Origin: Nilaparvata lugens
Lineage: Eukaryota > Arthropoda > Insecta > Hemiptera > Delphacidae
Reading direction: 5' to 3'
Assembly: GCF_014356525.2 (NCBI RefSeq)
Contig: NC_052510.1
Coordinates: 51,737,119-51,801,118, forward strand
Length of the DNA: 64,000 bases
Part shown: positions 1 through 64,000 of the stretch, piece after piece
Layout: each line of letters begins with the position of its first letter
Numbering within the stretch: the stretch's first letter is position 1
The notes under the pieces: generated by a model
What the model was told of the DNA's origin: nothing
Seen by the model: only the letters and a program-made list of their open reading frames with translations
Database searches by the model: none
Position numbers and translations under genes: made by a program

Positions 1-938
1 GAGGTCCAGGCTGGAGTACCTCAAGGCTCAATTCTGGGTCCCTTACTGTTTCTGTTGTATGTGAACCAATTACCAAAAGAGTTAAAAGATCACAGAGCTC
101 TGTTGTTTGCTGATGACACATCGCTTATCTTTAACAATTATTTATTAGATAGTCTTGAAATAAATGCTTTTACTGGAGTACAGTCAATTGTCCAATTCTT
201 GAAGCAAAGGCAATTAACAATAAATAGTAAGAAATGTCAATTCCTACAATTCAAAAGTAAATATAATTCAGTAGAGGATAGAGAAATAAATGTGTTTGTA
301 GAGGAAAATGAATTAGACCAAGAAGAGAAAGTAGCATTCTTGGGAATTTTATTGGACAGGAAATTAACATGGCATCCTTACATTGAGAGGATATGTAATA
401 AGATATCATCTGGGGTATTTGTCCTGCGGCAGCTTGCTAGGCTGAATGATAAAAAACTACTGTTAACTGCTTACCATGGACTTATACTATCTCATATTAG
501 GTATGCTATTTTAGTATGGGGTAATTCATCTCAACAAAATATGGACAGGGTATTTAAGATTCAAAAGAAGGCACTCAGATGTATAGAGAAGTGAATAGGT
601 TAGACTCTTGTAGGCCTTTATTTAAAAAGCTTGGTCTATTAACTGTGCCATCTTTGTATGTATATGAAGTTGTAATGCATGTGAAAACGAGTGGTGTGAT
701 CCAGAATTCAGATGTTCATGAGTATAATACGCGAAACAGAGCAGATTATCATATAATGGGTCACAATAGTAGGTTATTTGAACAAAAACCAGATTATATT
801 GGTAGGAAATTTTATAACAAGCTACCTCAAATCTTGAAAAGTAATGATGATTTGAAGATTTTCAAAAAACAAATTAAAAAATATTTAGTTGATAGAGCTT
901 TTTATAGTGTACAAGAATTCCTTTCAAACCTAAACTAG
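1..938 (+). pseudogene. LINE reverse transcriptase C-terminal part (jockey/CR1-like), frameshifted
   Basis: The frame is open from base 1. It starts in RT motif B ([18 protein letters not shown]) and continues through motif C (LLFADDTSLI, about bases 100-125) and the thumb region (GILLDRKLTWHPYI). It stops at 592-594. The rest of the C-terminal domain continues from about 579 in another frame, with the usual features of these LINEs: a CRPLFKKLGLLTVPSLY block, a YNTRNR motif and a final YNKLP-type segment. A single frame break near 580-594 therefore inactivates this copy. In the intact family this protein copies the element's RNA at a nicked chromosomal target. Confidence 0.85.
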
Positions 939-1016
939 GTTGAACTACTTAGTGTTAGAATTATTATGTAATAACATGACTTGTCTTATACTCCATGACT
1001 GGAGTCTTTAGGACGT

Positions 1017-1059
<43 letters not shown>
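1..1059 (+). mobile_element. LINE 3' end with poly(A) tail, cut by window edge
   Basis: The window opens inside a non-LTR retrotransposon. The coding part ends at 938, an 84-bp 3' UTR follows, and a pure run of 37 A closes the element at 1023-1059. The sequence after the A-run is unrelated, so the 3' boundary is clear. The 5' part lies outside the window. The long uninterrupted A-run suggests a fairly recent insertion, although the ORF already carries a frame break. Confidence 0.85.
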
Positions 1060-1060
<1 letters not shown>

Positions 1061-1349
1061 AGCACTTGAAGAAGGCTGTAAGTGCCCGGCGTAGAAACAT
1101 TACCATACCCATTTTTACTTGATCCACTTTTCTCGTTATTCACTTGGAATATTATTTGATTCATTTATAATGAATTTGAAACATTTAAAAACACAAAAAT
1201 ATTCTTCCAAAATATTGAAATTTAATGTTCTTGAAATTAATAATGTTCTAAAAATTTGCTAGTCTTTTATTACTTGTCACAATACACTTATACACAATAC
1301 ACTACTTGCCCCACTTTTGCTATTGTCATGTCAAAGAACTTGAGTTTAA

Positions 1350-4116
1350 CCTTTTTGCTGCACAATTGTTTTTTGCACATAGCCTCTTGCTGCGCAAATC
1401 GACTACAGTCAATTCAACTTTTTTCCTTTGAGCGCGTAAATCGACTTCAGTCCACATCAACAGAAAAACTTCTCCTTTGGTTGGTTGAATCGACAGAAGT
1501 CCCAAGTGGATAAACGCGATGTTTTCATGGCTCTGATTTGTGCTACCACCTAGTGGAATGCCTTTGAACCGACCTTAACAGACAGACTAGTCCCCAGTCC
1601 AGTGACCTAGTCAAACTGTTGAGCTAGTGAGTCGCGAGTATTTCATATTTTGAACATTATATTTCGGTTTATATCAGTTGTAAATGGTGCTAAGATATTA
1701 TGTTAGTTCAAGTTTTTTAAAGTGAGTGTGATTAGTTTTATGATGAATAAGTAATAATTTAGTGTACAGTTTTTAGTTTTGCAGTGTATCATCAATGAAC
1801 AGTAAACAATAAACATAACCTAGAAAAATGAGTAGGTCTACCAGTAGGTCTATATCAGACGATGACATTCTCGAATATTTCAATCACAACAACTATCAAT
1901 CTGGTTCAGAACTTGAAATAAGTTCATCAGATGAAGACACTTACGAAATTACACAGCCATCCACAAGTGCTAGGTCTAGGCCCCCTGTTAGGCCCACTAT
2001 TACCTGGACATAAGTAAATGTTAAAGAGAAGGAAGAAATACAATTACAAAACAATTTCAACTTTCGTGAAGACAGAAAAATTCTTTTTGAAAATTGTTCT
2101 GAAGTAGAAACATTTAAAAAATTTTTTCCAGAGCAGAACAGCTCTTTGAACATGTAGCACATCAAACCAATGAGTATGCACTACAATGTGTTGATGTAAC
2201 TTACGATATCCCTAAAAGGTCCCGATTACATAAATTGGAAGAGGTGTCAGGAAATCATATCAAAGCATTTGTAGCTGCTCAGATAGGCATGGGTCTGGTG
2301 CATAAGCCAGAAGAAGAAGGATATTTCCAAGACAGTTTCTGGCTTACAAAGACTCCAGGCTTCCAAAATATTTTCTCCAGAGATCAATACCAGCTTATCA
2401 AAAGCTTCCTACACTTCAATGATAACAGAAACCAGGTAAAAAAGGGACAGCCAGGCTATGATCCATTGTTCAAAATAAGACCATTGATTGAAATAGTTTC
2501 AGATACTTATTCAGAAAATTACTCACCAGGGGGGTTCTTATCAGTTGATGAGTCCATGATTAAGTTCAAGAGAAGACTGTCCTTTAAACAGTACCTTCCA
2601 GTGTCTTTAAACAGTGAATAGTGGGAGAGTTGTGTTTATGGACAATTTTTATAGCAGTGTGGGGCTTTTCAGTGACCTTGAAGGGTTAGGTGCATGTGGG
2701 ACAGTGAGGGCAAACCGAAAAGATCTTCCAGGCCCTATGAAAAATTTGAAGAAAAAGAAAGGTGACTTACCTTCGATTTGGCATAGCAATAAAAAAATCA
2801 TTGCTTGTACATGGCAGGACACTGGAAAGGTAAATATGCTGTCAATGGTAGGGGAGACAAGCACAAGGGAGGTGGAACTAAGAACAAAGGGAGGACAAAG
2901 GACTGTTAACAAGCCCAGCATACAAGTGCTATACAACAAGTATATGGGGGGAGTAGATTTGTTCAACAAGTTTTGTTCTACCTATAGATACAGCCATAAA
3001 TCTATGAAGTGGTATCACACTATTTGGCACTTCATAATTGAAGCTGCACTGGTGAATGGCTGTATTTCCTACAATCTACAACCAAATGTGAAACGACTCA
3101 CCCATAAACAGTACAGGGAAAATGTCATCAAGGGACTTTTAGTAGATTGGGAGGGACCAAACATTCCTGTACGTCGTGGAAGGAAATCAGGTGATACACT
3201 GCCAGAGGCAAGACTCTCAGGAAAAATTCATTTATTGAACAGTTCGAGGACAAATCTCACAAGCCGAACTGTGCAGTCTGTAGTGTATTGCCTTCAGCAT
3301 GCACAAAGAAGGAGAAAGGCTCTTGTAAAAGGAAACAGACAACTTACTATTGCAAAAGTTGTCCAGATCAGCCTCCACTGTGTGTGATACCTTGCTTTGA
3401 GGTATACCACTCAACAAAGGGGTATAAGAGAGTGTGTGAATGTTAGATGTGGGCGATAAGAACAAGAACAAAAAAATAATCATAGATTTAGATAGCCTAA
3501 GATAGATTTGCTGATAGATTGATACATATGCCAAGTATAACTAGATTAGGAAAAAGTGTTGACATTTCTTCACCATGTATAGGGTAGATAATAGGTTCAA
3601 GTTTAAAGTTGTATAGATCAATTTATTATATAAACTGAATCAGTGAGTGAAAAATTAGTGAGAATAACCAACCTGTTCATCATTACCAACTCATGACATC
3701 CACCATAATATCAATATTGGTGAGTGAAATAAGATTTTTATGTATTATTTTATACATGGGATACATCATTTCTGTATGGAATATATTATTTGTGCATGCA
3801 ATATATTTGGAAAAGTCATTTTTCAACATTAGAAAAAATTAAAACACAAAAAACAAGAAATTACTTTTTAAAATTTTTTTAGTTTTTGACACAAATACTG
3901 AGAAATTGGGCTGATTGCAAGCTAAAATTATGAAAAAATGTTCAAAACATATAGGAAACCCCTTATCTAAGGTGAATTGAAGCATAGATAGTAGAAAAAA
4001 AAAGATTGGAAATTCACCTCTGATAATGCAATATTTGGAGATTTACATTGGAAGTAATGACACAGTGAGAGGTTATTCATACAGGTCGACTATAGTCGAT
4101 TTACGTGGTGAAAAGG
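1350..4116 (+). mobile_element. piggyBac-like transposon with both ends and TTAA target duplication
   Basis: TTAA is present at 1346-1349 and again at 4117-4120. Immediately inside are inverted ends: CCTTTTTGCTGCAC on the left and, read inward from the right, CCTTTTCACCACGT. Subterminal copies of a roughly 17-base motif (AAATCGACTACAGTC and variants) lie at about 1396-1412, 1437-1453 and, inverted, 4086-4105. This is standard piggyBac architecture. The element is 2767 bp; its transposase is decayed. About 700 bp of AT-rich sequence follows the transposase up to the right end. Confidence 0.85.
1828..3387 (+). pseudogene. piggyBac-like transposase (DDE_Tnp_1_7), broken
   Basis: The N-terminal acidic segment starts at the ATG at 1828 (MSRSTSRSISDDDILEYF) and stops at 2013. 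The catalytic core follows in two further open segments, 2235-2621 and 2614-3387. The family Asp residues are visible in SVDESMIKFKRR, VFMDNFYSS and YMGGVDLFNKF. Between about 2600 and 2620 the normal stretch between the first and second Asp is missing: the text passes from the QYLP motif almost directly to the segment before the second Asp, so an internal deletion of roughly a hundred codons or less is likely. The C-terminal cysteine-rich domain is degraded after about 3250. Not functional. Confidence 0.85.
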
Positions 4117-4395
4117 TTAATTTATTATATTTACAGTATTTATATTTAGAATAATTTTTAAAGTCTTGAATCTTATTTTCGATTAAGTTTTCAATCTTGA
4201 TTAAGTTTCTTCAATTCTGTAACCGAACTTAATTTGTCTTGATTAAGTTTTCTAACGTTTTGTTATTTATTTAAAGAAATTTGAATATAGCTACTGATTG
4301 TGAATATAACAACTGACAAATTATTGAATATGATTATTTAAGAAATAATATTAAGTTTGTAGAAAATTATTTAATTTTTATTCTTAGATTTTATT

Positions 4396-6021
4396 TTAAG
4401 CCACTTCCATTTCTTCAACCTCATCTTGGTTGTTGAGTACGAGTAGATCTCTGTAGAATTTTCGGTGTTCCTCTTCACTCAGGAATGGCAACATTTGTAG
4501 GAGATCCCTCTTCTTTTCATTTGTTACTTTACAAATGAAATTTACTCTTTGTAATTCATTCTTGGATGGAAGAGAGGACAATGTTTTGTTAGTTTTCAAA
4601 ATATTTGTTTTGCTCCAAGATGGATGTCCATCAATGGATGAGAACGACGAAGCACTTTTAATTACGTGAGGTCTTTTATGGGATATTCTGATATGTGACA
4701 GTTTACTTATACCCAATGTTTGGGTTTTGATAAACTCCGAAGACAAGCCAGAGAAATCTATGAAGTCATCTTCTTCCATAGAAATAACTTGGAATGGATT
4801 GTTCACTCTTGCTGATAGGACAACACTTTCAAGATCTTTGGGAACCATTGCCTTACATTGTTGCCGTCGTTTTTCTATTACCCCGAAATCATGATCACAG
4901 CTCATGTAACTGTGGCCGCTAACTAAGTATTTTATATCAATGCTCTTGAATTTTTTTTTGTGCACAAGATATATTAAGCACATGAGGAGAATTTTATTTT
5001 TATTTTGGGCTGCTGAATTATCACACCACACCACAATTCTATTTTTTGTTATCAAACCCGATGTAGCCACTTTATAGAAACATGAAGCTATCTCGTTTGC
5101 CCCCCTATACCCTATCCCCTCATGCCACATACACATGAATCCTTTGCTATTGTCCCCCATATGTATGCCCAGGTTGTAAGTAGAGAGCTGCCTCGAATAG
5201 AACATAGTGCTGTGAGTGAGGGTTGGCACAAACATGACTTGTTGCAAATCCATACAAAGGGTAGTGAAAGAGCATCCAGGAAGTTGACACTGGGCAAGGT
5301 CATCTGACATCTTTGATTGAGCCATTTCTGCCTTACGATGATGTAACTCCAAATTGTTTTTAGCTTCTGCTTTTTCCACATTATTTTCAGCCGTTTCTAC
5401 AAATGCTTTTAATTTGTCACATTTATTGCAGGAATCTATTACTGGGCGAAGAAATTTTAGCTTTGGAAAATAGGTTTTGAAAATCTTGGAATAGTAGCGG
5501 TAGTTAATTTTACTGTTAGGATACTTTTCTTGGAATGCTCTGAATAGTCTGTTCACGTTTAAATCAGGTGAAAGGAATTCACAAGTTGATTTTTGTCGAG
5601 AATAGTGACTCTCATGCCTTGGAAAACTATTAATGTGAGCTTTGACTAGGTTACTGTCATCCTCGGAAAATTTAAACTTATGCTCATTCGATTTCGGATT
5701 TTTTCCCCTCAAATCAGTGTACACTAGATAACCTTGTTTCAACTTTGCTTGCATAACTTGTAATCTTTTGGGTTGAATAGCAAAAATGTCTTTGAAAGTT
5801 TTCGAACATACCTGTATATTTTCACCTTTACCATTTGGAACAAGATAAGTAATAGTAGCTTGGCGTCTGCTTTTCTCAGGCTCATCATAGGTTCCATTAC
5901 GCCGACGTTTAACTTGTTGTAAGACCATTTTGTTCATTAGAAAGTCCCCTGCTGTTCTGGCTTGATTTTGTACAATTTCGTGAATAAAACGTTTTTGTAC
6001 TCCTCTGAAAGTTCTTTGCAT
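4396..6021 (-). CDS. DUF7869-like protein, transposase-type RNase H fold (inferred), intact ORF
   Basis: A 541-codon frame with an ATG start and no interruption. I recognise the family pattern of the multi-copy arthropod proteins often labelled DUF7869: an N-terminal segment with INSFPRHESHYSR (residues about 130-142), a CNKCDKL zinc-type pair near 205, then a core with acidic residues in MDLQQV (about 255), VVWCDNSAAQNKN (about 330) and SGHSYMSCDHDFGVIEKRR (about 365). The order Asp, Asp-Asn-x-x-x-Gln-Asn, His-x-x-x-Asp resembles a DDE/RNase H core, so a mobile-element origin is plausible, but I infer this from motifs only. Three broken relatives occur in this window (46.7-48.1, 57.7-58.5 kb, and an associated N-terminal exon at 8.3-9.05 kb). 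The C-terminus is acidic (NNQDEVEEMEVA). No terminal repeats were found. Confidence 0.6.
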   Translation of the reverse strand: MQRTFRGVQKRFIHEIVQNQARTAGDFLMNKMVLQQVKRRRNGTYDEPEKSRRQATITYLVPNGKGENIQVCSKTFKDIFAIQPKRLQVMQAKLKQGYLVYTDLRGKNPKSNEHKFKFSEDDSNLVKAHINSFPRHESHYSRQKSTCEFLSPDLNVNRLFRAFQEKYPNSKINYRYYSKIFKTYFPKLKFLRPVIDSCNKCDKLKAFVETAENNVEKAEAKNNLELHHRKAEMAQSKMSDDLAQCQLPGCSFTTLCMDLQQVMFVPTLTHSTMFYSRQLSTYNLGIHMGDNSKGFMCMWHEGIGYRGANEIASCFYKVATSGLITKNRIVVWCDNSAAQNKNKILLMCLIYLVHKKKFKSIDIKYLVSGHSYMSCDHDFGVIEKRRQQCKAMVPKDLESVVLSARVNNPFQVISMEEDDFIDFSGLSSEFIKTQTLGISKLSHIRISHKRPHVIKSASSFSSIDGHPSWSKTNILKTNKTLSSLPSKNELQRVNFICKVTNEKKRDLLQMLPFLSEEEHRKFYRDLLVLNNQDEVEEMEVA

Positions 6022-6094
6022 TTGTATTTACATTTGCATGCTGCGCGCTGAGGGATGGGTATCTCATTCCGACCAGCCATTATTACTAAGTGAT

Positions 6095-6400
6095 TAATAA
6101 ATTGGAAGAATATTTCATGTATGAAACAACACTATAAAAGACACACTATTAAGAACAACACTATGGGGACAACATTATTAAGAACACTTAATTGCAATCA
6201 GAATAGAGAAAAAACACTTGACCACTTATATGAGAATATGAAAACTATCGCCTAACAAATGGAAGGATATTTGAAGAACAATGGAAGAATATTATATATT
6301 TCAGGTATGAGACAACACTATAAAAGACACACTATTAAGAACATCACTATTTAGAACAACACTATTGAGAACACTTAATCGCAATTAAAATACTAAACCA
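6095..6400. repeat. Imperfect direct duplication, about 188 bp apart
   Basis: The block containing ACAACACTATAAAAGACACA and the following AAGAACA runs occurs near 6125-6200 and again near 6311-6385, each preceded by an AATGGAAGAATAT-like stretch. It lies just upstream of the 541-aa ORF, so it may be 5' flanking or terminal sequence of that element. No promoter motif beyond AT-richness is identifiable. Confidence 0.6.
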
Positions 6401-6586
6401 GCAATTTTAGGTACATTCAGCTTTTTCCAGGACATTGGCAATGGCTCAAACAGTCTTTTCAACTAAATAAACGTTTTTTGAAATTTTTGGACTTTCAGCC
6501 TTTTCCATTTACATGCTAAAAATTATTTAAATCTGAAATACTCCATCTATTATAAAGTTCTGAATTAATTAATATTATCACAATTT

Positions 6587-7485
6587 TTAATAATGACTTA
6601 AATACATATTTTTAATCCAAAATTGGAATATATTCAATATATTCAGTATAATTGATTCATTGATACTGACTTCTCTGGTTCCTGAGTACAGCAGCTTGAA
6701 TTTTTCATTCAGTGCATCTATTATAAATCTTAATTTATAGAGTTTGTCCTTTTGAACTGGGTTTACTCCATCATTATCATTCATGTGTAGGTATGATAGT
6801 ATCTCTTGAAATCTATCACGTGCCATAGCCTCTCCAACTGTTTTGACATGCAGGTCTTCAGATACTGTCCAATAATTTTTTATTCATATAATTTTTCATT
6901 GGGCAACTTGTGATAACCCATCAAAAAATTCATGCCTATAAATGCTATAGAAGTTCATTGTCCTTTAGATTCAAAATCTTTGTCTTTTGTGTTGCATATA
7001 GGTTAGATTGAAACGTTATATTTTCTATTATATTATCATCATGAAAGACAAGAAATACATCTGTGGCAGTTTTACAATTAGCAAAAATATGCTCGTTGAC
7101 CGCTCCATAATTATTATAAGGAGGGACATTTTCATCACAATCCTTCTTCCTCCACTTACGGTCTGGTTCGATGATTTTTTTCTTCTTAGAAGCAGCTGGC
7201 GTTGTAGGATTTTGGGTTGAAGAGCTTTGATTAGGTTCATCTATAACTGTTCCATCAATCACGGGTACATTTATCACTCCATCATCATCAAGTTCCTTCT
7301 CAGGGTTAGAAATATTCTGTTCTAGTTCTTGAATGAAAACACGATCAAAATTATTCTGTTCTCTATCTAAAGGGTAGATATCCAGTTCTTCATTATCACT
7401 ATCACTTACATCAACATCAGAACATGTAAAATCATCAGGAATATTTTCTAAATAACACTATTTCACGATCTGATAACTTATCCAT
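6587..7485 (-). pseudogene. piggyBac-like transposase N-terminal remnant
   Basis: Read leftward from an ATG at about 7481 (MDKLSDREIV), the frame stops quickly, then an acidic, Ser/Asn-rich N-terminal region continues to about 6945 with a basic PDRKWRKKD motif. The core start follows at 6587-6826, with MARDRFQEILSYLHMNDND and a SINESII segment in place of the usual SIDESM that carries the first catalytic residue. Everything after that residue is absent. It resembles the piggyBac remnant at 43.7-45.6 kb (shared PVRKWKK-type motif and SNLYA block), so both probably come from one family. Confidence 0.75.
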
Positions 7486-8254
7486 TCTTGTTTACTATTT
7501 GGTACAAGAAAACGAACATAACCTATGCTTGGAATGATGAAAACAATATGCCCCACCAGGGAACTGACGGTACTTCTGAGTACCAAGTATATTTTTGTTT
7601 TTTTTTTTTTTTTTATAAAAAACAGCTGGAATGTCTCTGATTTCCATATTTTTAAATCAATCTTGAGGATATTTTACATCCATAAATAAAGAGCAATTGA
7701 TAGTAAATAATAATGATTAATTATTACATTATTCAGAAAATTGAGTTACCAACCAATCCAATTTCAGTGTGCATGGATCTGTATAATGATGTGATCTGGC
7801 GGATAAACTTGGAACTGAGAAGTGTGGAGCATTGGAATAGCATCTGAATAGCATACTAGAAAGTACCGACAGGACTTTGTAGCCTTTAATATACTGGTTT
7901 ATAATATGTGACACAGTGCAGGAAAGGGGACCTAAAGTCGGTCAAGACATATTCTGAGTTTTATGCACAGCTTTATAGAGGATGAAATTCTGAACATTTT
8001 GATGCATAATATGTTATTATTGCGATCAAAATAACATACATTACTAACCGCTGAACATGAAACTTCAAAAATGTATGTTTTGAGAAATTAACGTTTGAAG
8101 TTTTTGAATTTTTGATCAGTCAGCTAAAATAGTACTGAACAGACTTAAGAGATTGTTTTGCTTCTAAAAAATGCAGAATTTTATTCTGAACATGAAATAA
8201 GTACACAAATTTCTTAAATATGCTTGATTTATTTTTTGAAAAATAATATTTTTC
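7486..8254. other. Non-coding stretch with a short palindrome and a T-run
   Basis: At about 7560-7577 there is GGTACTTCTGAGTACC, a palindromic piece shared with 46033-46048 upstream of another piggyBac remnant; it is probably a subterminal repeat of that piggyBac family. A run of about 20 T lies near 7594-7613. I see no gene in the rest. Confidence 0.45.
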
Positions 8255-9049
8255 TTAAACAAGGCACTTTTGGCTTTTTTTCGCTCCTGTAGTGCTAGGA
8301 GTTGACTTCTCTCTTTGCCTTCTCTCGTCTTCTTCTCCTTCTTCAGCTGCTCCAGCTGTGCGTTTTCTCCTGGAATGTCCAGCTGGTTGAGGGCAAATTA
8401 TATCCTCAGTCCCTTCCCTACAAAACCCCCTGATTTTTTCAAATAAATAAACTTTTCTTTCATTGCAAGGAAGCAATTTAGCTGGACTATTTCTTTGAGT
8501 TGAAACTCGACCAGGAAGTAGAAGAGCATTCTGCCCTGCATAATTATTTATGAATAGAATTACATTTTTAGCAACAGGCAAGGAAGTTACAGCTTTTGGA
8601 CTGCGTTTTGTGTTGCCATGTTGCTTGATGACAAGTCCATCATTTTTTACCACACTTGCAATGCGTTTGAAGCGTTTGATAGAAATTCTGTGACAAAAAA
8701 GAAATAATTTTTCACATACTTGATTCCCAGACATCATAAAATGCATGCGACTTCTCATAAGTTCTGACTCTTTCTTTTTAGAGGAAACAGTAGTACTCCC
8801 ACTGGCCCTACAAATTCGAATGCAAGCAGCAACCACTAAATCTAATTTGTTATTATTGTTCTCATAATAGTCAAGCTCCAAAGATTCTCTTCTCATTTTG
8901 AGTAGACTTTCTGAGTTAAACAATTTTGAACAGCAATCGTTAGCATTCTTCTTACAACCACAACCAGCTTTCAGAAATTCAACAACAGTTTTTGCATCAT
9001 CTTCAGTATCATTGTCCTCCACAGCTTCATTGTCCTCATCCCTGGGATT
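8255..9049 (-). CDS. Exon of a DUF7869-type gene (N-terminal cysteine-rich half)
   Basis: The open frame extends upstream of any ATG to 9049, where it is preceded on the minus strand by TTGGTTTCAG, a good splice acceptor, so this looks like an internal or terminal exon. The protein has FLKAGCGCKKNANDCCSKLF (Cys-rich), a DLVVAACIRI helix, VCEKLFLFCHRISIKRFKRI, a HGNTKRSP motif and KNVILFINNYAGQNALLLPG. In my recollection this set typifies the N-terminal part of animal proteins carrying a DUF7869 domain. The last about 60 residues are low complexity and basic/acidic (SRRKRTAGAAEEGEEDE), which may be readthrough into intron or a truncated end. No intact core follows downstream, so the gene is probably partial. 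Confidence 0.5.
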   Translation of the reverse strand, partial: NPRDEDNEAVEDNDTEDDAKTVVEFLKAGCGCKKNANDCCSKLFNSESLLKMRRESLELDYYENNNNKLDLVVAACIRICRASGSTTVSSKKKESELMRSRMHFMMSGNQVCEKLFLFCHRISIKRFKRIASVVKNDGLVIKQHGNTKRSPKAVTSLPVAKNVILFINNYAGQNALLLPGRVSTQRNSPAKLLPCNERKVYLFEKIRGFCREGTEDIICPQPAGHSRRKRTAGAAEEGEEDERRQREKSTPSTTGAKKSQKCLV

Positions 9050-9359
9050 CTGAAACCAACAATAAAAATTGTAGAAGTATAAATATTTTTATGTAAGCTT
9101 GTTATTCATTTCTTTCTTGTATTAGTTGTAAAGAATAAAAATCTCAGTACCCTTTTTGAATTTTTTGTAACATGGTAATGTTGTGGTAAAAGTGAAATAA
9201 TAAATAAGAATAATTGAAGAAAGGTACTAAGAGTTTTATTCTTGACAATGTTTTCTATTCTTTGGGAATGGTAGAGATTTCAGTTTCAGTTCAATCTCCT
9301 GTTCATCAACATTGCAAATGATGCAAATTTTCTCCATAAAGTTACCTGAACTGAAATAT

Positions 9360-9720
9360 CTATGTGGTTGCTGAATAGGAAGAAGCACAATTTATTATTA
9401 TTATTGAGAATGAACTCGCCACTTCCAATAGCATAGGTCCTCCATCTTCTTCATCAACAATATCCTCTGTTAGCAATCCATCATCCACTTCCACTACTAC
9501 ATTTTCACCCAAAACAAGATTATCAGGTACCTGAAAATAATAAATTATTATCAATATCTCATGTGTTAGCAATCCTCCATTCAAAACAAATTCATTGGGT
9601 AGCCTAGCCTGCCTGAAAAAAAAATAAAATTATTTCCAATCTCCTCTGTGAGCAATCCTTCATCAAGCTCAATTCTCTAGAATTTTGAATAATCTCATTA
9701 AAAGGAGAAAGATTTCCTTG
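9360..9720 (-). other. Candidate short acidic exons with repeated splice acceptors
   Basis: On the minus strand, pyrimidine-rich acceptors ending in TTTTCAG occur near 9533-9545 and near 9612-9635. Each is followed by a short open segment, and each is preceded by a near-identical GGATTGCTAACA/GGATTGCTCACA motif. The first segment is acidic (VVVEVDDGLLTEDIVDEEDG). The repeated motif plus acceptor suggests an internally duplicated exon-intron unit lying upstream of the 8.3-9.05 kb exon. Weak evidence; no transcript data. Confidence 0.3.
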
Positions 9721-10854
9721 AAGTACAAAGTTTGAATAAGGAAACTCACTCATCAAGTTCAGTTGAATTCATCTATCAAAACCTAACCTGATAACGTACA
9801 TTTCAACAATGAAAAAAGAAATAAACAAATTGTTGAAAAAAGTTATAATAAGGTATTAGCCTACATGAGATAACAATCATAATTATTTGATATACTCACA
9901 TTGTCAATAAATTGGACACCTTCATTAGATTATTTTCATTATTAGATATTCTTCATTAGATTGGCTCACTTTCTGTTTCTGAATCTGAACAATTATCAAC
10001 TGTCAAGTTTTTATATTTAAGATATAAATTCAAGATTTGAATTAACTCATTTGTTACAACATTAACAATCTCTAGTGAACTAAAAGCTTGAACATTCAGC
10101 AGCAAAATAGTGCATTTAAAGCTCTACGATTGGTCAATAGCTGTAGACCAATAAACGTTGAGCTCAGCTGTCATTGGCCGAGACTAGACATGCTCAAGTA
10201 TTTTAGTCTTCCTAGTCAACTGTATAAGCGTCTGAAATAAAATAGAAAAGGGTAATAGTGGTTCTTTATAACTAATATTTCAAGGAGTTGAAATACTTGA
10301 GTGAAAAAATAATGATAATTCATTATTAAATGTTTTAAAATGGGATTTCTCATTTATCTTTTGGAACTGGAACTCCAAGGAATTCGATCACATGAATGAA
10401 GCTGAATATCAGCTTATATTTAAAATTATAAATTAAAATTGAAATTATTTGATTGAAATTATTCAATTTAATTAGAATTGAATTATAAATTATAAATTTT
10501 AGATATAAAGCTAGATATTATTTTCTATTAGAGTATGGAGAATGATATCTTGCTTAGAGAATTAAATATTTTTTCTGTGAAATTGTCGTTTTACATGAAT
10601 GAATTTGATAAGTGCTATAGAAAATAGGAACTTTTATCTGTGATACTTCAATTATTCATATTTATGAGGATGTTTTTCCATCACTCTGAAACAGAAATCG
10701 GAACATCTCATAAACATTTTGACTCGATCTCATGTAGCCTAAATAATAAGTGGTATAACGATTTATAAAAAATTAAATTCTAGGAGATAATTCTTCTTAA
10801 AACCATTGTTGAATAATTTTCCAATTTTGTTGAATAAAGGCTAGGTAGGCCTAC
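9721..10854. other. AT-rich non-coding sequence
   Basis: No open frame with recognisable content and no clear repeat boundary. It may contain the lost end of the neighbouring piggyBac remnant, but no TTAA-flanked end was found by eye. Confidence 0.5.
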
Positions 10855-12498
10855 ATATTTTTTTATGCAATCTTTTCCCGCATTTAGTGCACATGAGACG
10901 AGTGTTTTTCAAGCAAATCACACATCTGCCTGGTGATGTTGCAGACAAATGATGATTTATTCCATCAAAGCGAACATCCTCAATTGTTTTTGCAGTTGGT
11001 CCACCAAGTGGAATTCTCACAGTGTCTCTTCTTATGAGTGAAATGGCAACTGACCATCGAAAATCTTTGTGAGTCACACTACTGTTTGGATTCAAATATT
11101 GGTAAAATCTGAAGCCAGCCACAACTCCCATGTTCAGCGCATTCGAAATCAGGTTCCACCACCATTTCTTTGAGCAGAGACATGGCCATTCCTTCATTAT
11201 ACATTTTGATACAGTGAGGCTGTGGTACATCTTTCCTTTTTTCCTGCTTCACTCTTCTTTTGGTTATATGCAATGGCTGGACGGCAAAGCAATTGCTGGC
11301 GACTGTTACCACAGCATTGTCATTCCACTTCACACAACTTACCTACCTCCCCTTCTGAATAGTTATCAAAGCAGCCTCGGTCTTGTTTTGTAACTCATTT
11401 GAAGAGAGTAAGAGACATTTTTTTGTTCTATTCTCTCGAACTGTCCCACAAGCCCTGGAACCAGACTCTCCTAGCTCTTTGAGAAGATTATAGCTTGTGA
11501 AAAAATGTCAAAATACACAATGTGCTGAGCTGGATTCTCAACAGCCTGAAGCAAGCCTCTCACCACTCTCGAGCCAAGAGGCGATGTGTCAGCTTCACCA
11601 GCTTTTCCACAGTAAATGGACATGTTGTATGGGAAACCATCCATTCCACAGAGCATCCAAACTTTGAACCCAAAGCGTATTGGTTTGTTCTTTATGAACA
11701 TTTTTGCGGAATAATGACCATGGTAGGGTACCATCGACTCATCAATGCTCAAACTCTCATGATATACTCCAAATTGTTGGCATTTTTCATTCAGCTTATC
11801 ATAAAGTTTAGTGTTACCCAGCTGGTTATTGTCAGCTACATGAAGATATTTTTTATGAACTTGAACCTATTCGCTCATACTTTCAGAAAATATTGGAGCA
11901 CTCAAATCAGGAACAGTTGACCAGCAATCACTCTCTGAAGGCAGATAATGATATCCACTAACAAAAAGGAGTCTCAAAAACACAATCATTTCCTTGTAAG
12001 ACACCTCAAATGAATGATCATTTTTATCCCTCCTAGCATACAGATTTGTCTGCTCTGTTATAAACTCAATTATTTCAGGTGAGAAAAAATTTCAAATTTA
12101 GATTTTCAAAAATCCCACTTTATTTACTGGTTCTGGCCCACATTTGAATAGAACTTCCTCACTTTTCCTCCAATTTGGGATTTCTCTATCAGATTTGTTG
12201 CTTGTCCATGCACACGTTTAGTCTTTTTTGTTGGCACCTCCACCTCAGTTACCGGTGCTTCCACATCATCAGATCTTACCTCAAGTTCAACTGCTCCTGG
12301 AATTTCAGTTGGCAGTGTTGTTATATCCAAACCGTCATCAGGGAGAATCTCTTCGCCACTGTTGTAATTCATGTCTCCAGACTCTGGAAGCAAGATACAT
12401 ATGGTTGCTTCTGTCACATCTGGTGATTCTTCTACGATTTTCACTGCCTCCCGTAGGTACTTCAATCTTGATACGGGCCTGTAAAAGAGAGTACACAA
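10855..12498 (-). pseudogene. piggyBac/PGBD-like transposase, multiply frameshifted
   Basis: Order on the minus strand: an acidic N-terminal region (about 12498-12124, with TKKTKRVHGQA and KVRKFYSN), a degraded middle, the core around 11471-11752 with MSIDESMVPYHGHYS (first Asp) and KPIRFGFKVWMLCG, the next segment at about 11080-11393, and a C-terminal segment with KKWWWNLISNALN and a cysteine-rich end CVICLKNTRLMCTKCGKRLH. The order is right for a PGBD3-like transposase, but several frame breaks separate the parts, so no transposase can be made. The LTR element inserted just upstream (12821-19802) probably landed in the 5' region of this piggyBac copy. Confidence 0.75.
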
Positions 12499-12820
12499 TA
12501 CTTATTAGGAATATAATTGTAATGAATAATGTGAACAATCTTCACAATTGACCTAAGAATAGTGGATGCAAACGAACAATTATTCAAATCCATTTTTTTA
12601 TAATAATATAACAGTATGAATATTGCTTTTTAGCTAGACCTATTTTTTATGATAATAAATACTTGTTCAGAATTGGGATTAATTAATTCATTTCTTCATC
12701 ATATTGATAGAACTGAGCCAGAGTAATGAATTGCTCAAATAGAAGTATCATAGACTTCATATTGATATTACTTAGAACAAGATACAACCTACACTAAGAT
12801 CAAGTAAGATTTCATTATAA

Positions 12821-14106
12821 TGTAACCGAACTAGGGGTTGGGGTGGTGCGGCAGAAAAACAAAGATGTCCGACAAATGCTTATATTCTACACCCTTCTCC
12901 TTCGGGGCACAAGGGTGGCCTTGCCAAATTCTCTTATTAACTAACTGCAAGAATAAAACTATCTCAACAGAATATAATTACTACAGGTTCTGAAACTCCA
13001 AAATTTATACTACTAATCTTGATGAATATCAGAAATCTAAAATGAGCACAATATTTTCATTCATAAGATTTGGTTGATTAAAATAAGAGAACAATTCTAT
13101 TAGTGGTCAATACTTGTCCCAGAATCTACAAGACTATTCTACTAACTTCAATGAATATCAAAAATCTATAGCTAACACAGTATTCTCATTCAATAATAAT
13201 TGGTTAATTGAATTAAGGAACAGAACTATAAGTTGTCAATAATTGTCCCAGAATCGACAAAATTGCCCTACTAATTTCATTTAATATCAAGAAGGAAATA
13301 AACTAAAATTACACAATAAAAGATTCAAATTATAAATTCTCCAATAAGGATTCAAATGAAATTAGAAATTAAATTAACAAACTCAAAGAAAAAAACTAAA
13401 ATCGAATTAATGATTACAAAATTAAAATTGTTCAATAGCCTAATCAGATAACACATAAACTCTCCAATATAGATTCAATTTAAAATCGAAATTAAATTGT
13501 CAAAAGTCAAAGAAAAATCTAAAATTGATTAAATGATAAAAATTTAAAAATCGTTCTATAACCTAATCAAGATAACAATATCCACCGGTCATTTACTCTC
13601 TTTCTCTTTCCATTAGAAGCTATCAGAATAATTATTCAAAATTCTTGTTACTTGATCAACAAAACCGAAGGGAGCCCGCCCTAGTCTGCCTGTAGTTAAA
13701 AACAACTAATTTTGGACTGAATTCGATAATGGGTAAATGCTCGAGTTTTTCACTCACCAATCGCCATCAATAGTAAAAGAACTGATAACACCATTATGCT
13801 GTAAGGATAGTCCAGTGGAACCCATCCAGGCTGGATACGCTCGCTAACACTGTCTCTCGGCTACTGCGCCGTTTTTTAAAATTCTATTAGCAATGAGCTA
13901 ATATTTCTCTAGCCTGGGAAAAGTTTTCCCACTAGAATAAAAATCATGCCACTGTCAAGAGAGAGAAAGAGAGTACTAATTCTACTTGAGTTAGACAGAG
14001 ACACTGTCTTGCGCTGTTGCTAATGCCAGGCGCTAAAATGCTGAGGCATCAGCCATTGTTAAAATCACCATCACTTTTTCATCAATATGATTTCCACTCT
14101 ATTACA
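12821..14106 (-). repeat. 3' LTR of the RdRp-Env element
   Basis: 1286 bp, starting TGTAACCGAACTAGG and ending CTCTATTACA on the plus strand. It matches 18517-19802 with only four differences noticed (around 13264, 13281, 13722 and 13819-13821). No ORF. The polypurine tract abuts its inner edge, which identifies it as the 3' LTR for a minus-strand element. Confidence 0.93.
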
Positions 14107-14120
14107 TTACCCTCCCCTTC
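14107..14120 (-). other. Polypurine tract of the RdRp-Env element
   Basis: On the minus strand the sequence directly before the 3' LTR is GAAGGGGAGGGTAA, a purine run of the type used to prime plus-strand DNA in LTR retroelements. It lies 17 bases after the Env stop codon. Confidence 0.85.
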
Positions 14121-14137
14121 AAATAAGAGGGTGGGTT

Positions 14138-17100
14138 TCACTTGGGGAGCTTTGCTCCGTCACTTTCACAAGCACTGGAGCCTTGCTCCGTCACTGGCAC
14201 AGGATTCATCTCGATGCACTCTGCTGCTGGTTGGTCTTCGGCTGCTGATGATGGTCCTGGGGTTGGAGTAGTCACGACCTTGTGGCTTCTCCATGGCAAC
14301 TGTAGAGATCCCCTCCAGTACAGCAGGATTGCACAGGTGGTGACCGCCAAGAGGCCTCCACCAAATGCCAGCAAGATGATGGTGGTGTGCTCAGCCTCTG
14401 CCTCAAGGTCAAAATCTGCCAATCTCTGGTGGATGTTGTCCAGGGTGGTCTCGGGTAGGCCTGAGGTTCCCCTCCAATAGGGTCCCTCCTGCTTTATGTC
14501 GCTCATCAACTTCTGCAGCTCTGGTGGCCCCTGGGTGTTCCTTGGAAGTTGGAGCACCATGGGCAGGGGTGCTGCCATGGTCAATACTTGCTTGGGCAGC
14601 TCCAAATCCCCTCCAGCTCTAGTAGTTGGTAGCAGGTCATAGAGGTTGGTGGAGAGGGTACAGCCAGCTGTTGCTTTGACCTCACCAAGGCCAGTGATGT
14701 CAACTTGGGTGACGGTGGTCTTGTCTCCTTGCCGGCAGTGGGACACCAATCGCTCAGAGGTGGCCACGCTGTAGATCCACACGTTTCTGGGTCCATCCCA
14801 GATCCAGGTATCAGGGGGTTGGCCCAGTAATGCAGTTCTAGGGCAAAGTTGTAGGGCTGTGGCTGAATCCTCCAGGAACAGCGCACTCAGACAGGATAAC
14901 TGGTGACTCTTGAACACAGGCAACTGAGCTGGGCAGATGATTACCTCGCCAGGTAAACATTGGGCAAGCAGCTCTTGGGTTGGTTCTGCATATCGTTGCC
15001 GATCCTCACTGATGAGGAGGTGATGCTGGTGTAGATGCACATGGGTTGCCAGGTGGTTGGTCTGATCCGCAACCGGAATGGAATGGGCCTGAAACAACTC
15101 AAATCGCCTTCCTGCTTCCGTCAGTGGTAAGTCTACCAGGATCTTGATGATGCCATCCACTGAGATTGCCCGAGTCTGAGCTAGCCGGTAGTAGTGATAA
15201 GACTGGTCCGGCCCCTCTAACAGCCCTAACCCCCTTGGCAGACTAGTTTGGACTTTGACAAGAAGTTTCCCTAACTCATAAGGAGTGATTAAGCCTACGC
15301 TAAACTTATTCCTAGATACATTTTCTATGGCTAACAACAAATTTCTTAATTCTAATAACCCAGTCATGACCGCCAGCTCTAAGTCCTGTAACTTAGTCAT
15401 GATGTTTACTGTAATCTGTAAAAGTGTGTCATCTTTTGAGATTTTCTGATTCACCTGGTTTGCCCATGCACCAATTGCTTCTGCTTCCTTGCTGAATCTT
15501 GCCACAAGTTGTCGGATCAGTACGGTATTTGCCTGCGTTCGTCGGCTCAGCTGTCGGGTTACGGTTACGTGTTCATGCTGAAGGTGGACAATCTCTGCGG
15601 TTTGTCCCTTCAGATGCTCTATGGTTCTCTCGAGGTGCTCCACATCCTCCTGCTCAGCTGTTCCAAACAGCATTCTCATTACTTTTCCTCCCAGGTTCAT
15701 CAGGCCTCGACGAGGTCGTCCTGATGGTAATAAGTCCTTAAATGAAATATCGCATTGCTTGAGATAGTAAAGCTCGAGGGCGTAGAGCCCTGATTCGAGT
15801 GTTGCCAAGGTTAAGTTCTTCGTATTCAACAGCCTTCTGCACCAATGTTGGCACACCTTCTTAACTTGGGCTCCAAACCTGGCTGAGCGGAGATCCGTCG
15901 CTGGAGCTGGTATGTTCACCTGGCCTAAAAGGTACCGCCTGTAGACTGCCTTACTGACTCTCTTCTTGTAGTGTTTTAGCCACTCGACGAACTCAGGATG
16001 AATGTACTTTGCTTCTGTTTGGTCCTCGATGATTTGCTGCTTGATGAAGGGAAGTGCCTGGACAGCCACACCTTGGATGTTCCACAAAATGTCGGGGTCT
16101 GGGACTGGATCACACTCGTGGAAAACTTGTAGTTGTGCGCGCACGTCTACCTCCTCCCAGTCGAGCCGGACCTCCTTTGTCAAGAGTTGTGGGGTATAAC
16201 CCCATGTCTGAAGTAGATTTTGTTCAAATGCCGTCTTAATGCTACCTTTGAGCTCAATCTCATAGCGAGCGAGTCTGCTACTCCATTTACCTAAGCGGAT
16301 GTTTGTCTTGTTTGGCTCCACGATCCAAGACGGTCGCCAGTATTTTCCATCCCACTCTGTCTGTAGACGGTTACCGAGCTGGCATTGGTGTGGGATACCT
16401 GCACCACCGTATGCTGCCGGGAGGAGCATAAAGCCCAAGGCTTTATCTCTTTCTACACCTGCCTGTCTCGCATCCTCCAGCATCAACGATCCAACCTTGT
16501 CCGCGTCAGCCCCTCGCTGAATCAACAAACTCCACACAGATATGCGCCCGTACAACCTCATAGGTTTTATCAACTCCGGAACCTTGATGGGATTGCGGTA
16601 CAGGATTGAGAGCATACTTCTCGCCCTATAGCCAGTTATGGTACTAGGCTCATACGATTTTCGCAGGAATTTGGCTCTGACACGGGAAATGTATGTCTTT
16701 TCTGGGTGTACATCGTAGCCTATATAGGCGTACCATTCTATGATTCTGACAGCGTCACTGTAATTGGTTGTGGTAAAGAGTATATCATCACCCTGAGCGA
16801 TGAGGTTGTCAAAGACTACCCGACTACCTTTTTCCTCCTGCGCGAGGTCGACAATGACAAGAAAACTGCAAAGATTCAGCATAGTATCGAGGAGAGCGGT
16901 CCACCGCCAGCCGCTAGGGATGCCATTCTCCCACGTTGTCTCTCTCGCACCTATTTTCACAACTGGAGGTTGTCTGAATATGCTATCGAACAACACATTG
17001 AAGTAGTGGATGAACTCTGCGTCTTGTATTTGATGTTGAATTCCGTCCCGGAGCGCACAGAAAATTGCTTTGATGGACTTCTTGCTCTGCATATTGTCAA

Positions 17101-18403
17101 AAGAGCCTTGATCCAAGGGCACCTTATAAACTGAAGAAGACTCCATTAGGTTTACCATTCGCAAGTCGTACTCCTCTTTCTGATGCGCTGACATGAACAG
17201 TGACGATACAGGACAGTTCTTAAAACCTCGCTCTACCCATTGAGACAGGAAATTCATCAGCCTATTCGAGTGGTCACCGCATTTTACGACAGGTCTAGAC
17301 TTTCCCTGTTCACTCTTCTCCATAACTGTCATTGACTCCCTTCTCACCTTGTTCATGTCCAAAAGGACATCGTCGTCGTCAAAATATACACCTGCAACTG
17401 CTTTCATACCTTTACTGCGTTTCGTCTTGTGTGCTATTTCAACTGTTGTCTTGCCACCTGTGCCGGCCTTACCTTGAAGCCATTGGCCTGTGCTTATCCA
17501 TTCGGCTGCGCTCAAGGTTTCTTCAGGTGCCTTCCACCAAGTATCTATGACATACCTCATCTTCTTGTAGATCAAATCACAATAATAATCCTCTCCTATG
17601 TTCCGACCGATAGGTTTTTCGTTGTGTAGCCAATCTACTGCATCCTCCCACATACTGTCTAACCCAAGGTAAGGGTGGTACCCCAGCATACTTTCCCAGT
17701 AACAGTGTATTCTCCAATGTGCTGATACGTATGTGCCACCCTTCTTGTATAGTCCTGTAACCTTCTTAAAGTAGGCGCACAGCTTGCACAAACAGAAGTC
17801 GTTACTAAGTCTTTTTCTTCTGTACCATTCTTCTATGAGCGGCCTCACCTCGCTAGGGTTAGTGGAAAAGAGGTATAAATTGAAGTTGTCCTCTAAAAAC
17901 CCTTTATCAGGTATAGTTTTCTGGATATGCCGGGTATTGAATCGCCTCAGATGTTGAACAAACTTGGGTTGCTCGCTATTATACGCCCTGGGATGGTTGC
18001 AGAAACATGGTTTTTCTCGGATCTCATTGAGTAACTTGTTCTCGAATTCTTCGAATACTGCGCCGTCCCAGTTCTCATCTAGCAGCAGCCTAGTTAGACA
18101 TTTAGTAGTGCTGGCTGGGCGATCTCCTCTTGTACTGCCACCTCTGCCAGCATTCTGTTGTCTTCTCGTGCAGCCTGTTCCTGTTCTGCACGCTCGGCAT
18201 TGTCCGCATGGTGTGCAATCTCCTCTGGCTGGGGCTCCGTTAGCATGGGTCGACCGGCTCCTATAGCCTAACCGTGCCTCCGGTTTGTCGGAAGATTTTT
18301 CAAACCGAGCGGCTTGTAGATATAGTTGGACGAAATCGTGGGTGCTGCGTCCGGTGCAGGCGGTCCCGCCAACCACAGACCCGTGATAAGCTGCTTTGAG
18401 CAC
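14138..18403 (-). CDS. Fused dsRNA-virus-type RdRp and errantivirus/baculovirus-F-type Env
   Basis: One uninterrupted 1421-codon frame. Residues about 110-890 are an RNA-dependent RNA polymerase: motif F EQGKSRPVVK (about 370), motif A VPLDQGSFDN (Asp431, Asp436), motif B SGWRWTALLDTMLN (Ser497 on), motif C AQGDDILF (Gly538-Asp539-Asp540), then EKTYISRVRAKFLRKSYEP. All key acidic residues are present. Motif B resembles toti-like (Ghabrivirales) enzymes, but the family is not certain. Residues from about 893 are Env: an RPRR furin-type site, a GLMNLGGKVMRMLFGTAE fusion-peptide region, heptad helices, a VDLPLTE region typical of Baculo_F, conserved cysteines, and a membrane span near 1350-1375 with a short tail. 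No F2 fragment or signal peptide precedes the furin site. The listed start is a GTG; the frame is open to 18466 with no AUG in roughly its first 220 codons, so frameshifting, splicing or non-AUG initiation would be needed. Confidence 0.85.
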   Translation of the reverse strand: MLKAAYHGSVVGGTACTGRSTHDFVQLYLQAARFEKSSDKPEARLGYRSRSTHANGAPARGDCTPCGQCRACRTGTGCTRRQQNAGRGGSTRGDRPASTTKCLTRLLLDENWDGAVFEEFENKLLNEIREKPCFCNHPRAYNSEQPKFVQHLRRFNTRHIQKTIPDKGFLEDNFNLYLFSTNPSEVRPLIEEWYRRKRLSNDFCLCKLCAYFKKVTGLYKKGGTYVSAHWRIHCYWESMLGYHPYLGLDSMWEDAVDWLHNEKPIGRNIGEDYYCDLIYKKMRYVIDTWWKAPEETLSAAEWISTGQWLQGKAGTGGKTTVEIAHKTKRSKGMKAVAGVYFDDDDVLLDMNKVRRESMTVMEKSEQGKSRPVVKCGDHSNRLMNFLSQWVERGFKNCPVSSLFMSAHQKEEYDLRMVNLMESSSVYKVPLDQGSFDNMQSKKSIKAIFCALRDGIQHQIQDAEFIHYFNVLFDSIFRQPPVVKIGARETTWENGIPSGWRWTALLDTMLNLCSFLVIVDLAQEEKGSRVVFDNLIAQGDDILFTTTNYSDAVRIIEWYAYIGYDVHPEKTYISRVRAKFLRKSYEPSTITGYRARSMLSILYRNPIKVPELIKPMRLYGRISVWSLLIQRGADADKVGSLMLEDARQAGVERDKALGFMLLPAAYGGAGIPHQCQLGNRLQTEWDGKYWRPSWIVEPNKTNIRLGKWSSRLARYEIELKGSIKTAFEQNLLQTWGYTPQLLTKEVRLDWEEVDVRAQLQVFHECDPVPDPDILWNIQGVAVQALPFIKQQIIEDQTEAKYIHPEFVEWLKHYKKRVSKAVYRRYLLGQVNIPAPATDLRSARFGAQVKKVCQHWCRRLLNTKNLTLATLESGLYALELYYLKQCDISFKDLLPSGRPRRGLMNLGGKVMRMLFGTAEQEDVEHLERTIEHLKGQTAEIVHLQHEHVTVTRQLSRRTQANTVLIRQLVARFSKEAEAIGAWANQVNQKISKDDTLLQITVNIMTKLQDLELAVMTGLLELRNLLLAIENVSRNKFSVGLITPYELGKLLVKVQTSLPRGLGLLEGPDQSYHYYRLAQTRAISVDGIIKILVDLPLTEAGRRFELFQAHSIPVADQTNHLATHVHLHQHHLLISEDRQRYAEPTQELLAQCLPGEVIICPAQLPVFKSHQLSCLSALFLEDSATALQLCPRTALLGQPPDTWIWDGPRNVWIYSVATSERLVSHCRQGDKTTVTQVDITGLGEVKATAGCTLSTNLYDLLPTTRAGGDLELPKQVLTMAAPLPMVLQLPRNTQGPPELQKLMSDIKQEGPYWRGTSGLPETTLDNIHQRLADFDLEAEAEHTTIILLAFGGGLLAVTTCAILLYWRGSLQLPWRSHKVVTTPTPGPSSAAEDQPAAECIEMNPVPVTEQGSSACESDGAKLPK
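18094..18246 (-). CDS. Short Ala/Glu/Gln-rich ORF overlapping the RdRp frame
   Basis: A 50-codon frame with a real ATG (18246), preceded in frame by a stop, running in the 0 frame relative to which the RdRp frame is -1. It begins MLTEPQPEEIAHHADNAERA and is rich in Ala, Glu and Gln, helix- or coiled-coil-like. The overlapping RdRp frame in the same stretch is an implausible Arg/Gly/Cys/Thr mix, so this frame is the more likely real one here. It ends where RdRp-like sequence begins. A -1 relation fits the gag-to-pol layout of toti-like viruses, but I find no canonical slippery heptamer. It could be the remnant of a gag or capsid gene or a leader ORF. Confidence 0.45.
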   Translation of the reverse strand: MLTEPQPEEIAHHADNAERAEQEQAAREDNRMLAEVAVQEEIAQPALLNV

Positions 18404-18501
18404 AAAAGAGTATATGCAGCATCTTTTAAGCCCAATGTTTGTACCTCGGTATGTTCCCAGTTTTTAATATGGGTACTGAGCCCCCAGCCCCAGAAGAGAC
18501 A

Positions 18502-18511
18502 CCTGACACCA
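18502..18511 (-). other. Primer binding site, tRNA-Leu-like
   Basis: On the minus strand, five bases after the 5' LTR, the sequence is TGGTGTCAGG. This complements the 3' end (CCTGACACCA) shared by many eukaryotic tRNA-Leu species. The match does not extend beyond about ten bases. Its position is exactly where minus-strand primer sites sit. Confidence 0.7.
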
Positions 18512-18516
18512 AATTA

Positions 18517-19802
18517 TGTAACCGAACTAGGGGTTGGGGTGGTGCGGCAGAAAAACAAAGATGTCCGACAAATGCTTATATTCTACACCCTTCTCCTTCG
18601 GGGCACAAGGGTGGCCTTGCCAAATTCTCTTATTAACTAACTGCAAGAATAAAACTATCTCAACAGAATATAATTACTACAGGTTCTGAAACTCCAAAAT
18701 TTATACTACTAATCTTGATGAATATCAGAAATCTAAAATGAGCACAATATTTTCATTCATAAGATTTGGTTGATTAAAATAAGAGAACAATTCTATTAGT
18801 GGTCAATACTTGTCCCAGAATCTACAAGACTATTCTACTAACTTCAATGAATATCAAAAATCTATAGCTAACACAGTATTCTCATTCAATAATAATTGGT
18901 TAATTGAATTAAGGAACAGAACTATAAGTTGTCAATAATTGTCCCAGAATCGACAAAATTACCCTACTAATTTCATTAAATATCAAGAAGGAAATAAACT
19001 AAAATTACACAATAAAAGATTCAAATTATAAATTCTCCAATAAGGATTCAAATGAAATTAGAAATTAAATTAACAAACTCAAAGAAAAAAACTAAAATCG
19101 AATTAATGATTACAAAATTAAAATTGTTCAATAGCCTAATCAGATAACACATAAACTCTCCAATATAGATTCAATTTAAAATCGAAATTAAATTGTCAAA
19201 AGTCAAAGAAAAATCTAAAATTGATTAAATGATAAAAATTTAAAAATCGTTCTATAACCTAATCAAGATAACAATATCCACCGGTCATTTACTCTCTTTC
19301 TCTTTCCATTAGAAGCTATCAGAATAATTATTCAAAATTCTTGTTACTTGATCAACAAAACCGAAGGGAGCCCGCCCTAGTCTGCCTGTAGTTAAAAACA
19401 ACTAATTTTGGACTGAATTTGATAATGGGTAAATGCTCGAGTTTTTCACTCACCAATCGCCATCAATAGTAAAAGAACTGATAACACCATTATGCTGTAA
19501 GGATAGTCCAGTGGAACCCGTCCAGGCTGGATACGCTCGCTAACACTGTCTCTCGGCTACTGCGCCGTTTTTTAAAATTCTATTAGCAATGAGCTAATAT
19601 TTCTCTAGCCTGGGAAAAGTTTTCCCACTAGAATAAAAATCATGCCACTGTCAAGAGAGAGAAAGAGAGTACTAATTCTACTTGAGTTAGACAGAGACAC
19701 TGTCTTGCGCTGTTGCTAATGCCAGGCGCTAAAATGCTGAGGCATCAGCCATTGTTAAAATCACCATCACTTTTTCATCAATATGATTTCCACTCTATTA
19801 CA
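18517..19802 (-). repeat. 5' LTR of the RdRp-Env element
   Basis: 1286-bp partner of 12821-14106, same TG/CA ends. As the 5' LTR of a minus-strand element it should carry the promoter; the sequence is AT-rich, with GAGAGAGAAAGAGAG on the plus strand near 19655, but I cannot assign a specific promoter box. Confidence 0.93.
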
Positions 19803-20094
19803 ATAAATTCACTATGATTCGAAAATAAATATAGCATTATAATCTGAAATACTTACCAAAAAAATTTTGGTTGATCCATTCTTACAACAGTAGTCAATTC
19901 TCATGAAAATAGAAATAAAAACAGGAGCACAAAGTTATCTCACTCTCAGCAAAAGCTAATACAATGGAGTAGGCTCTATGAATAACTTATGCAGAGTAAA
20001 CTGACTGCAAAGTAAACACTGTCTAGCTCGGTACCAATTGCACAAATCAAAATTATTGTATTATCGAATTGACTACCAACATTACACATTCGAA

Positions 20095-20548
20095 AAAGCA
20101 ACCATTGAAGTAACCATCGTTTCCAAAATGGGACATGCTTGACTTTCAACAGATACCGCCAAAGATACCAACGTTCCCAAAATGGGACATACAAAAAAAT
20201 CTGCTTGTAGTTTATATTCTAATGGATAAACTCGTATCATTTATGTCACATGATGAAGACTAATGTTTTTTTCATGGATTATATATGAAAAAAGTTACGT
20301 TAATGCTTCAGGGAAAAAGTTATTGACAAATATCAGAAGTGAGTGAAAATTTTCCCATTTCACTATTTTTGAAGTGAATAAAACAGAGAAATGAACAATA
20401 AATTGGCAAACTAAAAATATAACATAATTTTACGATACTCTTACTTCAATTTAAGCTCAAGACACCAATCCAAAACCTCTTTTGTACATCACAAAAAGAT
20501 TATGAAGTTATGTTCCCAAAAAGGGAACGTTGGTCTCTGAAAGGTTAA
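20095..20548. repeat. piggyBac-type terminal region (end of the 10.9-12.5 kb copy?)
   Basis: Two copies of a CCAAAATGGGACAT motif preceded by CGTT lie near 20121-20138 and 20172-20190. A related inverted form (CCCAAAAAGGGAACGTTGGT) lies near 20514-20533 and is followed by CTCTGAAAGG and TTAA (20545-20548). A TTAA-bounded end with subterminal repeats is what a piggyBac element shows. I infer that this is the 5' end of the transposase remnant at 10.9-12.5 kb, separated from it by the LTR element. The matching left end was not found. Confidence 0.4.
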
Positions 20549-21880
20549 TGGAAGTGCAGAGTCAGAAATTGTGTTCCAGATATTGTGTCCAAATTACATT
20601 GTCAAATGATCTATTGTTGCTGTATTGAGAAATAAATTCTCAACACTAAAAATGCTATAACAATAATTGATAAAAAGCACTAAATGGTGAAAAATACATG
20701 AAATTGAAGAGAATTAAATCATCTACAACCCAACGTTCAGTACTTATTTTTTCGATGCATTGTTGTTGAGTAATAAGCCCTGAAAGTTCAAAAAGTTAAG
20801 AGAAAAACTGTTTCTTACACTTTTGAAAGTAGATATTTCGAAAACTGAAGGAGATATCACAAAACTCTACAAAACAAAACTGGTAGGAAATTCATCTAGC
20901 TTCATTTTTAAGCAGTTAGTCATATCGCTGAAATGCATTGTTTCCAAGATACATTCGTGTAAGCCAGAAATGAAATCGCAACTTTTAAACCACCCTAATC
21001 CCTCGAGCACAAGGGGTAGGAATGAGGAATTTTGATATGTTCACCTTCTAAGTAGTCCAAACAAAACTGCGAAGTCAAGTATTGTGTTCCAAAAGTTCCC
21101 TCCAAATTTCTTTATCAATTGATCTATTGTTGTTAAACTGAAGATTTTACACTCAACACTATAACAGTTGCAACAATCATAGGGAGATGAATTGAAGAGA
21201 ATATGATACTCTATGAGCTCATGATTAGCACAGATTTCTTCAATCAATCCTTAAAACGTTATAAGGCCAAAAAGATGGAAAAATCGGAGCTGGAAGGGGT
21301 TTCTTCAAAATGTGACTTTATTCGATTTTTGATGCAAAGCTAAGAGCCCAATCAATTCGTTTTCTCATTGTCAATAATTACTGTAGTTACAAACATTGAA
21401 AGTAGTGATATTGAAAGATATCAGCATGAAACTATGAAACTATAATTCAACCTGTTTGTGCTTTAAACATACCCTTGCGGAGCACGGGTTACCTACTTAG
21501 TAGAGAATATAATGTATTTTATTGGAATAGTTTATATTTATATAAGTTACTTACTTTTTTGTATTATCCTCTGGGATCTTCGAGGGGCCTGATGAGGTGC
21601 AATACACCTTCTCTTAGGAGGGGCAACGTTTCCATCCTCCTCCTCGCGCCTCCTCTTTGGTTGGTTAGTGCGACCACTAGTGCTTGCCATATGGAAACAA
21701 ACCAATTAAAACGTATTAAGGATAGATCAGTGATCAAGTCTATATTTTTACAAATGTAAATAAATTAGAAATTGCATTTGTTCAAATTGATCAATGAAAA
21801 ATTATTATTAAATGAAAATCCCAATTAAATGCTGTAATCTTTGATTAAATGTGCCCTGCTATCCAGAGATTGTCAGTTTG
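20549..21880. other. AT-rich non-coding sequence with a diverged internal duplication
   Basis: The stretch around 20575-20670 (GTGTTCCAGATATTGTGTCC...) and the stretch around 21080-21180 (GTGTTCCAAAAGTTCCCTCC...) are alignable but diverged. Short open frames here have no recognisable content. Confidence 0.4.
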
Positions 21881-21883
21881 TTG

Positions 21884-21965
21884 TAGTAAGGGTGAGCATT
21901 CCTGACTAGCAATTAGGAGGTACCAGGTTTGATTCCCGGGCTGGCAAATAATTTTTGGATAGTGA
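21884..21965 (+). repeat. tRNA-promoter SINE head or tRNA pseudogene
   Basis: An A-box-like TAGTAAGGGTG at 21884-21894 and a B-box GGTTTGATTCC at 21926-21936, 42 bases start to start, match the spacing of RNA polymerase III internal promoters. The flanks do not pair into an acceptor stem, so a SINE head or tRNA relic is more likely than a working tRNA. Confidence 0.5.
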
Positions 21966-22734
21966 TAATTGAATTTCCATCTAGCTGTTAACCCTGTTGT
22001 CAATATTTGTAGTAGCAGTCATCTTCAGGGTGATTTACAGCATTTTCAAATTCAAATTCGAACTAATTAGTATATTTTTCCTCAAACTGAATACTGAGCA
22101 GATGAGCTACCCCACTCACCCGTCATTCCTAGCTACACCCCTCCCTTCGGACAGTGCAAAGTATGCATTTCACCTCCTGAAGATTTTCTAATTTCTGAGG
22201 AGACTGCCTGGTGAATCAAGAGGACACACCCAGTGCTGGAAGGTCGCCAAACACCACTATGAGGTCAGTTGTCCCGAAGAAGGCGCTCACCTGGCTGTTC
22301 CAACCTTGAGACTGACACCACATTGAGAGCGTTACATCCTACTCCGTCCCTCTCCAGACACTGTCAGAGATAGTAGAGAACAAACATAGATGGCCCACTA
22401 GAGACCGTCTGCAGCGCCGCACAAAGTGGTGTCATGCCAAAATAGAACCTATTCTATTTTTGCTCGACACTTGGGTGCCATTTGATGACACTACTGGATG
22501 TATACTGTAGCACAGCACACGACGTCTGTACTCTGTAGTCTGCAGTCGACCAGCATCCAAAGCACAACACAAACCAATACTACACAGTTGAACTAAAATA
22601 TTTTGTGAACAATGGAGTTTAAAATTAATATTGAGTCTTAATGTATTTTTTGCTGAGGATGATAATGAGAGATGAATGTACCTAAAGTTTTAGGTGGGTT
22701 CCAAACCACCGGGAAGCAATTTTACAACTCATAT
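21966..22734. other. Unassigned non-coding sequence
   Basis: The first part may be the body of the preceding SINE. The stretch from about 22200 to 22560 is less AT-rich, but I recognise no gene or boundary in it. Confidence 0.35.
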
Positions 22735-23640
22735 TCAGAGAAGTTGACTCAAGTGGACTGGGGTCAACTGGAGTAGACAGGAGTCTACTGGGATGTTGGG
22801 GTAAAGAGGAGAGATAACGTCTAAGCTGGCTAGTATATCCCCCGAGTTGAGAGTTATATTTTTCACCTGGCTGATAAAATCGTACGAATTGTTCACATAG
22901 GACTGGGATTTTTCTATTATGGGCTGGATGAGGCCGGCTAAGTATCGTTCTAATTTCTGAGTGGGAGAGTCAATTGCACTGACAATCGGTCTCAAAGATG
23001 TGTTTTCCTTATGGACTTTAGGAAGACTATAGATTTTTGGGGATCTGCTGGATTTTTTTCTTGGGATTAATTTCAATTGGCTGTCTACATCTATGTCTGA
23101 GGCTTTGATTTTTGATTTAGTGATTTTTTCTAGGTAGGTGGTGGGATCTCTTTGAACAGGCTTGTAGACTGCATCTTTGAGAATATTGTCTAGTTCTTCA
23201 TCATATTCACTCCTGTTCATAACTACTGTGGCGTTTCATTTGTGGCTGGTAGAATGACTATTGAGGGATTACTAGACAATTCTTTTAAAGCAGGCTCTGC
23301 TCTATTCAAGTTTGGTTGAGGAGGTTTGGATTTTTTTTAAATATGGAAAACTTCTTGTCTTATTTCCTCTGCTTTAAGTTGGTCTAATTTTTTAAGGCTG
23401 GGCTCTATACTAGAAATTATTTGTTCAAGTGGTAGATTTTTTGGGGCAATAACAAAATTGAAACCTTTTTCCAATACATTTTCCTCAACTTCAGAAAGTT
23501 TGTAGTTTGAGAGATTGTAAATATTCTTTCCACTACTGTGTTTGGTTGTTACTATCCTAGTCTTTTTGTTCTTAATTTGTGAGATATCAAATTTCTTTTC
23601 AAGTTTTTGCGATGGTGACAAAACGTCAGACTCAAGTAAG
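22735..23640 (-). pseudogene. Penelope-like element reverse transcriptase, N-terminal part
   Basis: On the minus strand, an N-terminal block (about 23621-23337) has NLSNYKLSEVEENVLEKGF followed by an APKNLPLE segment, the usual start of Penelope RT. After a frame break at about 23221-23337 the finger region continues: PKIYSLPKVHKENTSLRPIV, SAIDSPTQKLERYLAG, SYDFISQVK, then motif A as ASLDVISPLYPNIPV. The YGLPK-x-HK and LRPIVS motifs are diagnostic of Penelope-like elements. Motifs B to E and the GIY-YIG endonuclease are missing past about 22740, so the copy is truncated. Confidence 0.8.
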
Positions 23641-25118
23641 TTAAAACAAACGGATGTACTTGGTTGATTCTTCTATATTAATTATAGATAATTAATAATA
23701 TAATGTACATAACAAGTACATACATAACATAACTGATAGATATGGTATGTCAAAAAATACGACCGCTGGCGAAAAACGGGCTGACAAAATCAGAGCCCAA
23801 ACTATTAATTTTGGCCGAGCAGTGTCGCTTGGAACGCCTTTAACAAGAGAAGGCAATGGAGGAGGAAAGAGCTAAAGCACAAGGGGCAGCAGGAGAGAAG
23901 GAAGAGAAAAAAGACAAGAAATCCAAGTCCGATTTGGACTCAAATACACCGCTTCATCTGCCAAAGACTAAAATAACAAAGCGATTGCTGGCCAAATGTA
24001 AAAATTGTGTTTTTTTACTCAATGTTTTTGCATTTTACACTGGATTACTCAAAATCTACTCATCTTACAGTTCTGGGACCTGTTCTAATCAATTTTTCAG
24101 GTAAAAAACCATAAGAAACAATGGCATTTGCCCCTAAATTTAACTTCCCAGAATTTCAGAGAGTCTTCATTTACTCAGCGGAACTGAAATCCAGGCAAAA
24201 TCTTTAACCCTGTATAACTCGCTAACGAAACATTTCCGGACCTATGTTTATATAAGTTTTTTTCATTATTTTTACATATAGAATGAGCTCTCAAAGTTAC
24301 CGCATATCCTCGTGAATCACCCTGTAATATATATATATAGCTTTTTAAAGTTTGTAATATAAATTAAAACAGGAGACATGATATAAATAGATTGAAAACA
24401 CTTGAAAACTTACATTAGAAATGGGGGAAATTTTCGGAGACTGAGTCTCCTTTCTCAACCAAGCACAGACTGCAGTTTTGAATCCAACAGTCATGTGACC
24501 TCAGAGTACGCACGGAGACTCAATTGTAGCAGCAGAGACCACAGATTACGCGGTGCAGACGGATGGAGAGAAAAAGGGTACAGATTCAGGGGTCATTATG
24601 GGGGTATTTAGGGGGCGGTTACAAACGGGAGATTTGAGATTTGAGTGGGTTATGAATAAAGAAAGGTGTAGCTTATGAATTGATAGAAAAGAGGTAAATT
24701 AAATTTAGATATCATAAAAGAATTAGACTGAAATTGGAAAAAGGAATTGTAGAATTCAACTTGAATGAAATTTATTTTTAATTTTTATTGAACATTTAAT
24801 ATATATTATTGATAGCTGTGAAATTTATCATGATATGATGAAATTTATTTCAATTTAATTGAACAGTTGGTGTAGAGTTAGTTGATAGCTATGGTACTAT
24901 TGCTGTCTGTTGAGACCAGCAATAGAATTATATTTCTAAAATAGTCTAATAAAATATAGTTTACAACATTTTAGACTTGTGGTTCGAATAAGACAACAAT
25001 CAAGGTCGTGTTCAGGCAGTGGAGAACAGTTAATCAACCACAACAGTAATAATTCTAAATCAGTCTAATTTCTAATAATTATTATCTTAAAAGCGCTTGT
25101 CGATGTGGCCATTAATTT
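23641..25118. other. Mostly non-coding; one lysine/glutamate-rich ORF of unknown origin
   Basis: An 82-codon frame at 23856-24104 on the plus strand starts with ATG and encodes a charged stretch (MEEERAKAQGAAGEKEEKKD) followed by unrelated hydrophobic sequence, perhaps an exon fragment reading into intron. A short AT microsatellite lies near 24329-24341. Nothing else is recognisable. Confidence 0.3.
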
Positions 25119-25330
25119 AACCCCTTGTCAACCAAACATATTAAAATATGAAAAATTGATTATTTTCCTATTAAACCTTTATTCCCTATTATTAAACATG
25201 TAAAAACTAAAAAAAATCACTCTCCAAGGAGGGGGGGTGTACTGGTGGTGGTACTTGTGAGTACCGTTGGCTGCTATGCGGCATTTCTGAAGTATTGGAG
25301 GTGGTATTTGTGAGTACAATTGGCTGCAAT
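25119..25330. repeat. piggyBac-type terminal fragments
   Basis: TTAACCCCTTGTCAACCAA near 25119 matches the end of the fold-back element at 46.36 kb. GGTACTTGTGAGTACCGTTGG near 25240-25260, with a degenerate repeat near 25296-25312, matches its inner arm. These look like two ends of a small non-autonomous piggyBac derivative. Confidence 0.5.
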
Positions 25331-25369
25331 GCATCATCTCTGTACTGGTAGATTCTACATACTTCCCAG

Positions 25370-25424
25370 TTACACTACCACCACCCTCTACATGGAAAGC
25401 CTGTTCACTGGTTTGTGACGTCAC
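25370..25424 (-). promoter_or_regulatory. Block with CRE palindrome shared with the THAP upstream region
   Basis: CCACCACCCTCTACATGGAA then GCCTGTTCACTGGTTTGTGACGTCA is, in inverted orientation, nearly the same as 43363-43418 just upstream of the THAP exon. Both contain TGACGTCA (here 25416-25423), the CREB/ATF consensus palindrome. It may be a promoter fragment or a repeat; no coding sequence adjoins it here. Confidence 0.4.
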
Positions 25425-25480
25425 CGAGAGTAGTCTTCCATTCTCAGATTCCCAACCAGTCTGTAGCACTTGCATCTTAA

Positions 25481-25627
25481 GCCTGGTCCACACGCAACGA
25501 TATATTGCACCAATCTGATCGGTACTGACTATATTTGAGCGTATGGACGATGTCGAATTTATTGCAACGATTATTGGTGCAATCAAATTGCTGCGATCAT
25601 ATCGTTTCGTGTGGACCAGGCTTAACG
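25481..25627. mobile_element. Short MITE with 27-bp terminal inverted repeats
   Basis: The left end TTAAGCCTGGTCCACACG and the right end CGTGTGGACCAGGCTTAA are inverted copies; the similarity continues inward through AACGATAT/ATATCGTT. TTAA at both ends could be target site or repeat. The interior is about 90 bp with no ORF. Classic MITE structure; the superfamily is not certain. Confidence 0.75.
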
Positions 25628-26157
25628 ATCTCTTAATCGTTCCTCTGTTATCTGTGCTGATTGAATATACTTACTTATCAATTTACTGTCCTGATGTTAT
25701 TTATGTAATACATTCGTTTTATATTGAAAATGAGTACATAAGATTTTTACATTGTAAGGTGCATTTTTTTAAAAATAAATATCCTTTGTCTGTCTTTTAT
25801 TAATTCTCACATACTTCATATATAATCTCATCAGTATTCTAAATACTGTATTCAAAGACGCTACTTAATGCTTACTTGACAGAAATGGGTCTTCAATATA
25901 CCGTATATGCTTTTCGAGTCACTCTTGAGTAAAGTAAATCTCAAGTAGCATTAATAATAACGGGCATAAATACTTCCCATTATGACTCAAGTTTTTCTTC
26001 TCTGATAGGAGAAAGAAATTTGATTTTAGAAGCAAAAATATCAGGTGATAAATGATAAAACAATATTATAATACATAAAAGTTCTTTAATGTTTGTTGAT
26101 TGAATGAATGCATATAAATAAGAAATCATTTAAATAATAAAAAATTATACAAGTTCT
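25628..26157. other. AT-rich sequence without a gene
   Basis: Includes a short duplicated phrase (GTTCTTTAATGTTTGTTGATTG near 26080 and GTTCTTCAATGTTTGTTGATTG near 26153). No coding content recognised. Confidence 0.4.
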
Positions 26158-27440
26158 TCAATGTTTGTTGATTGAATGCATATAAATATTTATAGCATTG
26201 TTGTCAGATGCAAAACAAACCAACCTGTAACCTATATTCTCAAGGCCTTCAATGATCTGAAGCAACACACTGTGCAGTTGAGCTGCTGTTATTTTTTTAA
26301 CAGGGAGTACATGAATCACATCTCTGAATGCTGATCTTATACTTTGCAACATGAAAACAACTTCAAACAGATGAGAATTCTCCCTCTTCCCAGTTTGTAT
26401 ATTCTAGAGGCTTTATGTTTTATTGATCAAAATAAGGACAAATTTAAAACTGGTGCACGTTTCCACAGTTACGGAACTAGACATCGTGAAGATTTAAGAG
26501 ATGATACCCACAGAACAACTTTATATGAGAGAGGAGTTAAAAGTGCTGGGATTCGACTCTATAACAAATTACCTGCCAGCCTTAAAGCAACGACAGGCCG
26601 TAAATTCAGGGCCTTGATGAAAAATGAATTACTGAATATATGTGCATATTCAATTGAAGAATTCTTTACCTATTATGAGGTACAAAATAATTAGTTTGTA
26701 ATGTTTTATGTAAGTTGAATGATTTTTTTTTTTTTATTCTTCTGAATAATATTGATTGACAAATCCGAATACCCCTTCTATAGGTGGTCAGTGGATGATT
26801 AATGATAATAATAATAATATAATAATAATAATAATAATAATAACTGCTGAACTGGCAGCTGATTCAGCATTGAAAGAAGTACCTAATATGTTGCCTCCTT
26901 TGTAGTCCAAGTATGGACGAAGGTGAATTTCATCCATCATTAAAACTACATTTTTGTCATTATCACTCAAGTGATTAAACTTTTGTTGGGCATACGACAG
27001 GAACCTTTGTCCTTGGAGTTTTTCATTTTTCGGATGAAGTTCAAATTTGCTGCACAACCTTCTTAATGTACTTGAATTTGGCAGTCTCTTATAACCACTA
27101 TTTCTCAAAAACTTGTAGGCATGTCCAGATATTGTGAACAGTAGATAGCATAAAACCATCAATGAAGAGCTGAATTTGTTTGCATATTTAGACACATTTA
27201 TCAATTCACATTGATGGATTATGAATCCCACTACATCTATTTCACTTTCATCTACTTTTTCATAAACCAACTAACTTCAAATTTCCCTTGGCAGAATCCA
27301 AATAATGTGACATAGAAATTTCTGACAGTTCAAACTTATCACATTCGTCCAATATGGATAAGAATTTATTCAAGTCACTTATATCTCTAGGAAAAACTAG
27401 TTGAGGAAATTGATTGATTGAAATGATTGAAACTCTAGGA
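26158..27440 (-). pseudogene. P-element/THAP9-like transposase, interrupted by a LINE
   Basis: On the minus strand, an N-side segment (27440-27290) contains FELSEISMSHYLDSAKG. After a frame break, 27270-26860 carries AYKFLRNSGYKRLPNSSTLR, FLSYAQQKFNHLSDNDKN and VVLMMDEIHLRPYLDYKGG, typical of P-element and THAP9 transposases. The reading is then interrupted by a plus-strand LINE fragment and its TAA-repeat tail, and resumes at 26352-26158 with HVLPVKKITAAQLHSVLL and FASDNNAIN. The N-terminal THAP finger and C-terminal catalytic parts are not present. Not functional. Confidence 0.75.
26344..26842 (+). mobile_element. 5'-truncated LINE inserted in the P-like transposase
   Basis: The frame at 26344-26694 encodes only the RT C-terminal end: MRILPLPSLYILEAL, a HSYGTRHRED motif and a RLYNKLPASLK segment, as in the LINEs at 1-938 and 36.7-37.0 kb. 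A short 3' UTR follows, then a TAA/TA-rich microsatellite at about 26806-26842 as tail. Minus-strand transposase sequence resumes immediately on both sides, so this is a nested insertion. Confidence 0.75.
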
Positions 27441-27442
27441 AA

Positions 27443-29880
27443 TTGATTGTTGACACTGGGTCGTCAAAGAACTATGTGAACCCCTCTATCATACCACCCA
27501 ATGTGACCAGATATAAAGAAAAGTTCGTAGTAAAAACACCAGCCGGTGAAAGTGGTGGAAATGAATACATCTATATGAACTCAAATACTGTGTTTCCAGG
27601 AAGTTCACAAATCAAAATGTACGTGTATGACTTTTCGACAAGATACGATATCTTATTAGGTCACGAAACTTTGAAAGAACTCAAAGCCAATGTAAATTAT
27701 ACAAACAACACGTTAGATTATCGTACTATTTCGAAACCATTGTTATCAGTGATTAACTCTAATGAACAAATTCAATTGAAACCAGGATTTAATGTTGTTA
27801 CTGTACCAGTTAGGTCGATTCCTAATCTCAAGACAGGACTACTTAAAGCTGTTTCTCATGAAAGTTATTACGTTGAAGAAAGTATTGTTAGTATAGAAGA
27901 AAATAGATGTAAGTGCATAGTGTATTCCAATGAGCTCATGACCATAAGCCCCGAGCCAATGGAGATAGAAGAATTAGAAACTATTTTTGACAATGATGAT
28001 ATTGATAACTCAGATGTATCAAACAAATCGGATATTATAAGAGAAATTCCCAAACTTCTTCGGACGGACCATATGAATGTCGAAGAGCGGAAACATATCA
28101 TAAATTTAATACGGAATTTTCCTGAAATCATCAAACGTGAACATGATGAATTGACAAGTTGTACTAATCTGTTGAAATTTAAAATCAACACTACTGACGA
28201 AATCCCTGTATATTCTAAAAATTATAGATACCCTCAAGTGTTTAGGAAGGACGTTGAATTAGAAATTGACAAACTTCTTCAGAATAAAATAATTCAACAT
28301 TCCAACTCCCCATATAACAGTCCAATTTGGGTAGTGCCCAAAAAACCAGACGCCTCCGGTAAACGTAAATACGTGTCATTTTAGATTACAGGAAGATTAA
28401 TGATAAAACGATTGAAGATAAATATCCCCTCCCAAATATTGAGGACTTATTTGGAAAAATTGGAAGGGCTACCTATTTTTCAGCGATAGATCTCGCTTCT
28501 GGATTCCATCAAATTCAAATGGAAAAGGAATCAATTCCAAAAACTGCCTTTTTAACTGAGAACGGACATTATGAATTTTTGAGAATGCCGTTTGGATTAA
28601 AGAACGCTCCAGCTACTTTCCAACGTGCAATGAACATTTTGTTTTCCATGTGTTAGTCTACATGGACGACATAATTGTGTTTTCCGATAATCTCGAGGAA
28701 CACTTGAAACATCTAAAATCAGTTTTCAAACAACTGAGAGATCATAATCTAAAAATCCAACTGGACAAAACAGAGTTTTTTAAATGAGAATTACTGTACT
28801 TAGGACATATCATATCTAAACGCGGAATTCAACCCAATCCTTCAAAGCTAGAAGCTATTAAGAACTTTCCAATCCCAAAAACTGAAAAAGAAATTAAGCA
28901 ATTTCTAGGATTGACAGGCTATTATCGAAAAATGATAAAAGATTACGCTAAGATTGTAAAACCACTCACCCACGCCTTGAAAAAAGATGTTAAAATCAAT
29001 CCAAACAATCCAGAATATCAAAAGTCATTCGAAACATTAAAACTTCTATTACAAAACGATCCAATTTTACAGCTACCTGACTTCACAAAAACATTTATTC
29101 TGACTTGTGATGCTAGCAATTATGCTGTAGGTTCAGTGTTGTCACAAAAATTCAATGGTAAAACCTTCCCCATTGCATATGCTTCTCGTACACTTAATCG
29201 TCATGAAGAAAATCTTTCTACGATTGAGAAAGAATTATTAGCTATAGTCTGGTCATGCAAACATTTTCGACCATACCTCTATGGTAGAAAATTCATAATC
29301 AAAACCGATCACAAACCTCTTCAATGGCTACACAGCATTAAAGAACCGAATTCAAAATTAATTCGTATGAAACTCTTTCTAGAAGAATTTGATTTTTCAA
29401 TCCAGTATGTGGAAGGTAAATCGAACCAAGTAGCCGACGCTCTTTCAAGAATATGCCCACTTGACGTTAACATGATGGAAAATGATGAAGACAAACCTTT
29501 CCAAGGTTTCGAAAGTGGTTTTCGTGGTTTCAATCATGACTTTCAGGATCTCGAGAATAACAATGATCTCGAAGACCCCGACGAATTTGACATGGACGAA
29601 CTGCTTAGATTTAACACTAACACAGACATTCCCTCAGTAGACACCGTCACACTTGACGATTTTCTTCAACATGTAAGCAAATCTGCCGAACAAACTAACA
29701 ATTCCGATCGAGATAATATTGTAGATAATGATAATGATGATAATGATAATGATGCTAATGACCTAGAAGTTGATAATCGTAGTCTAGTTACAATACATTC
29801 ACAGGAGAGTTCGAACGAACAAGTAGTTATTGCGGAAGATGACAAAATAATCAATGTTGAACAAAATCAAATCATTTTAG
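27443..29880 (+). pseudogene. Ty3/gypsy pol: protease, RT and RNase H, broken; no integrase
   Basis: The protease starts near the left edge with IVDTGSSKNYVNPS and ends with YDILLGHETLKEL. A linker leads into RT (YSKNYRYPQVFRKDVELEI; SPYNSPIWVVPKK). The frame stops at 28382-28384; RT continues in another frame with [16 protein letters not shown] and [16 protein letters not shown], then another break near 28650 before [12 protein letters not shown], and a TGA near 28785. From 28800 the frame is open through LGHIISKRG, the RNase H region ([38 protein letters not shown]) and ADALSRI. About 140 acidic Asp/Asn-rich residues follow, partly from GAT/AAT repeats near 29727-29757. Integrase, Env and LTRs are missing; a minisatellite begins instead. 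Confidence 0.85.
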
Positions 29881-29897
29881 AACGTGGCAACAAAGAA

Positions 29898-30162
29898 CCT
29901 GTTCTCTCGCACTGCCTAACTTCGCCGTGCTTGCGCACTGCATGTGCCGGGCTTGCACCCTGCGCGGCCGTGCTCTCGCACTGCCTCACTTCGCCGTGCT
30001 TGCGCACTGCATGTGCCGGGCTTGCGCCCTGCGCGGCCGTGCTCTCGCACTGCCTAACTTCGCCGTGCTTGCGCACAGCATGTGCCGGGCTTGCGCCCTG
30101 CGCGGCCGTGCTCTCGCACTGCCTCACTTCGCCGTGCTTGCGCACTGCATGTGCCGGGCTTG
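29898..30162. repeat. GC-rich minisatellite, 69-bp unit, about four copies
   Basis: The unit runs from GTTCTCTCGCACTGCC/GTGCTCTCGCACTGCC through TTCGCCGTGCTTGCGCACTG and GCCGGGCTTGCGCCC. Four units differ only at scattered bases (for example CTAACTT versus CTCACTT). Because 69 is divisible by three, the units stay in frame with the gypsy pol ORF and add a 23-residue repeat ([20 protein letters not shown]...). Its high GC contrasts sharply with the flanks. It probably inserted or expanded at the pol truncation point. Confidence 0.9.
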
Positions 30163-30930
30163 AATAAGAAGAATAAGAATAAGAATTCTTTATTGCCGTT
30201 GAACAAAATTAATCGCAATAGGCAGTGTCAATATGCAGTAGAGCTTTAGAATACAAACATACACATAAAAAGTCATATTCAAATATGCTTAATAATAAAT
30301 ATAAGTCAGGAAACATTACAATACAATACTATCAAAATATTTAAAAATTCAATAAATATTATAAAAAAGCAGGCTATTGTAATTATTATTATTTTTGTAT
30401 GGTACTTGATAAACACCTGGAAAACCACACTGTTACTGATTATACACTAACATTTACTACATTTCAAAGCACCAAACATCATCATGATTTTAAATATTCG
30501 TCGACCGAATAGTAACCATTCTGTTTTAAAATCAAACTAACTGCATTTTTAAATCTATTAACAGGCAGGGTTTTAACATTTACTGGCAACTTATTAAACA
30601 AAGCGAATTGTAAAAACATGTGACTTTTCAAACTCTTGGTCAGTCTTATTTTAGGGGTAACAATGTTTTCTTTATTCCTTGTATTATAGGTATGGTAATC
30701 ACTGTGTCTGGGAAAGTTCTGTAATCTTTTTTTCACATGCATAACATTATATAGAATATATAAAGATGGCAAGGTCAGAATACCATGTTTAATGAAGTGT
30801 GGCTTACATGATTCTCTCTGGGGAAGGTCTAGGATAGCCCTAATAGCTTTTTTTTGCCATATGAAGACTCTCTTGTGTGTTGTCGAGTTCCCCCACATTC
30901 TAACACCATAAGCCAAATGAGAATTGGTTG
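30163..30930 (-). mobile_element. 5'-truncated LINE, RT C-terminal end
   Basis: On the minus strand a 144-codon frame (30916-30482) encodes YGVRMWGNSTTHKRVFIWQK, CKPHFIKHGILTLPSLYIL, YNTRNKENI and LFNKLPVNVKTL. It is a close relative of the C-terminus of the 929-aa LINE at 34.2-37.0 kb, so the same clade. The 3' UTR runs to an AAGAATAAGAATAAG tail near 30163-30195 on the plus strand. The 5' end is truncated near 30930. Confidence 0.8.
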
Positions 30931-31337
30931 AAGTAGACGCGTTTTACATTCTGGATGATTCGATTGAAAAGACACCGTGACTGTCGCCAGAGCGTTCACT
31001 ATGCCCCAAAAAATATCCTACTACTCCCCAAACCGACTGATCTGGACCAATGAGAAGCTAGCATTTCGGGCGGGAGATGACGAAAAACCATAAATTTGTA
31101 GATTATAAATGAAATAAGAGTACCAAACACTCACTAAAAATAAAAAAGGACAATTGAGCACAAATTACATATTAATAATTGTCTGAATAACAATTTGAAA
31201 AAGATGCTATCCTAGCTGAATAACCTCAACAAAACGGCGCGAAGTAGACAAACCGAACGCAAAAAAAGTAGACTGACAACGCAAGACGCCAAAGACTGAC
31301 AACGAACAGTCATACAAAGGAACCAACGACAAAACAT
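30931..31337. other. Unassigned sequence
   Basis: About 400 bp without recognisable coding content or clear repeat ends. Confidence 0.4.
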
Positions 31338-31905
31338 TCAAAAACAATGAAATGGGACAAAAAATAATAGGTGAAATTCAACACAGAGATTTTCATGCTC
31401 AATCTTTTCCACTTGAAATTTTTTGTTTGAATTGTATACGAAGGCTGATAATTGAGAATCTAAAATCAAACTTTGCATAGATGGGGCAAAGCTCCTGAAA
31501 TTTTTACAGATATAGGACTTTTGCAGTTGATAGAGCTTATCAATGACTAGTCCAGGTTTAAATTTGATCAAAATCGTTGGAGCCGTTTTCGAGAAAATCG
31601 CGAAAAACCCTGTTTTTGACAACATTTTCGCCATTTTAGCCACCATCTTGGATTGCATTTGATCGAAATTGCTCGGATCCTTATAGTGTAAGGACGTTAA
31701 GTTCCAAATTTCAAATCATTCCGTTAACTGGGAGATGAGATATCATGTACACACACACACACATACAGACCAATTCCCAAAAACCACTTTTTCGGACTCA
31801 GGGGACCTTGAAACGTATAGAAATTTAGAAATTGGGGTTCCTTAATTTTTTTCGGAAAGCAATACTTTCCTTACCTATGGTATAGGGCAAGGAAAGTAAA
31901 AATTG
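31338..31905 (-). repeat. Dispersed repeat, full-length-like copy
   Basis: Read on the minus strand it contains AAAATGTTGTCAAAAACAGG, GGGTTTTTCGCGATTTTCTC and GATAAGCTCTATCAACTGC; these recur at 38.45-38.85 and 40.2-40.6 kb in the opposite orientation. It includes a CA microsatellite (about 31747-31767) and GGAAAGTA ends. I believe it is a very abundant repeat in planthopper genomes, from memory only. Open frames through it are not genes. Confidence 0.7.
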
Positions 31906-31996
31906 GAAAAATAGACTATCATAAAAATGGTAAGTCAACGAGTAGATCAAATTTTTTTTTAATTTATAAAATTTGAAACAGAAACTGAGTAATCTC

Positions 31997-32080
31997 AATG
32001 TAACTGGAAGAGCTCTCCAATGGTTGGAGGACTACCTCTCAAACAGAACTCAATATGTTGAGTTAGACCATCAGGTACTG
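31997..32080 (+). pseudogene. Tiny LINE RT fragment
   Basis: Conceptual translation gives NVTGRALQWLEDYLSNRTQY followed by VEL, the segment that normally precedes RT motif B in jockey/CR1-like LINEs. Only about 28 codons remain. Confidence 0.55.
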
Positions 32081-32663
32081 CCCGGTTTGTATTCTCTGTA
32101 TTACTACTCCATATTTATTTAGAATTTCAACTATTTAACCGAAAAATTAATAGAATTGGTAGTTTTAGACGTGAGTAATAGTTGTTAGAAGTGAGTTGAA
32201 GCAGTAAGTTCTCTGGATTTCCAAGTGTTTTTATCACAGTGTGTTTCGGGAGATTTGCCTATTTCTGTACAGGTTAGTTTTGCGAGTTCACTGTATTGAG
32301 AAACTGTTGAAAACTCTAAGCTGAGAAAATAGTGTGTACAAGCACAGTACTGTATTGAAGTTGTTATTGCCATCGTAAAGACTCAGTAAGCAACTTGTTG
32401 ATTAGATAACATTATGTTTCGGACTTTGTATTTTGCGACTCAGCGATCAGCTGCTTTTGGAACACCGGTAACTTTTGTTTACTTGCGTAACCTAGCAACG
32501 CTCTGCTTGCAGACCAACCAACGATCGAGACGGTAGGGTCTGCTGGCGGTTTTTGTTTTGAATTGCTGTACTCTCCACTTGACGCTGTTTTTACAAAGGT
32601 TTCTGATAGTTTTTATTCTGCTTGTCTCACCAAATGTAATAATATGAACTCGGCAATAAAGCA

Positions 32664-33584
32664 GTGCAAAACGGCAAAAGGTATTCCGGCTATAGGCTAT
32701 TATACAAAGGTATTAGATTTGGAAAGGACTCACACACGGTAAAAGGTGATATTATGTGGAAATGCTTGAAAAAGAACTGTACTTTTACGATAAAAACTAG
32801 TTCGGATACTTCTGTGATTCATAGTTTAACAGGTCAACATTTGCATGAAACAGTGTCATATACCGAAAATGATGCTGCTCCCAGCTTGGAACAAGAAAAT
32901 GAACATTTAAAGGCGCAAATCAAAGTATTGGAAGAACAATGGAATGCCGCAATTAATCGGTCTATGGATCTTGATATTCGCCTCATGGAATTATCATCTT
33001 GTGAGTCGCGAGTGAATGATAAAACTGAAAATGTGGATAATTTCACACATGTAAATCCACTTACAGATCGTTTGAGCCAGTTTCTTAGAACGGAACTCCT
33101 TTCTGATGCGGACATTGACTGTTTTTGTAGTTATTTAATTGATTCGTTTCCAGGAAATTATGTGGTCCTACCAGCAATAACAGCAATGATTATCAATGAC
33201 GCGGAAGCTGATTTATCATTCTTAAGAAATAATGTAAAAGAAAATAATTTCACTGCTTTCGTGATAAATGACGGTCGGCAGGAAGAAGCAAATGACGGCT
33301 GGTGTGGTTCTCATTGGAGTGTTGTTGTTTATGATTCTTTACACTGTAAATTTTATATTCTGGACTCAATGAACAAATGTAATGAGAGATTTTCCATGTC
33401 TCTGATAAGAAGAGTTAGCTCAATCCTAACCTACAAGAAGATAATTACCCTTCCATGTCCTCAACAGACTAATAACTACGATTGCGGTGTTTTTGCAATG
33501 TATTTTTTGGAAGAAGTATTTAAATATAGGAAAATGTGTAGTTCAACCTGTCTCGAGGATGGTCTCTCTCTTAAAGTCAGCTAG
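32664..33584 (+). CDS. LINE ORF1a: FLYWCH zinc finger, coiled coil, Ulp1/SENP protease
   Basis: Residues about 5-60 fit a FLYWCH finger: YSGYRLLYKGIRF, WKCLKKNCTF and a terminal TGQHLH. Residues about 75-105 form a Glu/Gln-rich coiled coil (LEQENEHLKAQIKVLEEQW). Residues about 130-295 are a C48 (Ulp1/SENP) cysteine protease with GSHWSVVVYD (His), YILDSMN (Asp), CPQQTNNYDCGVFAM (Gln and Cys), a complete catalytic set. Such proteases cleave SUMO- or ubiquitin-like conjugates; the substrate here is unknown. The frame opens after a stop at 32640-32642 with no ATG before the finger. An ATG at 32644 lies in another frame, so a one-base indel or non-AUG start is likely. The 3' end overlaps the SGNH frame. 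Confidence 0.8.
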   Translation: MQNGKRYSGYRLLYKGIRFGKDSHTVKGDIMWKCLKKNCTFTIKTSSDTSVIHSLTGQHLHETVSYTENDAAPSLEQENEHLKAQIKVLEEQWNAAINRSMDLDIRLMELSSCESRVNDKTENVDNFTHVNPLTDRLSQFLRTELLSDADIDCFCSYLIDSFPGNYVVLPAITAMIINDAEADLSFLRNNVKENNFTAFVINDGRQEEANDGWCGSHWSVVVYDSLHCKFYILDSMNKCNERFSMSLIRRVSSILTYKKIITLPCPQQTNNYDCGVFAMYFLEEVFKYRKMCSSTCLEDGLSLKVS

Positions 33585-34155
33585 CATGAAACCATTAAAA
33601 AACGTAGTCAGAATCTTTGGCAACAGTCATGGTCGTGATTTGGTAGATAATTTGAATAGATCTGAACTTGAAAAGACAACTAGTGGTTTTATCATGCCAA
33701 GTGCCAAATTCAACCCCATAGTAAATAATATTAAGAGTGGTACTAGAGATCTATCCAATAATGATCATGTGGTTATTGTTGGAGGAGCGAATGATGTATA
33801 CTGTAATCAAGCTGGTAGTTTTCTAAAAAGTATGCTTTCTCTACTTCAGGTGCTAAATTTTACAAATGTATTAATTTCTACAATACCAATAAGATATGAT
33901 TTACCGGAGTGGTCATGTGTTAACGAAGAGATTAGAAAAACTAACAGTAGAATAAAACAGTATTGTGGAAGGATGCAAAATGTTAAGGTAATAGATCTTA
34001 CTGATCTTAAAAGAGAGCATTTTACTAGGCATGGGCTACACCTGAACTGGAGAGGTAAGAAGAGGATGACTGATAAAATCAAAACAATATTAGATGAAAA
34101 GGGTAATAATACAGTTATCGAGCTTCAATATGACCTGAGTCATCGGGGAAACTAA
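33559..34155 (+). CDS. LINE ORF1b: SGNH/GDSL-type esterase domain
   Basis: Starting from the ATG at 33559 (alternatively 33586, two bases after the upstream stop), the protein shows the SGNH blocks in order: RIFGNSHGRDL (Ser), VVIVGGANDVY (Gly and Asn), and HFTRHGLHLNWRGKKRM (the His block). An esterase-like domain in ORF1 is known in CR1-group LINEs, where it is thought to aid membrane or RNP interactions. It overlaps the FLYWCH-Ulp1 frame by about 26 bases, and the TAGCATG arrangement at 33582-33588 could allow termination-reinitiation. The frame is open further upstream to 33487. Confidence 0.8.
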   Translation: MVSLLKSASMKPLKNVVRIFGNSHGRDLVDNLNRSELEKTTSGFIMPSAKFNPIVNNIKSGTRDLSNNDHVVIVGGANDVYCNQAGSFLKSMLSLLQVLNFTNVLISTIPIRYDLPEWSCVNEEIRKTNSRIKQYCGRMQNVKVIDLTDLKREHFTRHGLHLNWRGKKRMTDKIKTILDEKGNNTVIELQYDLSHRGN

Positions 34156-34229
34156 TTAGTGGTCCTGTTCATATAGGTAGAAACACAACGATCCTAGAAT
34201 ATACTAGAAAACAGGACCGTAGCTCTGAT

Positions 34230-37019
34230 TTGAAGGTTTGCGCTCTAAATATTCAATCTCTGAGAAATAAGTTACTTGAACTTGAGACTATTTTGAGTCG
34301 TAAAGAGTTTGATGTCATTTGCTTGAGTGAGCACTGGTTACGTGAGGTAGAGATTAATTTTTATGTCCCTCAAAACTTCAAACTAGCTGGTTTTTACTGT
34401 CGACCGACTCCATATGGTGGTTCTTTAATATTTGTGAGAGAAGGAATTGATTTTAATATTATTGACATTACCTCTTACTGTTATGAGGGTTCTTGTGAGG
34501 CAACAGCTGTTAGGATTGGTAGATTAAATACTCTAGTAATTAGTATTTACCGCACTCCTGGCTCCTGTTTCAGAGATTTTATGGTTAATTTGGAACAATT
34601 ACTGGAATATGTAACAAGTAAGGTAAATGGCTTTAAATTCTTGATACTAGCAGGTGATCTAAACGTAGACATTCTTAAAAATTTTGAACCAGACACACAA
34701 GAATTTTTGAATTTATTGATATCTTTCAACCTTTACTGTACGAATTACTCTCCAACTAGGTATGAGTCATGTCTTGATAATGTAATTACAAATATATCTG
34801 TGGATTATTTTAGAGTAACGCTTTTAGAACAAGGTTTAATATCTGACCATTCTGGTGTTTGTGTTTCGTTTGATCTAGAAAGAAAGTCATCTTCAAAAAT
34901 CTCTAATGAATGTAATAAATTAAATAGAGACATGACTATAAGACTTCTTACCAAGAAAAGATTGCTACATTTGAGAAAGTCTCTTATGAATATTTGTTGG
35001 GAGAAAATTTATAAAACTGACAATAATGTTGATATGGCAGTTAATAGTTTCTTAAATATCATAGTTGAATCCTTAAATCGCTCCTGCCCTAGAGTTTTGG
35101 TGAAAAATAAAAGTAAAAAACAATCCTCTTCAAAATGGCTCTCACCTGAACTGGAAAAATTACACATTCTATTATTGATTTCTTACAGTAGATTCAAGAA
35201 TACACTTAGTGAATATGATAAAGAAGTCTATAAAAATATAAGAAAGCACTACCGATTCAAGTTGAAACAAGCGAAAATAAAGGTAAATAGTGAATTTATT
35301 GCAAATGCTAATAATAGGTGTAAGGCTGCTTGGTCAATAGTCAAGAGAGAATCTAATCTCATGCCTGCTTGTAAAAAACCAATACCAATCTCTCCAAATG
35401 TATTGAATGAGCTCTTTGTTAATGTACCAACCAGAAGGTTGGATGATAGACAGGACCAAATTGATACATCATTTCAAAATTTTCTGATTAATGCTCCAAA
35501 GCCTTCACACAATTTTAAACTTAAGACAATTGATAAGTTAACCGTTAAATCCATTGTTAATAGAATGAGTAATTCTCGTAGTGAAGATGTGTTTGGAATG
35601 TCTAATTACTTGATCAAAGAAATAATTGACTCAACCTTGCTTCCTCTAACATATATTATAAATTTTATTATTGTCATGGGCTACTTTCCGGATTGTTTGA
35701 AAGTGTCCAGTGTTACACCTGTTTTGAAAAAAGGAGATCCAAAAAATCCTGAAAATTACAGACCAATTGCTCTTGTGCCTATCATCAGTAAAATAATAGA
35801 ATTTTGTCTGCTAATGCAACTCTATGAATATTTCATTTTCAATGGCTTATTATATCCCCATCAATATGGCTTTAGACCAGGTCACTCTACAATAGATGCT
35901 GTTGAGAAAATTGTAGACTTTGTACATCAATGTTTTGAAAATAAATGTGCAGTAGGGGCAACCCTATTAGACCTTAGCAGAGCATTTGAGAGAGTTTCAC
36001 ATGTGATTCTCTGCAAAAAACTAGAGTATTATGGTATAGTTGATAGAGAGTTAAAGCTATTGAAAGGTTATTTGGTTGGCAGAAAACAAATGGTAAAGTG
36101 TGCAGGTAAATGCTCTGATGTATTGAACATAAATACAGGTGTACCTCAAGGATCGGTCCTTGGGCCTTTCCTTTTTCTGGTTTTCGTAAATGATTTCAGT
36201 TTCAATATACCAGGTCTTTCGGTATTGTATGCTGATGACACCTCAATAATCCAATCAGATGTTGAAATCGAAAAACTTCAGGATAAACTTGACATTTCCT
36301 TGAATCAGGCAAAATCATGGTATTTATCTAATGACCTAGAATTAAATGAGCAGAAAACAGAGAAAATAACATTTACATTAGGGCATACTCTGAACCACAA
36401 TAATCTTAAGCCTGTCAAATTACTAGGTGTAATATTGGATGGTAAACTCTGTTGGGAGGAACATGTGAATAGTCTCTGTAAAAAACTTTCAAGGGTAACA
36501 TACCTCCTCAAGAGATTAAATAGTTCTGTTAATCTGCAAGTATTGTTGATAACCTATCACAGACTTTTCCATTCTCATCTTGGTTATGGGATAAGAATGT
36601 GGGGCAATTGCCCAACACATAAAAAAGTTTTCATATGGCAGAAAAGGGCAGTTAGAGCTATTTTGAACCTTTCCCCAAGAGAAACTTGCAAGCCTCACTT
36701 CATCAAACTGGGTATACTGACTCTGCCATCTCTATATATATATTCCAATTTGATAAGTGTAAGGAAGAATTCTAACAACTTTCACAAACATAATGAATAT
36801 CATGCTTACAATACTAGGAATAGGGAAAAAATTATGAAACCAAATCTCAGATTGAGTAAGAGCATGAAAAGCTACCCCTATTTACAGTTGTTATTTTACA
36901 ATAAACTACCAATTGAAGTTAAGAACCTGCCTCAAGAAAAATTTAAAGTTGCCATTTCACAAATGCTAAAAGAAAAGGCTTACTGCTCTACTGAAGAGTT
37001 TTTAATTGATAGCATATAA
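34230..37019 (+). CDS. LINE ORF2: AP-type endonuclease and reverse transcriptase
   Basis: A 929-codon open frame. Endonuclease motifs: ALNIQSLRNK, CLSEHWL, SIYRTPGS, LAGDLNVDI and LISDHSGVCV, in order over residues 1-215. RT motifs: ENYRPIALVPIISK, YGFRPGHSTIDA, motif A TLLDLSRAFERV (AFE instead of the usual AFD), motif B GVPQGSVLGPFLF, motif C LYADDTSI. The C-terminal part has WGNCPTHKKVFIWQKR, CKPHFIKLGILTLPSLYI and YNTRNREKI. The listed start is a TTG; the frame is open upstream past 34149 with no AUG, so translation may depend on reinitiation or frameshift from the SGNH frame 75 bases upstream. No internal stop, so possibly active. Confidence 0.9.
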   Translation: MKVCALNIQSLRNKLLELETILSRKEFDVICLSEHWLREVEINFYVPQNFKLAGFYCRPTPYGGSLIFVREGIDFNIIDITSYCYEGSCEATAVRIGRLNTLVISIYRTPGSCFRDFMVNLEQLLEYVTSKVNGFKFLILAGDLNVDILKNFEPDTQEFLNLLISFNLYCTNYSPTRYESCLDNVITNISVDYFRVTLLEQGLISDHSGVCVSFDLERKSSSKISNECNKLNRDMTIRLLTKKRLLHLRKSLMNICWEKIYKTDNNVDMAVNSFLNIIVESLNRSCPRVLVKNKSKKQSSSKWLSPELEKLHILLLISYSRFKNTLSEYDKEVYKNIRKHYRFKLKQAKIKVNSEFIANANNRCKAAWSIVKRESNLMPACKKPIPISPNVLNELFVNVPTRRLDDRQDQIDTSFQNFLINAPKPSHNFKLKTIDKLTVKSIVNRMSNSRSEDVFGMSNYLIKEIIDSTLLPLTYIINFIIVMGYFPDCLKVSSVTPVLKKGDPKNPENYRPIALVPIISKIIEFCLLMQLYEYFIFNGLLYPHQYGFRPGHSTIDAVEKIVDFVHQCFENKCAVGATLLDLSRAFERVSHVILCKKLEYYGIVDRELKLLKGYLVGRKQMVKCAGKCSDVLNINTGVPQGSVLGPFLFLVFVNDFSFNIPGLSVLYADDTSIIQSDVEIEKLQDKLDISLNQAKSWYLSNDLELNEQKTEKITFTLGHTLNHNNLKPVKLLGVILDGKLCWEEHVNSLCKKLSRVTYLLKRLNSSVNLQVLLITYHRLFHSHLGYGIRMWGNCPTHKKVFIWQKRAVRAILNLSPRETCKPHFIKLGILTLPSLYIYSNLISVRKNSNNFHKHNEYHAYNTRNREKIMKPNLRLSKSMKSYPYLQLLFYNKLPIEVKNLPQEKFKVAISQMLKEKAYCSTEEFLIDSI

Positions 37020-37380
37020 CGTTTTCTACTTAGAATAAAAATGTGACTTACATTGTAAGAATAGTATTGTGATTACTATGTTATGACTTTATATAGTAGT
37101 ACTAGTTGTAGTGTTAGTCTTTGTGTTTCTCTTTTAATATATTACAAATTGCTATTTATCTATATGCTGTGTAAATGTAATGTTTCGAAATATTTTGCTA
37201 TACCTACTGATATTATTGAAAATGTTCATTCAAGTTTTATTAAGAATAAGATGTTGACGAAAAATGTATTTATGCTAGTGACTTACATCATGTAATCTTG
37301 AACTTTTGACGAGGCCTGAAATGTACTGTACAAATGTATTTATTGGTCAATAAAACAAATTTATTTATTTATTTATTTAT
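37020..37380 (+). other. 3' UTR and (TTTA)n tail of the CR1-like LINE
   Basis: Non-coding sequence ends with GGTCAATAAAACAAATTTAT and a TTTATTTATTTATTTAT microsatellite up to about 37380. Most of this UTR (from 37097) is repeated at 38850-39133 by the tandem duplication. Confidence 0.8.
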
Positions 37381-38430
37381 CACAAAGAAAACAGCATTAT
37401 CCAGTATAAATCCTCACCCAGAGCAGTAAACAGAGGTGTGCCCCAAGGGACTATACTCGGACCTCTCTTATTCCTTATATATATAAATGACCTCCCATAT
37501 GAAATAGATAGCAGAAACAAGTGCATACTGTTTGCGGATGATACTACTATACTTGTACCACATAATAATCAGGAGCCAAATGTAACAGTCGAAGCACTGA
37601 AAGAAGCCACCCAAAAATGCAATAGACTGGACCTCACTATAAATAACAGAAAACAGTACACATAAAATTCCAACCTACAAACAATAGCCTGGAAGTTCCC
37701 CTAAATAGCCAAACCTCACATACAAGATTCTTGGGAATCATCATCGACCAGAACCTAACATGGCAGCCCCACATTGAACAACTAAGTAAGAAGTTATTGT
37801 CTGCAATCTATGTAATTCGACGCATGACAAGTATAACAGGTGACAAGACAGCACTAACTGCATATCATGCCCTGTTCGCTTCACACATGAGATATGGCAT
37901 AGTAGCCTGGGGCTCAGCATCACAAATACACCTCAACAAAATACTACAAAAGAGAGCACTTAGAACTATTCTTGGAATGAACATAGCAGAGCACTGTAGA
38001 CCACTCTTCAAAAAATACAAACTACTCACCGTGATCTCTCTGTACATCCTGGAAGCAACGATTCTGGCAAGGAAAGCTAAACCACAACAGCGGGGCGACT
38101 AGCATGGATACAGAACAAGGAATTCCAAAAACATACACCTTCCACAACACCTACTGAAAAAATATGAAAACTCACCAGCCTATGCGGGAGCCTACTTCTA
38201 TAACCTGCTACCAGCTACCTTGAAGGCCCTGGAAGACTAAAGGCTCTTCTCTGCTGCATTGAAGCATTATCTGACAGCCAGGCCTTACTATGCGCTGTCA
38301 GAGTACATCCGGGACCACACCTATCAGCATCTGGCAGGACGTGCGGCTGACAACATTCACTGACCTCCTCAAGCATGAGGAAATACTGACAATTCCCGGT
38401 CACCGACTGTGGCGAAGACTGAACAAGTAA
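37381..38430 (+). pseudogene. LINE RT C-terminal remnant, copy 1
   Basis: 5'-truncated in front of RT motif [34 protein letters not shown], then a stop at 37663-37665 and a frame shift. The thumb continues at 37731-38102 (GIIIDQNLTWQPHIEQLSKK, HMRYGIVAWGSAS, CRPLFKKYKLLTVISLYIL), then a stop and a last frame with YFYNLLPATLKALED. It differs in sequence from the CR1-like LINE beside it. Decayed. Confidence 0.8.
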
Positions 38431-38439
38431 GTAAGGATC

Positions 38440-38850
38440 CAACATGAACAATTTCGATCAACTGCAATTTAAGATGGCGGCGAAAATGTTGTCAGAAACA
38501 GGGTTTTTCGCGTTTCGCGATCAAGTTTATACCAAAAATAGTCATCGATAAGCTCTATCAACTGCCACAAGTCCCATATCTGTAGCAACGTTTAGGAGCT
38601 CCGCCCCATCTATGCTAAGTTTGATTTTAGATTCTCAATTATCAGGCTTCAGATAAAATTTCAAATGGAAAAGATTGAGAATGAAAATCTCTACAATTAA
38701 TGTTCAGTAACATTTTCACCTAAAATTGAAAATAAGCTTGAAATTCGAGAAAATGTGATTATTCAATTGCAAACTGTTGATTCTATTAAATCATTCACTA
38801 TGAAGAGATAGCAGACCTCGTGTGTCTCCAGCTGGCTCAGATCTTTGGAT
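38440..38850 (+). repeat. Dispersed repeat, truncated copy 1
   Basis: AACAATTTCGATCAACTGCA through GATAAGCTCTATCAACTGCC to CAGATCTTTGGATAGTAC; same family as 31.3-31.9 kb in opposite orientation. It is cut at its 3' side by the tandem-duplication junction. Confidence 0.75.
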
Positions 38851-39133
38851 AGTACTAGTTGTAGTGTTAGTCTTTGTGTTTCTCTTTTAATATATTACAA
38901 ATTGCTATTTATCTATATGCTGTGTAAATGTAATGTTTCGAAATATTTTGCTATACCTACTGATATTATTGAAAATGTTCATTCAAGTTTTATTAAGAAT
39001 AAGATGTTGACGAAAAATGTATTTATGCTAGTGACTTACATCATGTAATCTTGAACTTTTGACGAGGCCTGAAATGTACTGTACAAATGTATTTATTGGT
39101 CAATAAAACAAATTTATTTATTTATTTATTTAT

Positions 39134-40183
39134 CACAAAGAAAACAGCATTATCCAGTATAAATCCTCACCCAGAGCAGTAAACAGAGGTGTGCCCCAAG
39201 GGACTATACTCGGACCTCTCTTATTCCTTATATATATAAACGACCTCCCATATGAAATAGATAGCAGAAACAAGTGCATACTGTTTGCGGATGATACTAC
39301 TATACTTGTACCACATAATAATCAGGAGCCAAATGTAACAGTCGAAGCACTGAAAGAAGCCACCCAAAAATGCAATAGACTGGACCTCACTATAAATAAC
39401 AGAAAACAGTACACATAAAATTCCAACCTACAAACAATAGCCTGGAAGTTCCCCTAAATAGCCAAACCTCACATACAAGATTCTTGGGAATCATCATCGA
39501 CCAGAACCTAACATGGCAGCCCCACATTGAACAACTAAGTAAGAAGTTATTGTCTGCAATCTATGTAATTCGACGCATGACAAGTATAACAGGTGACAAG
39601 ACAGCACTAACTGCATATCATGCCCTGTTTGCTTCACACATGAGATATGGCATAGTAGCCTGGGGCTCAGCATCACAAATACACCTCAACAAAATACTAC
39701 AAAAGAGAGCACTTAGAACTATTCTTGGAATGAACATAGCAGAGCACTGTAGACCACTCTTCAAAAAATACAAACTACTCACCGTGATCTCTCTGTACAT
39801 CCTGGAAGCAACGATTCTGGCAAGGAAAGCTAAACCACAACAGCGGGGCGACTAGCATGGATACAGAACAAGGAATTCCAAAAACATACACCTTCCACAA
39901 CACCTACTGAAAAAATATGAAAACTCACCAGCCTATGCGGGAGCCTACTTCTATAACCTGCTACCAGCTACCTTGAAGGCCCTGGAAGACTAAAGGCTCT
40001 TCTCTGCTGCATTGAAGCATTATCTGACAGCCAGGCCTTACTATGCGCTGTCAGAGTACATCCGGGACCACACCTATCAGCATCTGGCAGGACGTGCGGC
40101 TGACAACATTCACTGACCTCCTCAAGCATGAGGAAATACTGACAATTCCCCGGTCACCGACTGTGGCGAAGACTGAACAAGTA
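39134..40183 (+). pseudogene. LINE RT C-terminal remnant, copy 2
   Basis: Near-identical to 37381-38430, with the same two frame breaks at the same positions. The disabling mutations therefore predate the duplication. Confidence 0.8.
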
Positions 40184-40192
40184 AGTAAGGAT

Positions 40193-40720
40193 CCAACATG
40201 AACAATTTCGATCAACTGCAATTTAAGATGGCGGCGAAAATGTTGTCAGAAACAGGGTTTTTCGCGTTTCGCGATCAAGTTTATACCAAAAATAGTCATC
40301 GATAAGCTCTATCAACTGCCACAAGTCCCATATCTGTAGCAACGTTTAGGAGCTCCGCCCCATCTATGCTAAGTTTGATTTTAGATTCTCAATTATCAGG
40401 CTTCAGATAAAATTTCAAATGGAAAAGATTGAGAATGAAAATCTCTACAATTAATGTTCAGTAACATTTTCACCTAAAATTGAAAATAAGCTTGAAATTC
40501 GAGAAAATGTGATTATTCAATTGCAAACTGTTGATTCTATTAAATCATTCACTATGAAGAGATAGCAGACCTCGTGTGTCTCCAGCTGGCTCAGATCTTT
40601 GGATAGTACACTTGAGATGCGCGTGAACACTAGCAACAGGTGATCAATAATTCTCATAACATCAAAGAAAAGTTGTGTGAGTGCGCCACACCAGATTTTT
40701 ACATTTGTTATAGCCTACAC
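40193..40720 (+). repeat. Dispersed repeat, copy 2, extending further
   Basis: Same as copy 1 up to GGATAGTAC but continues with ACTTGAGATGCGCGTGAACA and on to about 40720, showing what the unduplicated repeat end looks like. Confidence 0.7.
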
Positions 40721-43021
40721 TGAATCTTATAATATTCAACGTGACATTTGACATTTGCTGCTTGCGTTATAAGGTGGTGTTCATGAAAAACAAATTAGAC
40801 CTTTACCTTCGATCTTATTATGGGTGAATGGAGCATCTGCACTAGATGCAACGCCAACTCTTTCACGATGGAACTTAGCCGGAATATTCTTGCACTCCAT
40901 TTATAAAGAAGAATAATTCAAGTTTAGAAGTTGTTAATCAATTGGTTTCTACAATTTTTCACTAAAGGCGCAATCCCTTAGCGACGGCTCTAGCCATGCA
41001 GAGGAAAAAAGTTGTTGGGAATAGCACTTTGGGAAGTAAATTGAAATAAAATTATTTTATATACCATACACAATTTAACTCAGGCTATGCATTAAATAAT
41101 ATCAAATTGATTGTAAACAACAATTTTGGTGTAGTGCACTATATTTATGGGCTTCTGACACTCAAGTTAGTTAGGTTTGGTATGGGTTGTGTACAGTACC
41201 GTACTGATCAATGTTTAACACAAAGGTCGATGTATATTATTTTACTCCCATAGGTTGCAGTGTATGAGCTTTTCTAGAAGTGACGTGAATTTTAAATTAG
41301 TATGAACAAACCAGATGATTTTTTGATGATCTTTCCAAGCGATCAATTGATTACCGTACTGTAGATTCATACATTTGGAAAAAGGTGTACCGTATTTTAT
41401 TGCCATTTGAAAAGATATTCATCTGAAAAAGAACTACCTATTTAAATCACAAAGATTTATTGACAGACACCCATATAGTGCACTTTTTCAGAAATTTCAA
41501 GCAATAAAAAGATTATAATTAAGCAGGATATAGGCCTAGTTTACTAAAGCACAGTTTCAAGTAGAATGTAGTTTATTGTACTCTTCATGCTCAAGTTACT
41601 TGTGTAAAAATAGTATCTAATAATATTTGTTGTATGAAGTGCGACTTGACTTGAATTTCATATCAATTGTTTGTTTTATTCTGATTTGTATATTCAGATT
41701 GATGATTTAGTGTATAAATTGAAATGGACATACCTAACCTACATAATATTTGGACAATTAGACAAAATTAGGAAATTGAAGAAGTTTTAGGCAATAGATG
41801 CTAGAGCACAAGATTTCTTTTTCTAGCCACACCAATTATTCAACTACAAATTATTTATTCATTTTCATGTAAAACTGTTGTTGGCCAATTTGTGAATAAA
41901 ATTTGATTGGATTTAAAAAAAATAGCCTGTTTTTTCTTTACCGACTATTGTATTGTTTGCTCTATCCAATAAATAAATAAGAGTTTTAAATAGATTAGCA
42001 TCCTTGCACTCCAATCCTAACCTACAAATTTGACTAACCTTTCATTTACTTTAAATGGTTTTTGTATATTATTATAAAAAATTACATCATTTCTATTCTT
42101 TACTTTTACTTCTCTATTGAAATATTTTGTCTTCTAAATAAAAGTTACATTTTATAGCCAACATTGGAGTCTTTCACCAAATCTCTATATGTGAATTCAA
42201 TAGGTACCCAACTGAAAGCTTCAGTTGAAAAGTGTAATCCTTGCTGTCCAAATTCTACAAAATTTAATTGCTGGCACAATTTAAATAGGCCTAATTGAAT
42301 CATGCAACATGAAAAATTGAGCTTATCAGATAAACTTTAGCTTTACTGTATTTGTATTATAAACTAGCCTACCTTTAAAAAATACATTAAAGAAAGAATA
42401 AGTGTAAAAATGAATACATCAAATCTCAACAGACTGCATGAACTATAAAACATTCTATCATAGAGAATTAAAAGAAAACTAGCTTTACCTTCAAGAACAG
42501 CTCAAGACCGGCTATTACAGCAATTATTGCAAGAAGATAATTCTATATTCACTTTTTAATATTTTAGATAAGAAACTCAATTATCACTCATTCGAAAAAC
42601 ACTCAACAGTATACTAAATAAAATTACATTTTCATCACATAATAAGGTCCTAACTAAACATAAGACTGGAAGGTGAAGGTCTGTAGTGCTTGTAGAACAA
42701 TAGGCTAATTTTATAATATTTTAGTAATATTTGGAAATGGAACAGATACTACATTCTGTAACAGAGTATTGGAACAGTTTATTATCCTCCTTGGAAAAGT
42801 TAACAGTATGATTGAGATGACAATAACAAAATCATATAAAAATATAATGGTTAATATTTTGATGGTTGAATCAATTTATTTGAGTGGAGAAAATAAATTG
42901 AAGTTGAATGATTGATTATGCTAAGGATTTTGATATGAAATTTTTACTATGTGACACCAAAGTTCACCATCGAATCTGGATACAATTAGGCACGCTCAAT
43001 CTTCTGTAGCTACTAGCTACT
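40721..43021. other. AT-rich region without recognisable genes
   Basis: No frame above noise and no clear repeat boundary by eye. It could be intergenic or intron sequence of the THAP gene on the minus strand, whose first-exon donor points into it. Confidence 0.5.
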
Positions 43022-43069
43022 TTATTGAAAAGATATAAATACATAAATAGAAAGATAATAATTACTTAC

Positions 43070-43222
43070 TCTTGAAGTTTGTGAGGGTATGAAAGCATCA
43101 CGGTGTATAGACGAAATCCACTTCTGCTTCAAAACTTCATCAGAAGGAAACTTGAAAACGTTTACTTTTGGCCCATTATCATAATTACCTCTACAGTCTG
43201 GTATGCAGCACCGAAACGGCAT
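43070..43222 (-). CDS. THAP-domain first exon
   Basis: The ATG at 43222 begins MPFRCCIPDCRGNYDNG, then VNVFKFPSDEVLKQKWISSI and FIPSQTSRV. This is the first half of a THAP (C2CH) DNA-binding finger: the two N-terminal cysteines, the FxFP motif and the tryptophan. The exon ends at a good splice donor, AAGA/GTAAGT (43069-43064), before the second Cys and the His, so the domain must be completed by a downstream exon at lower coordinates, which I could not find. It may be a real host gene or a P-type transposon exon. Confidence 0.65.
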
Positions 43223-43362
43223 ATTTTAAAAAGCAAAATAAGGATTATCAAACAGTTAAAAAAATTTGTAAACACTCATATGTACTCGGGTTGTTGTAAG
43301 AGCCGATGGTAAACAATCCATCCACATCCAACATCCAAAGACTACCATGTCCGCCATGACAC

Positions 43363-43418
43363 TGACGTCATAAACCAGTGAACAGGCTTTCTATGTAGAG
43401 GGTGGTGATACTACGCAC
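43363..43418 (-). promoter_or_regulatory. Candidate THAP promoter block with CRE palindrome
   Basis: TGACGTCA at 43363-43370 lies about 140 bases upstream of the THAP ATG, and the adjacent AACCAGTGAACAGGCTTTC and GTAGAGGGTGGTGATACTAC are shared, inverted, with 25370-25424. The position and palindrome suggest a CREB/ATF-type element. No TATA box is obvious. Confidence 0.35.
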
Positions 43419-43425
43419 AATGCAC

Positions 43426-43625
43426 TTCACGTCCACTAAAGTTATTTGAACAATTTCTACAAAAAATCCGAATAATAGGCCTATTATTTATGCACTAACC
43501 GTCTTGAAATACACTATGCATTTTTAGTTACAAAACAGCCAACTTCACTTCTCACTAAAGTTAGTTGAACAATTTCTACAAAAAATATGGATAATATTAT
43601 TTATGCAGTAACTGTCTTGAAATTC
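43426..43625. repeat. Direct duplication, about 121 bp apart
   Basis: CACTAAAGTTATTTGAACAA with CTACAAAAAATCCG near 43435-43470 recurs as CACTAAAGTTAGTTGAACAA with CTACAAAAAATATG near 43554-43590; both continue to a GTCTTGAAAT phrase. Confidence 0.65.
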
Positions 43626-43656
43626 AATGTTGTAAATAAATAAGAAAGAAATTGAA

Positions 43657-45572
43657 TTATTGAAATTGGATCAAATGATACTCTGCAAAGCAGTTTTTGC
43701 TCTCATTGCAACATAGTTGCACTTTGCAATGACTACAACGCGATTTTGGCCTTGATTGAATGTTGTTGATGCTGCAAAGCTCACATCATAGACGCTCTCC
43801 AGTCCACTGTGGCCAATGGACTCCACGATTTCCCAAGGGCATGTCTTTGGGAATGGATTCAGTTTTTCCTCTTCTCTTGGTGCTGCTTGGAGTTGAACAT
43901 GAAGCTCTTTTCAGTCCTCTGCTGGTACTAGGCTGATCTCTGTGCCATCAGGCCACGTGTCACATCTCTTCTGTACTCCAATAGGGAACACTCCTCTCTG
44001 GATCTTTTGTAGACAACATAGGAGTTTACAAATGCTATGTCCAACATTGCCCAGAAAAGTCTCTGCCACCACTTTTTCGATTTTCTATCAACACTGTAGG
44101 TTGAACGGAGTTGATCAGCATGATCAACACCACCCATATTTTGGTTGTAGTCGTTGATTATTGTAGGGCATCTAACATTGTGCTGCATACCTGTTGAGTC
44201 CCTCCTTTTCACAAAGTGATCTTCATTTCCATGATAATTGGAAGCAAGTGTAATACATTTGTTATCCCTCCATTTGAAGAAACTCATCCCAGTATCAGAG
44301 ATCCTATAGTCAAAGTCACCTCTCTGTAGCTTCTTTTCATCCTTCAAGTCAACTGGACCTCCCTTTCTCCCTAACCAAATGGTACCACATGCCAAAGTTT
44401 TTTCATTTTTTAGCCTCTCCAAAAGTTTTATGGAAGTGAAAAAATTATCAAAGAACATGATTTTATTCTTTCCCCATTCTTCTGCAGTCAGAGAAAGGAC
44501 AACTCTTTCACCCAAACCATACTGTTCATATTTTTCCTCCAACATCTCATCTCTCCCTTGATAGACATAAAACTTTTTCATGTACCCAAATTTGTCTGCT
44601 GAGCACCAAAGTTTATATCCTCTTTTTATCGGCTTCATGGGATTGTACTGTTTTATAGTGCTTCTCCTTTGAACAGTACCATTGATTCATCCACTGCTAG
44701 TTCTCGTGATCCATGTAAACATTTTGAAATGTGTGATTCAGCTTTCTGATCAGAGGCTGGAGCTTGTACATTTTTTTGTTATTTCTCGGTATCTGTGAAT
44801 TATCATTCACATGCAAACTGGCGAGAATTGCATTGCATCTATTCCTTGGCATGGTTCTACTAAGAAAAGGAACTTCAAGATCCTCACTAGTATTCCAATA
44901 ATGGTCCTTGCTTGGGAGCTTGTGATACCCCATAAGAAAATTTATTCCTATAAAAGCAAGCATTTAATTTTTCTGAACATTCAAAATTTTATTATTTTGA
45001 ATGGCATATAAATTCGACTGATAACAGAGGTCATCTATTATATTGTCTATAAATATTAGAAAGAAATCAGTTGGAGACTCACACTCCTCAAATATTCCAA
45101 TCACAGGGCCATCTTCAAGGAAAACATCAGGTATTATTGTCTCTGTCCTTTGTTTCTTCCACTTCCTGACTGGCTCTGGAAGCACTTTTTTCTTACCAGT
45201 ACGTCTGTTCATTGAACTGTCAGGAGTGTTTGAAGTACTAGGAGTATCATCTGTAGAAGGGCCAGTAACGTCTGTAGAAGTGCCAGGAACATCTGTAGAA
45301 GGGCCAGGAATATCTGTGGAAGGACCAGGTCTTTGTTTCTCATTACTTGGAGAAATAGCTGTGATATTGTCATCTTCATCTTCTTCATTCAAATTAGGAT
45401 TGCTAACTGTCGCTGCCAACAAAGTCCCAAATATACGGTCAAAAGTACAAGTTTCATCATCAGCATCTGATTCTTCATCAGTGATGATATTATTGTCCAA
45501 GGGAATTTCTTCTACTTCTAATATTGCCAGAATTTCATCATCCCGAAGACCACAGGCCATGATGAAAATCAC
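43657..45572 (-). pseudogene. piggyBac-like transposase, frameshifted
   Basis: The N-terminal acidic and Pro/Ser/Thr-rich region (45572-44964) includes imperfect repeats of GPSTDIPGPSTDVPGTSTDV and an EPVRKWKK motif. A middle block (44963-44697) has GINFLMGYHKLPSKDHYW and RNRCNAILASLHVND. The segment with the first catalytic Asp near 44650-44690 is disrupted. 44638-43928 carries RGYKLWCSADKFGY, IMFFDNFFTSIKLL (second Asp) and NQNMGGVDHADQLRSTYS (third Asp). After another break, a C-terminal zinc-finger segment CELCSINNIQSRPKSRCSHC lies at about 43670-43765. The order is complete but at least three breaks are seen. Intact copies catalyse TTAA-specific cut-and-paste. Confidence 0.85.
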
Positions 45573-45589
45573 TAAGTCTTTGTAGATTT

Positions 45590-46355
45590 AGGATGCATTC
45601 AAAACATATAACAAAAACACAAGTGTAAAAATATCCCAACTTCTAAAAAACGCACTCTCACACATGAAGTTCATGAGTACAGGTATTTGAATAGTTTTTC
45701 AAATAAGCAGTGTACCAATAATTGAAATTATCACTGTACTGTACATACAAATATTCATCAGCTACTGCTCAAGAATGCTCAGTCGCAAAACATGAATGCA
45801 CATTCATGCATAACATTTAAGCATGCAATTGATAATGACAAACGATGCTAACAAATAAACAATGTACAAATAATTATTACTGTACAATAATAAAAATATT
45901 ACTGCACAAATAACATAACCATCAATAACTAACACGCCCGTTTTCAAATGCAACACAAAGCACAAACACAAATACAAATATTGAGGTTAGAATCTGCTGA
46001 GCCAAGCAGACAGTGCAACACTAGTCTGCCAGCAGTACTTCTGAGTACCACGTGTTTTTTATATAAATACAAGTGAACCAAAGGATCAAATATGATAAAA
46101 AAATTATATTTCATCACAGAAAATCATAACAATATAGATAAATATGAAAAAATTCAAAATAGTAGCTGAAAAATGGAATATAAAAATAATAAGAGTACTG
46201 GTGACGCCGACTCCAATCACATATGATATCTAGATGGTTTTGGATATGAACTAGTGTTTCTATTGGTCAGAAATGAGCGGGGAATTTTTAAACTATGAAA
46301 CAAACTGATACTCTACAGTACCAATGGCTTGCATTGGCTCAAAATGTCTTTAACA
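45590..46355. other. 5' flank of the piggyBac remnant, with palindrome
   Basis: AT-rich. AGTACTTCTGAGTACC near 46033-46048 matches 7562-7577, probably a subterminal repeat of this piggyBac family. No gene. Confidence 0.45.
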
Positions 46356-46576
46356 TTAAACCTTGTCAACCAACGGTACTCACAAGTACCACAATCTTTG
46401 ACCATTAGTTATTAAAATTTAATAAATAATGGGGTCATGATATTGAATTTAATAACTAATGGTCATTGTGGTACTCACAAGTACCAAATCTTTGACCATT
46501 AGTTATTAAAATTTAATAACTAATGGTCAAAGATTGTGGTACTTGTGAGTACCGTTGGTTGACAAGGGGTTGGTTG
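46356..46576. mobile_element. Fold-back (palindromic) piggyBac-derived MITE
   Basis: TTAA at 46356-46359 is followed by ACCTTGTCAACCAACGGTAC, TCACAAGTACCACAATCTTT and GACCATTAGTTATT. The right part reads the inverse: AATAACTAATGGTC, AAAGATTGTGGTACTTGTGA, GTACCGTTGGTTGACAAGG. The two arms nearly meet, and a third partial arm (about 46465-46495) lies between. The right TTAA is altered (GGTTGG), so the element is aged. The end sequence matches TTAACCCCTTGTCAACC at 25119. Confidence 0.75.
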
Positions 46577-46747
46577 AAGGAAATTTGTAGAATTTCTGCA
46601 CTGTACTTTTTCGAAGCAAAGGGTGGGGCCCCATAAATAAAAAGATATCTCACGTGATTCTTCCTTGCGTTGTGTTTCTTCAAATAAATTTATATAATTG
46701 GCAGCTCGTCCAGGCTTCAGTCTTCAGCACGTGGGGGGATTTCAAAA

Positions 46748-48150
46748 TTAATTATTTCCTCCCTTACGTGTGTGCCTGGCATAACACATCTTTTTGGCCA
46801 ACTTCATCACTGTTACCCACTGACTTGGGCAGTAAATTGATCCACTTTTCAATGCACGCTCCTTCTCTTTTTGGATCCTGCTATGCATGGAATCAACAGG
46901 CATTTGAGTTTGACCGGTTGTCAAAAATTTGTGCATTGTGGGTGGCACATCAAGAAACATGACTATATACCTGTACAAAGAATACATGAACTTATTACTT
47001 TGTTGGCCATTACAATTGTCCAAGTAGAACAATTAATCTATTCCCATTTCTGCAAATATTTCAATATATTTAAGAATGCAGCTTCCAATTTCTATTGCTC
47101 CTCTCTTAGCTATTCCCTCATACCACATAAAATAATAACATAATTTTCTCTTGGAATCAAACACAGATAGATTCTAGGTTGACAATCTTCTCTTGTAATA
47201 AAAAGATGAAATTTCCCCACACGGTGATGGCAGAACAGCTTATAAATCATACAATATTAAACCACCTGGCCCGGATTTACAATTTTCAATATCTTCATGA
47301 AGCTCTTTTCTGGAGTTTTCCTTGCTATTACAATGTACGAGTACTTCATATTTACATGTCAACTCTTCTGCTTTCGTAGTAGTGTTCTTGTATGCTTCAC
47401 AAATCGAGCACTGATCTTTTTTGGAGAAAAAAATGTATATTAAATTCATAATTGAATATAATCATTTGAATACATACTTTTTGAAACAGGGCACAGTTCC
47501 TTTTCACTACAGAATTGTAAGTAGAGTCTGTACATCAAATTTAAACTACCATCAATAGAATATCTTCTATTCTGACATCTTAGATAATGAGACTCTATCT
47601 GTGGGAATGATTTTATATGAGAGCAAACATGTTCTTTATCCAATTCATTATAAGAAGGTCGATTCAGAAGTTTTCCTCATTTATCAGAATCTGTGAGCCC
47701 AATATCATTAAGTTTGTCTCGTGCAATGCATATTATAGTGTCATTGATATCAAGAGTGTTCTTGAAGAATGTCTTACACACAGTTGTTTTCTCATTGTCA
47801 ATTGTGAATGAGATTCCAGGTTGTTTCACCTTGTTGATTCTTGTTTCTTATATTGATACTTAGGTATACTCTTCTGAATTCTTATTTATGTAATCCCTTT
47901 GTCGCGTGATATCTCTTAATTTCCAGTAAGCAGTGAAGATATTATTTATTTTCTGATCACTGATTTTTGTAGTACATTGAAGCCTGCATTTTTCACCGCA
48001 AGGTGCTTTAACTTCACGTTTTCTAACATTCTTGCCTTTCACAGTCTCATAATCCAAACCTAAGTTCCTTCGACATTTCTTCACTTCTTTCTTCCAAGAC
48101 ACTTTCTTCTTCTACACTTTCTTTTTTAGATGAACTTTTCTGTGGCATTA
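46748..48150 (-). pseudogene. DUF7869-like gene, decayed
   Basis: Fragments in order on the minus strand: a Cys-rich piece (48102-47860; CRRNLGLDYETVKGKNVRKR and APCGEKCRLQC), KSFPQIESHYLRCQNRRYS (47643-47446), CSICEAYKN (about 47420), and the core end YLDNCNGQQSNKFMYSLYRY (47032 on) with FLTTGQTQMPVDSMHS and YCPSQWVTVMKLAKK. The succession matches the intact 541-aa ORF at 4.4-6.0 kb and the 57.7-58.5 kb copy, at considerable divergence. Several frame breaks and an altered His-x-Asp motif indicate loss of function. Confidence 0.6.
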
Positions 48151-48725
48151 TATTATCAACAGTTGTAGCTGCTGGATAATCACTAGGTAACACCAGTACT
48201 CTCTTGGCAGAGAGTTTCTTCCCAAATTGGCAATGGCTGCCACCCTTTCTTTTTGTAAAAAAACTACCAAAATTCTCATATCATGAGAATCTGGCTACAT
48301 TGCCCCTTTATCATATGTCTATATGTCCCGTCATTAATACTTAGTATTGCTTTATTTGATATCTGCCTACTCCAGTCGGCCTTCTACAGATCTAGGAAGC
48401 CATCCACCTCTTTTTTCTATTCTTCACTGTTGCGAATACAATACTTCCTTATTGTCATGGCACAATTAATTTTGAATTGCCTTGCCATTTTTTGCTAATG
48501 TTGGTTTATAAAATCGGCTTGTACTGGAAATAAATTGTCGAAGAATTTTGGTTGCTTCTACATCCTTCCTGTATCCTTCCAAATTGAATATTGATTAAAT
48601 TCTTTCTACTTTGTGATATTTGCTTTTGAGTACAACTAAAAATCTACCCAAGTCTCTCCGAATTGTGGTTGATGTTCAAGTTTCTCTATTAGCTCAACCC
48701 CATACTTCAAAATTGTTAGATTGAT
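48151..48725. other. Unassigned sequence between two decayed genes
   Basis: No recognisable domain. Parts may belong to either neighbour. Confidence 0.35.
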
Positions 48726-49335
48726 TTAAATCCCTTTCAGGGCATCTTCCTCCCTCATCAAATTGAATATTCTACCTTTAAGTATATCGATGTACTTCTG
48801 ACTCCCATGAATGGAAATCATAATAGTAACATGCTTCATACTTCTTCTCTTTTTTTCAATGCTCTTAGACAACCTGTTTTGTTCACACACTTTTATATGT
48901 CTATAAATGTTTTTCTTCATTAAAATTACATTGCATACTGGGCATTGCGATAACTCTGACAATTCCACATAATCTTTTTTTTCTTTGCTTTGGCATGACA
49001 TGCCCGCTTTTTTCAACAATATCACTAAAATTGATGAAGTTGCCATTGATGTTTCTGATTGACTTCCTCCTAGGATCGTTTGGAGGAAGCTCTGAAAAAG
49101 ATTTGACTGCACTCTCCTGCTTGTGGAGAGACATCAAATGCCAAGGCAGCTTTGAAATCATTTCTTTGCAATAGAGACAGCAGAAGAGCTTGTCCCATCT
49201 GTGTTTTGAATCTACTGCTGTGGATGATACGGAAATTTCACCTGTGGCTTCTGTCACAGCTGTCACTGCATCCAAAATTCTATCAGATTTGAATGAGGAG
49301 TCACAATAGAGTATGATTTTCAAATGGGTGAACAA
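48726..49335 (-). pseudogene. Zinc-finger protein fragment, frameshifted
   Basis: Two overlapping frames. The first (49335-48901) has FCCLYCKEMISKLPWHLMSL followed by His; the second (about 49020-48726) has CPVCNVILMKKNIYRHIKVC, each a Cys2-His/Cys finger, plus a LPPNDPRRKSIRNINGNF linker. Proteins with this pair occur in invertebrate multi-copy families, some related to tyrosine-recombinase (Crypton-like) elements, but no recombinase domain is visible here. The family is uncertain. Confidence 0.4.
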
Positions 49336-49591
49336 GTTTCTACTAACTCCATTTTTTTGTAATTTTTAATTCAAAGAGCTATGCAACAGATTCTAGCAAA
49401 AAATAAATGGAAATAGGCTTATTCACAATGTCTACATCATTGGATGTACACATTAAGCTTTGTTTTTTTGGTAGGAATACCTTTTCTCTAAGGTCATTTT
49501 AGATTATCCAACCACCATCAGAGCATTGGCAATATGCAACATAGTGTCCAATGCTACCAGAGACAAAAGGTGGTGAAAATGCTATGACTGG

Positions 49592-50465
49592 TCATAAAAA
49601 GAAGTTTTTATCAGATAAACTTATAAATTTCGGGATATCAGTTAGCTTATAAATAGCATTTGACTCATAGACTTCTTGGGATGGCTGTCTGGTTGGGATA
49701 GTCTTGAAGTCATCACTGTCAATTTGAAATATAATGTGACCAATAAGACCAAACTCTTGATTGTGGGCCATAAGTCCATTGCATAGTCCAAACAATGATC
49801 TGCAATGCTCTGGCACATTCCCTGGATTATTAAATTTCTTCATGCATTCACTTTTTCCAATAATTGTAGCTCGCTTAGCAGCTTCTTCCATATGAATGAT
49901 GCTACTTTTTTATAGGAAGTGGGATTAAACCCTAACTACAGGAAAGCATCTATATGTTTTTTTTCTGGACAATATGGAGATGAACAAAATTTTGTTCCAA
50001 AAAAGGTTGCTGTGGTAAATTTTGAAATTATATCAGTCGCTGTACTTTCCCACTTGATTTGTTTTAAGTTATGGTGAAGCTGTTCAACAGGATAAATAAC
50101 TTCAAGAATTGAAACTCTTTGCCAATAAATGTTTTGTTGGGCCAATCCCTGCACTAGACTGAATGCAAGCTGCACCATTCATCTTTCACATTCAGCTGTT
50201 CAGAATATTTTTCAATGTCACACAGACACACAGCAAGTCCTTGAGTAATGCAGTCAAATGTGCACATGTTTTTCAACACAACTGACACTGCTCCAAACCA
50301 TTGGGGCATCAATGTTATGAATTTTCCATTTCTGATTAATATTATTCTCGGCATACTCTTTGGTAAATTCTCCCTCACATGCATTATTTCTGGGCAAGGG
50401 GATAAATAATAACATTTTTCACTAGTAGGCCTTGCTTGATTATGCCAGCTCTCTACTTGTGTCAT
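49592..50465 (-). pseudogene. Unknown multi-frame gene remnant
   Basis: Three consecutive open segments in overlapping order (50465-50154, 50178-49936, 49891-49592) read as one broken protein of roughly 280 residues: LPKSMPRIILIRNGKFITLM, NMCTFDCITQGLAVCLCDIE, GTKFCSSPYCPEKKHIDAFL, VPEHCRSLFGLCNGLMAHNQ. The cysteine-rich HCRSLFG/CSSPYC pattern suggests metal binding. I do not recognise the family. Confidence 0.4.
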
Positions 50466-51708
50466 TTCTTACATTAGTGAGTTTGCCCATCTGTTTCTCT
50501 CATCAAATTTATTCTGATTTGCTGCTTGATTTACTTGTATCTGATTCTGACCTTCTTGGGAATTATTATGCCCCTCCTTAGGTAATTGATGACGATTTCA
50601 TCCTCATCAGCCGACCAGACTTTATAGAGTGCCTCTCCTGTACCACTTCATTCGACCACTCCACAATGCACTCTGTTGGATGTTTGTGTCTCCTATGCTG
50701 TGTAAGGCCCACTGCTGTAACAAAACGGGCCCCACACAGCTCACAGAGGTGCTCACTTGCATCCTCTACTAGCCCTGTACATCTGGCCCACTCTTTGGCT
50801 CCCACTCTCAACCTGAACTGATGATGCACAAAATCCAAAAACCAGTATGAACTATAATAACCCCACACCGTCAGCACCACTAAATGTTCCAAATGTCATC
50901 AACTTCAGTCTATTGCCCTGGTTTCCGCTTGTTTAGCCAAATATGGCAGGCTAAATCTATAATTCACCTGAAATCTGCTGATTTAGCCTATGGTCAATGC
51001 CTACCATGCCTACAACAATTGCCAATGTATTGAATACTATTTGAGTTTTTCCAACCTACAATAAAATAATTTACAATAATATCTATTAACTACTCAATGA
51101 CTTATTCGATTTAATTTCAATGTCACAAATTAATTATCCAACTGAGAAATATATAGTTTGTTCATTGAAAATTCAATTATCATTGAAAGATTACAAACTC
51201 TAACAAAAAAACACTTATAGTTTATTCCTAATTATTCAGTGTTAATACTGTAGTCTATCCAAATTACTCAAATATTCAATTTTAAAGGGCCCTCTTAGGG
51301 TCAATGCTTATAGCACTAGTACTTAGTTGGATCTCACCTTTTTACTTACTGGAATACACACTAACTAGTCACAAACTATCACACTGTTAACTCCAAAACT
51401 GCTGACAACAATTATTACAGGAGCTCACTATAGAGACGTCCGCTCAGTTCAGTTGCTGAACTCCAACTGAAACCAAGGTCTCCAACCACCATAGTCTTCA
51501 ATTCTCTGGCAGGTCATCACCAAAACTCTACCTATACAGACACTAACTGCAGTTGCAGTTCTTTTATTATTTGATAAGGAGACAAATCTTGAGTCAATAT
51601 CTAGTGTTGATGTATAACCATGGTTTTCAACCACCATAGTCTTATTTCCCTCCACATGTGTTGCATACTATCTGTGCTGCAAACATCCAGAATCGTACAC
51701 TCATCCTG
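50434..51708. repeat. Segment A of a triplicated block
   Basis: Aligns with 52385-53816 and 55166-56595 (about 1950 and 4730 bases away), including the finger ORF and downstream non-coding part. It has only one unit of the 145-bp minisatellite where the other two segments have two. It ends at CATCCTG, where block D (51709 on) begins. Confidence 0.8.
50578..50892 (-). pseudogene. C2H2 finger ORF, copy A (R2-like LINE N-terminus?)
   Basis: A 104-codon frame with CELCGARFVTAVGLTQHRRH then KHPTE, a C2H2 finger of the style found at the N-terminus of R2-group (restriction-like endonuclease) LINEs. The frame is closed by a TGA just upstream and has no ATG, so it is a fragment or an exon. No RT follows. 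The same ORF recurs in segments B and C with a few substitutions. Confidence 0.45.
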
Positions 51709-53935
51709 TTTACTGTCAATTTTTGAATGATGCCCCGAATGGAGACGTCACATGTAGAACAAATCTTGTATTGAGTCCTCGGTGTTATGGTTTGAAATTT
51801 GAAAGTGCATGGATGAAAGCTATGAGAACACCAGACTGTGTGAATCAATACAAGATTTAATATAATCATCCGAATTGCAGGAGGCATAAACTCTCGCATA
51901 CCCTTAATTCGTCCAATGACTGATTGCATAAGACTAATATTTTTTGAAGAATGTAGGTTGCAGTGTAGCAGTTGCAAGACACTGGGTATGGTGACCTTAA
52001 ACTATTACCTGTGATGAAAATGGTATATAAAACCAGACAGGTCAAGCAAAAACCTCAATGCACTTCTACTTATCCTCATTCACTTACTTCCACCATATGA
52101 AAATATCCTGCATTTCCAATGCCTCCTCCACTGCTGCATCAATTTTGGCCACCAGCCTCCTTGGAACCTTACAGGCCTTCAAATTATCTTTCGTTTTGTG
52201 GTTCTGAAAACAAAAATCAAACCTTGAATAATTGTTCATTTTAACAATTATTATCTCATATTGTATTGTATTCATTAAGATTTGCTTTATTCATACATTC
52301 AAGATGAGAATTACTCCATTCTCAATATGCAGGCTTTGCCAACATGACTCTAAATTGTTAAACCCTTGAGATCGTATTAGTGATTATGCCAGTTCTCTAC
52401 TTGTGTCATTTCTTCCATTAGTGGGTTTGCCCATCTGCTTCTCTCATCAAATTTATCCTGATTTGCTGCTCGAGTTACTTGTTTCTGATTCTGATCTTCT
52501 TGGGAATTATTATGCACCTTATGTGACTTAGCTAATTGATGACGAACTCATCCTCATCATCCGACCAGACTTTATAGCGTGTCTCTCCTGTACCACATCA
52601 TTCGACCACTCCACAATGCACTCTGTTGGATGTTTGTGTCTCTTATGCTGTGTAAGGCCCACTGCTGTAGCAAAATGGGCCCCACACAGCTCACAGAGGT
52701 GCTCCCACGCATCCTCCACTGGCTCTCCACATCTGGCCCATTCTTTGGCTGCCACTCTTAACCTGACCTGATGATGCACAAAATCCAAAAACCAGTATGA
52801 ACTATAATAACCCCACACAGTCAGCACCACTAAATGTTCCAAATGTCATCAACTCCAGTCTATTGTCCTGGTTTCCGCTTGTTTAGCCAGATATGGCAGG
52901 CTAAATCTATAATTCACCTGAAATCTGCTGATTTAGCCTATGGTCAATGACCCATGCCTACAGCAATTGCCAATGTATTGAATACTATTCGAGTTTTTTC
53001 CAACCTACAATAAAATAATTTTACAATAATATCTATTAACTACTCATACTAAGCTCAATGACTTATTTGTTTTAATTTCAATGTCACCAATTAATTATCC
53101 AACTAAGTTTGTTTATTGAAAATTCAATTATCATTGAAACATTACAAACTCTACCAAAAAACACTTATAGTTTATTCCTAATTATTCAGTGTTAATACTG
53201 TAGTCTATCCAAATTACTCAAATATTCAATTTTAAAGGGCCCTCTTAGGGTCAGTGCTTATAGCACTAGTACTTAGCTGGATCTCACCTTTCTACTTACT
53301 GGAATAAACACTTTTAACTAGTCACAAACTATCACTCTGTCAACTCCAATACTGCTGACAACAATTACTACAGGAGCTCACTATAGAGATGTATGCTCAG
53401 TTCGGCTGCCGTACTCCAACTGAAACCAAGGTTTCCAACCACAAAAGTCTTCAATCTTCTGGCAGGTCATCAACTAAACTCTACCTATACAGACACTAAC
53501 TGCAGTTGCAGTTTTTTCATTATCTGATAAGGTGACAAATCTTGAGTCAATATCTAGTTTTGATGTATAACCAAGGTCTCCAACCACCATAGTCTTCAAT
53601 TCTCTGGCAGGTCATCAACTAAACTCTACCTATACAGACACTAACTGCAGTTTCAGTTTTTTTCATTGTCTGATAAGGTGACAAATCTTGAGTCATTATC
53701 TAGTGTTGATGTATAACCATGGTTTTCAACCACCATAGTCTTATTTCCCTCCACATGTGTTGCATACTATCTGTGCTGCAACCATCCAGAATCGTACACT
53801 CATCCTGCCCATACACTCATATTGTAATGAATTGCATGACAGATTTGTAGCAGGCATACAACTTCTTCTCCATTAATACATATGCCACTGGAAAAGCCTT
53901 GAAGTGACAAATTTATGACGATTTAAGAAACTGAT
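51709..53935. repeat. Duplicated block D1 plus segment B
   Basis: Matches 54491-56716 at an offset of about 2781-2782 over about 2.2 kb with high identity. It contains a non-coding part (TTTACTGTCAATTTTTGAATG...), a short minus-strand open segment near 52275-52084 (ACKVPRRLVAKIDAAVEEAL), the finger ORF and a minisatellite of about 145 bp (units at 53426, 53571 and a partial at 53717). Confidence 0.85.
52528..52842 (-). pseudogene. C2H2 finger ORF, copy B
   Basis: Same 104-codon frame as copy A with small changes (CELCGAHFATAVGLTQHKRH). Its open state in all three copies may simply reflect youth of the duplications. Confidence 0.45.
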
Positions 53936-54292
53936 AAGTTATATAGATAGATGTAGATACCAACTGATAGACTGAGGGCCGTTTTCTCCACATGGTGTGC
54001 TTGCCCTTAATATGTAGATAGCATTTTTAAACTCCCATAAAAAAATGATATTTCCCAATAACCTTCGGTTATCACCTCTTTTTAGGGGTGCAATCATGTT
54101 ATGCTGCATAACCATTGTGTCCTGTTTGCAAACGATGTTACTTGCAAACAATCCTCCTTACCATTCTAGGGTAAATAAGCATTTCACAACTGTTAGGGTT
54201 GACCATACTCATGCAAATTATCTGATACAGACAGAATAATGAAATTTGAATTTCAAAGTCTTTTGCTTATTTATTAGCTCATTGTATAATTG
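53936..54292. other. Spacer between duplicated blocks
   Basis: About 350 bp with no recognisable content. It contains CAACTGTTAGGGTTGACC near 54187, but no repeat boundary was found. Confidence 0.35.
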
Positions 54293-54400
54293 CCGGCCAG
54301 GATAGCAGAGTCAACTAAGGTGTTGCAACCTTCAGTCTGCTAGTACTAACTGGTTGTAGGTTCGAATCCTGCAGAACGCCATCGAATAGGCATGGATGCT
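54293..54400 (+). repeat. tRNA-promoter SINE head
   Basis: A-box TAGCAGAGTCA at 54303-54313 and a perfect B-box GGTTCGAATCC at 54359-54369, 56 bases apart start to start (long, as in Leu/Ser-type heads). No acceptor-stem pairing, so a SINE or tRNA relic. Confidence 0.55.
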
Positions 54401-54490
54401 TGAACATCTCATAAAATCACTCTAGCACTTCCCTTCACCCATGCACATGCAAAAGCTCATGTGGGTATTGTAACACTCTGTTGGGGGGGG

Positions 54491-56716
54491 TTTACTGTCA
54501 ATTTTTGAATGATGCCCCGAATGGAGACGTCACATGTAGAACAAATCTTGTATTGAGTCCTCGGTGTTATGGTTTGAAATTTGAAAGTGCATGGATGAAA
54601 GCTATGAGAACACCAGACTGTGTGAATCAATACAAGATTTAATATAATCATCCGAATTGCAGGAGGCATAAACTCTCGCATACCCTTAATTCGTCCAATG
54701 ACTGATTGCATAAGACTAATATTTTTTGAAGAATGTAGGTTGCAGTGTAGCAGTTGCAAGACACTGGGTATGGTGACCTTAAACTATTACCTGTGATGAA
54801 AATGGTATATAAAACCAGACAGGTCAAGCAAAAACCTCAATGCACTTCTACTTATCCTCATTCACTTACTTCCACTATATGAAAATATCCTGCATTTCCA
54901 ATGCCTCCTCCACTGCTGCATCAATTTTGGCCACCAGCCTCCTTGGAACCTTACAGGCCTTCAATTATCTTTCGTTTTGTGGTTCTGAAAACAAAAATCA
55001 AACCTTGAATAATTGTTCATTTTAACAATTATTATCTCATATTGTATTGTATTCATTAAGATTTGCTTTATTCATACATTCAAGATGAGAATTACTCCAT
55101 TCTCAATATGCAGGCTTTGCCAACATGACTCTAAATTGTTAAACCCTTGAGATCGTATTAGTGATTATGCCAGTTCTCTACTTGTGTCATTTCTTCCATT
55201 AGTGGGTTTGCCCATCTGCTTCTCTCATCAAATTTATCCTGATTTGCTGCTCGAGTTACTTGTTTCTGATTCTGATCTTCTTGGGAATTATTATGCACCT
55301 TATGTGACTTAGCTAATTGATGACGAACTCATCCTCATCATCCGACCAGACTTTATAGCGTGTCTCTCCTGTACCACATCATTCGACCACTCCACAATGC
55401 ACTCTGTTGGATGTTTGTGTCTCTTATGCTGTGTGAGGCCCACTGCTGTAGCAAAATGGGCCCCACACAGCTCACAGAGGTGCTCCCACGCATCCTCCAC
55501 TGGCTCTCCACATCTGGCCCATTCTTTGGCTGCCACTCTTAACCTGACCTGATGATGCACAAAATCCAAAAACCAGTATGAACTATAATAACCCCACACA
55601 GTCAGCACCACTAAATGTTCCAAATGTCATCAACTCCAGTCTATTGTCCTGGTTTCCGCTTGTTTAGCCAGATATGGCAGGCTAAATCTATAATTCACCT
55701 GAAATCTGCTGATTTAGCCTATGGTCAATGCCTACCATGCCTACAACAATTGCCAATGTATTGAATACTATTTGAGTTTTTCCAACCTACAATAAAATAA
55801 TTTACAATAATATCTATTAACTACTCAATGACTTATTCGATTTAATTTCAATGTCACAAATTAATTATCCAACTGAGAAATATATAGTTTGTTCATTGAA
55901 AATTCAATTATCATTGAAACATTACAAACTCTACCAAAAAACACTTATAGTTTATTCCTAATTATTCAGTGTTAATACTGTAGTCTATCCAAATTACTCA
56001 AATATTCAATTTTAAAGGGCCCTCTTAGGGTCAGTGCTTATAGCACTAGTACTTAGCTGGATCTCACCTTTCTACTTACTGGAATAAACACTTTTAACTA
56101 GTCACAAACTATCACTCTGTCAACTCCAATACTGCTGACAACAATTACTACAGGAGCTCACTATAGAGATGTATGCTCAGTTCAGTTGCTGAACTCCAAC
56201 TGAAACCAAGGTTTCCAACCACAAAAGTCTTCAATCTTCTGGCAGGTCATCAACTAAACTCTACCTATACAGACACTAACTGCAGTTGCAGTTTTTTCAT
56301 TATCTGATAAGGTGACAAATCTTGAGTCAATATCTAGTTTTGATGTATAACCAAGGTCTCCAACCACCATAGTCTTCAATTATCTGGCAGGTCATCAACT
56401 AAACTCTACCTATACAGACACTAACTGCAGTTTCAGTTTTTTTCATTGTCTGATAAGGTGACAAATCTTGAGTCATTATCTAGTGTTGATGTATAACCAT
56501 GGTTTTCAACCACCATAGTCTTATTTCCCACCACATATGTTGCATACTATCTGTGCTGCAACCATCCAGAATTGTACACTCATCCTGCCCATACACTCGA
56601 ATTGAAATGAATTACATGACAGATTTGTAGCAGGCATACAACTTCTTCTCCATTAATACATATGCCACTGGAAAAGCCTTGAAGTGACAAATTTATGACG
56701 ATTTGAAATACTGATA
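54491..56716. repeat. Duplicated block D2 plus segment C
   Basis: Second copy of 51709-53935. The left junction follows a run of G (TTGGGGGGGG), the right one ends near ATACTGATAAGT. Includes the finger ORF and two full minisatellite units. Confidence 0.85.
55309..55623 (-). pseudogene. C2H2 finger ORF, copy C
   Basis: Protein identical to copy B by eye; one synonymous difference (GTGTAAGG versus GTGTGAGG) seen on the plus strand. Confidence 0.45.
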
Positions 56717-57658
56717 AGTGAGGAGTTATTTGCAAAAACCGCCTAAGTCCAAAAAAGTGATTTTCCATGGTAATGAAAAAAAAACGCTGACATCAATTAT
56801 TGCACTCACAAGCTCAGTGGACTTTGTTAGGGCATTCAATCAACCTTTTTGAAGGGTCCAATGTACATTTTTCATATTTTAATATCATGGTTTGTGAAAA
56901 ATATAACATTAAAAATAATCCTACATGGACTTTGGTTGTTTTTGTAAATAGCGGCATTGTAAAATCAGCAGCAATGAACCTTCAGCTTCCTATTTTTGAG
57001 TCTCTTAATAAATACAATATTCTAATCCAATTTATATATCAGCTGGAATAAAATGAAGAAAAAATTTACTAAACTTTTTCATAATATGAGTTATTTTTCA
57101 AAATATACACTATATTACTTGGATGTAATAGATTATTATATAGTGAATGAAATGTTATGTCCTGATGGTAATGTCATGAATCAAAATGTTGGGCTATGCA
57201 TTATATTCATCAAATAATAATAATAATATTATATATCCAATAACAGAGTGTGATATTTCAACTAATAAATACACATTTATAAAGACGATTTTCAGGACGA
57301 AATTCCTTTCAATGCTATAATATTATGAAGAAGACTTCTGCTAGAGCAAATATTGAACACTGCTTTAATAGCTAATTGAATTTCGAAAAAAACTATTTTT
57401 CAATGTTAGAGAACAAGAAGCCCATACTATCCAATAAGAGACATTTTTCTTTTCTTGAAAGAAATAACTTGCTATTATCAAAATAAAATTACAGTAATGT
57501 TGATAGAATACACAAGGAAATGAAATTATTGACTCATGTTTATAAGCTGAATAAAGTTTGATACTGTATTATATAATATAAAATTAAAGTGTGTGATATT
57601 ATGATATATTGTGATATTATTATAAATTAATGGTGTGATATTAATGAAAAAAATCTGA
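56717..57658. other. AT-rich non-coding sequence
   Basis: An 83-codon plus-strand frame at 56800-57051 has no recognisable content. Contains an AATAATAATAATATT microsatellite near 57216. Confidence 0.45.
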
Positions 57659-58451
57659 TCATTCATCTTCACCACTGCTGTTCTCATCACATGACATCTC
57701 TACATTTTCCACACCATTGTCATTATTGTTCAAATGCCGAAGATTTTCGTAGAAACATTTGCTTTCTGGATTTTTGAGAAAATTAGATAGTCTCTGGAGA
57801 TCAGCTAACTTTGATGGTTTCAATGGAATCGGGGACTCATATGATTTTTTTAGAATCAGCTCATCTGGCAGTGGAGTCTTGTTCCTTATTGAAATATTTT
57901 GCCACATGCCAGAATATGTGTGTTTTACACTAACATGTTGCAAATTTTTACAAATTTTCAACATTTTAACACCTTTCAGTTTCATAAGAGGTTTAGTTTT
58001 TTTTTTCAAAAAATAAGGTGACACACAATCTTTAATGTTGAATAAATCATCTTGAGTAACCTCGACAAGATTGAATGGAGCTGGTTTGGTTCTAGCACTT
58101 CTGATAATATTGTTCCAATCTTCCTTACTTTCAGCATCTTCGTTTTTTTTCTTATACCAAGCTGAAATCCTGGTCATTTGGAAGATACGTGTGTCCTCGT
58201 ACAGGAAAAATGTACAATATAGATTGATACAAATTTAGGCAGTGTACCAACATGTACAAAAATTTTACCATTACATAATTTTTGTTTTGACCTGAGCATC
58301 CATCACTTATCAAACATAAATTTGGGGTATTATGCTCAACTGACACCAGGTATTTGAATAAGAGCGATGTAACATCATTCTGTCCTTTTTTACCATCTTT
58401 GAATGAATATGAAATATCTGTAAAATAGTAAATAGAATCATTCAAATTCAT
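57659..58451 (-). pseudogene. DUF7869-like C-terminal half, frameshifted
   Basis: 58451-58152 carries NLCLISDGCSGQNKNYVMVK and FPVRGHTYLPNDQDFSLV, the second acidic and His-x-Asp motifs of the family, preceded by a possible splice acceptor (ATTTTCTATTTTACAG on the minus strand near 58420-58435). The frame breaks near 58170, and the C-terminal part continues at 58177-57659 (RISAWYKKKNED, DCVSPYFLKKKTKP, an acidic end). The order equals that of the intact ORF at 4.4-6.0 kb. The N-terminal half is missing, replaced by a minisatellite fragment and the glycoprotein-like gene. Confidence 0.65.
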
Positions 58452-58479
58452 TAGTACGGTAACTAGTTAAGAAAAGAAA

Positions 58480-58575
58480 TTAACTGCAGTTGCAGTTTTT
58501 CATTATCTGATAAGGTGACAAATTTTGAGTCAATATCTAGTGTTGATGTATAATCAAGGTCCCCAACCACTCCTA
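58480..58575. repeat. Stray unit of the 145-bp minisatellite
   Basis: TAACTGCAGTTGCAGTTTTT, CATTATCTGATAAGGTGACA and AGTGTTGATGTATAATCAAG match the units at 53.4-53.7 and 56.2-56.5 kb. It separates the DUF7869 remnant from the glycoprotein-like gene. Confidence 0.7.
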
Positions 58576-58621
58576 ATATGAAACTTTATGACTTAGCTCT
58601 TACCCAATTGTGTAACTGACG

Positions 58622-59065
58622 TTAAAGATCAGGGTCCGTTGTCAGCACTGCGTTTTCTCGATGATCCCGAAATAGTGTGTTGATCGGCGTGGCCCCAAGT
58701 CGTTTTACAAATGACCATCCTCTTAAGAGAATTGCAATTCCGATGAGCACAAGCAGTATTAAGAGGAAGGTAGTGATAGTATTTATCAAAGTATGGAGTA
58801 GGGTGTCACGATGTTGATTGGCTGAATAGTTTCTAATGTCATCCTTCAGCTTATCATGTGCTGCAACCAGAACTTTGAGCTCCTCTCTCATCCTGAATAT
58901 ATCAACCTTGAGTCTCTCATCTAGAGCTGTGGCTTCTCGAGAACTGTGATCTTCTACTACTGAGGTGTTTCTTAGGCCCTCCAATGCTTTCTCATATTCT
59001 TCGATCCAACTCGTAGCTCGTTTCTCAATGGTTCTTTTTGTCTTTACTGTAGCCTTTTTAAGCAT
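58622..59065 (-). CDS. Membrane-anchor half of a glycoprotein-like gene
   Basis: An ATG at 59065 (MLKKATVKTKRTIEKR) opens a frame that overlaps the upstream frame by 22 bases. It has a charged helical stem (WIEEYEKALEGL; FRMREELKVLVAAHDKLKDD) and a strong membrane span at residues about 92-117 (INTITTFLLILLVLIGIAIL), then a basic cytoplasmic tail of about 30 residues. This is the layout of a type I membrane fusion or envelope protein's end. It is joined in position to the larger ectodomain frame, in -1 relation. Viral origin is inferred, not proven. Confidence 0.5.
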   Translation of the reverse strand: MLKKATVKTKRTIEKRATSWIEEYEKALEGLRNTSVVEDHSSREATALDERLKVDIFRMREELKVLVAAHDKLKDDIRNYSANQHRDTLLHTLINTITTFLLILLVLIGIAILLRGWSFVKRLGATPINTLFRDHRENAVLTTDPDL

Positions 59066-59898
59066 CGCTCGAGAATCTGTACTTCATTGAAGAGAGTTTG
59101 ATACCCACAGAGGTATGATCTGCCACTGTCCAAACACTCTCCGTAATTGAGGGGTCCACCCCTGTAAGTTTTTCCTGAAAATGGGTCTCTGAGGGTAATG
59201 CCTCCTTTCTTTGGTTGGTTCATGATGCAAACTTCGTCAGATGTGTGTCGCTCAATAAATAGGTTCCTCTCTCCGCTTTTCCTTCCATATAAAAAGTGTG
59301 TTCGGTTGGAGAACTCCAGCTCCAGCCACATGATGCCATGCTCAAGACTTATAGTTACAGGTCTTACGAAAATTGGTGCAGATACTCCATTGGGAAGAAC
59401 TCCCTTGCCAAATAGGAGAGATGTAGCTGCTACAGCTGACTCTTCACCAATTAGGGTAGACAACGATGCCATATTACTCCCCAAGGATATTAGCTTTGAG
59501 ATTCGGTTTGCGAATGATCTGTATGTCTGGCTTATCATTGTATATTGTTCAATCCAAGAACTCGTTGTCTGCAAATCCTCCAAAAACTCTTGTTTCAAGA
59601 GGGCTAGGTCTTTTGTAACATCGGTTATTGCGATGAGAGTATTGTTATTGTAGATGTCAATAAATCGTTTAGATGATTCCAAGTCATTGAGTAACTTATC
59701 AATATTCGGATTGTTATCTGTGAAAAACTCTCGGTAAATTAAATAGATGCCTCCTCCTGTTAGTCCGAGGTTTAATGCATTACCCGCAGCCTGTAGTGGG
59801 TTCTTTATTACATGAGACCCAACATTCTTCCCATAGTAAATAATTTCGGTGTCTCTAGCGAGAGAGTTCATAGCAACTAACACTGATACAAAACACAA
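59044..59898 (-). CDS. Ectodomain half of a virus glycoprotein-like gene
   Basis: A 284-codon frame with an N-terminal hydrophobic segment (MCFVSVLVAMNSLA) that can act as signal peptide, a Gly/Ala-rich hydrophobic stretch LQAAGNALNLGLTGGGIYLI at about 36-55 that could be a fusion peptide, helical regions, an NRT glycosylation site and clustered cysteines (EVCIMN, YGECLDSGRSYLCGYQ). It lacks a membrane anchor, which is in the next frame. The frame change lies in a CTTAAAAAGG run: a one-base indel or a -1 frameshift. I could not assign the virus family; a jingchuvirus/mononegavirus or retroelement Env is possible. The neighbour at 62.3-63.4 kb is nucleoprotein-like. Confidence 0.5.
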   Translation of the reverse strand: MCFVSVLVAMNSLARDTEIIYYGKNVGSHVIKNPLQAAGNALNLGLTGGGIYLIYREFFTDNNPNIDKLLNDLESSKRFIDIYNNNTLIAITDVTKDLALLKQEFLEDLQTTSSWIEQYTMISQTYRSFANRISKLISLGSNMASLSTLIGEESAVAATSLLFGKGVLPNGVSAPIFVRPVTISLEHGIMWLELEFSNRTHFLYGRKSGERNLFIERHTSDEVCIMNQPKKGGITLRDPFSGKTYRGGPLNYGECLDSGRSYLCGYQTLFNEVQILERCLKRLQ

Positions 59899-61413
59899 TT
59901 CTATGATCTAACTTCAAATTAAAATACAGATGACTTAGAGACTACTCTGTGTTTGCTTTAAAGTAGAACAACTACAAATCATAAATACAGCTGTTGCTTC
60001 AAGAAAGTATGAAATTACCCTACTTCAGTTTACAGCAACTTAAGAGCTGTAATAAATTTACAAAATCAATAATGCTTACCAAAAATAATTTCTACTCCTT
60101 TTCTCGTTACGTTATTCCAATCGTTATGGTATCATGATTCCATAAATTAAATTGCTTAGTTGTTTTATTGAGTACTCTTATTAAGTTACCTCAGCCAAAA
60201 TTACTTTCAAGTAATTTAAAATAACAGGAAACAATACCTAACCTCAAAACGGTTACATCAGACGCCCTTGAAAAAAGGTTACATCAGATCATAAACTGAA
60301 ATCTAAAAATTTAGTTTGAAAAATCAATCTATAAAATACAAGTTACAAATCTTTTTTATAAGATACGTACCTCTAAGTGGAAATTGTTCAAAAATAAAAT
60401 CAAGCCATTTTCATATCCCTCTCTCCCCGAATAATTTCTGGGAATATTGGGAATATGTACAATTTGGTCCAACCAATGACTACATATTTTGACTAGAAAC
60501 CAAAACTAGAATAAATTGCAACAACAAAAATCGGGCAGAGATACGCAGATGTTCCCTGGCTCCAAAGTTTTTCCAAGTGATGAGCAACGCCCTATAGCGA
60601 AATCCCAGATCCAGCTCAATCAGGCTTGCCAATTAATAGAGGACAAAAATTAATTCCCCTCATAAGCATACCTCTCTCTCAATAATAAAGTGAGAGAGAA
60701 GACAAGTTGTGAGACCGATATCCCCAGTTCTCACGCTGTAAACTGATGACATCAGGCAACAAGCAATAAGAAAACAAAACTTCACAGACGCGAAAATTGT
60801 AATCTATATTACCATTACTTAATGCTGGCTATATAGCTTGGTAATGCAAATAATAAGCAAACGAATCAGGAAACTGATAGTCTATTTTTATGGTTTGTGG
60901 ACATTGTGGAAGTAGACTTTAAAACTAATGCAGTAGGCCCATTATATCCATTCACACTGTAATAGTCCAGTTTCCAGATGTGAATATACTAAAAATAGCT
61001 AGACAAGTCCCATTGTTTCTTTTAATTGGTTTCATCATTTGAAATTTTTGGAATTGAAGATGGGGAAAAATGCTCTTTTAATAATTAATGAAGTAATTTT
61101 CTCTTATAACATAGGAACTTTTTTTTTAAATACTTACATTGCCCCCCCCCCGCAGAGTGATTATTGAGGGGACAGAAAGTGCATTGACCTCCCCCCCCCC
61201 CAAGTAGGCGCCTGAATGAATTTGTGTTTTGAAATAGGGATTGAATAGGAAGGAAAGTTGCTTTTATTACCAGTATTTCTACAATATAGAAAACCAAAAG
61301 GATAGATTTGGCATTTTGCAAAAAGCAAGATTTATTGCACAAACTTGGGCGGCCCAAGTAACAAATACAGCCCAATTTTATAAATGTGCATGACAAAAAC
61401 AGCTGGCGCAGAT
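59899..61413. other. Non-coding stretch with two C-runs
   Basis: No recognisable gene in 1.5 kb. Runs of C occur near 61142-61152 and 61190-61200. Could be 5' flank or intron of the glycoprotein-like gene. Confidence 0.45.
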
Positions 61414-61625
61414 TGTCATAAATATGTTGTGTATCGATTATACATTAAGAATCGACCTATCGATATAGTCCAGAGATCGATTATTGATATAGACTAGAGA
61501 GGTTAGACAGAAATGTGGTCGGCTAGAAGAAGGTTGTCTCAATAATGTTGTAATGTTCAAGAAGAAATTAATAAATGTTATTGTGCTAAAATGAAGTTTT
61601 ATTTATAATACAAACAGTTATTACA
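61414..61625 (+). repeat. Short gypsy LTR (about 212 bp)
   Basis: Begins TGTCATAAATATGTTGTGTA and ends CAGTTATTACA, directly followed by TGGCGCTGCGGCAGTG, which looks like a primer binding site (TGGCG...), and then the gag frame 62 bases later. A matching downstream LTR is not in the window, so the boundaries rest on the TG/CA ends and the PBS. An inverted 66-bp part recurs at 62271-62336. Confidence 0.65.
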
Positions 61626-61686
61626 TGGCGCTGCGGCAGTGTAAAGTTAAATAATATCAATATCACGTAAGTTACTACCATACACG

Positions 61687-62270
61687 ATGGAGGATTTGAA
61701 ACCGCCACATCCTTTGTCGTTCGAAGGAAGCTTGTCTAACAATTTTGTGAAATGGAAAAAGCAATATCTCATTTATTCTACGGCGGCAGGAGTAACTTCA
61801 AAATCAGAAGAAGTTCAGGTGGCTGTTCTACTGCATTGTTTGGGGCCTGAGGCACAGGAACGACTTGATACTTTGGGACTGACGGTCAAAGAAAATGGTG
61901 ATTGGAAATTGATTCTACAGAAATCGGAGGACAACTGCCTTCCGAAATCAAACGAAAGTGTGGATCGCCACATATTTTTCAGTCGTAATCAACATGATGG
62001 CGAAAGTTTTGATGAGTTTTTACTTGAGCTCAAAAAACTAAGTTCAAGTTGTAATTTTGGATCACTCAAGGACAGTTTAATCAAAGATCGCATTATCAGT
62101 GGCATCAACAATGTGAACTTAAAAGAGAGACTACTAAAGGAGGAGAATTTGAACTTGGAAAAAGCAGTAAAAATTTGTAAATTGTTTGAGTTGTCAGCTC
62201 AACAGCTGAACACTTTACAGAATTCTACAACAGTGGAGGGAGTTAATGTGGTGAAAAAGACTTTTCAACA
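61687..62270 (+). pseudogene. Ty3/gypsy gag, truncated
   Basis: The ATG at 61687 starts MEDLKPPHPLSFEGSLSNNF; VKWKKQYLIYSTAAG, VAVLLHCLGPEAQERLDTLG, FSRNQHDGESFDEFLLELKK and LKDSLIKDRIISGI are typical of retrotransposon Gag capsid domains. The genuine sequence ends near 62270 (VVKKTFQQQ); the remaining codons up to 62355 come from an inverted LTR fragment. The CCHC nucleocapsid knuckle and protease are therefore lost. Pol of a gypsy element reappears only at about 63740. Confidence 0.8.
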
Positions 62271-62336
62271 ACAACCTTCTTCTAGCCGACCACATTTCTG
62301 TCTAACCTCTCTAGTCTATATCGATAATCGATCTCT
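62271..62336 (-). repeat. Inverted 66-bp LTR fragment
   Basis: ACAACCTTCTTCTAGCCGAC through ATCTCT is the reverse complement of 61472-61537 with one mismatch (TATCGATAATCG versus TATCAATAATCG). It joins plus-strand gag on its left to the minus-strand nucleoprotein-like gene on its right, and it is in sense orientation with the latter. Confidence 0.9.
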
Positions 62337-63412
62337 AATGCCTGTGTCACTATAGGCAGGTCAGCGACTTCCACTGCTGTTCGGATGTTCTCTGCGGTCT
62401 TTTGCCCTTGTGCCTTTGCAATTGCTGTGGCCACTGTCTGCAAGACTCCCAGCCGATCCGCTTTGAACTCTGTTGTGTCTTTCTCTGGCAGTATGATCTT
62501 GAGGTATGGGCCGAGCCTGTCTGCCATACTGTAGTATTTTGATGCCGCAGCAATGTAAGCTGGCAGGTATTTTCCCAGTTCATTCCAGCCAAAAAGTATT
62601 GGATGAAGATTGGCTATATAGTAAGTAATGTACATGAACCCTGTTATTCCAACACCTCGGAGCATGATCATAGTCACTTCCAAAGATTTTGCGAATTTGG
62701 TATGCCCTTGTCCTATGATGCTTCTAAACATATAGAACATTTGCCTTCTCAATGTTGCTTTGGTCGACACAACATCATAAATGCGTGAACAAGTTGACAA
62801 GGTGAATCTCAAGAGTGGTAGCAATGGGTCCTCCTTTGAGACATCACATTTTATACAATATGCGTTGACACGCTTATCATACCATGGCCCGTAGTTACGG
62901 TCTGATAGCGATTTACCTATGAAATTCGAAATTACTCCAGCAACCCAGCAACCATGGTTTGCATTGAACGTGTCATATTGTCTAGTTTTTTCTTCGACAA
63001 ATAGGTTAATACATTCAGTCTCAAAGTCTTCCAACGTAACTTGTTTGACTTCTATTTCACATTCATTGAGTATCGGTGTGAACTGTTGAAAAAGAGTGGT
63101 ATTATATACCTTGAAAAAATTCAAATAGATCTCAAGCGCGCACATTATATCACACCTATCCAGATTATGGCCAACACAAGTTAGCAATGCTTGCACTATT
63201 GTTGGTTCTTGAAGATCTTTATCGTTAAATATAATTTCCCTAATAGAATCTTTTTCTCTTGCTGCTGGAGTTACATCCATGTTTGGAGTTATGGTGTATT
63301 GATCACTGTAGGGAGTCACTTTGCACGCATCCTCTCTAACTTGATTTAAAACAGTTTTGACTCTATTTTGGTTTTGAGACCATATAGCTTGGAAAGAGTT
63401 CGCCATTTTCAT
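62282..63412 (-). CDS. Virus nucleoprotein-like gene, endogenised
   Basis: An uninterrupted frame with likely start MKMANSFQAIW at 63412 (open further up to 63511), about 376 codons. It is a soluble, mainly helical, Cys- and aromatic-containing protein with the blocks TIVQALLTCVGHNLDRCDIM, HGCWVAGVISNFIGKSL, RRQMFYMFRSIIGQGHTKFA, GVGITGFMYITYYIANLHPI and YIAAASKYYSMADRLGPYL. The length and block style fit nucleoproteins of non-segmented negative-strand viruses (jingchuvirus/nyamivirus-like); this is a judgement without a search. The last about 17 codons read through the inverted LTR piece, so the native C-terminus is truncated near 62337. No disabling mutation is seen. Confidence 0.5.
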   Translation of the reverse strand: MKMANSFQAIWSQNQNRVKTVLNQVREDACKVTPYSDQYTITPNMDVTPAAREKDSIREIIFNDKDLQEPTIVQALLTCVGHNLDRCDIMCALEIYLNFFKVYNTTLFQQFTPILNECEIEVKQVTLEDFETECINLFVEEKTRQYDTFNANHGCWVAGVISNFIGKSLSDRNYGPWYDKRVNAYCIKCDVSKEDPLLPLLRFTLSTCSRIYDVVSTKATLRRQMFYMFRSIIGQGHTKFAKSLEVTMIMLRGVGITGFMYITYYIANLHPILFGWNELGKYLPAYIAAASKYYSMADRLGPYLKIILPEKDTTEFKADRLGVLQTVATAIAKAQGQKTAENIRTAVEVADLPIVTQALEIDYRYRLERLDRNVVG

Positions 63413-63739
63413 TTCAAGATTAGAAGGATAAAAATAAGAAAATGTATTTTTAGAATAAAAGTATAACTTAACAAATGAAGCAGTTACATGTAAAATTATT
63501 ATAAATGTCACTATGTAACTGAATAACCTTATTTTTTATTTCAATTTAATATTAAATTCCACTTAAAATAGTTCTTATATAGCGTTATATATAATAACAA
63601 TATATTGTAATTTTAGTAACATTCTAATATTTCAATTTTAATATTGAATTTGAAGTTGCAAACTGTAATAAAAACACACCAATTGTACTAGGGTGGGTCA
63701 CTATTGATAAATACAATCTACATAAGCAAGTAGGGTTAG
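63413..63739. other. AT-rich spacer upstream of the nucleoprotein-like gene
   Basis: The minus-strand frame continues to 63511 without likely function. No promoter motif is recognisable; the junction to gypsy pol is not sharply visible. Confidence 0.4.
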
Positions 63740-64000
63740 TCCAAAACATCAGTAATGAAAAATGCAACGAGTAGTTAGTAAGTACATTGACGTTTTTTCA
63801 AGTGAATACAATACCATTAATAATTTTGATATTAAGATACAGCTGAACCTGGGTGCTGTAGGTAAATTGAAGGTCCAAGGAAAGTTCCATTTGTTTACAT
63901 GGATCAATTAAAAGAAGAATTAGATAAGTTGGAAAATGCTAATGTAATTAAAAAAGTACATGAACCAACAGAATTTGTGAGTTCCCTTGTCATAGTTTAA
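63740..64000 (+). pseudogene. Ty3/gypsy pol, RT N-terminal edge
   Basis: Two frames read as RT start: LVSKYIDVFSSEYNTINNF, then after a shift QLKEELDKLENANVIKKVHE and PTEFVSSLVIV, the pattern that leads into gypsy RT. A stop lies at the last bases of the window. It probably belongs to the same retrotransposon as the gag at 61.7 kb, which would place the nucleoprotein-like gene inside that element. Confidence 0.7.

What the first reader, a model, noticed from the sequence alone, without database searches (positions are those of the whole stretch)
12821..19802. LTR element whose cargo is an RNA-virus RNA polymerase plus envelope protein, with no gag-pol
Seen: two 1286-bp LTRs with four differences, TG/CA ends, ATAA target duplication, tRNA-Leu-like PBS, polypurine tract, and between them one 1421-codon frame with RdRp motifs F, A, B and C (GDD) followed by a Baculo_F/errantivirus-type Env with furin site, fusion-peptide region and membrane span. 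Known: gypsy-like elements have acquired env genes, and retroelement RT can copy viral RNA. Inference: a retroelement captured a dsRNA-virus-type RdRp, making a chimeric mobile unit. I know of no described LTR family encoding an RdRp.
Basis: partly seen in the sequence, partly recalled or inferred. Interest (0 to 1): 0.97.

Follow-up and report, generated by a model that had tools for sequence, protein, structure and literature searches.

The report
Retrovirus-like element carrying captured RNA-virus polymerase
In DNA that is likely from a brown planthopper, two nearly identical long terminal repeats enclose one unbroken reading frame that joins the polymerase of an insect-type RNA virus to most of a retrovirus-like envelope protein, with no gag or pol genes; it likely arose when reverse transcriptase jumped between two RNAs, and it would be an unusually intact case of a retroelement picking up an RNA-virus replication gene.

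Summary
Two 1286-bp LTRs (4 substitutions, no indels) with a 4-bp target duplication flank a 4410-base interior, 4266 bases of it one 1421-codon frame on the minus strand. Residues 116-892 are a near-complete toti-like RdRp: 659 of 777 residues identical to a 780-aa RdRp on an unnamed 6.3-kb contig, no gap, RdRp fold in the model. The last 533 residues are 525/533 identical to an Env of Nilaparvata lugens. The joint falls on a Lys-Asp-Leu stretch that both parents share, 4 residues before the viral RdRp's end; the Env lacks its first 105 residues. I read it as copy-choice capture by an env-bearing LTR element, gag-pol being replaced.

It is not the first RNA-virus RdRp in an LTR element: eBxnv-1 of a nematode (PMC5177903) precedes it. 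Toti-like EVEs of N. lugens are published too (PMC10636211), without mention of LTRs in the main text. New here: both parents and one joint resolved, gag-pol gone, an intact fusion to Env, LTRs 99.7% identical. Not shown: further copies, movement, translation (first in-frame ATG is codon 239), function. The whole-genome search did not complete.

The parts
12817..12820 (.). Target-site duplication ATAA, left copy
12821..14106 (-). 3' LTR, 1286 bp
   Evidence: 4 substitutions against the other LTR, no indel
14110..14120 (-). Polypurine tract GAAGGGGAGGG, 3 bases inside the 3' LTR
   Evidence: sequence; role inferred
14138..18403 (-). RdRp-Env fused frame, 1421 codons, no stop; first in-frame ATG is codon 239 (17689)
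14141..15739 (-). Env part (F1 and the last 11 residues up to the cleavage site), 533 residues, 525 identical to N. lugens LOC120354909 residues 106-638; first 105 residues of the parent absent
   Evidence: Baculo_F E=1.3e-10
14315..14386 (-). Membrane span of Env
   Evidence: hydropathy
15707..15718 (-). Furin-type site RPRR, followed by GLMNLGGKVMRMLFG (fusion-peptide-like by recall)
15728..15739 (-). Joint: Lys-Asp-Leu(-Leu); Lys-Asp-Leu is shared by the viral RdRp end and the Env parent
15728..18058 (-). Toti-like RdRp, 777 of 780 residues of P0003 aligned without a gap, 659 identical; similarity to P0004 extends up to about 18091
16784..16792 (-). Motif C, GDD
18097..18246 (-). 50-codon frame one base off, ending (stop 18096-18094) just before RdRp similarity begins; candidate remnant of the viral capsid gene's end
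   Evidence: viral origin inferred, no Pfam match (49 of its 50 codons)
18503..18511 (-). Primer-binding-site candidate TGGTGTCAG, 5 bases inside the 5' LTR
   Evidence: sequence; tRNA-Leu by recall only
18517..19802 (-). 5' LTR, 1286 bp, with internal direct repeats
19803..19806 (.). Target-site duplication ATAA, right copy

Best explanation
This is a defective LTR provirus, lacking gag and pol, whose interior is a toti-like virus RdRp fused in frame to most of an Env, and it likely arose when a retroelement's reverse transcriptase switched templates between element RNA and viral RNA before integration. Shown: the LTR pair, the target duplication, the near-complete RdRp, the F1 part of Env, and the joint at a shared Lys-Asp-Leu. 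Inferred: the RNAs were co-packaged in particles of an intact env-bearing relative; the enzyme, copying from the 3' end, crossed from env to virus at the shared stretch and from virus to leader near the capsid-RdRp boundary; the hybrid cDNA completed both LTRs and was integrated by the relative's integrase. Today it would be transcribed from the LTR, could be moved only in trans, and most likely acts as an RNA (antiviral piRNA source), because the frame has no early ATG and its Env no signal peptide; RdRp activity is possible but untested.
For: Element anatomy. RdRp: 490/585 and 169/192 identical to P0003, no gap; 90 of 91 residues that are invariant in nine relatives are kept, counted over P0001 after residue 116; model pLDDT high from about residue 110 on; two of its three best matches among viral models are RdRps of Dumyat virus and Shuangao toti-like virus, TM by query length 0.76, 2.8 A. 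Env: 525/533 identical to LOC120354909. Joint: virus ...FKDLILAP, Env parent ...ALKDLLPSG, window ...FKDLLPSG. The interior outside the frame is only 113 + 31 bases, so no gag-pol can hide there. Mechanism precedents: eBxnv-1 (PMC5177903, sections read); chimeric LTR-retrotransposon/virus cDNAs in infected insects as told in PMC6338049 (part 1 of 4 read). piRNA role: PMC10636211 (section 10): the majority of planthopper ToEVEs give 24-29-nt small RNAs, with three named exceptions; an RdRp-derived one, NlToEVE5, lies in a transcript with an intact ORF.
Against: A single locus, so insertion of viral cDNA into a resident LTR element cannot be formally excluded. The 5' joint is not resolved: no capsid or parental leader sequence was available. 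The Env parent is known only as a protein on a chromosome-size contig; that it lies in an LTR element was not seen, and its nucleotides were not available, so the joint is seen at protein level only. One of 91 invariant RdRp residues is changed. No slippery heptamer was found in the leader, so the RdRp's expression route is unclear. The piRNA role is borrowed from other loci: whether this locus is NlToEVE5 is unknown, and the paper's remark that no domain other than viral motifs was predicted in the ORFs speaks neither clearly for nor against it.
Confidence: 0.74

Rival explanations
1. Later insertion: a toti-like cDNA entered an already integrated env-bearing LTR element by DNA repair, and gag, pol and the start of env were deleted in the process.
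For: Microhomology at the joint also fits end-joining repair; toti-like EVEs are frequent in N. lugens (22 reported in PMC10636211).
Against: It needs an insertion and a large deletion in one resident element, yet leaves LTRs, PBS-like and PPT-like sites and an open frame across the joint.
Confidence: 0.14
2. A working chimeric element: the RdRp-Env product is made and helps the element or host, for instance by copying element RNA or by interfering with toti-like virus, and selection keeps the frame open.
For: Frame intact over 1421 codons; RdRp fold predicted and catalytic residues kept.
Against: LTRs 99.7% identical point to a young insertion, so an open frame needs no selection; first in-frame ATG is codon 239; Env without its start. 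No dN/dS could be computed.
Confidence: 0.09
3. Assembly artefact joining an LTR element and a viral or EVE contig.
For: Repeats of over 1 kb elsewhere in the window (37097-40609, 50437-56719) show the region is repeat-rich; no reads were available.
Against: Two complete LTRs with different outer flanks and a matching target duplication, and an in-frame joint at shared residues, are not what a mis-join would be expected to give.
Confidence: 0.03

Closest known systems
eBxnv-1, nodavirus RdRp captured by a Bel/Pao LTR element, Bursaphelenchus xylophilus (PMC5177903, opening and sections 5-8 read)
   Same: RNA-virus RdRp between two LTRs with PBS and PPT, no gag; copy-choice during reverse transcription proposed there
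   Different: There: a shortened, divergent 570-aa nodavirus RdRp, degenerate pol still present, LTR identity over 132 nt only, no closely related exogenous virus. Here: toti-like RdRp nearly complete, pol absent, in-frame fusion to a Baculo_F Env, 1286-bp LTRs, near relatives of both parents known and the RdRp-Env joint resolved
Toti-like EVEs of planthoppers, NlToEVE1-22 (PMC10636211, sections 6-10 and part 1 of 14 read)
   Same: Virus group, and likely the host; NlToEVE5 is RdRp-derived with an intact ORF in a transcript
   Different: In the main text 'LTR' and 'long terminal repeat' do not occur and 'retrotransposon' only in a reference title; no domain other than viral motifs was reported in the ORFs. 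Whether this locus is one of the 22 was not testable
Anakin elements, chuvirus glycoprotein in BEL-Pao elements of mosquitoes (PMC7642597, listing and passages seen)
   Same: LTR element that took a gene from an unrelated RNA virus
   Different: The gene taken is a glycoprotein added to a Pao element; here it is a polymerase that stands in place of gag-pol
Viral SF1 helicase in insect retrotransposons (PMC5563155, abstract and passages; PMC6338049, part 1 of 4)
   Same: RNA-virus replication domain tied to retroelement proteins, also in N. lugens (Jockey LINEs)
   Different: Helicase, not RdRp; LINEs, and Ty1/Copia fusions in Aedes and Leptopilina
Acutely transforming retroviruses (oncogene transduction; recalled)
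   Same: Foreign RNA replaces retroviral genes, LTRs kept, needs a helper
   Different: Foreign gene is host-derived there

Membership tests
LTR retrotransposon / endogenous retrovirus | Two LTRs, TG..CA ends, target duplication | tested here: met
LTR retrotransposon / endogenous retrovirus | PBS and PPT | tested here: inconclusive
   Sites of the right kind at the right places; tRNA identity by recall only
LTR retrotransposon / endogenous retrovirus | gag and pol (autonomous element) | tested here: not met
   interior is the RdRp-Env frame plus 144 bases; no RT, protease or integrase match in P0001 or P0002
Errantivirus-like Env (Baculo_F) | Baculo_F profile, furin site, membrane span | tested here: met
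Errantivirus-like Env (Baculo_F) | Complete Env with signal peptide and F2 | tested here: not met
   residues 1-105 of P0015 have no counterpart; that its start is a signal peptide is by eye, the hydropathy scan did not flag it
Toti-like virus RdRp (Ghabrivirales by recall) | RdRP_4 profile, motifs A-C, similarity to toti-like RdRps | tested here: met
Non-retroviral endogenous viral element (ToEVE) | RNA-virus sequence in host DNA | tested here: met
   in one window with LTRs and with other transposon genes; no reads checked
RdRp captured by an LTR element (eBxnv-1 kind) | RdRp inside one LTR pair | tested here: met
Mobile family of chimeric elements | More than one copy with the same joints | not testable with these tools
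   The genome search did not complete in 13 tries; 0 of 6 proteins is a fusion

The most novel reading that the evidence does not exclude
A young multi-copy family of env-bearing LTR elements that carries a working dsRNA-virus RNA polymerase in place of gag-pol, moves in trans and copies RNA inside the host: a retroelement that spreads an RNA-virus replicase through a genome.
Probability: 0.1. Interest if true: 0.93.

Novelty: new variant of a known kind. Interest (0 to 1): 0.68.

Why it matters
How RNA viruses without reverse transcriptase get into genomes is mostly inferred from broken remnants near retroelements. Here nearly the whole product is kept: LTRs, target duplication, an open viral polymerase frame, and a joint at residues that both parents share. 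It would be a strong natural case for copy-choice capture, and for an RNA-virus replication gene standing in place of gag-pol, as in oncogene-carrying retroviruses. N. lugens is cultured and sequenced in many populations, so copy number, joints, polymorphism and small RNAs can be tested directly.

Tried and rejected
Looked for a fused RdRp-Env protein elsewhere with a 1087-residue query spanning the joint: 6 hits, 5 RdRps and 1 Env, no fusion (only the 7991 candidates sharing most words were scored). The two earlier protein searches (12 and 2 hits) could not have shown a 1421-residue fusion, because of their length limits. IMG/VR for the RdRp: none and, with an alignment, 3 pattern matches but none confirmed. 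PDB by sequence: nothing significant for the RdRp (best E 0.35), none for Env. Env structure model: mean pLDDT 34.7, useless, not searched. The N-terminal 104 residues of the frame: low confidence in the model, nearly absent from the aligned relatives; treated as out-of-frame capsid end plus leader, not as protein. Slippery site and 5' splice donor in the leader: none found with the simple patterns used. Ten paper searches: the only RdRp inside an LTR element that I recognised in the listings and passages seen is eBxnv-1; its authors mention one earlier natural capture, of which only terminal repeats remained (not looked up).

Age: 4/1286 = 0.31% LTR divergence; with about 3e-9 changes per site and generation (recalled for other insects) that is about half a million generations, rough.
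Full report
What is there. The interval holds a complete LTR unit on the minus strand. The two LTRs (12821-14106 and 18517-19802) are 1286 bp each with 4 substitutions and no indel, end in TGTAA...TTACA and are flanked by ATAA on both sides. A PBS-like TGGTGTCAG lies 5 bases inside the 5' LTR and GAAGGGGAGGG 3 bases inside the 3' LTR. Of the 4410-base interior, 4266 are one frame of 1421 codons. In 500 shuffles of the interior the longest stop-free run was 251 codons, against 1441 observed.

The RdRp. Pfam gives RdRP_4 (1.1e-13) and RdRP_1 (1.5e-7), both above the curated cut-offs. The protein search returned 12 relatives for the first half of the frame, one of them named, Shuangao toti-like virus (36% identity). 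The nearest, P0003 (780 aa, on an unnamed 6276-base contig), aligns over 777 residues without a gap: 490 of 585 and 169 of 192 identical in the two halves (84.8%). Of 91 residues invariant in nine relatives, counted over P0001 after residue 116, the window keeps 90. An AlphaFold model of residues 1-700, with ten rows, has mean pLDDT 78: high from about residue 110 on, low in 1-104. Its best matches among viral models are toti-like RdRps: ranks 1 and 3 are Dumyat virus and Shuangao toti-like virus, TM 0.76 by query length, rmsd 2.8 A; rank 2 has no name. In the PDB the 50 rows shown are viral polymerases, such as those of hantavirus, rotavirus, picobirnavirus and norovirus, with E from 4e-11 to 4e-9 but TM by query length only 0.30-0.48. 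PDB search by sequence alone gave nothing significant.

The Env and the host. The second half matches Baculo_F (1.3e-10). Residues 189-721 of this half differ from N. lugens LOC120354909 (638 aa, on a 105.7-Mb contig) at 8 of 533 positions. This makes the window likely N. lugens or a close relative; the assembly itself was not named. RPRR and one strong membrane span are present; the first 105 residues of the parent have no counterpart. They begin with a hydrophobic stretch that looks like a signal peptide by eye; the 19-residue hydropathy cut-off did not flag it. The model of this part is useless.

The joint. Virus...LKQCDVLFKDLILAP (end). Env parent...LEEAGQALKDLLPSGRPRRG. Window...LKQCDISFKDLLPSGRPRRG. 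The crossing lies within the shared Lys-Asp-Leu at 15731-15739, four residues before the end of the viral protein. At the other side, similarity to viral RdRp reaches about 18091 (P0004). A frame shifted by one base, 18246-18097, stops right there, as a capsid gene that overlaps its RdRp would; that it is viral is inferred (no Pfam match). Where leader turns into virus is not resolved.

How it likely arose and works. The simplest account is copy-choice: an env-bearing element's reverse transcriptase, copying its RNA from the 3' end, left env for a toti-like RNA at the shared stretch, copied the RdRp and a little beyond, and returned to the leader. The product kept what strand transfer and integration need, and integrase put it into ATAA. 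Only LTRs, target duplication, near relatives of both parents and the one joint are shown; the rest is inference. That the Env parent lies in an LTR element was not seen here. The copy has no pol, so movement would need a relative in trans. The first in-frame ATG is codon 239, a simple scan found no slippery site, and the Env has lost its start; a working Env is therefore unlikely, and a full-length RdRp would need splicing or another start. I think its most likely present effect is at RNA level: Huang et al. found 24-29-nt small RNAs from the majority of planthopper toti-like EVEs, with NlToEVE13, NlToEVE14 and SfToEVE1 as exceptions (PMC10636211, section 10).

What is known. Huang et al. 2023 (PMC10636211; sections 6-10 and part 1 of 2 of section 14 read; other passages) report 22 toti-like EVEs in N. 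lugens, with variable presence among 256 individuals. NlToEVE5 is RdRp-derived with an intact ORF in a transcript. 'LTR', 'long terminal repeat' and 'gypsy' do not occur in the main text, and 'retrotransposon' only in a reference title; no domains other than viral motifs were reported in the ORFs. Figures and supplements were not seen. Whether our locus is NlToEVE5 could not be tested. Cotton et al. 2016 (PMC5177903; opening and sections 5-8 read) describe a nodavirus RdRp within a degenerate Bel/Pao element, so an RdRp inside an LTR element is not new. Mosquito Anakin elements took a chuvirus glycoprotein (PMC7642597, passages), and insect retrotransposons took viral helicases, in N. lugens too (PMC5563155, abstract and passages). 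The present case differs in being intact, in lacking gag-pol, in the fusion to Env and in its resolved joint.

Limits. One locus. The genome search failed as busy in all 13 calls, so copy number, empty sites and other alleles are unknown. No nucleotide sequence of either parent was available, so no dN/dS and no base-level joint. No reads. The final confidence is for copy-choice capture before integration.

Noticed in passing
window 37097-40609: Direct tandem duplication of about 1.76 kb, 99.8% identical; a recent duplication or an assembly effect.
   Followed up: no
window 50437-56719: Nested direct repeats of 1.2-2.2 kb at 91-98% identity, a tandem array with subrepeats about 145 bp apart.
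   Followed up: no
window 2614-3387 and 43928-44638: Two DDE_Tnp_1_7 (piggyBac-type) transposase fragments. PMC10636211 reports a piggyBac between NlToEVE3 and NlToEVE4 on Chr2; a link to this window is untested.
   Followed up: partly
window 27443-30167: RT_RNaseH frame (28911-30167, E 3.9e-39) and a weak Peptidase_A3B hint (27443-28384, E 0.095): part of another retroelement; not tested as a relative of the element here.
   Followed up: no
window 34230-37019: Long LINE-type frame, 929 codons, endonuclease plus reverse transcriptase.
   Followed up: no
window 32664-33584: Frame with an Ulp1-type protease match (E 1.3e-9) and a FLYWCH match just under its cut-off.
   Followed up: no
P0016, Laodelphax striatellus LSTR_LSTR001697: A relative of the Env C-terminal part joined to another sequence (49% identity over 38% of the query), so the Env lineage is also in another planthopper.
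   Followed up: partly
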